Notes under the pieces: model-generated
The model's input: only the letters and a program-made list of their open reading frames with translations
Told to the model about the DNA's origin: nothing
The model's database searches: none
Shown here: one piece after another, positions 1 through 38,487 of the stretch
How the letters are laid out: each line of letters begins with the position of its first letter
Numbering within the stretch: the stretch's first letter is position 1
Source: a virus
DNA: 38,487 nt
Direction: 5' to 3' (one strand)
Virus record (IMG/VR): IMGVR_UViG_3300033148_005250
Span: 1 to 38,487 of that record
Made by a program: the position numbers and the translations under genes

Positions 1-114
1 CATGATTTAATTACCTTGAGGTTAACCATTATTCTGGCACCGTCGAATACATACTTTAATTGCGCCGATGATAGTTTTTTATAATCCGGCGTCCAGATTT
101 TCAATACTTTAAAA
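1..114. repeat. Terminal direct repeat, left copy (contig overlap)
   Basis: These 114 bases are identical to positions 38374-38487. Because a small gene is intact only when the two ends are joined, the repeat is best read as the overlap of a circular or circularly permuted genome of about 38,373 bp. A true 114-bp terminal redundancy is possible but not needed to explain it. Confidence 0.95.
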
Positions 115-128
115 TGTTTTTTCGCCAT
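1..128 (-). CDS. Junction-spanning small CxxC protein, N-terminal part
   Basis: The start codon at 128-126 overlaps the stop of the upstream gene (TAATG), with GAGGAG just before it. The frame stays open to base 1 and continues, once the terminal repeat is collapsed, to a TGA at 38339-38337. The full product is 54 residues, beginning MAKKHFKVLKIW and ending in a lysine-rich tail after CEEC. It is basic and small. The single CxxC pair is too little for a classical zinc finger unless the protein dimerises. Its stop overlaps the start of the RuvC-like gene (ATGA), so the two are translationally coupled. No function is recognised. Confidence 0.75.
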   Translation of the reverse strand, partial: MAKKHFKVLKIWTPDYKKLSSAQLKYVFDGARIMVNLKVIKS

Positions 129-319
129 TACTCCTCGCTTTCTTTTTGCATCTCATACCCCTCAATTCCAAGTTCTTTGGCTAAAAGAGCCCGTAACAGA
201 GCGGCCTTATAGCAATTATTTTCCTGACAATATTTTAATAGTGCATCGTTAAGTTGTTTGTCCAGCGTCACTGAAAAACAGTATTGCCATTGACCTATAC
301 GACCGGATATGTGAGTCAA
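128..319 (-). CDS. Ribbon-helix-helix-like small protein
   Basis: 63 residues. The start is a TTG (319-317) that overlaps the TGA of the methyltransferase gene. It is preceded at good spacing by AGGAGG, which lies inside the methyltransferase's last codons. After a short N-terminus the segment YCFSVTLDKQLNDALLKYCQ followed by two helix-like stretches resembles the strand-helix-helix of CopG/Arc-type DNA-binding proteins. The tail is acidic. Such proteins often repress their own operon, but no operator is evident here. The fold assignment is by pattern only. The same stop/RBS/TTG junction recurs at 37646-37660. Confidence 0.7.
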   Translation of the reverse strand: MTHISGRIGQWQYCFSVTLDKQLNDALLKYCQENNCYKAALLRALLAKELGIEGYEMQKESEE

Positions 320-1008
320 AACAACTCCTCCTGTCTTAACCTATCCACCGCTATCTGACAATACTTCTCAGATATTTCAATACCGATAAACTTACGCCCA
401 AGCTGTTTAGCGGCGACGGCGGTTGTGCCACTACCGAGAAAAGGGTCGAGAATGAGGTTGTTATTGTCACTTCCTGACAGTATTGCGGGATAAATTATCT
501 GACATGGTTTTTCGGTTGGATGTTTTAATTTTTGATGTGGAACTCGGTCACAAGGCCAAACGTTTGATAGACGCTTGCCATGTATCTCAAATTTGTCTTT
601 TGGACAAAAAGCAATGTTCTCATATTGATTACCATAATCACCCTTTAAATCGCCAGCAGTCCAATTATTTTTCACCCAAATTATTTTATTTCTAATTTGA
701 ATATCGACAGGTATATCAATTGGGTCGTTCTTCCATGAATAGAAAAAAAACAATGCACCAGTTTCTTTTATTAATTTCCATATTCGACGTAATGGCAAAA
801 AGAATTTATCATCATTAATTATTCTATTATGAGGATTTATGCCATTATAGCAATTTGAAAAATAGTTAAGCCCATACGGCGGGTCAGTTACCACAAGGTC
901 AATGCTATCTGGTTCTAATAATGGCAGCACTTCCAAACAATCTCCACAATAAATTACCCCCGCCGGTTCACGGTGATACTCGTAATCGGATAACACTTTC
1001 ACCTCCAC
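316..1008 (-). CDS. DNA N4/N6 (amino) methyltransferase
   Basis: 230 residues. DPPY (residues 42-45) is the catalytic motif of amino-methyltransferases that modify adenine-N6 or cytosine-N4. The S-adenosylmethionine-binding motif comes later, as DPFLGSG (188-194) followed by FIGIEI. This catalytic-before-cofactor order is that of the beta group (N4/N6 MTase, N6_N4_Mtase family). HPTEKP (163-168) is also typical. No restriction endonuclease is next to it, so it is an orphan enzyme, probably protecting phage DNA from host restriction. The target site cannot be told from sequence. It overlaps the upstream gene by 10 nt, and its last codons (EELF) contain the ribosome binding site of the next gene. 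Confidence 0.93.
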   Translation of the reverse strand: MEVKVLSDYEYHREPAGVIYCGDCLEVLPLLEPDSIDLVVTDPPYGLNYFSNCYNGINPHNRIINDDKFFLPLRRIWKLIKETGALFFFYSWKNDPIDIPVDIQIRNKIIWVKNNWTAGDLKGDYGNQYENIAFCPKDKFEIHGKRLSNVWPCDRVPHQKLKHPTEKPCQIIYPAILSGSDNNNLILDPFLGSGTTAVAAKQLGRKFIGIEISEKYCQIAVDRLRQEELF

Positions 1009-1271
1009 CCTCCGAGTCTCTTGTCGCCGGCCATTATCTGGTTGACGGCGTTGGTTAATCTGCGGGGAGAGAGCCTTTGAAGTAAACTAATCGTGAAATC
1101 TTTTGGTAGTAACCGTTTTTCTTTCTCATACTGTTCATCCTGTAACTTTTGTTTTTCTTTGTATCTTTTATTTCTTTTGTTGATGTATTCGCTCCGTTGC
1201 GCCGGCGTCATGTCTTTAATCGGCACGGGCAATGTGGAACGACGAACGATTTTACCTTTTTGTTTTTGCAT
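999..1271 (-). CDS. Basic helical early protein, unknown function
   Basis: 90 residues, strongly basic, beginning MQKQKGKIVRRS. A central lysine/glutamate-rich helix (about residues 25-56) looks coiled-coil or nucleic-acid-binding, followed by a C-terminal segment rich in leucine and arginine. AGAGGAAAAAATA precedes the ATG. It overlaps the methyltransferase start by 10 nt, so they are coupled. No family is recognised. Confidence 0.7.
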   Translation of the reverse strand: MQKQKGKIVRRSTLPVPIKDMTPAQRSEYINKRNKRYKEKQKLQDEQYEKEKRLLPKDFTISLLQRLSPRRLTNAVNQIMAGDKRLGGWR

Positions 1272-1425
1272 TATTTTTTCCTCTTAGATTTTTACCGGGC
1301 GGTGCTAACGTATAACATATTAGGCATAAGTTTTGCTCCGCAACCGCCCGGATAAAAAGGACGTTATTAAATTGTAACCCCGCTTAAACCATAAGCACCA
1401 CCTCCGATGGTTGTTAAAGGATTAA
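1272..1425. other. Short intercistronic region with inverted repeat
   Basis: The arms CCGGGCGGT (1295-1303) and ACCGCCCGG (1343-1351) form a 9-bp perfect inverted repeat with a 39-nt loop, just upstream of the gene starting at 1271. A 20-codon frame (1429-1367, minus) overlaps the stop of the upstream gene, but nothing confirms it is made. No T-tract follows the stem on the minus strand, so it is not a standard terminator. Confidence 0.45.
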
Positions 1426-1575
1426 TCATTTCGGTATGTACCGAGTTGTGTCAGTTATGATTGTAACCCCCTCAATAGCGGGCAACTCGTAAAATTGCAC
1501 GTCCTGCCCGACGCTCCACGACACGGGCAGAGCGAGCAGGATCATAATCAATAATAATACTTTAAAAATCTTCAA
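1426..1575 (-). CDS. Small secreted or membrane peptide (49 aa, TTG start)
   Basis: The TTG at 1575-1573 lies inside the end of the upstream gene and is preceded by GGAGG four bases away. The product starts MKIFKVLLLIMILLALPVSW: a short basic N-terminus, a long hydrophobic core and a small-residue stretch (SVGQ). This is a Sec signal peptide or a single membrane helix, leaving about 25 polar residues. The upstream gene also starts with a membrane helix, so the pair may act together at the inner membrane (for example spanin- or exclusion-like). That role is inference. No family is recognised. Confidence 0.6.
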   Translation of the reverse strand: MKIFKVLLLIMILLALPVSWSVGQDVQFYELPAIEGVTIITDTTRYIPK

Positions 1576-1822
1576 GTTGCCTCCATCGTTGCATAATAGC
1601 ATTTTCTTCCCACCATATTTCTATTGGTCTTGCTTTTTCTATAACGGACATTGATGAGCACCGCATTATTGGTGATTCATATTTGTCGTCAGACCCCCAA
1701 CCGACAGGACAATATATAATAGAAGGATGTATTTGCTGATAATCATCTTGACGGCTGTCTTTTATCACATACAACACAAACAATACCAAAAGAGGCAGAA
1801 TTATAAGAAGGATTCTGGCCAT
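1562..1822 (-). CDS. Membrane-anchored small protein
   Basis: 86 residues with AAAAGGAGAGTAACCCG before the ATG. Residues 3-20 (RILLIILPLLVLFVLYVI) form one N-terminal membrane helix. The rest is soluble and tryptophan-rich (WWEEN, RWRQLEDF) with two cysteines (IYCPVGW, MRCSS). The predicted topology is N-in with a periplasmic domain. It overlaps the next TTG-started gene by 14 nt. No family is recognised. Confidence 0.65.
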   Translation of the reverse strand: MARILLIILPLLVLFVLYVIKDSRQDDYQQIHPSIIYCPVGWGSDDKYESPIMRCSSMSVIEKARPIEIWWEENAIMQRWRQLEDF

Positions 1823-1826
1823 CGGG

Positions 1827-1889
1827 TTACTCTCCTTTTGATATTAAGGAAACATTATAGGTTTTACCTACCGATTCTGTATAAGTCAT
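1827..1889 (-). CDS. Possible 20-residue leader peptide
   Basis: The ATG at 1889-1887 follows TGGAGGAAG directly and overlaps the TGA of the preceding frame (TGATG). The product is a 20-residue peptide beginning MTYTESVGKTY, ending 5 nt before the ATG of the membrane-protein gene at 1822. The position and ribosome binding site suggest a leader peptide or translational coupler. It may also be noise. Confidence 0.3.
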   Translation of the reverse strand: MTYTESVGKTYNVSLISKGE

Positions 1890-2050
1890 CACTTCCTCCA
1901 ATCTAAATTATTATGCACTATATTGTCGAGGGTGCGATTATTCTTTCTGTCAATGTGCTTGATAAAGAAAGGCACATTGGCCGCTCACTTGGCATCGGCG
2001 ACCTCCATTCGTAATTGAGCACAAATAAATATTATTTCTTTACCACTCAT
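1889..2050 (-). pseudogene. Small early ORF interrupted by an in-frame TGA
   Basis: A strong site (AGAGGGGAACACG) precedes the ATG at 2050. The frame runs 21 codons (MSGKEIIFICAQL...ADAK), meets TGA at 1987-1985, then continues open for 31 more codons (AANVPFFIKHIDRKNNRTL...LDWRK) to TGA at 1891-1889. Read through, it gives a coherent product of about 53 residues, and Trp at the stop would fit. The second half resembles the end of an HNH-like or small conserved phage protein, but that is a guess. Explanations are a recent nonsense mutation, a sequencing error, or readthrough. Genome-wide TGA recoding is excluded because many genes end in TGA. Confidence 0.45.
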
Positions 2051-2065
2051 CGTGTTCCCCTCTTT

Positions 2066-2284
2066 CTACAACTGTAACTTGGCAAGGGCTTTAATCGTTT
2101 TTCTTTTAGCCCTGCATATAGGGCAACCTCTAAGACCACAAGGTTCGGGACATAATTGTTGTTGAATTAATTCCGTTGCTGATTTTTTTAAATTAGCAAT
2201 GGCAATAAGTATATTAGGATTTTCAACAATGGCTATACAGGCTTTTGCAACATCAACATTAACAGTTTCTATTGTTAATTTCAT
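2066..2284 (-). CDS. Small cysteine-rich early protein
   Basis: 72 residues. The N-terminal half is helical (IETVNVDVAKACIAIVENPN). The C-terminal half holds CPEPCGLRGCPICRAKRK, four cysteines within 15 residues that could bind one zinc ion, followed by a basic helix. The start codon follows the stop of the upstream gene by 1 nt. No family is recognised. Confidence 0.6.
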   Translation of the reverse strand: MKLTIETVNVDVAKACIAIVENPNILIAIANLKKSATELIQQQLCPEPCGLRGCPICRAKRKTIKALAKLQL

Positions 2285-2285
2285 A

Positions 2286-2591
2286 TTATTTTAATCCTTT
2301 CTCCGCCTTGTAATCGGCGAGTATTCGGAATACGTTCTTTATCTTTTTAAAAACACCCCCAGAAACCACAGGTGCTTTACGACTATCAGAATATTCTTTT
2401 TTTAATTCCTCCACGGCCACAACTAAATCGGCGACTAAATCAAACCGGATATATTTAATGTCAAAATTGTTTATCTCATCTTCACACCAAGTTATTTCAG
2501 AACCTTTTGGATATGGTTCGCCTTCCTCTGATTGTAGATATATTTTTTCTGGGTATGTTCTCCAGTACATTGGATATGATTTATCACTCAT
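2286..2591 (-). CDS. Conserved phage early protein, unknown function
   Basis: 101 residues. The N-terminal block (YWRTYPEKIYLQ, then GEPYP, then EITWCEDEI) has the look of a small early protein widespread in phages of many hosts. No role is known to me. The C-terminal 40 residues are basic and helical. The ribosome binding site GAGGAACACG sits directly before the ATG and is nearly the same, with its surroundings, as the one of the interrupted ORF at 2050. Confidence 0.7.
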   Translation of the reverse strand: MSDKSYPMYWRTYPEKIYLQSEEGEPYPKGSEITWCEDEINNFDIKYIRFDLVADLVVAVEELKKEYSDSRKAPVVSGGVFKKIKNVFRILADYKAEKGLK

Positions 2592-2606
2592 CGTGTTCCT
2601 CGCTTT

Positions 2607-2774
2607 CTACGGGCGGTTACAAATCCCCTCTAATCTTCTTACCGTGTTTTTTAGTTCCTCGATTTCCTCCTCCTGCGATTCGAGCGTGGTGGCGAGTTCT
2701 TTGATGCAGTTATAAACCATTGTAAATCCTATTTCGTAAGGCTTTAATTTCTTCAAAAATGTTACTGCACTCAT
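2607..2774 (-). CDS. Small coiled-coil protein (55 aa)
   Basis: The ATG at 2774-2772 follows AAGGAGTGAGAA. The product begins MSAVTFLKKLKPYEIGF. Its second half (ELATTLESQEEEIEELKNTVRRLEG) has a clear heptad pattern, so a short dimeric coiled coil is likely. It is probably real because of the binding site, the tight packing and the clean amphipathic helix. No function is recognised. Confidence 0.6.
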   Translation of the reverse strand: MSAVTFLKKLKPYEIGFTMVYNCIKELATTLESQEEEIEELKNTVRRLEGICNRP

Positions 2775-2777
2775 TTC

Positions 2778-2873
2778 TCACTCCTTGTTAATATCCTTGT
2801 TCTCCCAATCCGGGCGAGCATCCATGCTCCCCTCGTGCGTCCATGCCCCGCCCGGATGGTTTGGTAAAATCAT
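2778..2873 (-). CDS. Possible 31-residue peptide
   Basis: The ATG at 2873-2871 follows AGAGGGGAAGAA. The peptide begins MILPNHPGGAWTHEGSMD and is polar and Trp-containing. It ends just before the next start and supplies that gene's Shine-Dalgarno sequence in its last codons. A perfect 9-bp inverted repeat (2808-2816 with 2849-2857) lies inside, so the sequence may be constrained as RNA rather than protein. Confidence 0.4.
   Translation of the reverse strand: MILPNHPGGAWTHEGSMDARPDWENKDINKE
2808..2857 (-). repeat. Inverted repeat with CCGGGCG arms
   Basis: ATCCGGGCG (2808-2816) pairs with CGCCCGGAT (2849-2857), enclosing a loop that contains CCATG twice. It shares the CCGGGCG core with the inverted repeat at 1295-1351. 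No T-tract follows it. Confidence 0.5.
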
Positions 2874-2935
2874 TTCTTCCCCTCTTATTCTTCAGAGCAG
2901 GCGAGACAAGGGTAGTTGCCCCGCCCACTCCGGTT

Positions 2936-2960
2936 CATGGCTAACCGTGCTAAAGCCATG
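2936..2960 (-). repeat. Stem-loop directly after the SSB stop codon
   Basis: CATGGCT (2936-2942) and AGCCATG (2954-2960) form a 7-bp stem with an 11-nt loop, starting at the base after the SSB TAA. There is no U-run behind it, so RNA processing or protection is likelier than termination. Confidence 0.45.
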
Positions 2961-3338
2961 TTAAAACGGCAAATCGTCGTCGGTTAAAGGTGTATTATCC
3001 TGCTTTTTCGATCCCTTGCTGTCGAGAAATATCATCCTCTGGCCGACAATTTTTGTTGCATATTTATCGTTACCATCTTTATCCTGGTATTTCTCATATC
3101 GAATAGAACCTTCAATATAGACCTTTGAGCCCTTCCGTAGGTATTCGCCGGCAACTTCCGCCTGGCGTCTCCATAGGGTTATATTATGCCATTCGGTACG
3201 TTCCTTCTTCTCGCCGTCTTTAGTGTTCCACTTCTCAGACGTGGCCAGCGAGAAAGAACAAACAGCATCGCCCGAATCGATATGTTTCACCTCAGGGTCT
3301 TGGCCTACATGTCCAACTAAAATAGCTTTGTTAATCAT
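2961..3338 (-). CDS. ssb: Single-stranded DNA-binding protein
   Basis: 125 residues. The OB-fold is typical of bacterial and phage [20 protein letters not shown] at the start, [38 protein letters not shown] in the middle. The C-terminus is an acidic tip, DDDLPF, the standard docking peptide for partner proteins. The binding site GGAGCAAGCCGC lies in the last codons of the Sak4-like gene, with a 4-nt overlap. It coats single-stranded DNA during replication and annealing. The pairing with Sak4 is common in phage recombination modules. Confidence 0.96.
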
Positions 3339-4552
3339 GCGGCTTGCTCCTTTTCTTTCTTTTTTATTTCCATTGCTTTTTCTATCATGTGGTCTAAATA
3401 CCCTTGAAGTTCTTCGAGACTGGCCTCACCGAGATTAGTTGTCTCAAGGTGCTTCTTACGGGCAGATATAACGACCTTTTCAAGCGGATAAACCTTGTTT
3501 TCCCCTCGATAAATATTCTTGATAGTCTCGACTAATTTTGCCAGCCTGTCGTTTGCATCAGATAGTTGTCCTGAGTTCATTTGACTAATGGCAAGTTCTG
3601 AGGTCTCGCCCATGTAAGCCTGATTCATGAGAGCAATCTTTAAGGACTTCGCTTCTTTAGTTGTCCCTGCCGCTATCTGGTTAATTAATGCTTCATTGCG
3701 TTCAAGCATTATTTTGCATTGGTTACGTTCTTCACGATTATCTTCTTCGTTGCCAATAAGATCGGCGTCGTCGTGTGATACAGTCTCTTTGGGTGTGGAA
3801 ACGTTGGACAATAGAAATTCAATAACTGGTTTAAAATTCTCAAACGTCGGATTTTTGAACACCTGCCCGTCGATTAAGGTTGACCTGTCTTTTATTACCG
3901 TTGCCTCGCGCCAAACCTCCTTTTTATCCCCAAGTATCTTTTCAAATCTCTCCATGCGGATAAGGACGTCAGGCTCATATGCGGTATCACCCTCAACCTT
4001 CATTTTAACACCAGTCTTGACAAGTTCCCGATTACCATCGCCGTTTGTCTCGTAGTCGTAGGTATATCCCTCACGGCCGGTAAACAGAATGTGATAATTG
4101 CCCATTACCAGTCGGTCACTATACTCTCGCTTCCATGTTGGTTTAATAAATCCCCAATCTTGAAATTGCAGAAATTTTCGACCTTTTTGTTGTTGGTAAG
4201 CGTTAAGAAAGTTTTCCCACACATGAGTTATACTGTCAACTATAAGAATATCGGCGTTACCCTCATTACAATAATCCATTGTATCGGTCAGGTCGGTTAG
4301 CGTCCGAGAGTCTTTAAGGATTACTGAAATATTGTATTTGGCAAAAAACGGCCTCAAGAATTTTGCCGATTTTTCGGTATCATAAATAACAATCGGCTTT
4401 GACGACCTAATGCGATTATAAAGACCTACGGCAATCAAGGCTAAGGTGTATGTCTTACCGGAACCCGCCATACCCTCAGCACCCACCTTAAAATATGGCA
4501 TAGTATTAGCCAAATCGGTGAAAAAGTTCTCATATTTTTTACTTGCTTTCAT
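3335..4552 (-). CDS. Sak4-like RecA-fold ATPase (AAA_24 family)
   Basis: 405 residues. Walker A is GMAGSGKT (27-34) and Walker B is DILIVD (101-106), followed by S-I-T-H. This is the compact RecA-like core of the AAA_24 / Sak4 group, known phage recombination proteins that work with SSB in single-strand annealing or strand exchange. About 150 residues after the core are helical and charged and not typical of the shortest Sak4 proteins; they may bind DNA or SSB. AAGGAACAAAATA precedes the ATG. It overlaps both neighbours. A DnaB/RadA-type helicase role is less likely because no helicase motifs follow. Confidence 0.82.
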
Positions 4553-4949
4553 TATTTTGTTCCTTATTATTAGCTATGTTGCTGTTTGAAGCGTCAGCCT
4601 TCGGGCTGGCGTTTCTTTGTGATTGTTTGGGGTCGTCGCATCCCGGTAAACCGTTCATACGGACACAAAGCAACTCACGATTATAGCCGACTGGTTGCAT
4701 TTTACGCCCACACCGAGAACAACAATCTACGGGTAATGGCCGAACATCGATTCTATAACCTCTGCCACGATGTTCTACGAATTGCACCATACCATTAACG
4801 TCGTAGCGCAAATCGCCGACCTTGTATTTACCTGTTTTCCTTAATTGCGAATAAATATCCGATGATATTTCGTCACAATAAGTTAATGACGTCGCTTTAA
4901 CCTTATTAGCGGACATTGCCACCCCTAAAAGCTCGTTTGTTAAATCCAT
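4539..4949 (-). CDS. Zinc-ribbon-like early protein
   Basis: Translation probably starts at the ATG at 4949 (MDLTNELLGV), which has AAAGGGGTTGATT before it. The longer frame to 5042 overlaps another gene and is rejected. The product is 136 residues. A cysteine cluster near residues 82-110 (CCSRCGRKM, then LLCVRMNGLPGCDD) could hold zinc. The C-terminus is polar and disordered (NASPKADAS onward). That last segment is encoded by a GC-rich hairpin (4591-4611). No family is recognised. It overlaps the Sak4-like start by 14 nt. Confidence 0.65.
   Translation of the reverse strand: MDLTNELLGVAMSANKVKATSLTYCDEISSDIYSQLRKTGKYKVGDLRYDVNGMVQFVEHRGRGYRIDVRPLPVDCCSRCGRKMQPVGYNRELLCVRMNGLPGCDDPKQSQRNASPKADASNSNIANNKEQNNESK
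4591..4618 (+). terminator. Terminator-like hairpin on the plus strand, inside a minus-strand gene
   Basis: GCGTCAGCC, loop TTCG, GGCTGGCG, then TTTCTTT: an 8-bp stem (one G-T pair) with a stable tetraloop and a T-rich tail, oriented to stop plus-strand transcription. No plus-strand gene is nearby, so it would only stop antisense RNA. It also encodes part of the disordered tail of the gene at 4539-4949. Confidence 0.4.
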
Positions 4950-4951
4950 AA

Positions 4952-5086
4952 TCAACCCCTTTCTAATAGGCCTATGACTATTATTGCAATAATGTATAGA
5001 CCGATTACGCCGAGCAACAACCAAACCCATTCGTCCAGCCATCGGTCAACTTTTCCTACTATTCTCATTAGTTTTTCCCCCATCAT
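4952..5086 (-). CDS. Small single-span membrane protein (44 aa)
   Basis: AAAGGAGCA precedes ATG ATG at 5086-5081. The product starts MMGEKLMRIVGKVDRWLDEW. A strong membrane helix (VWLLLGVIGLYIIAIIVIGLL) follows, then a short basic end. It ends two bases before the next start. It was missed by length filters, but the binding site, the hydrophobic helix and the tight packing support it. It could be an early exclusion or host-membrane protein; no family is recognised. Confidence 0.6.
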   Translation of the reverse strand: MMGEKLMRIVGKVDRWLDEWVWLLLGVIGLYIIAIIVIGLLERG

Positions 5087-5213
5087 TGCTCCTTTCTTTT
5101 TTACGCTCGGCTATTACATTGTTAATCAGTTTTTCCCAGCCGACATGTTTCTTCGGATAAATATCCCCAAAAGTCCCATCGTCTTTGATTTCAATAAATA
5201 ATGTTAGAGCCAT
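5046..5213 (-). CDS. Small early protein (55 aa)
   Basis: TAGGGAG lies six bases before the ATG at 5213 (MALTLFIEIKDDGTFGDIYP); an upstream ATG at 5219 is too close to that site. The N-terminal half looks like beta strands, the second half is a helix ending in a lysine/serine/asparagine-rich tail. It overlaps the next membrane-protein gene by 41 nt in another frame. No function is recognised. Confidence 0.55.
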   Translation of the reverse strand: MALTLFIEIKDDGTFGDIYPKKHVGWEKLINNVIAERKKERSNDGGKTNENSRKS

Positions 5214-5223
5214 TTTCATCTCC

Positions 5224-6099
5224 CTACTTGGTCTTTTCTGTTTTCACCATAGGAACCGCCACGTCGCCACGACAGTCAATGACAACGGCGTATGGTGATG
5301 TTAACTTGCCGTCAAATTTGGAATGTTCACCGTAAAGCCTAACAGTTGCGCTGTCCTCGCATCCCCTCACCGACGACAAATCGTAAGCAACCACCGACGA
5401 TGAATTGTAAGCTACCACCGACGATGAATTACAAGCAACCACCGACGATGAATCACAAGCCATCACCGACGACGAATTGTGTGCAATCACCGACGACGAA
5501 TCGTGAGCCACCACCGACGATGAGCCGTTGGCAATCACGGATGACGAATCGTAAGTCCTTACTAATGATGAGTCATAGGCAACCACCGACGACGAACCGT
5601 TGGCTTCTACCGACGATGAATTGTAAGCAGCCACCGATGACGAATCGTGAGCAACCACCGATGACGAATCGTTGGCTTTCACCGACGACGAATCGTAAGC
5701 AACCACCGACGACGAGTCATAGGCCTTTACTAATGACGAGCCATAAGCCTTCACCGACGACGAACCGTAGGCGTAAAATTGCCCTTTATCGACTTTATGG
5801 TCTCCCGATAAAAACACCTTAGCCCTGTGCCAGTCTTTTAAAGCTTTACGTGTACGCTCCTCACACTCACCGGCGTTATACCATTTCGGCAGTAAATCTT
5901 GGTCAACTCGATACACCCACTTTTCAAGCGGTATGCTGTAATCCTGCTTTGGTGGTGATATTTCAACATTCACCGACACGATGTTATTTGCCACCATTTC
6001 TCGGACTTTAAATTCGTCACGAATATCTTCATGACTATCGGAAAACTTACTCCAATAAACCCTCTCTTTTGCTAAAATCATCGATGCGGGTCGGCACAT
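5224..6099 (-). CDS. Octapeptide-repeat (beta-solenoid) early protein
   Basis: 291 residues. GGAGGATATGAA precedes the ATG. Residues 1-109 form a conserved-looking phage N-terminal domain (MILAKERVYWSKFSDSHEDI, then KWVYRVDQDLLPKWY and a charged helix). Residues 110-245 are 17 unbroken octapeptides of the form A-x-x-S-S-S-V-x, where positions 2 and 3 vary among Y/H/N/C and D/G/N, and position 8 among K/V/A/E/R/I/M. This regular pattern suggests a beta-solenoid with one variable face. Residues after 246 are a degenerate cap ending in a beta-rich tail. Similar Ser-Ser-Val repeats occur in other phage proteins. No biochemical role is known to me. Confidence 0.75.
   Translation of the reverse strand: MCRPASMILAKERVYWSKFSDSHEDIRDEFKVREMVANNIVSVNVEISPPKQDYSIPLEKWVYRVDQDLLPKWYNAGECEERTRKALKDWHRAKVFLSGDHKVDKGQFYAYGSSSVKAYGSSLVKAYDSSSVVAYDSSSVKANDSSSVVAHDSSSVAAYNSSSVEANGSSSVVAYDSSLVRTYDSSSVIANGSSSVVAHDSSSVIAHNSSSVMACDSSSVVACNSSSVVAYNSSSVVAYDLSSVRGCEDSATVRLYGEHSKFDGKLTSPYAVVIDCRGDVAVPMVKTEKTK
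5365..5772 (-). repeat. Tandem 24-nt coding repeats, 17 units
   Basis: Seventeen contiguous 24-base units, each coding one octapeptide of the solenoid. Units differ at codons 2, 3 and 8 and at synonymous sites, so they are old or actively shuffled copies rather than a recent slippage expansion. Confidence 0.9.
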
Positions 6100-6100
6100 T

Positions 6101-6295
6101 TCATATCCTCCGATCTAAAATTTCTAATTTCTTAACGGCCTTTCGACGACGCCACACGTCCCGACATGCTCCATTATGAGCATGAGGTCTCGATTCGTTG
6201 GCAGGATAAATAATTACCCCACCGCAAACCTCACAAATTGTCTCCGCCTCCGGTATCGTCGATACCAGCCACTTTTTTTTAGGTCTTAAATTCAT
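6101..6295 (-). CDS. Small zinc-finger-like protein
   Basis: 64 residues, AAGGGGTAGCTT before the ATG. C-E-V-C and a later H-A-H-N-G-A-C could make one zinc site. The C-terminus is a basic helix (WRRRKAVKKLEIL). It probably binds nucleic acid. It stops one base before the octapeptide-repeat gene's start. Confidence 0.65.
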   Translation of the reverse strand: MNLRPKKKWLVSTIPEAETICEVCGGVIIYPANESRPHAHNGACRDVWRRRKAVKKLEILDRRI

Positions 6296-6325
6296 AAGCT
6301 ACCCCTTATTTAAAGATTAATTGCC

Positions 6326-6685
6326 CTACATCAATTCCATGTTCAAATTGAAATGTTTTTTATAAGCCAAAAGTAAACCCTGCCGAGCCTGTAATATAGA
6401 CCTCGCTCGACCTTTTAAACTGTCAATGGATTCCTGTAATTCGTCCGGCGTTTTCGCCCAGAAATAACCATTAGAATTTGCACATATAGGATTAGCATGA
6501 CTTCTAAGATAATGAATAATCTCTCGAATATACTGTCCGCGAGTGAGGCTGATATTAAGTTTCCGGCACAATTCCGACGATCGGATAGGCCTGATACCAA
6601 TAGAAAAATCCCGACGCTGATATATAATATCATAAACTCTCTCGGCATCAGCTAAAAAAATATCGTCACGCTCTATTGGTGGCAT
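6326..6685 (-). CDS. Winged-helix-like DNA-binding protein
   Basis: 119 residues, GAGGGGTTTAAG before the ATG. The segment RPIRSSELCRKLNISLTRGQYIREIIHYLRSHANPICANSNGYFWA has the helix-turn-helix-wing order seen in a common group of small phage proteins: ELCRKLNIS is the first helix pair, IREIIHYLR the recognition helix and the NGYFWAKT hairpin the wing. The C-terminal helix (residues 80-110) may dimerise. It may regulate early transcription or act in replication. Confidence 0.72.
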   Translation of the reverse strand: MPPIERDDIFLADAERVYDIIYQRRDFSIGIRPIRSSELCRKLNISLTRGQYIREIIHYLRSHANPICANSNGYFWAKTPDELQESIDSLKGRARSILQARQGLLLAYKKHFNLNMELM

Positions 6686-6729
6686 CTTAAACCCCTCAGA
6701 CTAAAATCTGATATAAATATATAATTAAT

Positions 6730-6981
6730 TTAACCAACGCCAGGCCCATAGCCATCGCCAGAACCATAGCCAGAGCCATCGCCAAAGCCATCGCCAGAGC
6801 CAAAGTCATAACCAGAGCCACTGCCAGGGCCATCGCCACCGCCAAAGCCAGAGCCAAAGCCAGAGCCATTACCGGCACCAAAGCCAGAGCCATTACCATC
6901 ACCAAAGCCAGAGCCACCGCCATCATCAAAGCCAGAGCCATTACCAGCACCAAGGCCATAGCCATAATTTATGCTTTCCAT
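6730..6981 (-). CDS. Glycine-rich low-complexity protein
   Basis: 83 residues made almost only of Gly with Ser, Asp, Asn, Phe and Tyr, in repeats such as GSGFGDGN and GSGYGSGDG. AGGGGGTAGAGGT precedes the ATG (MESINYGYG), and this frame overlaps the upstream gene by 13 nt. The alternative frame through the same DNA gives an Ala/Leu/Met/Val polymer and is judged a shadow. Glycine/tyrosine-rich early proteins of this kind are seen in other phages; the role is unknown. The Phe/Tyr spacing would suit a condensate-forming or sticky disordered protein (inference). Confidence 0.6.
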   Translation of the reverse strand: MESINYGYGLGAGNGSGFDDGGGSGFGDGNGSGFGAGNGSGFGSGFGGGDGPGSGSGYDFGSGDGFGDGSGYGSGDGYGPGVG

Positions 6982-7340
6982 ACCTCTACCCCCTCAATAC
7001 TTTCTTTTGCTTTTTGTGTACAAGGAATTATTTCAATAGCTTCTGTTAATGTTATTTCATCAACAACACATGGGAATTTGCATTTATCTGGTTGGCTTGT
7101 TCCATCAACAGCAAGTTGAGACAATGATGCCGCTCCATACCACTGCCATATCCGTCGGGCATTTCGCAAAGTAACTTCTTTTTGATGTCGCTTCGAAAGA
7201 TACCCTGCAAAAACACCCGCAGAATATGTTCGACATATTACATAACCCATGCCGTCAATCTTTTCTGCTTTTGTATTGACAAAGTCTTTTGGGACATAAG
7301 TCACTCCATTAATTTTTAGTTCTTTGATGTCTTGTTCCAT
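6969..7340 (-). CDS. DUF6948-like phage protein
   Basis: 123 residues, AAAGGAGATTAAAA before the ATG. The core VICRTYSAGVFAGYL, then RNARRIWQWYGAASLSQLA, then KCKFPCVVDEITLTEAIEII is the pattern I recall for the DUF6948 family, found in many phages and some bacterial regions. No function is established. It is the second gene behind the early promoter, so it is expressed early. Confidence 0.75.
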   Translation of the reverse strand: MEQDIKELKINGVTYVPKDFVNTKAEKIDGMGYVICRTYSAGVFAGYLSKRHQKEVTLRNARRIWQWYGAASLSQLAVDGTSQPDKCKFPCVVDEITLTEAIEIIPCTQKAKESIEGVEVWKA

Positions 7341-7405
7341 TTTTAATCTCCTTTTGTATAAAAATACTTGTTAATAAAATAATCAAAACAATTAAAAAAA
7401 ATTTG

Positions 7406-7639
7406 TCATTCTTCCTCGTTTTCTAAGCTGATGTCAAGCTTTACTCTTTCAGGATCAGGCATACTACCGACATGCTTAATAACGTATGCTCCATTTTTTC
7501 TGTCTGCATACAAATAATAATCGTCGCCATTACTGCCAACCTCAACAACATTAGGGCGACGACCTGTCGGCTTTACTGGAATTCTGAGTGTAAAGTAAAG
7601 CTCACCATCATTGCGGGTAAATCTGCCAAGGAAATCCAT
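7406..7639 (-). CDS. First gene of the early operon, unknown function
   Basis: I choose the ATG at 7639 (MDFLGRFTRNDGELYF), 77 residues, because GAAAGG lies nine bases before it. The alternatives at 7666 (ATG) and 7672 (TTG) fall on the expected transcription start and inside the -10 box. The protein is beta-rich with a charged C-terminus (LDISLENEEE). No family is recognised. Being directly behind the strongest promoter suggests an immediate-early role. Confidence 0.65.
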   Translation of the reverse strand: MDFLGRFTRNDGELYFTLRIPVKPTGRRPNVVEVGSNGDDYYLYADRKNGAYVIKHVGSMPDPERVKLDISLENEEE

Positions 7640-7671
7640 ACCGTTTAACCTTTCGTTTTTTTTCATACCCA

Positions 7672-7700
7672 ATTATAACACATAGTTAAACACTTGTCAA
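7672..7700 (-). promoter_or_regulatory. Sigma70-type early promoter
   Basis: On the minus strand: TTGACA (7700-7695), 17-bp spacer, TATAAT (7677-7672), both boxes at consensus. It should start RNA near 7665 and drive the early operon. The -35 box is embedded in a 19-bp palindrome. Confidence 0.9.
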
Positions 7701-7706
7701 GTGTTT
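7688..7706. promoter_or_regulatory. Palindrome over the -35 box, probable operator
   Basis: AAACACTT-GTC-AAGTGTTT is a perfect 8-bp inverted repeat with a 3-base centre, covering the -35 box of the early promoter. A dimeric repressor bound here would block RNA polymerase. Candidates encoded by the phage are the winged-helix protein (6326-6685) and the ribbon-helix-helix-like protein (128-319). Confidence 0.6.
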
Positions 7707-7880
7707 TTTTTGTATTTTTATTAACTATTTTTTACGCATATCGGTAAGATTTTGGAAAGCTTTAGTGGTTATATAGGCCTTTTTGCCGAGAAAATGGCGT
7801 GACGCCCCGTTTCCGGTCGAAATTAGGGGTATTCTGGAGAGTCTCTCAACCTTAAATTACCGGGCTTTGCAATGGTCTAA

Positions 7881-7919
7881 TCCTTATTGCAAAAAAACAG
7901 ATGAAAACTGCAATAAGGA
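7881..7919. repeat. Inverted repeat of a CCTTATTGCA motif
   Basis: TCCTTATTGCA (7881-7891) and its complement TGCAATAAGGA (7909-7919) form an 11-bp perfect inverted repeat with a 17-base centre. The left arm plus following A-run and CAG recurs at 8243-8262. Confidence 0.7.
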
Positions 7920-7924
7920 AATAT

Positions 7925-7957
7925 AAAAAAACAGGCGGTCACCGTTAAGCAACCGCC
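7925..7957 (-). terminator. Rho-independent terminator
   Basis: Read on the minus strand: GGCGGT, loop of 12, ACCGCC, then TG and seven T's. It lies 30 bases past the stop of the gene at 7988-8185 and should end that transcript. Confidence 0.8.
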
Positions 7958-7987
7958 CATCAACCCTTGGCACTCAATTAAGTAGGG

Positions 7988-8185
7988 CTAAGATTTATAT
8001 TTATATTGCCTGTGAAATTCCCAAATATCCGCATTATTATTATCTTTCTTATTTGTTGAAAGCACACCCATTTCAACTGATAAAATATAATGCAATCCAT
8101 CATCTATATAAATATCACCTTTTTGTCGCTTGCTTTTAGCGGCACAGACAATAGTTTTCATATCTTTTCTTATTCTAACAGCCAT
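7988..8185 (-). CDS. Conserved-looking small phage protein in its own transcription unit
   Basis: 65 residues from the ATG at 8185 (MAVRIRKDMKTIVCAAKSKR); an upstream TTG (8212) falls on the -10 box and is rejected. The central KGDIYIDDGLHYILSVEMGVLST is like a small protein seen in many phages, with no known role. It has its own promoter at 8204-8232 and terminator at 7925-7957, the only single-gene unit here. The leader is only about 12 bases without a clear Shine-Dalgarno sequence. A regulator or host-takeover factor is possible, but only from context. Confidence 0.7.
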   Translation of the reverse strand: MAVRIRKDMKTIVCAAKSKRQKGDIYIDDGLHYILSVEMGVLSTNKKDNNNADIWEFHRQYKYKS

Positions 8186-8203
8186 AATTTTTATTATCGA
8201 ACC

Positions 8204-8232
8204 TATATACAAAAGTTAAATCCGTTTGTCAA
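8204..8232 (-). promoter_or_regulatory. Sigma70-type promoter
   Basis: TTGACA (8232-8227), 17-bp spacer, TATATA (8209-8204) on the minus strand; start expected near 8197. It drives the gene at 8185 and has an A/T tract with the repeated CCTTATTGCA motif just upstream. Confidence 0.85.
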
Positions 8233-8242
8233 TATAAAAACC

Positions 8243-8262
8243 CCTTATTGCAAAAAAAACAG
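8243..8262. repeat. Third copy of the CCTTATTGCA-A-run motif
   Basis: CCTTATTGC, eight A's, then CAG; identical to 7882-7900 except for one extra A. It lies 10 bases upstream of the -35 box of the promoter at 8204-8232, a place suited to an activator site or an A-tract UP element. Confidence 0.65.
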
Positions 8263-8331
8263 TCAAATAGGTGGGGTTATATTATTCAACCGATTAAGAA
8301 ATTATAGGTTAATAATAAAAGTCTCCGGTCA

Positions 8332-8364
8332 AATAAAACCCCCCGATTCCTGCAAATCGAGGGG
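8332..8364 (-). terminator. Rho-independent terminator of the late operon
   Basis: On the minus strand CCCCTCGATT, a 6-base loop, then AATCGGGGGG followed by TTTTATTT. It lies 30 bases past the stop of the beta-barrel gene and marks the end of the late transcript. Confidence 0.85.
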
Positions 8365-8393
8365 CACTGGAGGGATATGAGAAAAGTAAGCAA

Positions 8394-8921
8394 TCAGAGA
8401 TTTATATAAGCCCCCAGCCTGAATGTGTAACTATTAACAAAAGCGTTAGTCTCCAAACTAAAATTCCTTTCAACCTGGCCGAATAAACCCCAGTTCTCAA
8501 AAGAGTAACCACCGATAAATCCTGCCGCACCTACAATATATGCCATCATGGGTAAATTATCGTTGGGGATATTCTCTAAACTTACTTCTGGCCCAAGTGC
8601 CAATCCACCATAAGCACCGCTTGAAGTTGTTGGTGTAAACAAATACGCGACCTTTCCATTAAGCGACCCTCCATGATCGCCTCCCATCGCTGATAAAAAC
8701 CCATAAAAATTGCCTGAAAGTGGTATCGCAAATCCAGCGTCAAGCTGAAAGGCGTCGCCGTATCCACCCGTTACAACAAAAGCCACAGGATTCTCGGCTT
8801 CATAAGGGACTGTCCCCCATAATCCAGCTTGACTGAATTTACCCCCGCTTGCCGGCGGCGGCATAGCCATTACCGAACCGGCGAGTAACATAACCGTTAA
8901 AATCACCAATATTTTTTTCAT
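8394..8921 (-). CDS. Exported beta-barrel outer-membrane-like protein
   Basis: 175 residues. A textbook signal peptide (MKKILVILTVMLLAGSVMA) ends in V-M-A, giving cleavage near residue 19. The mature part alternates glycine-rich turns with amphipathic strands and ends in YTFRLGAYINL, a plausible C-terminal beta-signal with an aromatic/hydrophobic alternation. This fits a small outer-membrane beta-barrel. Lambda Lom-type proteins show that phages can carry such genes; here it is the last gene of the late operon, after endolysin and holin. It may change the host surface, block superinfection, or help outer-membrane disruption. The function is inference. Confidence 0.65.
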   Translation of the reverse strand: MKKILVILTVMLLAGSVMAMPPPASGGKFSQAGLWGTVPYEAENPVAFVVTGGYGDAFQLDAGFAIPLSGNFYGFLSAMGGDHGGSLNGKVAYLFTPTTSSGAYGGLALGPEVSLENIPNDNLPMMAYIVGAAGFIGGYSFENWGLFGQVERNFSLETNAFVNSYTFRLGAYINL

Positions 8922-8924
8922 TTC

Positions 8925-9128
8925 TCAATCCTTCTTTTTAGTTTTTGCTATTACATGGCCAACGGTCTTGACTGTATATGCCCCAATAATGGCAAGCAAC
9001 AGCCCCGTCCAGTCGCCGACACTAATCATTTTGGGGATTTTGTCTATTGCAATCAGAACAATCGTTCCGACTAAAGCCAGACCACATAATAGAAACGTCC
9101 GGCCGATCCCCCAAAGTTCGTTGTTCAT
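8925..9128 (-). CDS. Putative holin
   Basis: 67 residues with two membrane helices (about 10-28 and 42-60) separated by a short loop (DKIPKMISVGDWTG), and a lysine-rich C-terminus (KTKKKD). It lies right behind the endolysin gene, so it most likely makes the membrane holes that let the signal-less endolysin reach the cell wall. Family cannot be fixed by eye. AGGAGG lies a little upstream of the ATG. Confidence 0.75.
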   Translation of the reverse strand: MNNELWGIGRTFLLCGLALVGTIVLIAIDKIPKMISVGDWTGLLLAIIGAYTVKTVGHVIAKTKKKD

Positions 9129-9140
9129 AAAAAAACCTCC

Positions 9141-9527
9141 TTAAATTAATTCAAAATGTCCGTAATCATAAAATCCTTGATTTTTCATATTCCAGTCACC
9201 ATCCCAGTCGCCACCCCATCTCAACTTAATTTCCATTGAATAAGCTATACCAAGAACAAATCCTGCCATTAGGATAAACTGTTTGATATTATTCCAGTCA
9301 ACAGGTCTGGGTACTAAATCAACCGCCAAAGACGGTGTTTTATTATGCTTGCTGTTTGGCCATGATAACTGAGAATGACCGATTCTTTTCATGCTATTTT
9401 GTTGTTCCTTATCTCGATGCCCTTCTATCACTAAAAGTGGGAAAACCTCTGCCGCCGCTACGACTATTTTCTGCAACCGCACGTCGCAGGTCTCCAGTAT
9501 ATTCGACGAGAACTCGCTTAACGCCAT
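9141..9527 (-). CDS. Endolysin, M15C-type L-alanyl-D-glutamate peptidase
   Basis: 128 residues. The zinc peptidase pattern is complete: GHR (36-38), S-K-H-N-K-T-P-S-L-A-V-D (H61, D70), RWGGDW (104-108) and DYGHFEL (H124). This is the VanY/M15C fold found in many phage endolysins, such as that of T5, which cuts the peptide stems of peptidoglycan. There is no signal peptide, so it needs the adjacent holin. It overlaps the upstream gene by 10 nt. Confidence 0.93.
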   Translation of the reverse strand: MALSEFSSNILETCDVRLQKIVVAAAEVFPLLVIEGHRDKEQQNSMKRIGHSQLSWPNSKHNKTPSLAVDLVPRPVDWNNIKQFILMAGFVLGIAYSMEIKLRWGGDWDGDWNMKNQGFYDYGHFELI

Positions 9528-12085
9528 TTCACCAAATCCTCAAAAGCAATCGAAGTCGTATCCGGAACGTGAACAAACATTCCGGACTCCCGCCGAATCT
9601 TTTTACCATATTGGTCTCGAAAATAAACTTGATAATAACTGCTATCCGACAAATTCGGATTAGCATACAGAGCCACATCCCACGTTCCATAGGCATCCGC
9701 CGTATCATATATGATTGTCTGGGTGATAATAGTATCGTTAAAATACAATATTGAATCCCGCGGGTAGGCTATTAGTTCAAACCTGACCTCAGCGTTCGAA
9801 TAATAATAACCATTGGCCTGTAAGAGCGTCGAATATACCGAAGTCTTATTAGCCGACGACGAATAAGTGTAAAGAGTGCAAGTTGCAGCTCCGGTTATAT
9901 TAATATTATTTGAATCGATTGAAGCATATCCATACGGTGCCGTTGTCAACCTCCAATATCCAGCCGACGGCGCCAATGTCGCCATTCCGTTTGCGTCAGT
10001 TACGCCCCTGTATGGCGACGTCAAACTCATGGCGGTATCGTTCATTGCAACCGTATATCCGGGCAAAGCCGCATTGCCGTTACCCGAATCAAGCACGTAA
10101 ACATACCAGACGTATGGACCGGGTCCTGACCCGCCACCTTGTTCAGTTCGATTACTGTCAACCGCGCCACCGGTGATTTCCCTTGCTGCATGTCCCCAAA
10201 CTGTATCGACTATTCCGGCGAGAGTCACACTTGCCGCCGCACCCTGAGCCGAGTCAAAGAAATCGGAAGTAAACAACCACGTCGGAAAAGTCGAGTCCGC
10301 GAAATTTGTTGAGTCCAGATCGAAACCAAGCGCCGTCAATGTTCTTGCTGGGGTTGAGTCGGCACTCCACACATCAGCGGCACCATGAGTTGAGAACCCG
10401 AGGGCTTTATAATGGGATGAATCATTTAATACAGAATCGGCAATTTTTTTAGCTGCGGACGCTGCCAGTTCGGACGACCCTATCGCATCATCGTCAATCT
10501 TTGCGGAGGTTATTGCGTTACCCCCGATTTCCGGAGCGTCAAGAGTGCCGACAACATCATCTAAATCAATACCAATATTGCTTTCTTCGGTTAAAGTTGA
10601 CCGACTGGAGATATTTGCATCAAGATATGTTGATATCGTATATGACCATATATCATTATCTAATGCGTCGCCGCCAAAAGTATTACCGATGGGATGGTTT
10701 GCTTTTGGTGCATTCCAAACAGCAGCGGCAATTGTCGAGGAGTCAACCCCCTCTCCCTGATATTTTGTTGTCGAATCATTGAGAACTTGACAGATAGCGC
10801 CCCAAACAGCACCGGAATCAAGAGACCCTCCTGGCCCTTGATAAGTACTGGCAGAATCATTGAGAACCTGAATAACGGCTCCCCAGACCGCGCCAGAATC
10901 AAAAGCTGCGCCCTGATATTTAGTGGTGGAATCATTTAAGACCTGACAAATAGCTCCCCAGACTGCGGCGCTATCCAGTCCGGCCGCCGGACCCTGATAG
11001 GTTCCTGAAGAATCATTAAGAACCTGCACTATGGCTCCCCATACTGCCTGAGAGTCTAAACCCGCCGCCGAACCCTGATACGTCGCAGAGGAATCATTTA
11101 AAACTTGGACTACCGCACCCCAAACAGCGCCCGAGTCAAAATTAGTTCCTTGATAGGTTCCAGATGAGTCGTTAAGAACTTGAATAACAGCCCCCCAAAT
11201 AGCAGCCGAATCAAGCGTCGAGAACCCTGTCGCCGTCACGCAATACTGAATACTATCCCTGATGGCCGTTACCGATGTTTGAGATGCCAAAGCTGAGATG
11301 TCTGCCTTATAATCCGCTCGGTTCGCATAGATAGCAGCCTCAATTTCTGTCACAGCCGCAGTCGCTAATTCCGATGATGTGATGGCGTTCGCGCCCAATT
11401 CCGACTCACCGATTGCATCTGTCGCAATAACGGCCGCCGTAATAACACCCGAATTCATTGACGCGACGTTTGCGCTCGCCATAGTGCTGTCGGCGGTTTC
11501 GTCAAAGTCGGACCTGCTTGATATCGTAGCATCCAAATAGCCCGCCTTCGCATCTGTCCATACGTCATTATCAAGAGCATCTCCCCCAAAAGTATTACCC
11601 GTTACATGACCAGAGCGGGGTTCGTCCCAGATGTAGTCGGCCATCTTCAAATAAGCCAATGTGGCAATGGCGTCGTCGTCTATGCAGCCGTCTTTCGTTA
11701 CAAGGGCATTTATAGCATCATTGCCAATATCCCCCTCCTCTATGGCGTTGTTATCGACCGAAGCTACATTGACATCTCTGGTCAATTGATTGGAATAGTC
11801 AACTATATCAAAAGTCGTATCGTTGCCACTGAATACATGAAACACGCCGCTAAGACTCACCTGTGCGGAAAAATCCTCCTTGATTGAATCATTGAGAATA
11901 TACGAAAACCCTGAAGTCCATAATTTGGTATAAATAGAATCGCCGGTTGAGCCATACATTTTCAAACGAACCGAGTCGGGTGTGACCGGCCCACCATCAG
12001 TAAATATTTCCATCACCTGTATATTGGTCGCCCTCGGACTCAACGGCAAAGCCAGTATTATTAACAAAACTATTATTTTTTTCAT
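9518..12085 (-). CDS. Large exported repeat adhesin / fibre-like protein
   Basis: 855 residues. A signal peptide occupies residues 1-19 (MKKIIVLLIILALPLSPRA). Then come a beta-rich domain (20-100), an Asp/Ala-rich collar-like stretch with two copies of G-N-T-F-G-G-D-A-L-D-N-D (about 163-174 and 467-478), and six 23-26-residue repeats with the core W-G-A-x-x-Q-V-L-N-D-S (291-445). The C-terminal 200 residues look like Ig or carboxypeptidase-regulatory-like beta domains (LPGYTVAMND, then YRGVTDANGMATL). Composition is rich in Asp, Ser, Thr and Ala. The position and fibre-like repeats suggest receptor or polysaccharide binding; the signal peptide is unexpected for a virion protein. It overlaps the upstream gene by 4 nt. 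Confidence 0.7.
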   Translation of the reverse strand: MKKIIVLLIILALPLSPRATNIQVMEIFTDGGPVTPDSVRLKMYGSTGDSIYTKLWTSGFSYILNDSIKEDFSAQVSLSGVFHVFSGNDTTFDIVDYSNQLTRDVNVASVDNNAIEEGDIGNDAINALVTKDGCIDDDAIATLAYLKMADYIWDEPRSGHVTGNTFGGDALDNDVWTDAKAGYLDATISSRSDFDETADSTMASANVASMNSGVITAAVIATDAIGESELGANAITSSELATAAVTEIEAAIYANRADYKADISALASQTSVTAIRDSIQYCVTATGFSTLDSAAIWGAVIQVLNDSSGTYQGTNFDSGAVWGAVVQVLNDSSATYQGSAAGLDSQAVWGAIVQVLNDSSGTYQGPAAGLDSAAVWGAICQVLNDSTTKYQGAAFDSGAVWGAVIQVLNDSASTYQGPGGSLDSGAVWGAICQVLNDSTTKYQGEGVDSSTIAAAVWNAPKANHPIGNTFGGDALDNDIWSYTISTYLDANISSRSTLTEESNIGIDLDDVVGTLDAPEIGGNAITSAKIDDDAIGSSELAASAAKKIADSVLNDSSHYKALGFSTHGAADVWSADSTPARTLTALGFDLDSTNFADSTFPTWLFTSDFFDSAQGAAASVTLAGIVDTVWGHAAREITGGAVDSNRTEQGGGSGPGPYVWYVYVLDSGNGNAALPGYTVAMNDTAMSLTSPYRGVTDANGMATLAPSAGYWRLTTAPYGYASIDSNNINITGAATCTLYTYSSSANKTSVYSTLLQANGYYYSNAEVRFELIAYPRDSILYFNDTIITQTIIYDTADAYGTWDVALYANPNLSDSSYYQVYFRDQYGKKIRRESGMFVHVPDTTSIAFEDLVKWR
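10751..11215 (-). repeat. Six tandem coding repeats (W-G-A..Q-V-L-N-D-S)
   Basis: Six units of about 69-78 bases, each with V/I-W-G-A, Q-V-L-N-D-S and a Y-Q-G turn. Copies 4 and 6 are the closest pair (ICQVLNDSTTKYQG in both). Linkers between units vary in length (for example TNF, SAAGL, PAAGL, AAF, PGGSL). Confidence 0.85.
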
Positions 12086-13953
12086 TTTATAGTTACTCCC
12101 TTCAGAGTGGAACCTGAAATATTTATATAATTCGATGCCGACAAATTCGTGAATGTCAATGTCGCTGTTACGCTATCGCCCTGTATTTGTGTTGTGTCGG
12201 TGATATGAAGCGTATCCCAAACAGTGTCATTATCCTTAATTGCTCTTATTATAAAATCATTATAGGTTGTATCCTCGTGCGAATCTCCATCCCACACATT
12301 GAAAAAATAGGTCACATGGTCTTGAATTAATCCCGTCGCTCCCGTTGTGCCGGATAAAACCGTATCACCATTGCCGGAACTGTCAATTACAGCATAATCG
12401 GCACCGTCCGACGCATAACCGGAACTGTCCTCGATTAAGAATTTAACAGACCGAATACGTTGTAATTCCCTGTCGGCGGCCTGTCCTACATCAAAATGAA
12501 CAGAATCATCGTTTGTAAATATAACATCTTGGATTATAACACTGTCTTGATTGAAGGTGTACCACCCAGAAGCGATCGCACCATCAAAATCATCAGCATC
12601 AGAATATGTTGAAGTACCATATCTGTCAAGCGTATCACGCAAAAACTTCCAGCCACTACCCTGTCCCCATTCTCCACCGCCATAAGCGGAATTCATTTTT
12701 ATAACAACACCGTTACTACCGTAATAATTATCATAAGACAGCCTGTCTCGGTGACCGGCAGAATCCGAAGTCTCTATTAAAAACGCAACCACATTTCCCC
12801 AATTATCCTGATAGGTGTTTGAGTCGGCATAAGCTACAATGTGATTATTATATACTCGCCAATGATTGCCGTGCGATGAAAACGACAATCCAACCGCACC
12901 GCCATAAGCTATGGACGAATCACTCCCCGTTGTGTCAATTTTTGTTTCCACATAAATATTATTATCATGTATATACACGGAATCAAGATTTCGGTAGCTC
13001 CTGAGCCTTAACCCATAGCCCCTTAAGCCCCACCCATCCGTTTCGTCAAGCCCACGATGGACGTATATTCTGTTACTGTCACACCGAAATATTCCGGCAT
13101 CGGTAGCCCAAGTGGCTATTTCCCCAAAAGCTATTCCCCTGCCACCAAAAGCCTCGGTGCCGGTACTGCATATATTGTGATGGACTCTTGGTGACCCGTC
13201 GCCTTGCGTTTGGTGAATAGCATAAGAATTTGACGAATTACACGTATCACATCCCGACGGATATGAGTATCTTGTATTTCTGGAATCAACGGTTAAAGTA
13301 CAATAGGATACTTCCGATATGCCCGCAACGGATATTCCCCCATGAAAACAGGAGTCAATCCTAACTCCCGTCACTTTATAATTATACGCACTATCAGTGT
13401 TTCGATGCGTTTCCCCTTGAATCTGTAAATAAATACTAAGCGAATAAAAATCTTTTCGATTATTGTAACTTCGACAATAATTAGTATAATTGCCGCCGTC
13501 TATCAAGAGCATGGTCGCACTTTCACAATAAACATTCATACTGTTGGGTGACTTTACATGAACATTACAATCCCTTATCGTAAATTTATCGTTTCCGCCA
13601 ACCCTTATTCCTTGCGCCCACTCACCAAGAGTGTCGTTGGCGGTATCCTCGATTATAGTCAGGCTTTCAACGACACAACCATCTACATCATTAAGGTATA
13701 AACCCCAAACACCGCCACCATTCACCCCCGTTCCCGATGAATCCTCAAGATTAAACCAGATAGTGTCGCCGCCACCTTCGATGGTTATATTGGCCGCCGA
13801 TATTGTAATAGCATCGCCATTATTACAGGTCAAATTTCCCGATAAAACATACGTGCTGTCGGCCTGATTGCACGTATAAGGTAATGATGATATGGTTATA
13901 TCACCCCACGCCAAAATCGGCAATAATATCAATATAAGAAATGTGTGTCTCAC
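12082..13953 (-). CDS. Exported right-handed beta-helix (pectate-lyase-like) protein
   Basis: 623 residues. Signal peptide MRHTFLILILLPILAWG, then a pattern of short repeated strands typical of parallel beta-helix proteins: ITIEGGGDTIWF, CVVESLTII, GIRVGGNDKFTIRDCNV, MLLIDGGNY, GISVAGISEVSYCTL, VYIHDNNIYV (about residues 50-400). The last 150 residues are a separate beta domain ending in SGSTLKGVTIK. Phage beta-helix proteins often bind or cut host polysaccharide; catalytic residues cannot be assigned by eye. It overlaps both neighbours by 4 nt, so it is translated together with them. Confidence 0.75.
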   Translation of the reverse strand: MRHTFLILILLPILAWGDITISSLPYTCNQADSTYVLSGNLTCNNGDAITISAANITIEGGGDTIWFNLEDSSGTGVNGGGVWGLYLNDVDGCVVESLTIIEDTANDTLGEWAQGIRVGGNDKFTIRDCNVHVKSPNSMNVYCESATMLLIDGGNYTNYCRSYNNRKDFYSLSIYLQIQGETHRNTDSAYNYKVTGVRIDSCFHGGISVAGISEVSYCTLTVDSRNTRYSYPSGCDTCNSSNSYAIHQTQGDGSPRVHHNICSTGTEAFGGRGIAFGEIATWATDAGIFRCDSNRIYVHRGLDETDGWGLRGYGLRLRSYRNLDSVYIHDNNIYVETKIDTTGSDSSIAYGGAVGLSFSSHGNHWRVYNNHIVAYADSNTYQDNWGNVVAFLIETSDSAGHRDRLSYDNYYGSNGVVIKMNSAYGGGEWGQGSGWKFLRDTLDRYGTSTYSDADDFDGAIASGWYTFNQDSVIIQDVIFTNDDSVHFDVGQAADRELQRIRSVKFLIEDSSGYASDGADYAVIDSSGNGDTVLSGTTGATGLIQDHVTYFFNVWDGDSHEDTTYNDFIIRAIKDNDTVWDTLHITDTTQIQGDSVTATLTFTNLSASNYINISGSTLKGVTIK

Positions 13954-15269
13954 AATTTTACCTTGCCCAATACGGTATTGCCCATGCTTTTGGTATTAGA
14001 TTCACCCGCATCGGCAGACGACGTGTCTGTAATTGTTATATAAAATATGGAATCGGTTGTGCTGTGTTCCCAGATGGCAAAACCCTGTCGAGAATAAGCA
14101 TTGTGGACAGGGTTAAAATAATACACACCCGTTTTACCCGGATACCCTCGCGTTACCAGTTCCCTTGCCGACCAACTGTTGTCGTCGGGATCATAGGCTC
14201 GCATATAAACAAATTGACTGTCATAACTGTCGGCCCCGGTTCGGTCGATATAAAACAAACAAAATTTCCCATTAATAACCATTCCCGCATTTTGAAAATC
14301 TTCGCCAGACATTGTTGGGTAATCAGCAGTGTCAAGATGTTGACTACTCCATGCACCATTTCCTCCGGCATGTTTACGCCAATAAGCCCACAAGGTGTCA
14401 GCCTCACCATGACAAAATATCAGTGTTGAGCTGTCCGCCGTAGCGTCAAGAATAGCATTAAAAGAAAAGGCTCGCTGTTGAGACTTTATGCTGTTTTCAA
14501 CTTTGATAGTATCCTGACTTGCCACATAAAAACTGTCGTTAACATTATCCCATTGACAAACAACAATGCTTGTATCCGATAAAACCAAAGCGGCGGGTTC
14601 GCCGTTTATCCATTCTGTAATACCTGTTCGACTGCTTGTGTTATTGGGTGCGCCGGTAGAATCCAGCCAACCACCAACGCCACTGTCACTCCACGGGTCG
14701 CTAAAATATTCCGTGTATTGATATTTGGCGTCCAAGCTGTCATACAGGCTTGTTCCCCAGCACGTTACCCACAATCTATTATTTGCGGTATCATAACCAA
14801 TTTGTCCCCTTTGCAAATTGGGATAAGTAACTCCCAAATGCTCGTCCGTTAGCAATACTTGGTCACGCATCGCAGGTGTTCCAGAATTATTATAAACTAT
14901 CGCCACGGCCGGTCTGCCACCAGTGCTACGCATAATTGCAATACTATCATGTTTCATTATCGTAATATTATCGTGCATGTCGGGCGGTCCGGATTCCCAC
15001 GTTTCTGCTGACGACCATGAAGCTCCCGCATTACTGCTTAAATACGTTGTAACTCGCATATAAACCCACCATTGAGAGCTGTCCGTCATACTTATGGCGC
15101 ATCTGCTAAATGGAATCGATAAAGTGGGTGTATCCATATCTTCATGGTCTAAAAATGTCGGCGAGCCATACTCAAAATCACCGCCCTTGACTATTGAACA
15201 AAGCACAAAAAGCGACAGCGCAAACAATGCGGCAATCATAAAATATATATGTCTGTTACCGTTTTTCAC
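13950..15269 (-). CDS. Exported beta-propeller (sialidase/BNR-like) protein
   Basis: 439 residues from a GTG start with AGGCGAG upstream. The N-terminus (about 10-30, YFMIAALFALSLFVLCSIV) is a signal peptide or anchor. The rest has repeated four-strand blade patterns with Asp-box-like turns: SSNAGASWSSAETW, NGAWSSQHLD and DDNSWSARELV, as in sialidase or six-bladed propellers. The likely role is binding or hydrolysis of a glycan. The last residues (TVLGKVKL) end just as the next gene begins (4-nt overlap). No catalytic site can be claimed. Confidence 0.68.
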   Translation of the reverse strand: MKNGNRHIYFMIAALFALSLFVLCSIVKGGDFEYGSPTFLDHEDMDTPTLSIPFSRCAISMTDSSQWWVYMRVTTYLSSNAGASWSSAETWESGPPDMHDNITIMKHDSIAIMRSTGGRPAVAIVYNNSGTPAMRDQVLLTDEHLGVTYPNLQRGQIGYDTANNRLWVTCWGTSLYDSLDAKYQYTEYFSDPWSDSGVGGWLDSTGAPNNTSSRTGITEWINGEPAALVLSDTSIVVCQWDNVNDSFYVASQDTIKVENSIKSQQRAFSFNAILDATADSSTLIFCHGEADTLWAYWRKHAGGNGAWSSQHLDTADYPTMSGEDFQNAGMVINGKFCLFYIDRTGADSYDSQFVYMRAYDPDDNSWSARELVTRGYPGKTGVYYFNPVHNAYSRQGFAIWEHSTTDSIFYITITDTSSADAGESNTKSMGNTVLGKVKL

Positions 15270-15270
15270 T

Positions 15271-15882
15271 TCAATCTCGCCTTGTCATTATAATTTGTGC
15301 GGCGGACTCACCGCCACCGATTGATTGCCCAGAGCAATAAACACAATAGTCCCTGCCCAAAAGACTGTCTTCCACTGTCCAAGGGTCTTCCCAAGACCCG
15401 TAAGATACAACCTCGTCATATCCGTAAGGGTATGGAACAGGTGATTGAGTATCGTAAAAAAATTCCATCTCTTGCACGGGAGAGCCGCCGCAATCGTCGC
15501 ACCATATAGTTATAATAATATTATCGTTGGTTGATAAGGTGCAAGCTTCTGAAATTTCAAACCCATACCACGCTTCTGCGCCGTCCTTCGCAATCGACCT
15601 TTCGGCGGTATAGCATTCTTGGCCGTGATCGCTTTTCAAATAAAGTGATGCCTTGCAAAGATAATTGTCAAAAAGAGAAGAGCAATCGGGGTCTAAGTAG
15701 GCATAAACAGATTCCACAACCATAGAATCGGGCGGTGAATGATTACTGCCCCTCATGTGGTTATCAGCATCGACTATTGAAATCGCCGAGTCTCTATCGT
15801 TCCCGCAAACAATCCTTTCGGCCATAGATGTTACAGGTAAAAGTAACAATAATATAAATATCAGGTGTTTTGTTATTCGCAT
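15271..15882 (-). CDS. Exported beta-sandwich-like protein
   Basis: 203 residues. A clean signal peptide (MRITKHLIFILLLLLPVTSMA) ends in S-M-A before E-R-I. The mature part has nine or more cysteines (for example VCGND, DPDCSS, YLCKAS, WCDDCGG, DYCVYCSG), suggesting disulphides and therefore real export to an oxidising compartment. It is strand-rich and resembles jelly-roll carbohydrate-binding modules in pattern only. It sits between the fibre-propeller gene and the second propeller gene, overlapping the first by 10 nt. Confidence 0.65.
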   Translation of the reverse strand: MRITKHLIFILLLLLPVTSMAERIVCGNDRDSAISIVDADNHMRGSNHSPPDSMVVESVYAYLDPDCSSLFDNYLCKASLYLKSDHGQECYTAERSIAKDGAEAWYGFEISEACTLSTNDNIIITIWCDDCGGSPVQEMEFFYDTQSPVPYPYGYDEVVSYGSWEDPWTVEDSLLGRDYCVYCSGQSIGGGESAAQIIMTRRD

Positions 15883-18800
15883 AGTGTTTTCCCATAATAT
15901 CTAATGCTAAATCTTATCCAGTCTATATCAGTATCGGGTGTGTTTATATAAATAATTTTACCTTTTTCAATTTCGTCATCTGTAAACAATTCGGATTGCG
16001 CCCTTTGGTCGGAAGCTCCAATATTAAGAGTATCTATATGTCTTTCAAGAACAGGCGGGTCTGCGCCTGTAAATTCATAAAGATTGAAAGCATAAGCCCC
16101 ATCTTCACTTGTCTGTAATTCTGCCCCAAGTATTTTTATACCTCTTGGAAACTCATTAGAATCAACATAAAATATCGGGATAGTATCCGTAATTAAATCA
16201 GGATTCCAAATCATAGCCTCCGCCGTTTTAATCCTTTTATTCCTGTCAAAAGTTACATAGGTTTGTCCCATATGATATTCATGATCGCTACCACCACCCC
16301 GTAGAGCCGAATACCACATTCTAAATCTTAACCCATCACCACTATTTTCAGCGATAAATGTTGGTCGATATAAGTTCCCGCCCGAATCCCACGCCGCCGG
16401 CGTCATGCCCGGTTCCAATAAAACCCTGCCCGTCATATCCCAAGTTACACCGCCATCGTAACTCGCCAGATGTTTCAAACTATAATCTACAAGGTCTGAA
16501 CCTTTGCACGATGCAATACAATGATACTCCCTGCCCAATTTAAGTATATCGCCGTGCCACAAGCCTTTAGCGGTATCACTATAATAATTGTTAATGATGC
16601 AAGTGTCCGTTAACGTAAAAACCGAATCACCAAAAAGGGTTGTCGCCGCATACCTAATTAAATAATTGCTGGTATCCGATGTCGTCGCATCATAAATTAA
16701 GAACATTAAAACAGTATCACCGTCCCCCTGTTCAACCATCGGTGATAAAGGAGTCCCGCCAGAAGCATGATAAGAATAAAAAAGGCTGTCATTATCCCAG
16801 TTAAATAAATTATTAGAATGAGCGGCGCAAATATATCTTGACGTATTACTCGAATAACTTTCATAAGAAGTGTCCTCGGTGTCGTTGGTGACACTATAAA
16901 TCGAGTCCCTTGATGCGTTTGCCGTGTAAAAAACATAGAGCCTGTTATTTTTATCAATAAACAAATCAGGGTCGGCCGAAGCGTCTTGTGAGGTCATCCC
17001 GAAAATAACTTGCACTACTGTATCATAATACGGAAAATCCGAGTCATATCGTTTATACCAATAATTCATATCAGTAACTTCAGTAACAGGGTCTTTAATA
17101 CAAAGCGAAACAGTATCGCCCGCCGACGTAGTACAGGAAACACACGCTCTTTGCCAGTCGTTATATTTACCTGTTTTACTTACTTTTATAGTTGCGTTTT
17201 CATAAGGTATAACCGGCAATGGTGTCCACGCTATAAGATACGGCCATTTAGCCTCTTCAATCGCCCAAGCCGCCACCAGTGTATCAGGTGATGCCGACGT
17301 ATCATAAGCATAAATTGAATCGCCTTTTTCACAACCATAACCGCCTGGCACGTATAAAGCCGAAGGATGCACACCGCAATAAAAAGTATCAGTCAACCCA
17401 CCACCATGAGCCGTGTCGTCATAAGCGTAATTACCGAGCCTGTCCCAATTCTCTCCGTTATCACAAAAGATTTGAGACGTGTCGATTGCTTCTTTATAAT
17501 TATTCCGCCCAAGTTGCCCGTAAAGATTAAAATCACCGGCATCAGACGCCACACCCACCGAGTCATCTTTTGGCACCCAATTTGAACCGTCGTATTTTAA
17601 AACTTTACCAGATGATGCTCCCATCGGTGCTATATCCGTCGAGTCAACCGTATTCGCTTGAATGTGATAACCCCTAATAGAATTGGCCGCCATGTCAATA
17701 GAATCTATTGTGCCGTTGGTTATTTCATCAGAAGTAATTGAGGTTCCAAGCGTAGCTTCAACATCATTAGCATTAACTGTTATTCCCGTTCCAGCCCCCA
17801 CATTGAGAGTAACATCACCCGAAGCCCCTCCATCAGTCAATCCATTCCCTGCCGTTACGCCGGTAATATCGCCAGTGTTTTTGGTAAACCCGCTATCAGA
17901 AACAATAATTGCAACCTCGCCCGAATCAAGCGTATGATTGCGAATATCAGACGTAACTTGTAATACATTGGAACCGACCTCTAAACCATCACCATTGAAA
18001 TCATTTATACTATCGTCGCTTAAAATAATACCCGTATTAAATCCAGTCCAACCCGCAGTGCCGAGAAATAATGGGTTGGAGCCGCTATACTTCAAGCTAT
18101 CACCATCCATGTATAGTGAATCACCGGCCGCTGTTTCCTTTATTCTCTTTGTCCAACCCGACGAATCACTATACTTGGAAGACGAATCTGAAACACTAAC
18201 ATCAACCTCATAATCAATAGTGCTATCACCGGATTGATATGTAACTGTTATCCCCGTCTCGGTATTACCAGTCGCCGCCTTTGTCATTCTGGCATTGATA
18301 GAGTCCCCCATTTCTCCACGCACAACATCGGCGGTATCGTGAATGTCCCCCCTTATATCTGTAATCTTATCCCCGTGTATTCCTATCGTATCAGTATAAA
18401 CCGCATCGGCCAATAAACTATCGACATCCTTGATATTGTTGTTGTCCATATCCAACGGCGAGGTCATGTGAAAATAGTCATCTGCATCGTTCCAACTGAA
18501 ATAATGATAGTTGGCGGCACTGTCACCAAATCCAATTTTAAGGTCTTGCTCATCATCGCTTTTATCGCTACGTATTTCAAGTGCCATCTTGGTTAAAATA
18601 CTGTCGTGACTCGGCATCACTGCTTTAAGTGATGTTCCAAAAGCTATTGTTCCTTTGGCTCCGGCGGTAATAATAGGTGCTTCAGCCGACACACTAACCG
18701 CCGTGTCAACCTGAGTGCTGTCGTTTAATTGTGTTGAACCGACAACCCCCATCATTCGCCCGATAGTTCCCGTATTGCCAGCAGTGGTTCCGGTTTTACC

Positions 18801-19697
18801 TATAAATTGCGCACCATTGATTCCCTGAGCGTGCCCGTCACCGTCGAATCTTGAAACCGCCGTCATACCAATAATCCAGTTAATAGTATCTCCCGAATCA
18901 GGAAATACATAAGACTGAAAATAACCCCCGTAAGCACGTTTGGCGTTTGCGAGAGAATGAGAACCACCCCGAACATGAAGATAACTGCCTATCCCAACCT
19001 GATGTTCAGTCGAGTCATCTTCAACACTATCTTTAACAAAAGCACCTATGCGAGACAACCCAAGATTTAATTCGCTGGAAGTGTCCGCCCCGAATGTAAC
19101 AAGGTTTTGAGCTTCTATCTCGCCAATATCGGTAATATCATTATCTCCCATTTCAATATTACCGGACATAGTGCCGCCGGTAAGCCGCAAAGCAAGATCA
19201 GCGGTGTCGTGAATCCAGTCTTTAATCTCATCGGCCGAATCTGCCAAGTTCCAACCGCCCGAACCCATATCCTGCCATGTCGTGCCGTCGTTTGAATATT
19301 CCCAAGTCGAATCATTACCATTATACCTAATTCCCCCCCTTCTCCCTGATGGTATCTGAATAAGCAGATTAACAACCGTGTCCGTTGTGGTATCACCAAC
19401 CCATACAGTATCGTTCTCAATTCGGGTAACCGTATTACAGGAGCTTCTTATTCGGCCATCGGCATAATAGAAAGTGGAACAATCCGGTGTTTTGCTTGTA
19501 TCTATTTCGTAATAAGCCGTAATGGCAAGATTGCGAGGTCGGAGCATTGTTCCACTATGGGTGGGTTTTAATTGATCAAACTTCGCTACACCGCAAAGCC
19601 CATTGGCGGCCATGACGATAGCCAACACTATGTAAAAAGCCAGTCCCATACCTAACATTATCCAAACACCGTATTTCTGATTTTCTTTTTCTGTCAT
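15873..19697 (-). CDS. Giant fibre protein with membrane anchor and C-terminal glycosidase-like propeller
   Basis: 1,274 residues from the ATG at 19697 (MTEKENQKYGVW), which follows the upstream stop by 1 nt; a TTG at 19724 lies inside the upstream gene. Residues about 9-32 form a hydrophobic helix (WIMLGMGLAFYIVLAIVMAA). Next is a tail-fibre-like region: LTGGTMSGNIEMGDNDITDI is the usual phage fibre strand motif, and ITGVTAGNGLTDGG with the following repeats is typical of collar/fibre domains. The C-terminal ~500 residues look like a five-bladed propeller of the GH43/GH32 type (DPDLFIDKNNRLYVFYTA, LWHGDILKLGREYHCI, FRMWYSAL), followed by a small beta domain. Probably the main receptor-binding or depolymerase protein. 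Confidence 0.75.
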   Translation of the reverse strand: MTEKENQKYGVWIMLGMGLAFYIVLAIVMAANGLCGVAKFDQLKPTHSGTMLRPRNLAITAYYEIDTSKTPDCSTFYYADGRIRSSCNTVTRIENDTVWVGDTTTDTVVNLLIQIPSGRRGGIRYNGNDSTWEYSNDGTTWQDMGSGGWNLADSADEIKDWIHDTADLALRLTGGTMSGNIEMGDNDITDIGEIEAQNLVTFGADTSSELNLGLSRIGAFVKDSVEDDSTEHQVGIGSYLHVRGGSHSLANAKRAYGGYFQSYVFPDSGDTINWIIGMTAVSRFDGDGHAQGINGAQFIGKTGTTAGNTGTIGRMMGVVGSTQLNDSTQVDTAVSVSAEAPIITAGAKGTIAFGTSLKAVMPSHDSILTKMALEIRSDKSDDEQDLKIGFGDSAANYHYFSWNDADDYFHMTSPLDMDNNNIKDVDSLLADAVYTDTIGIHGDKITDIRGDIHDTADVVRGEMGDSINARMTKAATGNTETGITVTYQSGDSTIDYEVDVSVSDSSSKYSDSSGWTKRIKETAAGDSLYMDGDSLKYSGSNPLFLGTAGWTGFNTGIILSDDSINDFNGDGLEVGSNVLQVTSDIRNHTLDSGEVAIIVSDSGFTKNTGDITGVTAGNGLTDGGASGDVTLNVGAGTGITVNANDVEATLGTSITSDEITNGTIDSIDMAANSIRGYHIQANTVDSTDIAPMGASSGKVLKYDGSNWVPKDDSVGVASDAGDFNLYGQLGRNNYKEAIDTSQIFCDNGENWDRLGNYAYDDTAHGGGLTDTFYCGVHPSALYVPGGYGCEKGDSIYAYDTSASPDTLVAAWAIEEAKWPYLIAWTPLPVIPYENATIKVSKTGKYNDWQRACVSCTTSAGDTVSLCIKDPVTEVTDMNYWYKRYDSDFPYYDTVVQVIFGMTSQDASADPDLFIDKNNRLYVFYTANASRDSIYSVTNDTEDTSYESYSSNTSRYICAAHSNNLFNWDNDSLFYSYHASGGTPLSPMVEQGDGDTVLMFLIYDATTSDTSNYLIRYAATTLFGDSVFTLTDTCIINNYYSDTAKGLWHGDILKLGREYHCIASCKGSDLVDYSLKHLASYDGGVTWDMTGRVLLEPGMTPAAWDSGGNLYRPTFIAENSGDGLRFRMWYSALRGGGSDHEYHMGQTYVTFDRNKRIKTAEAMIWNPDLITDTIPIFYVDSNEFPRGIKILGAELQTSEDGAYAFNLYEFTGADPPVLERHIDTLNIGASDQRAQSELFTDDEIEKGKIIYINTPDTDIDWIRFSIRYYGKTLCE

Positions 19698-19698
19698 A

Positions 19699-20007
19699 TC
19701 AACCGCCCGTGTCTTTATTGTCAACTCTATATTTTATTTCTTGCAAGATCGACAGCATCACCGAATCATTAGCCCTTGCGGATTTCCTGTAATCTTCAAA
19801 TTCACATCTCAAATTCATAATTTCCTTAACAATGTATTCCTGCTTTAACTCCTGCTTTTCCTGTTTGGATTCGACCGACCGGACACTATCCTTCAACTGC
19901 CCGTGCGAAATATAGTAACTGGCAACAACCGTCCCGACTATTAACGCAAACCATATCAATAACTTAAAATTCTTCGTTGTCATCGTCCCGTTGCTTGGCC
20001 TCTGCAT
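19699..20007 (-). CDS. Membrane protein with periplasmic coiled coil
   Basis: 102 residues from the ATG at 20007; AGGAG lies eight bases before it, while the ATG at 20013 is too close. A membrane helix (about 12-30, LLIWFALIVGTVVASYYI) is followed by a long charged coiled coil (SVESKQEKQELKQEYIVKEIMNL onward). Topology is like an inner-membrane spanin or a BhlA-like protein, but the position is between tail hub and fibre rather than next to the endolysin. It might anchor or help export the proteins that follow. Function unknown. Confidence 0.6.
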   Translation of the reverse strand: MQRPSNGTMTTKNFKLLIWFALIVGTVVASYYISHGQLKDSVRSVESKQEKQELKQEYIVKEIMNLRCEFEDYRKSARANDSVMLSILQEIKYRVDNKDTGG

Positions 20008-20018
20008 AATCATAGCTC

Positions 20019-22226
20019 CTATGTTATAGACAAATTCACTGCTTTAATTACCGTCCGGTCAAGATGGTTTTCTAAATGGGTGATAATAAAAGGCTTATTA
20101 TACCAAGTTTCACCATACAATAATAATTGAGGATCAACTGTATTATGGTCTAAACAAATAGCATCACCGATTTCAAGATTGGAATAATAATGTCCTGGTG
20201 TTTCAATTTCAAGAACCGGATGCTTGTTAGCCAGTAACCCATCGCCGTTACTATCAGTCCCATCAGCCGACTTTACATAATGTCGAGCGATATGTTGAGC
20301 AGAAGTTCCAGCTAACATCGGCCAATTGACCGATTTAATTCCTTCCCCATATAGGGTTTCCGATGCGGAATTATTATAAACATCGGAATCTCTATATAAA
20401 TCATATTCCGCTTGCCAGCGACTTTTCACATTCAAAGTATTTATAATATTATTATCACTCTGAGTAATCTTTATATTGCCATCGATAATGTGGGAAAAAG
20501 GAATTTCGGCATCATCATTAGGCGTCGAGTCAGATAGGTCGATTAGTTTAGCTTTACCTGTGGCCGTCCATACAAAAGTGAAGGTCGATTGCTCTGTTAT
20601 CTTGCGAATAATTTCCCAGACATTTTCTTCTTCAGTAATATTTAATCGTGCTTTAACGCTTGTATTCTCTGCTATTACAAAACTAATCACATCAATATCA
20701 GCACCAACTAAACCGAGTTCATCCCGTAATAAGGATTCGATTATCCCTGCAGGATCTTCGATACAATCGCCGTCAGAATAATTGCTTGATCGGCCGGTTA
20801 TCCATGAACCATAAACTCGCCCATCGGCGGCAGCAAAACCATTTGTGTAATCTTCGGGTAAATAATTAATTAAAAGTAATAGGCCGTAAATTTCAGCCAA
20901 ATCCCAATTACCAGTTATCCCGTCACCCGCAGAACAAACATCATCACACATTAAAAAATATACCGCATTGGGCGTAAGGACTTCTGATGTTGACGTCATA
21001 GTAAAACTTGCCCAATGATTAATAGTATTTACCCAAACAGCAGGGTTGTTAGTAGTCCACTGAACATTTACATTTGTATAAATTCTATCTTCATAAGTAT
21101 TCGCAAATTTATACCGCCAAGAATCGAAAGACACTCCCGCATAAATATTTCTTATTTTATATCGCAGAATGAAACTTCGCAATCTTTCCGCAGCTTTAAT
21201 GTTTGCGGTGTCTTCGGGGATGATTCTTCTAAGCCATTCGCTAAATTGAAATTTATAAACAGCATCGCCGCAAACAGCATTGCCCGCCCCGTCGTCCCGA
21301 CCATCCACAATAGTCGCATAGCTATCACCATCGCGGTCAATTGCTCTTAAATAATTAGTCGGATCTATTTCGTCCCCAACTCTTGTGAGATTGTCATTGC
21401 GAGCGTCCATTAATTCAAGGCGTAAATTAAAAGTATCTTCCGGCGTATAAGTTGTTCGACCGGAATCATCGAGGGTAACGCTTGCGCTGGTTGTATCGGA
21501 TTTCGCCGGAAGATTACCGGCATTACTCTCTGAAACGAATAATTCACTTGTCGTTAAAGCGTCGCATATATGGTCTGATACTACCATCTTTGGCGGAGTT
21601 TCGTTATTAATGGGAATCGACTTAGCTAATCCCTCGGACGTTTCGGTGTAATCATTAAAAATATTTGGCTCGGTAAATTTACCATAGACTAAAGGTATTT
21701 TCTTTCCTGCATATTCTTCCGGTGCATCGCTGTATATATCACCCACCAGATTTTGTGGGAGAATCGTTTCATTAAGTTTGGTCTTGTCAACCAGTGTTAC
21801 ATAAACATATTCGGCGTCATATTCCGGTTCGCAAAAAACATACCCGTCAAATCGTTTAAGACAACCGCCTGGTATTGATGTCATACTGCTACCGCATTGT
21901 AAGTATATATATGCCGCCTTACCAACGATGCCGGTCAAATCGTCTGACAATTTTATCCAGCTACCATCGGTATCACGCTTATAATCTTTATTTTGTAATT
22001 TAACTGTCACATTAGAGACTGACCAAGTGTGGTCAAGGATGTCAACATCTTCCACGATTCCGGAATGACCAGCCAAAAGAGCATAAACATGGTTGACACC
22101 AAATTGCATTTCCATTTGAGAAAAAAAGAAATTTTTAGAACCATCGGTTAGCCAGACAATTGTATTATTAACTTGTCCGCTCAATCGATAAAACGCTTTA
22201 AATTCTTCACTCATTGACAATGACAT
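20019..22226 (-). CDS. Tail hub / tail-tip protein
   Basis: 735 residues. It lies after the distal tail gene, where siphophages place the hub (gp27-like) or Tal protein. The C-terminal half holds IEDPAGIIESLLRDELGL and NVWEIIRKITEQSTFTFVWTATGKAKLIDL, which resemble the hub-domain pattern of tail proteins that start with a membrane-insertion or baseplate scaffold. No peptidase domain is seen. It overlaps the upstream gene by one base. Confidence 0.72.
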   Translation of the reverse strand: MSLSMSEEFKAFYRLSGQVNNTIVWLTDGSKNFFFSQMEMQFGVNHVYALLAGHSGIVEDVDILDHTWSVSNVTVKLQNKDYKRDTDGSWIKLSDDLTGIVGKAAYIYLQCGSSMTSIPGGCLKRFDGYVFCEPEYDAEYVYVTLVDKTKLNETILPQNLVGDIYSDAPEEYAGKKIPLVYGKFTEPNIFNDYTETSEGLAKSIPINNETPPKMVVSDHICDALTTSELFVSESNAGNLPAKSDTTSASVTLDDSGRTTYTPEDTFNLRLELMDARNDNLTRVGDEIDPTNYLRAIDRDGDSYATIVDGRDDGAGNAVCGDAVYKFQFSEWLRRIIPEDTANIKAAERLRSFILRYKIRNIYAGVSFDSWRYKFANTYEDRIYTNVNVQWTTNNPAVWVNTINHWASFTMTSTSEVLTPNAVYFLMCDDVCSAGDGITGNWDLAEIYGLLLLINYLPEDYTNGFAAADGRVYGSWITGRSSNYSDGDCIEDPAGIIESLLRDELGLVGADIDVISFVIAENTSVKARLNITEEENVWEIIRKITEQSTFTFVWTATGKAKLIDLSDSTPNDDAEIPFSHIIDGNIKITQSDNNIINTLNVKSRWQAEYDLYRDSDVYNNSASETLYGEGIKSVNWPMLAGTSAQHIARHYVKSADGTDSNGDGLLANKHPVLEIETPGHYYSNLEIGDAICLDHNTVDPQLLLYGETWYNKPFIITHLENHLDRTVIKAVNLSIT

Positions 22227-23041
22227 TAGTACAAATCTCCATCATCGATATACGGAAGTTCTTCAAATATTACTATTGGCCGGTATAATTCGTCCTGATA
22301 TTGCCGTTGGTTGATTATATCGCTACCGAATTTAACCAAGAGGGCATCATCATAAGTGCTACCCTCCTGTAAAATCAAGGGAGTACCCTCTCCCCAAGAA
22401 TCCTGATGGGCAGACCGTAAATACCCAAACGTCGTGGAATTATAGAAGTGGAATCTTCGCGATAATATTTTGTGTGACCGACGATTAATCCGGCTGGTTA
22501 CTTGTCGCCCACCGCCAATTTTAGCAATACGTGTATGAAAGACATCCTCATCATATTCAGGCCATTCGTCACCCTGCCCCAAATCATATTCATTTGCAAG
22601 CCACAACCCCGCCAATTCAATTACTTCATTTTGGTCGGTAATTCCAACCTTCCAATATCGATGACTGACACCATTCCCTGTCGTTATACTTTCGATTCGC
22701 AAAGGTCCGGCTGTTAGACCTCCAATAGCCTTATCAGTCGGCTCCGTGCAAGCTGTCCATGCAGAGCCATCGTCCGAATAACTTAAATCGACTTGAACCT
22801 GAGTCGGGGTGTTTGTCAGCGTTGTATAGTTTCTTATAAATAATATCAGTGTATCGACAGCATGAGTGGATTCCAAATCGATTTCAATTTCGACATTCGA
22901 CGTTGATGTCGGCTGCCACCAAGTGTCAGGATTATTGTCGAGTGCCATTTCAATGATATGTCCAGAAGCCTCTGACGGGCTATTATGAGCGTGGGCTTCC
23001 TCCATCGCCGCAAAAGTATATAGCTTAATATTATTAGCCAT
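22226..23041 (-). CDS. Distal tail protein with discoidin-like domain
   Basis: 271 residues. Residues 25-150 resemble an F5/8 type C (discoidin) carbohydrate-binding fold: ALDNNPDTWWQPTS, IEIDLESTHAVDTLILF, VDLSYSDDGSAWTAC, HRYWKVGI. The rest is a beta-rich domain ending in ELYRPIVIFEELPYID, like Dit/minor tail proteins. Directly follows the tape measure gene, the usual place for the distal tail protein. Likely links tail tube and tip, with some glycan binding. Confidence 0.72.
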   Translation of the reverse strand: MANNIKLYTFAAMEEAHAHNSPSEASGHIIEMALDNNPDTWWQPTSTSNVEIEIDLESTHAVDTLILFIRNYTTLTNTPTQVQVDLSYSDDGSAWTACTEPTDKAIGGLTAGPLRIESITTGNGVSHRYWKVGITDQNEVIELAGLWLANEYDLGQGDEWPEYDEDVFHTRIAKIGGGRQVTSRINRRSHKILSRRFHFYNSTTFGYLRSAHQDSWGEGTPLILQEGSTYDDALLVKFGSDIINQRQYQDELYRPIVIFEELPYIDDGDLY

Positions 23042-24834
23042 TATCCAAACCGCTTAAATCTGTTTTCTCTTTGAATTTGGGGAACGATTACATCGCGGGC
23101 AAAATATTCTTGTCCCGGTGTTGTAATAATAGTTATTTCACTTTCGCGTTCTTCTGGGAATCGATAATCGGCGGCCATGCCCATGTCCGCCTGACTACCA
23201 GAAATATTTACACCACCAAGCTTACCTGCCAAATTAGCAGATTTAATTCCTTCCATTACACCCTGAGAAAAATAGCTGGCATAATCCGCACCAACGCGCT
23301 TTGCCATCATATCGTTTTGATAAACATCAAACATCGCCAGATATTTTAATAATTCTACAACCAGATATTCGGCGACCTGCTTAAGTATTTCCTCTATAAA
23401 ATATTGAATAAAATCTGATGCCATATTTTTAAACACACCAGTCGATTTGGTTTGTAAAAAATCCAGAGAACCGACGATTCGAGATACCGCATTTGACATC
23501 GACTGAGACATCGAAGAACCGACAGCATCATAAACATCTATATGGTCACGGCCATATCTTTGAGTAGCCGCCTGCAGATCAAGATGAGACCGCTTTTGTT
23601 TGGCAATGCCGGCGGTAAACATGGTAACGCTATGCTCTAATGCTTCTTCTTCAATTTCAATCGCTTCCGGTATGGTTACACTTATTACTTCAGCTAATTC
23701 TTCAGCCGCGCCAGCAGCGTCATTGGTGGCAGTGGTCGATTCCGCAATACCGTCTACCATTTCTCGCGAATGGGTCTTTATGGTATCAGTAGCGTCTGCA
23801 TGAGCGCTTGAGAATCTGCCAACATTAAATATCCTCGATTCCCATGCCTTCATTTCTTCTTCGCTTGCACCAAACAATTTGGCTAAAGTTTCGGGGGGGG
23901 TTGCCTTAACGACTCGACTAACAGTTTCCTCAAAGGTTTCAAGTGCTTTTGTTGCCTTTGATACTGAGCCGCCCGATTTACCCATATTATCGAATAAATT
24001 ATCGATACTTTGAAGGCCAGTATATAAAGGTGCCCCCCCAGACTTCAATGTCTTTTCAAGCAATACAGCCTTTTCGTCGAATGTTTCCATCGGTTCTGTT
24101 AGATTTCCAAGAGGTGAAGTTAGTTCATCTAATACTTTAATAAAACCACTGACAGCAGTGCTGGCAGATTTAATTACATTTATTAAGTGATCTGAAAATA
24201 GTAAGAATAATTTTTCTTTTAAGTCTCCAACTCTCTGACTAAGCAATGCCATTTGTCCTGTTGATGTTTTCATTCGAGCCGCAGCCGCACCGCCAAATCG
24301 CTGGTTGATTTGTTTTATTGCTTCTGCAAATTTTTCCGATTTTGGAATTGATTCGTCAATAATAATACCGTATCGAGAAAGCGTTCCAGTATAACCGACC
24401 GACGCCTTACCGACTAAATCGACGGCGGCCTTCATATCCATGTGTCCGCCGACTGCCAAGTCGGAGGCAACCTTAACCAAATTCATTGATGTTTTTAAAT
24501 CATTATTGTAATCAAGAAATGCCTGTATTGATGTACCTATTACCTCATCAGATATTCCAGTTAAAGTTTGCATCTTATCTGAAAAATCCTGTACTGACTT
24601 AAGACTTTCCTTGACTTCAAAATTATGACGCTCTAACGAGGCGGCGACATCGTTCCAAACTTTTTCATAGTTCATTCCAGCTTCGACAATGCCACCAATT
24701 ATATTCTTGACGCCCCGCCATCCAAGATAGGCCGCACCTATCCCGGCAACCGCGCCGCCGATCTTCTTCAGCGTCCCTGAGGCTTTATCCTGCGCCCCGA
24801 TAATGAGCTTTAGCTTGTCTGAGTAGCTTGCCAC
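23041..24834 (-). CDS. Tape measure protein
   Basis: 597 residues from a GTG start. N-terminus (KLIIGAQDKASGTLKKIGGAVAGIGAAYLGW) and the following helical part (VASDLAVGGHMDMKAAVDLVGKASVGYTGTLSRYGI) are typical of phage tape measure proteins, which fill the tail tube and set its length. Weak hydrophobic helices lie near 470-500. At about 1.5 angstrom per residue the tail would be near 90 nm. It follows the two-frame chaperone gene, overlapping it by 25 nt, the standard order. Confidence 0.93.
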   Translation of the reverse strand: MASYSDKLKLIIGAQDKASGTLKKIGGAVAGIGAAYLGWRGVKNIIGGIVEAGMNYEKVWNDVAASLERHNFEVKESLKSVQDFSDKMQTLTGISDEVIGTSIQAFLDYNNDLKTSMNLVKVASDLAVGGHMDMKAAVDLVGKASVGYTGTLSRYGIIIDESIPKSEKFAEAIKQINQRFGGAAAARMKTSTGQMALLSQRVGDLKEKLFLLFSDHLINVIKSASTAVSGFIKVLDELTSPLGNLTEPMETFDEKAVLLEKTLKSGGAPLYTGLQSIDNLFDNMGKSGGSVSKATKALETFEETVSRVVKATPPETLAKLFGASEEEMKAWESRIFNVGRFSSAHADATDTIKTHSREMVDGIAESTTATNDAAGAAEELAEVISVTIPEAIEIEEEALEHSVTMFTAGIAKQKRSHLDLQAATQRYGRDHIDVYDAVGSSMSQSMSNAVSRIVGSLDFLQTKSTGVFKNMASDFIQYFIEEILKQVAEYLVVELLKYLAMFDVYQNDMMAKRVGADYASYFSQGVMEGIKSANLAGKLGGVNISGSQADMGMAADYRFPEERESEITIITTPGQEYFARDVIVPQIQRENRFKRFG

Positions 24835-25229
24835 TTTGTTTTCTCTCTGTCAAGTAACATACAGACCTCATGCCAGATTGCCGGCTGGTCGTAATATTCC
24901 TCTATAGTCCTAACCCGATTCAGTCCGTCAATGGCGACATACAGCTTCATGGCTTCGGCGGAAAAGGGTGTGATGAGTGGCACCGGACACAATCCAAACA
25001 ATTCAAGTGTTTCCAATTCCGATAATTGAGGCCTGCCCGTCTTTGCCCATGCCTCGAAGACCCTATCAACTGATTCCTTCGAGACAACGAATGGCTCAAA
25101 CCCCTGCGCCTTAACTGTAACGGCATCATTGAACATGAGACACTTTCTTTTTTCCCTGTCACAGCCCGCACAATCATACTGCCCCGGCTTCTTTCGTTGC
25201 CGAGCCGTTAGTTGCACGAGCAATCTCAG
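24810..25229 (-). CDS. Tail assembly chaperone, -1 frame extension (gpT-like part)
   Basis: This frame continues from the upstream chaperone after a -1 ribosomal shift at 25229-25235 and adds 139 residues, starting LRLLVQLTARQRKKPGQYDC and ending before the tape measure start. The fusion totals about 254 residues. It has an early cysteine cluster (CAGCDREKRKC) and a helical C-terminal half. In lambda the GT fusion binds the tape measure and tail tube protein during tail assembly. Independent initiation at TTG 25223 is possible but less likely. Confidence 0.82.
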   Translation of the reverse strand: MRLLVQLTARQRKKPGQYDCAGCDREKRKCLMFNDAVTVKAQGFEPFVVSKESVDRVFEAWAKTGRPQLSELETLELFGLCPVPLITPFSAEAMKLYVAIDGLNRVRTIEEYYDQPAIWHEVCMLLDREKTKWQATQTS

Positions 25230-25573
25230 TTTTTTTTCTCACCCTCATTCAAGCTTGATATATTCAATATCTCCATTGCCAGCATCATGTAGTCGATGGG
25301 TTCAGCAATCCGATCAAGTATTTCAGTGCCGGATAAATAGTCTCTACCGTCCATACGAATTAAAGATTCAGACAAAACGGACTTCATGTTCGGCAGAGCT
25401 TCCATAATTTTATCACCGGCCTTTTCTTTCGGCAATGCGGGGTTAAGCCCAACCTCTCGAAACGCCTGCATCAACCTTGCTTTCTGAGCACCGTTCAATT
25501 GCCGGACAAAAAACTTCGTTCCGGATATCTCAATTTCAAACTCTTTCTTTGGGTCAATTAATCTTATTGGCAT
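25226..25573 (-). CDS. Tail assembly chaperone (gpG-like)
   Basis: 115 residues, starting MPIRLIDPKKEFEIEISGTKFFVRQLNG. It lies between the tail tube gene and the tape measure gene, the universal position of the short chaperone of siphophages. It ends with the codons GAG AAA AAA AAC TGA, so its stop directly follows the slippery site. Most ribosomes make this short form and a minority the longer fusion. Confidence 0.85.
   Translation of the reverse strand: MPIRLIDPKKEFEIEISGTKFFVRQLNGAQKARLMQAFREVGLNPALPKEKAGDKIMEALPNMKSVLSESLIRMDGRDYLSGTEILDRIAEPIDYMMLAMEILNISSLNEGEKKN
25229..25235 (-). promoter_or_regulatory. Programmed -1 frameshift slippery site
   Basis: A-AAA-AAC, in the zero frame of the short chaperone, within a run of eight A's, followed at once by TGA. 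A -1 slip changes AAC to AAA and enters the open frame of the extension. This is a classical X-XXY-YYZ heptamer in the expected gene pair. Confidence 0.88.
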
Positions 25574-25577
25574 ATTA

Positions 25578-26639
25578 TCACCACATCATATCTTGAGTGT
25601 CAACCAGTTCGACTCTCATCATATCAGTCGGCGTCGCTATATCACCAACAATAACCGCCGACATATCAACCGCATAAACACCACTATCCCCTGAGACTCT
25701 TTTGCAATCTTTGATTTTAATAGGGAAAGTAAATTTAAGGTCGCCATCAGTTGTACTGGCTCCGGTTCCCCAATAGATATTAACTGTCGAGACTGTCCCG
25801 TTGCGCCAATTCGCTTCGGCTTCTCTGGCATATATATCATAGAGCATTCGGATATTGAATGCTCCCTTTCGCATACCAAGCACCCATGTTAAAAAATCAC
25901 CAGACGACATACCGATTTTTGTCATTTCCTGAGTAGTCTCCCAAGACACATCCCCGACACAAACAATAGTCCTGGAGCCAGACCCGAAGTCAATAGTCAA
26001 AGTCATATCGTTATAGTGAAATCTGTCGCTGGCCGTCAGGGTCTTTCGCGTCCACGTCCCTGACGGACTCGATGTTGCAATCACCGCCCCGCGACCATGA
26101 AACGTCTGGCTACATTGAAGATATCCATTCGGCGGGATATTAAATCCAAGCTTGGCGCAACCGATACAATCGGCAACCTTCAAAGACTGAGAGGTCTCCG
26201 GAGATTTGAATATAAAGCTGCCGAACCATCCGTCGTCATCTGTAAAATCAACTTGAGCCATCATAGCGGGAAATTTAAAAGTCTTTAAGAATGGAGTCCC
26301 CGCCGCCTCTACTACGTACTGATAATGAGCATACAACCGAAAAGCCAATTCGTCTTTCAAGACACCCTGAGAGTCGGGCGTCACCAACTCAAATGTCGGT
26401 GCGGCACCCTTGACATCGCTTTGATGATTAACAACATCATCCGACCGAGTGCCAATTAAAGCCGAGTCGGCTTCTCGTAATTGGACATCTTCGGTTAGTT
26501 CTGCAACTCTGGCATTTAGTTCAACCGCGTCATTACTATCAGCCTCGGCCGTTCCCCATGTTGTCTGACCTGGTGCCGAATTTGCATCAACAAGAACCCC
26601 CACTTTACAAGTGTGGATTGTATACATATTAATTGCCAT
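25578..26639 (-). CDS. Major tail tube protein
   Basis: 353 residues, larger than the 150-250 common for tail tubes. Beta-rich, with glycine/threonine-rich strands throughout and no cysteine-rich or helical modules. It begins MAINMYTIHTCKVGVLVDAN. It lies upstream of the chaperone pair, the fixed place of the tube gene. An added Ig-like or immunoglobulin-type surface domain could explain the extra length. Assignment rests mainly on position and fold pattern. Confidence 0.78.
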   Translation of the reverse strand: MAINMYTIHTCKVGVLVDANSAPGQTTWGTAEADSNDAVELNARVAELTEDVQLREADSALIGTRSDDVVNHQSDVKGAAPTFELVTPDSQGVLKDELAFRLYAHYQYVVEAAGTPFLKTFKFPAMMAQVDFTDDDGWFGSFIFKSPETSQSLKVADCIGCAKLGFNIPPNGYLQCSQTFHGRGAVIATSSPSGTWTRKTLTASDRFHYNDMTLTIDFGSGSRTIVCVGDVSWETTQEMTKIGMSSGDFLTWVLGMRKGAFNIRMLYDIYAREAEANWRNGTVSTVNIYWGTGASTTDGDLKFTFPIKIKDCKRVSGDSGVYAVDMSAVIVGDIATPTDMMRVELVDTQDMMW

Positions 26640-26832
26640 TTTTTTTCACCACCTTTTCGGATTTTTTAGGTTCAACAACTTTCTGAACAAAGCCCCTCGC
26701 AATTAATGCCTCAGCAGCGTCAATCTTTAAATCAACAATCACCCCGGTTTGTAGTTTCCTATAATCGGGAACATCAATAACCGGAAATATTGTCTGCCAA
26801 CGTGGCATCTTCTTAATTGCTTTTACTTTCAT
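26629..26832 (-). CDS. Small structural-region protein
   Basis: 67 residues from the ATG at 26832 (MKVKAIKKMPRWQTIF), with a GGGGTG site before it; an ATG at 26862 lies inside the upstream gene. It has a compact domain (VIDVPDYRKLQTGVIVDLKIDAAEALIARGFVQ) and a lysine-rich tail. A short protein of this type between the neck and tail tube genes is common; its role is unknown. It overlaps the tube gene's start by 11 nt. Confidence 0.6.
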   Translation of the reverse strand: MKVKAIKKMPRWQTIFPVIDVPDYRKLQTGVIVDLKIDAAEALIARGFVQKVVEPKKSEKVVKKNGN

Positions 26833-26842
26833 AATTACACCC

Positions 26843-27328
26843 CTATACTTGTGTATGGTCAATTGTCTTTTTTATTACGACTGTCATTTGAGCGCCAACC
26901 GTCGCCGACTCGTCAAAAGTCAATCCGGTTTCATAGCCGGATATTTCATGTATCCAGTATCCATCACTCAAGTCGAGACGCTCAGACAGCCAATTATCTA
27001 TTGAGTTGAGTAATCTCATTGCTTTAATATTATCATTATACCGCCCAACATAATTAGTGTGAACCCTGACAGAAAAGGCCATCATATAAGTAGGGATGGC
27101 GATATTTGAAGCAGACGCCCCCTCTATCGCCCGCTCACAAGCCTCGAAATCTAAGGATATGGCATTGTTTTTTACTCTTATGGGAACAGTTGAATGCTGC
27201 GTGTAAATATAATACAGGCAGGGCACATAGGCTTCGGGGTCTAATTCGGTTTTTAATAAGTCCAGCGTCGCATAAAGCTTGTCCCTGGCTGTTTCGAAAA
27301 CAACATTTGCACCATATACATGAGGCAT
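26843..27328 (-). CDS. Tail terminator or completion protein (second)
   Basis: 161 residues. Alpha/beta protein lying just before the small protein and the tail tube gene. Strands around YTQHSTVPIRV, YMMAFSVRVHTN and GAQMTVVIKKT alternate with helices, which fits the fold of tail terminator proteins (gpU-like) that cap the tube. The neighbouring gene 27329-27763 has a similar size and design, so which one is the terminator is not certain. Confidence 0.55.
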   Translation of the reverse strand: MPHVYGANVVFETARDKLYATLDLLKTELDPEAYVPCLYYIYTQHSTVPIRVKNNAISLDFEACERAIEGASASNIAIPTYMMAFSVRVHTNYVGRYNDNIKAMRLLNSIDNWLSERLDLSDGYWIHEISGYETGLTFDESATVGAQMTVVIKKTIDHTQV

Positions 27329-27763
27329 CTAAAACCCCGCTTTCGGAGCGTAATACAAAATTTCGACGGTGACATGAACACCGGCCTCTTTTTCGGATTC
27401 GGATAAATGTAGTAAAACCTCACCGGAAACAACATCAAGGCAATATGTGCCAAGCTGTACCGGCACATATATTACCGTCCGAATGTCATCGGTTAGCTTG
27501 GTTATCTTTTCCTCAATGTCTGCCGTATCTCGAATGAATCCGGTTACTGTTAGCGTCATTCGAAAAAGACAATTGACAGCATCTTCGGCCAGCTTGGTTT
27601 CAGTTTCCTCGACAATAGCAATAAAGGGAGTCTTTTCTTTTGCAATATCATACGGAGTCGCAAATCGACTGACTTTAACAACTTCAGTGTTATAACCAGC
27701 CGCAGGCCGGATCGCCCCAAGGGCGGCTTTCAGATTGTCCAGTATGTCGTTTTTTACAGACAT
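27329..27763 (-). CDS. Tail terminator or completion protein (first)
   Basis: 144 residues. Helix-first alpha/beta protein (MSVKNDILDNLKAALGAI, then TPFIAIVEETETKL, then RMTLTVTGFI and a helix EEKITKLTDDIRTVIY, ending in EILYYAPKAGF). This is the typical order for small head-tail joining or tail terminator proteins such as those of HK97- and SPP1-like phages. It overlaps the upstream gene by one base. Confidence 0.62.
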   Translation of the reverse strand: MSVKNDILDNLKAALGAIRPAAGYNTEVVKVSRFATPYDIAKEKTPFIAIVEETETKLAEDAVNCLFRMTLTVTGFIRDTADIEEKITKLTDDIRTVIYVPVQLGTYCLDVVSGEVLLHLSESEKEAGVHVTVEILYYAPKAGF

Positions 27764-28272
27764 TATCTCAATGGCCTATTAATTTCTTTCCGGATTGCTT
27801 TGACTATTTTCATTTGATTCTTTTTGAACGTCGGAAAGAACCATGCGCGTTTCGGCATTCTTATAGATGTCGTAGTTTTTGCAAATCGACGCCATTGCCC
27901 GGGAGCAACTTGAAAAACTGAATTCTTTCTCATTTTTTCAGAAACAGGAATTAGACCACCAAATTCGTGGATAGCCGCATAAACGACGTTTGGACCAACC
28001 CTAACAAAATCACCACTGGCAGACTTACCCATCACATGACCAATTGAATCGCGCAAATGTGATTTTCTACTTCGCAATTCTTTATGGGGGGAACGACCAA
28101 CCATCTTGGTGGGATTATTCGGCTTCAATTTCAGCTTTAAAGCTCTGTCCAGCAATGCACCGGCATTTCTTAACCCCCGCCGCAGATTCCCGTTCATCTT
28201 GGCCGAATATCGCTCCAATTTTACGGATTTCTTTTTATTGCCCGCGAATGATATGGCAATTGTGGCGGTCAT
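27763..28272 (-). CDS. HK97 gp10 / Mu gpG-like neck protein
   Basis: 169 residues. The segment VRVGPNVVYAAIHEFGGLIPV is the signature of the HK97 gp10 / Phage_tail_S-type virion morphogenesis family, and the basic N-terminal helix (NLRRGLRNAGALLDRALKLKLK) matches. The protein ends with an arginine/lysine-rich helix (MKIVKAIRKEINRPLR). Its likely role is joining head and tail. It lies after the connector gene, as expected. Confidence 0.8.
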   Translation of the reverse strand: MTATIAISFAGNKKKSVKLERYSAKMNGNLRRGLRNAGALLDRALKLKLKPNNPTKMVGRSPHKELRSRKSHLRDSIGHVMGKSASGDFVRVGPNVVYAAIHEFGGLIPVSEKMRKNSVFQVAPGQWRRFAKTTTSIRMPKRAWFFPTFKKNQMKIVKAIRKEINRPLR

Positions 28273-28273
28273 T

Positions 28274-28861
28274 TTAAACTTTCCTTTTATAATAATTCAA
28301 AATGAGCATTGCGCGTTTTGGTAAATTGTCGAAGTTATAGCTAACAGAATGGTCAATAAAAGATTTTGAGGCTATACCATGCAGACCTTGTTCAAATTGT
28401 TTTTTATCAAGAGCAATTAACTTACAGCAAGCATATTTCAAGTCGGCAGGAATGTTGGATAGAGTCCATCCATACTTATAAGATATTTTCCATTCATCCT
28501 TACCCTTCCAGAAAACATTCCCATCGGTATAATAAACTCGCCCAGAGTCAATGTCACTGGTAAACTTGACAGCCGTTCGCTCTTCCCAACTATCACCGTC
28601 CCAATAATAAATAGCCGAGATCGCCGCAGTCAGGGGATAATGGCGGCAATAATGGTCTTTTTCGCCATCACCGTCGAATATCTCGTCATAGTCCGCCGAT
28701 GGAGTAATGAACTTGCGGTCACAATAAGTAATTATAAATTGAGAGGCCTCATTTATAAGTGTCTCAATATATTGGTCTGTATCCACATTATCCATGTCCA
28801 GCTGCAAATATTGCTTAACCTCATTGACATCAACCAACGCTATATCTTTATCCAGAGACAT
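28274..28861 (-). CDS. Head-tail connector (gp6-like adaptor)
   Basis: 195 residues. The opening VNEVKQYLQLDMDNVDTDQYIETLINEASQFIITYCDRKF is the typical helical N-terminus of the HK97 gp6 / SPP1 gp15 adaptor family, followed by YPLTAAISAIYYWDGDSW and a beta domain with SYKYGWTLSNIPADLKYACCKLIA. These proteins form a ring below the portal. The family's usual size is 100-200 residues, which matches. It overlaps the upstream gene by one base. Confidence 0.82.
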   Translation of the reverse strand: MSLDKDIALVDVNEVKQYLQLDMDNVDTDQYIETLINEASQFIITYCDRKFITPSADYDEIFDGDGEKDHYCRHYPLTAAISAIYYWDGDSWEERTAVKFTSDIDSGRVYYTDGNVFWKGKDEWKISYKYGWTLSNIPADLKYACCKLIALDKKQFEQGLHGIASKSFIDHSVSYNFDNLPKRAMLILNYYKRKV

Positions 28862-29097
28862 TATTTGTCTTTCCTTTTACCGATGGCCTTGTTTTTTTTT
28901 GCTGGCATTTTTTTGGTGGCCGGCAAATTCTCAATTTCAACAAAATAAGCTGAGAAGGTTTTTAGTATTTTATCTGCCACCAAAAACTCAACATCTTGTG
29001 TCTGGCCGTCATTGAATTTGTATCCATAGCCCGCAAAACTCTTACACCCCGGTGATGCCGTGAATCTGAGTGTTTTTGTTTTTAATTCATTCACCAT
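28861..29097 (-). CDS. Small head-region protein
   Basis: 78 residues from the ATG at 29097; AAGGA lies eight bases before it, while an ATG at 29106 overlaps that site. Strand-rich N-terminal part (TKTLRFTASPGCKSFAGYGYKFNDGQ) and a strongly basic tail (KKMPAKKNKAIGKRKDK). It lies between capsid and connector genes. It may be a decoration or head-completion protein. No family is recognised. Confidence 0.6.
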   Translation of the reverse strand: MVNELKTKTLRFTASPGCKSFAGYGYKFNDGQTQDVEFLVADKILKTFSAYFVEIENLPATKKMPAKKNKAIGKRKDK

Positions 29098-29116
29098 ATT
29101 GACCATCCTTATTAAT

Positions 29117-29145
29117 GTGGGACGGCATTATAACAACCGCCCCAC
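29117..29145 (-). other. Stem-loop behind the major capsid gene
   Basis: GTGGGACGG (29117-29125) pairs with CCGCCCCAC (29137-29145): 9 bp with one G-T pair and an 11-base loop, 20 bases past the capsid stop. No U-run follows on the minus strand, so it may protect the abundant capsid mRNA or weaken readthrough rather than stop transcription. Confidence 0.6.
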
Positions 29146-29165
29146 TTTTGAAGGAGGAGCGCATA

Positions 29166-31223
29166 CTACGAAGCGTCCACGTTAATACCGGCATATACTA
29201 TATTTTCCGTCGAGGGATCGAACAGATAAGTAAATGCACAGCGTTTATATACATAGACCTGATAAACATCATAAGACGCATCGAAATCGACATAAGTCGT
29301 TATAGGTCTATATGCGCCACGAATCCAACAGGAAGTATTAGGCAAAAGAACAGAGGCTCGATTATGACCCGCACCAGAATAAATACCAGTCGAATCTTGA
29401 TTTATTTCCATAAATTCGGAAGTAATAATCGGTTTACCATCAAACTTCGCAAGCTCACCCTGTAAGACTGTTGCCGCCGGGCCATATTTATCAACAGTCT
29501 GAACTTGGTCAAGATTAATGAGCATCTGGCCGAGATAAATTTCAACCGCCATAATATAAACCAAATCAGCAATCGTTTCGGCATATTTGCCCATCGATTT
29601 CGGCAGCTTTCGGAGATTGGTTTCGTCGAACGTACCAAGGTCAACCGTTAATGAATTACCGATTGCATGATATCGCAGTCCGTCCCATGCCGCCCGAAAA
29701 TCAGTGGCGGCAACGGTATGACCAGTATCAAAGTGTGAACCGGAATCGTCGCCATTTATAATAGCTCTTTCAATTGCACGAACGATGCCGTTAACAGCTT
29801 TCATTTTGGCGAAAGGCAAGGAGGGTATAATAGAATCTTCCGTTAATTCAGAAGAGACCTGAATGCGAGACCGCGCTTTCTTTGCAACCAGATTAATGTT
29901 GGCAGTCCCTGGTGTCTGTTCTGTTTGCTCCAGGGAGGTCGGAACGGTTGTCCTTTCACCTGCCAATGTGGCAAGTGTATCTGCACCCTCAATTGGAAGT
30001 GTATAGGTCGCAGTAGGCTGCTGTATTTCAGTAAACAGATTGGCGACCTTTAGCTTTGTCTTAACCATTTCCTGCATTGAAGCGGAGAAATCGGTCGGGA
30101 CCCATTCAGCCCCCTCTGTAGCGGTGGCGGTATCCATTGCTTTACGAAATTCGGAGAAACGGTCATAAGTCTTCAGGCCTTTGATGCGTTCTTCTCTCGG
30201 CATCTTATCATAAGGCAACCTGACGCCTTCGATTACCACACCGTCGTATATCTTCGAACTACATTCAAGTAACGCATCTACAAGCATCAAATCGTCATTG
30301 GCCTCGTGCAGCTCCTTAATCTGCCCCGCCTGTCGGCTGGATAAAACCGAATTGGCTTTATACATTGGCATCATAACGGCTGATTTGGAATTAAATCCGG
30401 CAGGGAAAGGCTCAACCATAGAATTAATCTGTTTACGTTCCAGTAGTTCTTTCTTTTCCTTCTCGAAGTTCTTGATAAGCTCTTCGACATCACCGGAAAG
30501 ACGGTTAATCTTCTCAACCTGTTCGCTGACTATTTTATCTTGGCTTTCTTTAAGTTCGGATCGAACATCGGCGAACTGTTTCTTGATACCGTCATTTATC
30601 TCGCTGGCGTTAAGAGTGGTTTCCTCTTTATGCTTTGCCATCGCGGCATCAAGTTCTTCTTTTGTCAAAATATCATCTGGCATTTGATTGTCAACTTTCT
30701 GACCCCCTGTATGTCTTATGTCAGACTTAAAATATTCGAGATTGATGCCCTTAGATTTGGCCTCCGCAATCATTGCCTCTGGATTCATCGGAATAGTGAC
30801 GACGGAGACTTCGTATAGCTCAACTTCTCGAATAATATTTGCCTGACCTTCGCGCTGTGCTGGAACCCAATCAATGATATCATACATAAAGGAAAACGAT
30901 TTCAGGATGTCGGCCTTAACCAGTGAAGCAACATCCCGAGCGACCTCGGTTACTTTACTTATTCCGGCCTTGACCCATAATCCAACATCATCGATTTTAT
31001 AATCAAGCACTTGCCCGATTATATTGTCCATATTGTGATTGAATAAAAGAACCGGATTTTTCATAAAGCCGGGCATTGTATTAGTAAATGCCGTCGGCTC
31101 TACAATATCATTACCCCGATCCTTATCTCGAGTTGAGGCATATCCCTCAATTAGAGTGGCATATTTATCGTCAGGCGATTCCTTTACAGCTTTTATTTCA
31201 AATTGGAGTTTCCGTTTGTTCAC
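29166..31223 (-). CDS. Fused prohead protease and HK97-type major capsid protein
   Basis: 685 residues from a GTG start. Residues 1-165 match the HK97 prohead protease (U35): ATLIEGYAST, PVLLFNHN with the likely catalytic His63, and LKSFSFMY with the likely Ser (109 or 111). About 181-265 is a coiled-coil scaffold (delta) region. From about 330 on is the HK97-fold capsid (ASMQEMVKTKLKVANLF, ARSRIQVSSELTEDSIIP, EGELAKFDGK-like GELAKFDGKPIITSEFM, YVYKRCAFTYLFDP). The protease would cut itself and the scaffold off during maturation. The linker at 172-176 contains a copy of the GGGGGTC boundary element also found between genes. Confidence 0.9.
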   Translation of the reverse strand: MNKRKLQFEIKAVKESPDDKYATLIEGYASTRDKDRGNDIVEPTAFTNTMPGFMKNPVLLFNHNMDNIIGQVLDYKIDDVGLWVKAGISKVTEVARDVASLVKADILKSFSFMYDIIDWVPAQREGQANIIREVELYEVSVVTIPMNPEAMIAEAKSKGINLEYFKSDIRHTGGQKVDNQMPDDILTKEELDAAMAKHKEETTLNASEINDGIKKQFADVRSELKESQDKIVSEQVEKINRLSGDVEELIKNFEKEKKELLERKQINSMVEPFPAGFNSKSAVMMPMYKANSVLSSRQAGQIKELHEANDDLMLVDALLECSSKIYDGVVIEGVRLPYDKMPREERIKGLKTYDRFSEFRKAMDTATATEGAEWVPTDFSASMQEMVKTKLKVANLFTEIQQPTATYTLPIEGADTLATLAGERTTVPTSLEQTEQTPGTANINLVAKKARSRIQVSSELTEDSIIPSLPFAKMKAVNGIVRAIERAIINGDDSGSHFDTGHTVAATDFRAAWDGLRYHAIGNSLTVDLGTFDETNLRKLPKSMGKYAETIADLVYIMAVEIYLGQMLINLDQVQTVDKYGPAATVLQGELAKFDGKPIITSEFMEINQDSTGIYSGAGHNRASVLLPNTSCWIRGAYRPITTYVDFDASYDVYQVYVYKRCAFTYLFDPSTENIVYAGINVDAS

Positions 31224-31259
31224 GGAAATAGTCCGTTTCTGACCCCCCGAATTAATCAG

Positions 31260-31802
31260 TTACGGTTTGCCATACCATTCATAATAGAGTTGGTAAATGA
31301 CATCGTCTGAATCATTGGTTATATAAGCCCCGGCCAATGTGTCGTCCAGAATCCCGATAATTTTCATATAAACATTCTCGAGACAACATTTCGACGAATC
31401 GGTAAGTTTTACGATATAAGTCTGGACAGCGGAATCTACAATAGGTATTGTCAAACTGTATATGTTCGTGTCATTAAAATAAGAACTATTCGACCCTGTA
31501 TATACTTGAATTCGCAATGAATCATCTGTCGTATCAATACCAACGGCATCGAGGGAATAAAGCCCGATTCTATATCGTAGAGTTATAGAGCTATAATTGC
31601 CGGCCGCTGTGAAATAAGCCATAGCGGCTGACGTGTCCGTTACCATATCAACGGAATCACCGGATAGAGTGTAGAGATTCATTCCGGTAACTCGCATTCC
31701 CTTCGGTTTCTCGCCTGCAACAGGATTGCCCGGCATATTTAGCATCAAGGCAAAGCCCACGAACAGCAAAAACCCGAAAGCTATTAGTCTTTTTTTAGAC
31801 AT
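31260..31802 (-). CDS. Signal-peptide protein inserted between portal and capsid genes
   Basis: 180 residues. Residues 1-30 (MSKKRLIAFGFLLFVGFALM onward) are a signal peptide with a possible end at P-V-A-G. The mature part is beta-rich and Asp/Ser/Thr-rich (ISLTI-like strands, TDTSAAMAYFTAAGNYSSITLRYRIGLY), like the exported proteins of the fibre locus. Position between portal and capsid would suggest a decoration or assembly protein, yet the signal peptide argues for export. Near-identical TGATTAAT..GGGGGTC elements lie just after the stop codons on both sides, so the gene may be an inserted cassette. Confidence 0.6.
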   Translation of the reverse strand: MSKKRLIAFGFLLFVGFALMLNMPGNPVAGEKPKGMRVTGMNLYTLSGDSVDMVTDTSAAMAYFTAAGNYSSITLRYRIGLYSLDAVGIDTTDDSLRIQVYTGSNSSYFNDTNIYSLTIPIVDSAVQTYIVKLTDSSKCCLENVYMKIIGILDDTLAGAYITNDSDDVIYQLYYEWYGKP

Positions 31803-31827
31803 TTAAGTCTGCCTTCCCGACCCCCTA

Positions 31828-33927
31828 TTAATCATCAACCACTGGCATAATGGTGCAGCGGCAATTTACAATTTCTCCAGCGGGCGCGTTTGGATCACCC
31901 GGGTATTGTATCGGCCATCCAGTTCGAGTGAATGGTTTATTGATAGGCACAACCTCACCATCAGCCATTGCATGAGTGTCTCGAGTATTAGCATCAAGCG
32001 AGGCCAGCCATTCCTTCTTGCCGATTCCAGCTTGTTTATATCCCGCAAACGACCCGCCATTAACAACCCCCGTCATTTCGGTTCGAGCGATACGTGCGGG
32101 ACGAAACTCCCGCATGTGTTTATATTCCGCCCGAATCTCTTTGGTTATATCTCCGATTGATGCCCCCCGTTGATAACCTTCCGACAGAATACCCCGTATT
32201 TGCTCATAATTAACATCGTTTACGGAATCAAGAGCACTTTTGAATTCGTCTATCATCATCACGACATCGGGATTCCGGAGATTAAAAACCAAATCGAACC
32301 CATATTCGTTATATGCGGCCTCAGCTGCCCGACGAAGCGCATCCTTTATCGCTGGGGCTGTTGCGGCCGCCATAGCCGCCTTCTCAGCATCCAAATCAAA
32401 TAACTGGTTAATATCTTTGGGCGCCGTTTCGTCTTTACTCAACTCCGACAATTTCGACATCATCTTTCCGCCAACCGTATATATGTCCAAAGCATCAATG
32501 ATGCGGCTCTCTTGGTCACGGAAATATTTATATATAATTTTCTCGAACGATTTTTCTTCTACGGACAGGCGCTTATCGAATGATTTCCAGCGTTCAGAAC
32601 GAAAACTTTTGGAGGGTGCTTTGCCATCTTTTGGCAAGGGGGTCTTTTCGCCGATAGATTTCTCGGCACCCTCCTGAGTTTCAAAAGGATTTCTCGCCTG
32701 AGCCTTAATATCATCCCCACCCTCAACTTCGTCAAGTTGCCAACCCTGCGCCCTGGCCTCATTCACCTTGAAAATTGGTTTTTTGCCAACGAGAGTGCTA
32801 TACATTTCGGCCTTCGCTTTTTCATCTTCCTGCAATGCCGAAACTCCGGAGAGGTCAAAACGAAACACGAGATCATTACGCCCTTTGGTATAACGCGGCC
32901 AGAGCAGCTGTCTATTCATATTCGATTCAATAATCCGGCATTTGGGAACAATCGTATCCTGCCAGAAGGCTTTCATTTGAGGCAGGCTATTAGCATAATT
33001 GGCGTACTCCATTACACCGCCAACGAACGGCGGCAACCCCATAGCCGCGAATATTATCTCGCGTATTAAACGAGTCGATTCAATATAAAGCAAATCCTTA
33101 ATAGGCCACTGCATTTCTTTGATATCTTTTATACCCGGAGGTGTAAACCCAAGTTTACCACGATTGCCTTTTTTCTTATGTTCTTTTTCCCATGAATCTT
33201 GCAAACGTTTTCGGTCGGCCTCGTTAAGCTCATAACCTTCTTCCATGAGAGCCAACGCTACCGGTATGGCCTTGTTTTTCAGAATATCCTTATTAAGTTC
33301 ACGTCCGTAATAATTCAATAAAATTTGCTGTTCAATGCAAAGCAAGGGGGATGCACCGTAGTAAGGTCGCGTGCAGTCATAATTCCTGATATGAACAACT
33401 TCTTCGGGTAAATATTCCTTTTGGAAACCGGTTCCCTTGCCATACAGATAACCAACTAATTCCCCTGTATTTTTATCAATTATGCATTCCATCAAATCTG
33501 TTTTTTTAAACCAAATTTCTTGAGGCGCGGAGGCGCTTTCAGGTTCAAGGGTTAAAAAGGAATTGCCGGTCGTCATAAACGACTGGCTGATATGAGATAA
33601 CATCTCTCTTTTAGTGTTTCGAGGATTAGGGCTATCTATGAGTGCGGCGGCTGGATGATTGTCTTCTTTTTGGTATTCTATCTCACCGTCTTTTTCATAT
33701 TTGCGATATACATCGAATGGCAAGCCAGAAATGGCATTTGTAATTTTATCGACTGAAATACCAACGAAAGGGTCAACTTCTTTGGCTTTTTCAAGTGCTT
33801 TATTGTCATCTATTTGTGGTACGGTCGAGCCGCCAAACATATAAACATTAACACGACCCGTCCGATCGGACTTTGTTTGAATGCTGTCAGCAAACAACCA
33901 GTCACGTATTTTTGATTTTATATTCAA
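31828..33927 (-). CDS. Portal protein fused to MuF-like head morphogenesis domain
   Basis: 699 residues; start probably TTG at 33927 (MNIKSKIRDWL), uncertain because the Shine-Dalgarno sequence is weak. Residues 1-420 match the HK97-type portal (VDKITNAISGLPFDVYRK, PNPRNTKREMLSHISQSFMTTGNSFL, YYGASPLLCIEQQI, ESTRLIREIIFAAMGLPPFVGG). The C-terminal 110 residues match the Mu gpF (Phage_Mu_F) domain: RIARTEMTGVVNGGSFAGYKQAG, ASLDANTRDTHAMADGEVV, GEIVNCRCTIMPV. A 12-mer ring for DNA packaging plus a minor head domain in one chain; such fusions are known in other phages. Confidence 0.92.
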   Translation of the reverse strand: MNIKSKIRDWLFADSIQTKSDRTGRVNVYMFGGSTVPQIDDNKALEKAKEVDPFVGISVDKITNAISGLPFDVYRKYEKDGEIEYQKEDNHPAAALIDSPNPRNTKREMLSHISQSFMTTGNSFLTLEPESASAPQEIWFKKTDLMECIIDKNTGELVGYLYGKGTGFQKEYLPEEVVHIRNYDCTRPYYGASPLLCIEQQILLNYYGRELNKDILKNKAIPVALALMEEGYELNEADRKRLQDSWEKEHKKKGNRGKLGFTPPGIKDIKEMQWPIKDLLYIESTRLIREIIFAAMGLPPFVGGVMEYANYANSLPQMKAFWQDTIVPKCRIIESNMNRQLLWPRYTKGRNDLVFRFDLSGVSALQEDEKAKAEMYSTLVGKKPIFKVNEARAQGWQLDEVEGGDDIKAQARNPFETQEGAEKSIGEKTPLPKDGKAPSKSFRSERWKSFDKRLSVEEKSFEKIIYKYFRDQESRIIDALDIYTVGGKMMSKLSELSKDETAPKDINQLFDLDAEKAAMAAATAPAIKDALRRAAEAAYNEYGFDLVFNLRNPDVVMMIDEFKSALDSVNDVNYEQIRGILSEGYQRGASIGDITKEIRAEYKHMREFRPARIARTEMTGVVNGGSFAGYKQAGIGKKEWLASLDANTRDTHAMADGEVVPINKPFTRTGWPIQYPGDPNAPAGEIVNCRCTIMPVVDD

Positions 33928-33952
33928 TCACCATCTGCCCTTGACCCCACTG

Positions 33953-35593
33953 CTATACCCATAAAAATTCCTTAATCCTCCTACCAAATCCTTGCATCTT
34001 CGCGGCCTGATACTCATAAACCGAAGCGAAAAAGTAATGATCGGGTTTACCTCCCTCATCCCAAACATAAACCAGTTTAGTTATTCCCCCTATTTTTTGT
34101 TCTTTGACCACCCGGGTCGGCGCCTGCATTTGCCGGCTGTAATCACCATTGTCAATACCCGCCCAATTACTTGGAATCTCAACAACTCCATCAAAATGAG
34201 CAGCAACCATTTCGTCACAGACTTCAGTCCGGTTAACTGTAATTTCTTTTTTCTTGCGGTCTGGTTTTTGCTTGCCAGCCTTCTCGCCACCGAACCAGCA
34301 CATATACCCACCGGGATATTTATTCAAAATAGTACGAACCAAATGAGTTTCAGGAAGTGCGTCAATTACGTATCTTTTAACACCAAACCTTTTTAATATC
34401 CGGAGTATCTCGCCCGGTTCGGTCGGAACCGTGCCAATAAAGACTGCGTGTATCCGTCCGCCAATTAACGATGATATTTTCAAATGGCAGACCTTACCGA
34501 CATCGATTCCGGCTATTGTGGCTCTCGCCGATTTTGGCATTGTGTAGTTGGATTTTAAATTATCTAAATCCTCATACGTAAACCCGTCACCCTCGCCCTT
34601 ATAAGGCAATCCAATATCGGAATTGTAGAAGCGTTGGATTTCAGTTTGATTGCTTAAGGCGGTATGAAATACTTGCCATAACTCTCCGACCGTTGTCTGG
34701 TCTGTAAATAATTTAGAGATGTGATAGCCGCTAACATTTCGATTAGGGAATTCGGCAATCCACTCGCCATCGGCGAGCCGGTCTATATCTTTATGGCAAT
34801 ACCTGCAAAGACCGTTAGGCGATAATAATTCATATTTATTAGCACCGGTTTGTTCCACGAAATTGATAAACCAATCCAACGGCTGCCACTTATTACAGTG
34901 AGGGCATTTAATCTGCCATGTCTTTTTATCCGATCGGTCATATTCGGAATGAATACCATATCCAGATATGGTTGGATTTGAAATATAATAAATATATGGG
35001 TCAACACCAAGAAGCGAGCGGGTATTGGCAAGCCGGTCAACACCAAAAGCTACATTTTTTAAATCGCACTCGTCCAATTCGTCAACAATAAAAACCTGAG
35101 CCGCAAATTCTTTAAATGCTTTTTTGTGAACCGACCCAACGAATTTGACAGTTCCCTTAAATAGTTTTTTTATACCCACATTGTCGGTTTTGGTAGCCCC
35201 CGACCTATAAAACGGAATATCATCGACAAGCGGGTCGATGCGGTCATTCACTACATCGTTTCTATCGCTGGCGGTTGGAAAAGTATATAATACAGACCAT
35301 CCCTGCCGGGTAAATCGCAATGATTTAATTATTGCCCATTCGGATATCCCACACTGCACCGATTTCATTATGACGATTTTATGAGCGGCATCCTTGTAGA
35401 TGGGTATCTGCCAACGGCGGCCACGACGGTTAAATGTCATTCGTTGACCGAGTTTATTCCGATGGTGAAATAAAGCCAAATATAGTTCAGGCCACTTAGA
35501 ATCTATCGCTTGCGCTTTTAACGCTAACGATACCGCTTGCTTCTCTGTTAACGGCTTCGGCTTCTCCGCTTGTGATAACACCGATATTGACAT
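33953..35593 (-). CDS. terL: Terminase large subunit, GpA family
   Basis: 546 residues from the ATG at 35593, which has GGTGGTGA before it; a TTG at 35638 gives a longer form but no better site. It has the GpA/lambda-type ATPase motif KSVQCGISEW (77-86), Walker B VFIVDELDE (167-175), a CPHC..CRYC zinc pair (230-266) typical of GpA proteins, and the nuclease motifs AGIDVGK (Asp364) and YVIDALPE (Asp411). It packages DNA through the portal and cuts the concatemer. The first 98 nt overlap the small subunit in another frame. Confidence 0.93.
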   Translation of the reverse strand: MSISVLSQAEKPKPLTEKQAVSLALKAQAIDSKWPELYLALFHHRNKLGQRMTFNRRGRRWQIPIYKDAAHKIVIMKSVQCGISEWAIIKSLRFTRQGWSVLYTFPTASDRNDVVNDRIDPLVDDIPFYRSGATKTDNVGIKKLFKGTVKFVGSVHKKAFKEFAAQVFIVDELDECDLKNVAFGVDRLANTRSLLGVDPYIYYISNPTISGYGIHSEYDRSDKKTWQIKCPHCNKWQPLDWFINFVEQTGANKYELLSPNGLCRYCHKDIDRLADGEWIAEFPNRNVSGYHISKLFTDQTTVGELWQVFHTALSNQTEIQRFYNSDIGLPYKGEGDGFTYEDLDNLKSNYTMPKSARATIAGIDVGKVCHLKISSLIGGRIHAVFIGTVPTEPGEILRILKRFGVKRYVIDALPETHLVRTILNKYPGGYMCWFGGEKAGKQKPDRKKKEITVNRTEVCDEMVAAHFDGVVEIPSNWAGIDNGDYSRQMQAPTRVVKEQKIGGITKLVYVWDEGGKPDHYFFASVYEYQAAKMQGFGRRIKEFLWV

Positions 35594-36005
35594 AATTATC
35601 ACCACCAGAAACGCGAAGTGCATCAGCAATTTTTTCAATATCTTCGCCTATTTCAGCTTTGGCGGCACGCAGTGCGGCAACCGCCTCTTTCTTGGTTTTA
35701 GCTCCGTTATATATTTTTTGTAACTCACGAAGCCTATATTCTTTATGCGAAATTGGGTACTGCAATATATCTTGTTTCACCCAATTAATTTGCCTGTCGG
35801 TTATTTCTTCGACGTTCCTCTTAGCATGAAAACTTATCGTTCCACCGGTAAGTGTAACACCAAATCTTTCTTTGAGTTTGTCGGATATTTTATTGTAAGG
35901 AAATTTTTCAGCAATCATTTGGAGTAATAGGTCTTTCGCCGCACTGGTCAATTTATAGTTTTTTCGCTGCAAATTGGATTCTTTAGAATTTTCGCCCGTC
36001 ATCAT
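35496..36005 (-). CDS. terS: Terminase small subunit
   Basis: 169 residues from ATG ATG at 36005, with GAGGGG before it; a longer form to 36038 would run into the promoter. Residues about 15-70 hold a helix-turn-helix (TSAAKDLLLQMIAEKFPYNKISDKLKERFGVTLTGGTISFHAK). Then follow coiled-coil helices (HKEYRLRELQKIYNGAKTKKEAVAALRAAKAEIGEDIEKIADAL). This matches phage small terminases, which recognise the packaging site. It is the first gene of the late operon, directly before TerL. Confidence 0.82.
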   Translation of the reverse strand: MMTGENSKESNLQRKNYKLTSAAKDLLLQMIAEKFPYNKISDKLKERFGVTLTGGTISFHAKRNVEEITDRQINWVKQDILQYPISHKEYRLRELQKIYNGAKTKKEAVAALRAAKAEIGEDIEKIADALRVSGGDNYVNIGVITSGEAEAVNREASGIVSVKSASDRF

Positions 36006-36023
36006 TTTCCCCTCTTTTTCTAA

Positions 36024-36052
36024 CGAATACGAAAACAAAAACTCATTGTCAA
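36024..36052 (-). promoter_or_regulatory. Late promoter, proximal
   Basis: TTGACA (36052-36047), 17-bp spacer, TATTCG (36029-36024). Consensus -35 but weak -10 box; transcription would start about 12 bases before the small terminase ATG. It shares TCTCTTGACAA with the promoter at 37411-37439, which suggests activation. Confidence 0.6.
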
Positions 36053-36058
36053 GAGATA

Positions 36059-36087
36059 ATTATACTTTTTTGCATTTATTTTGTAAA
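36059..36087 (-). promoter_or_regulatory. Late promoter, distal
   Basis: TTTACA (36087-36082), 17-bp spacer, TATAAT (36064-36059): five of six and six of six. It lies in an AT-rich stretch just upstream of the proximal late promoter, so the late operon has two tandem sigma70-like promoters. Confidence 0.78.
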
Positions 36088-36139
36088 AACTTTCATACGC
36101 GATAATTGTGTCTTCTTAGAGTGTGGCCTTTTTATTTGG

Positions 36140-36493
36140 CTACCTTCCACGTCGCGAGGTTATTGCTTTTAGTTTTCTCGATTCTAATCTTTTGCCTGCT
36201 TGTCTTATTTTTTTTATTTTATCGCGCTGATGGTCTGGCAGTTTATATACGGGTATTGGGTCATTTGTCAAAGCGTGAGAATCTAACCGGGTAATAAAAT
36301 CAGCCGGTAAGGGGAATTTACTGAAGGTCCGTGTCCTGAGAATATCTTTGGCCGCATACTCAATTTCCGTCAGTGTGAACTCTTTTAGTAGCTCAAAATA
36401 CCATTCAACAACCGTTTCGCTTAAATCATGACCATAGATTTCAGCCAAAGTAGCTAACACTACCCCAAATTCAGGAATTTCTTGTTTTATCAT
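36140..36493 (-). CDS. G39P-like helicase loader
   Basis: 117 residues. The N-terminal 70 residues (GVVLATLAEIYGHDLSETVVEWYFELLKEFTLTEIEYAAKDIL) match the helical pattern of SPP1 G39P-type loader/inhibitor proteins that bring the replicative helicase to the origin protein. The C-terminus is basic and disordered (KIKKIRQAGKRLESRKLKA). It overlaps the replisome organizer gene by 23 nt. As no phage helicase gene is seen, it probably loads the host DnaB. Confidence 0.8.
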   Translation of the reverse strand: MIKQEIPEFGVVLATLAEIYGHDLSETVVEWYFELLKEFTLTEIEYAAKDILRTRTFSKFPLPADFITRLDSHALTNDPIPVYKLPDHQRDKIKKIRQAGKRLESRKLKAITSRRGR

Positions 36494-37289
36494 CCCAATT
36501 CTCCTCTATTTTTTTTAAAGCGTTTCGGATATTAATGGCCGATTTTTGACCGACCGGTGACATACCGGCAATAGTCGGATCAACAATCTCAACATTCAAA
36601 TATTCGTCAAAATGAGATTTTCGATAAAGCGTCGAAGGTCTAATACAATAACTCATCTTAGGATTGTTTCCCCATTTTGCAACCATGTTGGTATTAATTT
36701 GCTTAAATTGGTTAATAGTAGCACCGTCTTTTATTCTTGCCCTAATTATTTCTTGATGAGCCGCTGATTTATAATCGTAATTTCGACCGGATTTTTTGTT
36801 TAAATCTGATATTATTATTTCATAATCAGAAAGAACATCGTCGGGCTTTTGCCCGACATTAGAGGTAGAAGTAGAAGTAGAGATAGAGGTAGAGGTAGAG
36901 GTAGAGGTAAGGCGGAATTGGTCTGCCAAAGGTTCGCCTTGGGCGTACCCAAGAACAACCTTTTCCGGTAATTCTATAACTGATTGCGTCTCTTTAGGAT
37001 GTATTTTTTGATGTTTCTTAAATTTAGGTATCCAGATGTATGAAATATTTTGCACACAATATCGGACTATAAATTTAGACTCGTCCAGTTCTGCCAAACA
37101 TTTATCAATATTTATTGATTCATACGGAAAAAGCATACCTTTAATTAACGCGGGATTGTCCGAAAGCAAACCATCCCTATCCGCTATCATCCACAATCCC
37201 GGAAATAATAATCGGGCTGTTTTGGATAATTGGGCAAATTTCTGATTTTGATATAATTCCGGTTTTATGATTCGACTTCTGGCCTTCAT
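36471..37289 (-). CDS. Replisome organizer (conserved phage C-terminal domain)
   Basis: 272 residues. N-terminal part (KARSRIIKPELYQNQKFAQLSKTARLLFPGLW, then IWIPKFKKHQKIHPK) is a winged-helix DNA-binding type common to phage replication proteins. A low-complexity Thr/Ser linker (about 127-144) follows. The C-terminal domain (156-232: YEIIISDLNKKSGRNYDYKS, MVAKWGNNPKMSYCIRPSTLYRKSHFDEYL) is the Phg_2220_C family. These proteins bind the origin and recruit the helicase loader. It has its own promoter and a hairpin in its leader. The gene contains a candidate origin in the linker. Confidence 0.9.
   Translation of the reverse strand: MKARSRIIKPELYQNQKFAQLSKTARLLFPGLWMIADRDGLLSDNPALIKGMLFPYESINIDKCLAELDESKFIVRYCVQNISYIWIPKFKKHQKIHPKETQSVIELPEKVVLGYAQGEPLADQFRLTSTSTSTSISTSTSTSNVGQKPDDVLSDYEIIISDLNKKSGRNYDYKSAAHQEIIRARIKDGATINQFKQINTNMVAKWGNNPKMSYCIRPSTLYRKSHFDEYLNVEIVDPTIAGMSPVGQKSAINIRNALKKIEENWDDKTRNS
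36781..36908. other. Candidate replication origin inside the replisome organizer gene
   Basis: Three elements lie side by side: an AT-rich stretch (about 36791-36830), a perfect 7-bp stem with a TTTT loop (GTCGGGC-TTTT-GCCCGAC, 36840-36857), and eight hexamer repeats of AGAGGT or a one-base variant (36861-36908). In lambda O the origin lies at the same place, in the linker of the organizer gene. The repeats also encode the Thr/Ser linker, so the signal could be coding only. Confidence 0.5.
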
Positions 37290-37307
37290 AACAAACCCTA
37301 TAATTTC

Positions 37308-37368
37308 ACCGTTGAGTGCCCGGATGATTACTTATTCAGATTAGTGAAAAAGACCGAGCACCAACGGT
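37308..37368 (-). promoter_or_regulatory. Long hairpin in the leader of the replisome organizer gene
   Basis: ACCGTTGAGTGC (37308-37319) pairs with GCACCAACGGT (37358-37368): 11 base pairs with a single bulge and a 38-base loop, inside the expected leader. It could control translation or termination, or bind a protein. No U-run follows. Confidence 0.5.
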
Positions 37369-37410
37369 TTAAATTCTTTTGAGCATATCTAAATAAATAA
37401 TCATATTTCT

Positions 37411-37439
37411 AAGATACCAACCCTCAACATCCTTGTCAA
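37411..37439 (-). promoter_or_regulatory. Promoter of the replication genes
   Basis: TTGACA (37439-37434), 17-bp spacer, TATCTT (37416-37411). Transcription should begin near 37403, giving a leader of about 115 bases before the replisome organizer start. Confidence 0.75.
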
Positions 37440-37457
37440 GAGACAAATTCCATCTTT

Positions 37458-37649
37458 TTATTTCCCCATCGCTTCATATTTCTTGCAATCGCCCCCACCA
37501 AAACAAGGAAACACAACAGGTTGTGGTTTTATAAAATAATTTGGGTATTTTATACCAGCCCTACACTTACCCGCCAATATCCCGTTAAAGTGCTTGCATT
37601 TCTTAGCCTGCTTATCCCAATACTCCGCTTTTTCCTTGTCGAGGGTCAA
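37458..37649 (-). CDS. Small cysteine-rich zinc-binding-like protein
   Basis: 63 residues from the TTG at 37649 (MTLDKEKAEYWDKQAKKC), with AGGAGG seven bases before it; the longer frame from 37682 covers that site and is rejected. Cysteines at KKCKHF, GKCRAG, VFPCFGG and GDCKKY are spaced for one zinc ion. The start overlaps the upstream stop (TTGA), exactly as at 316-319. No family is recognised. Confidence 0.65.
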   Translation of the reverse strand: MTLDKEKAEYWDKQAKKCKHFNGILAGKCRAGIKYPNYFIKPQPVVFPCFGGGDCKKYEAMGK

Positions 37650-37807
37650 AACAATTCCTCCTGTTTTTGAAAATGACAACAAGTTACCCTTGAAATACCG
37701 TCTCTATCTATCAAGGGCAGGCGAATTGTCCCGCGTTTTGCCCACCACCCACAAAGACCAAACCGAATATTGTAAAACCAATAACAGCTTGAGCATATAT
37801 TATTCAC
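37646..37807 (-). CDS. Small cysteine-rich protein (53 aa, GTG start)
   Basis: The GTG at 37807 follows GAGGAGTGAGG. The product begins MNNICSSCYWFYNIRFGLCG and ends HFQKQEELF. Cysteines (CSSC, LCGWW, TCCHF) could bind zinc. Its last codons hold the AGGAGG that starts the next gene, a junction nearly identical to the methyltransferase/ribbon-helix-helix junction, which also ends in EELF. No family is recognised. Confidence 0.6.
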   Translation of the reverse strand: MNNICSSCYWFYNIRFGLCGWWAKRGTIRLPLIDRDGISRVTCCHFQKQEELF

Positions 37808-37827
37808 CCCTCACTCCTCATCAGTTG

Positions 37828-38340
37828 TTAAAAACTTATTTTGTTCAATCCGTATCTTGCTATCAGTGCGGCCTCACACAACCCATCGTGGTCTTTTTTA
37901 CGGCGAGTTGACAATCGGAAGTCTTGATTTGGCCAAAGTTGCCTGGCTCTAAAACGAGAACGATCTTTTTTATCGTCTGAGTCGGGAACTCCCTTGAGCA
38001 TCTCAGATTTCCATGTTCTTGGTGCAATTTCCGTATATGGTTTTTTAAGGGTCTTGAAACATCCAATAAGAATACCGTAGTTTTTCATTGATGTTGCAGT
38101 GCTGACAACACCCTCACTCTTTTTATAACCAGTCCTTGGTCTAAACGGATTCGCCTTTTCAATAAAAATATGTTTACAACTTGAAAATTTGTCTATTAAT
38201 TCCTGTGACAAATCAACTTCAGATTTTTTACCAACTTTTATTATCGGCATAAAACAAAGGTCTTCAATTTTTCCACTGGAGTTCATAAAACAGATTGCTC
38301 CAGATACACCAGGATCAATCCCAATGAAAATATCGCTCAT
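37828..38340 (-). CDS. RuvC-like Holliday junction resolvase
   Basis: 170 residues. RNase H-fold motifs of RuvC are in order: IFIGIDPGVSGAI (Asp9), HIFIEKANPF (Glu61), KKDHDGLCEAALIARY (Asp150, Asp152). It cuts branched recombination and replication intermediates before packaging. The length is normal for the family. Its ATG overlaps the stop of the junction-spanning gene (ATGA). Confidence 0.92.
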   Translation of the reverse strand: MSDIFIGIDPGVSGAICFMNSSGKIEDLCFMPIIKVGKKSEVDLSQELIDKFSSCKHIFIEKANPFRPRTGYKKSEGVVSTATSMKNYGILIGCFKTLKKPYTEIAPRTWKSEMLKGVPDSDDKKDRSRFRARQLWPNQDFRLSTRRKKDHDGLCEAALIARYGLNKISF

Positions 38341-38487
38341 TTCTTCTTCTCCTTATAAAGCGGACACTCTTCACATGATTTAATTACCTTGAGGTTAACC
38401 ATTATTCTGGCACCGTCGAATACATACTTTAATTGCGCCGATGATAGTTTTTTATAATCCGGCGTCCAGATTTTCAATACTTTAAAA
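38337..38487 (-). CDS. Junction-spanning small CxxC protein, C-terminal part (second copy of the overlap)
   Basis: Continuation of the gene that starts at 128. In the linear window its start codon is cut off at the right end. It is partly duplicated because the terminal repeat (38374-38487) repeats bases 1-114. It ends at TGA 38339-38337. Confidence 0.75.
   Translation of the reverse strand, partial: FKVLKIWTPDYKKLSSAQLKYVFDGARIMVNLKVIKSCEECPLYKEKKK
38374..38487. repeat. Terminal direct repeat, right copy (contig overlap)
   Basis: Exact copy of positions 1-114. Collapsing one copy restores an unbroken reading frame from 128 through 1 into 38373-38337. Confidence 0.95.

Follow-up and report, generated by a model that had tools for sequence, protein, structure and literature searches.

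Why would a tailed phage place signal peptides on its fibre proteins? Tailed-phage fibres are generally taken to assemble in the cytoplasm, and the late region of IMGVR_UViG_3300033148_005250 encodes a series of fibre-type proteins with N-termini that look destined for export. The window analyzed here, 38,487 nucleotides long, begins and ends with the same 114 bp (1-114 and 38374-38487, an exact terminal repeat); because the two ends are identical, the genome is complete and its map closes into a circle of about 38.4 kb. The genome belongs to a small siphovirus-like, tailed, terminase-packaging phage, in which we recognized TerL, a portal-MuF fusion, a protease-capsid fusion, neck genes, a 597-aa tape measure and a candidate for the tail hub or tip. 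The late genes run leftward, and all window genes given by coordinates below lie on the minus strand. The hub candidate (20019..22226) sits past the tape measure gene and has no hydrophobic N-terminus. Beyond it follow a gene for a small coiled-coil membrane protein, five genes of fibre type, a gene for an M15-type endolysin (9141..9527; phrog_465, E = 1.6e-28), a small two-TM gene (8925..9128), whose product is a holin candidate by its hydrophobicity and its position next to the endolysin, and a gene for a 175-aa protein. The 102-aa protein encoded between hub and fibre genes (19699..20007) has an N-terminal TM segment and a coiled coil, as the original prediction stated. Its similarity to Rz-like spanins is weak (phrog_739, E = 0.005); its assignment to a two-component spanin was rejected, as no lipobox ORF for a lipoprotein partner, whether overlapping, embedded or adjacent, lies nearby.

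Six genes of this locus begin with a hydrophobic N-terminus: 15873-19697 (MTEKENQKYGVWIMLGMGLAFYIVLAIVMA/ANG, the slash marking the predicted cleavage site here and below), 15271-15882 (MRITKHLIFILLLLLPVTSMA/ERIV), 13950-15269 (GTG start; MKNGNRHIYFMIAALFALSLFVLCSIVKG/GD), 12082-13953 (GTG start; MRHTFLILILLPILAWG/DITI), 9518-12085 (MKKIIVLLIILALPLSPRA/TNIQ) and 8394-8921 (MKKILVILTVMLLAGSVMA/MPPP). The original prediction described all six as basic and hydrophobic. Hydrophobicity holds throughout, and five (8394, 9518, 12082, 13950 and 15271) are ordinary Sec signals with a basic n-region, a hydrophobic core and small residues at -3/-1, but the n-region of 15873-19697 has a net charge of about zero, followed by a 20-residue core. 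Because of this long core and uncharged start, it may be an anchor rather than a cleaved signal peptide. The N-termini singled out as ideal or near-ideal signal peptides, ending in TSMA, SVMA and LAWG, match their description. Our rule-based scorer, which was checked on known signal peptides and passes about 1.2% of shuffled proteins, accepts all six fibre-locus genes but, at 20019-31802, one of 13 genes of the head and tail modules (Fisher p = 3e-4). The starts themselves are tightly packed: the gap to the upstream gene ranges from -10 to +3 bases, with an ATGA overlap with the upstream stop at 12085 and a GTGA overlap at 13953. An SD-like motif precedes five of the six; at 19697 it is weak, but the ATG lies 1 base past the upstream stop. 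Since every start abuts or overlaps an upstream stop, the six hydrophobic N-termini are probably translated, and the products of the locus are predicted substrates of Sec and signal peptidase I.

What kind of proteins are these? The first large fibre gene, 15873..19697 (1274 aa), carries the fibre motif GDITGVTAGNG and, in a search of cultured phages, shows 45-62% identity over 39-94 residues, a short motif region, to structural and tail fiber proteins of Pelagibacter phages. It is the only locus protein with a sequence relation to known tail fibres, the others matching nothing; for these, the main argument for fibre identity is their position between the hub and lysis genes. The 203-aa product of 15271..15882, which overlaps its upstream gene by 10 bases and has an ideal Sec signal peptide (VTSMA/E), is as cysteine-rich as had been claimed, with nine Cys (4.95%) in the mature part; across the whole signal-peptide set, Cys is not clearly enriched (1.31% versus 0.98%). 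The 439-aa product of 13950..15269 contains, by eye only, a sialidase Asp-box-like motif and gave no match to families, phages or PDB, and the 623-aa product of 12082..13953 (LAWG/D) none to families or PDB. The 855-aa product of 9518..12085 (SPRA/T) has VWGA/VWDE-type repeats, a class that occurs in many viral contigs, and its gene contains six direct repeats spaced 75-81 bp apart. The fold names given earlier (propeller, helix, barrel) were not confirmed: the proteins have no family match and the models are of low confidence, with single-sequence AlphaFold2 of the 8394 and 12082 products reaching pLDDT 34 and 32 and no usable fold.

The 175-aa product of 8394..8921 stands apart. It has an ideal signal peptide and ends in FRLGAYINL, a C-terminus of alternating hydrophobics; its hydrophobic alternation (z = 2.4 versus shuffles) was the highest among eight window proteins tested, and it has no Pfam, PHROG or NCBIfam match. 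Because the gene lies beyond the lysis genes and its product has this outer-membrane C-terminal pattern, we separate it from the fibres as a Lom-like candidate, by pattern probably an outer-membrane beta-barrel of the Lom/Ail type and more likely so than a fibre. Phage lambda exports Lom, and its lom gene, between J and stf, likewise places an exported outer-membrane protein in a late fibre region. In lambda, however, the signal is found on Lom only; neither J nor the side-fibre ORFs carry one, unlike the window fibres.

But what about signal-like N-termini elsewhere in the genome? The one scoring gene among the 13 head and tail genes is 31260..31802, located in the head module between the portal and major capsid genes. 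Its 180-aa product (MSKKRLIAFGFLLFVGFALMLNMPGNPVAG/EKPK) has the same basic n-region, hydrophobic core and small residues at -3/-1, contains two Cys, has no family match and was not listed by the original prediction as having a signal peptide. The gene is identical in contig L002, the sole near-copy of the head region, and its signal peptide stands where only cytoplasmic head proteins would be expected. The longest reading of TerL (33953-35638), from a TTG start, also has a signal-like N-terminus; this start is probably false, because it overlaps another, upstream gene and a later ATG has a GGTG motif.

How common is the arrangement? Scans of viral contigs with the hub candidate, 15873, 12082 and the portal found no relative beyond the near-copy of the head region (L002), TerL has there, apart from that near-copy, only distant relatives of 20-34% identity, and tblastn of 9518 and 13950 in cultured phages gave no match. 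A search for the same gene order and signals in relatives thus found no sequence relative of the fibre locus in the collections covered. Two fibre motifs, GDITGVTAGNG and VWDEALSGH, gathered 182 viral loci. Among complete fibre proteins in viral contigs, a signal peptide was called in 0 of 97 with the former motif and in 5 of 44 with the latter, four of them distinct, and every signal-bearing VWDEALSGH protein adjoins further signal-peptide genes (L012, L051, L058/L073, L061). Six genome contigs with the VWDE pattern, from mixed phyla, have no signal peptide on any readable VWDE protein. Judged by predicted signals, fibres with signal peptides are rare, yet recur in unrelated phages. The view that they are not expected in tailed phages therefore holds for most (none in the GDITGVTAGNG fibres, in lambda J and Stf, or in phi4:1, phi14:2, 11b and RAP44), but the window represents a recurrent exception rather than a unique one. 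In one of these contigs, L051, the signal-peptide gene at 67-1056 encodes a polysaccharide lyase (PF14099, E = 4e-25) and lies directly upstream of phage head-tail genes.

The closest parallel, and the most informative comparison, comes from cultured phages. Nine Cellulophaga phages of several families (phi10:1, phi19:1, Nekkels_1, phi19:3, phi13:2, phi46:3, phi18:3, Ingeline_1 and phi39:1) have tail genes followed by a run of two to five fibre or pectate-lyase genes with signal peptides and then small membrane or lysis genes. According to the record annotations, MS/MS identified thirteen products of this kind, from four phages, as virion proteins: gp91-94 of phi10:1, in which gp91-95 are five consecutive signal-peptide genes of the fibre region, gp101-104 of phi19:1, all of which have signal peptides, gp25-26 of phi39:1 and gp85-87 of phi18:3. 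The cassette is also present in phi19:3, phi13:2, phi46:3, Nekkels_1 and Ingeline_1, whose own records carry no MS notes. None of the other structural proteins checked in the cassette phages has a signal peptide, and 11b, P12024S, RAP44, phi14:2, phi38:1, phi46:1, phi4:1, B124-14 and Danklef_3 have no cassette; nor does lambda, apart from Lom. Like these cassettes, the window has a run of signal-peptide genes that separates tail from lysis genes, while other structural genes mostly lack such signals. No homology links the fibres of the two sides, so the likeness is one of layout rather than of demonstrated descent.

The Cellulophaga signals bear signs of function. Across seven phages, the lyase signal has accumulated 11 synonymous and 0 non-synonymous changes, a pattern by which its codons are under purifying selection. 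In phi18:3 and Nekkels_1, the signal and the first ~118 residues are conserved while the remainder is exchanged, which is how a module for attachment to the virion would behave. phi4:1, phi17:2 and phi14:2 share the lyase domain, with alignments that begin only near residue 117, and in phi4:1 the lyase-domain protein, annotated as a virion protein, has no signal. Environmental relatives of the anchor module are almost only the cultured phages themselves and one metagenomic contig. The related pectate-lyase domains with a signal in some Cellulophaga phages and without in phi4:1 (L220:3065-8832 versus L195:44100-46433) amount to a natural swap. Gln at +1 is the mark of most signal-peptidase I substrates in Bacteroidetes (PMC5837995, PMC10653852), and it is found in 12 of 13 distinct Cellulophaga cassette signals, a count biased towards Gln because the sites were picked by eye. 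The +1 residues of the six window proteins are M, T, D, G, E and A, none of them Gln, as expected if the host is not a member of the Bacteroidetes.

How, then, could such proteins reach the virion? Real signals combined with presence in the virion would most simply mean that export precedes attachment, the latter taking place in the periplasm or at lysis. From the directly observed gene order, start sites, signal-peptide sequences and parallel with cultured phages, we infer that the proteins are exported and cleaved, and where and when they attach, for the window and the Cellulophaga phages alike. We give an even chance to the reading that Sec exports the window fibres and that they are added to the virion outside the cytoplasm, probably close to lysis. 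Heads and tails would assemble in the cytoplasm, while the fibre proteins would cross the inner membrane via Sec and be cut by signal peptidase I, with 15873 perhaps staying anchored. The fibres would fold in the periplasm, where the Cys-rich 15271 product could form disulfides. Once the envelope had been opened by the holin and endolysin encoded next to them, released incomplete virions would pick up the waiting fibres and so mature outside the cytoplasm; the 8394 product would be exported separately, as a Lom-type protein of the outer membrane. The suggestion that fibres join the virion outside the inner membrane, which the original prediction offered next to secreted depolymerases and surface display, gains by analogy from the thirteen MS/MS-annotated proteins of phi10:1, phi19:1, phi39:1 and phi18:3; evidence of virion association lies entirely on the Cellulophaga side, the window phage being known from its genes alone. 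Counting against this reading are the lack of homology between window and Cellulophaga fibres, the absence of +1 Gln from the window signals and the more anchor-like start of 15873.

Several other explanations have to be weighed against export and later attachment. After export the proteins could be set free as depolymerases, adhesins or receptor decoys and never become parts of the virion, those of Cellulophaga phages having co-purified. Co-purifying secreted proteins can occur in virion preparations, the Cellulophaga cassettes include pectate lyases, and the lyase gene of the unrelated locus L051 is one of two adjacent signal-peptide genes. Yet free release has to account for thirteen virion annotations in four phages, for a conserved N-terminus with swapped C-termini that resembles an attachment module, and for the virion annotation of the signal-less lyase-domain protein in phi4:1, and we consider it unlikely, though the likeliest of the alternatives. 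Somewhat less likely still, the N-termini may merely resemble signal peptides, stay uncleaved and anchor the fibres to the tail or membrane while assembly proceeds in the cytoplasm. The long cores and weak cleavage regions of 15873 and 19699 would suit such a role, as would the conservation of the Cellulophaga signal codons as part of the N-terminal module; however, the signals of the window are mostly short and have a basic n-region and small -3/-1 residues, anchor function leaves the Cellulophaga +1 Gln unexplained, and nothing alike is found on the hub or tape measure proteins.

The proteins might instead act on the surface of the infected cell, in superinfection exclusion or lysogenic conversion, in the manner of Lom. 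Signal-peptide genes following the Q rule in Porphyromonas gingivalis prophages have been read as outer-membrane surface modifiers (2023; PMC10367356); they resemble the window genes as phage genes adapted to the host Sec pathway and differ in not being linked to fibres. With its outer-membrane barrel pattern and the position of lom within lambda's fibre locus as precedent, 8394 fits this explanation well. The other genes fit it poorly: they are part of the late operon that runs from tail to lysis, a fibre motif is present in 15873, and no integrase or repressor was recognized among the window genes scanned, so we regard surface action as improbable for the locus. Farthest from the evidence is a misreading of the start sites, with translation beginning downstream of the hydrophobic parts. 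In-frame ATGs do lie near the cleavage site in 15271 (codon 20) and 8394 (codons 18 and 20), but they have no SD, whereas the upstream starts mostly do and adjoin or overlap the preceding stops; 12082 has no start at all between codons 14 and 41, and the error would be needed six times over, which makes this explanation very improbable indeed.

Finally, we would like to place export followed by attachment into the context of known phage biology. The coat proteins pIII and pVIII of filamentous phages are synthesized with signal peptides and join the particle outside the cytoplasm, but these phages are membrane-assembled filaments, whereas the window phage is tailed and terminase-packaging. The parts are known and their arrangement is unexpected. 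Our literature search found no description of Sec-exported or signal-peptide tail fibres, which is weak evidence of absence since most subscription journals lay outside it; the flavophage paper naming several of the Cellulophaga phage families does not mention signal peptides (PMC8776804). With slightly less than even confidence, we propose more generally that virion completion takes place outside the cytoplasm in some tailed phages, with fibres exported by Sec, cleaved, oxidized and attached at or after lysis, and a receptor-binding apparatus that matures in a separate compartment. If true, receptor-binding proteins would fold in a different place, making disulfides and N-terminal processing possible, and this may explain why one cassette is common to phages of different families. 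A signal peptide in a phage genome would then not by itself imply a host-surface moron. The question can be studied in cultured phages, as virion proteomics exist for phi10:1, phi19:1 and phi18:3.

Some further observations deserve mention. Beside GDITG tail fibre genes, two marine viral contigs encode curli-secretion proteins, CsgG (PF03783, E = 1e-45) and CsgF (PF10614, E = 3e-13) at L081:22-1495 and CsgF (E = 1e-17) at L172:4976-5449; a third, L124:4003-6411, looks alike by eye and adds curlin-like repeat proteins. In the window itself, tandem 24-bp units fill 5317-5820 within the gene 5224-6099, which has a weak PHROG match only, and 12/18-bp repeats at 6722-6979 encode a Gly-rich protein (ORF 6730-6981), the Ala/Leu/Met protein of the other frame being spurious.
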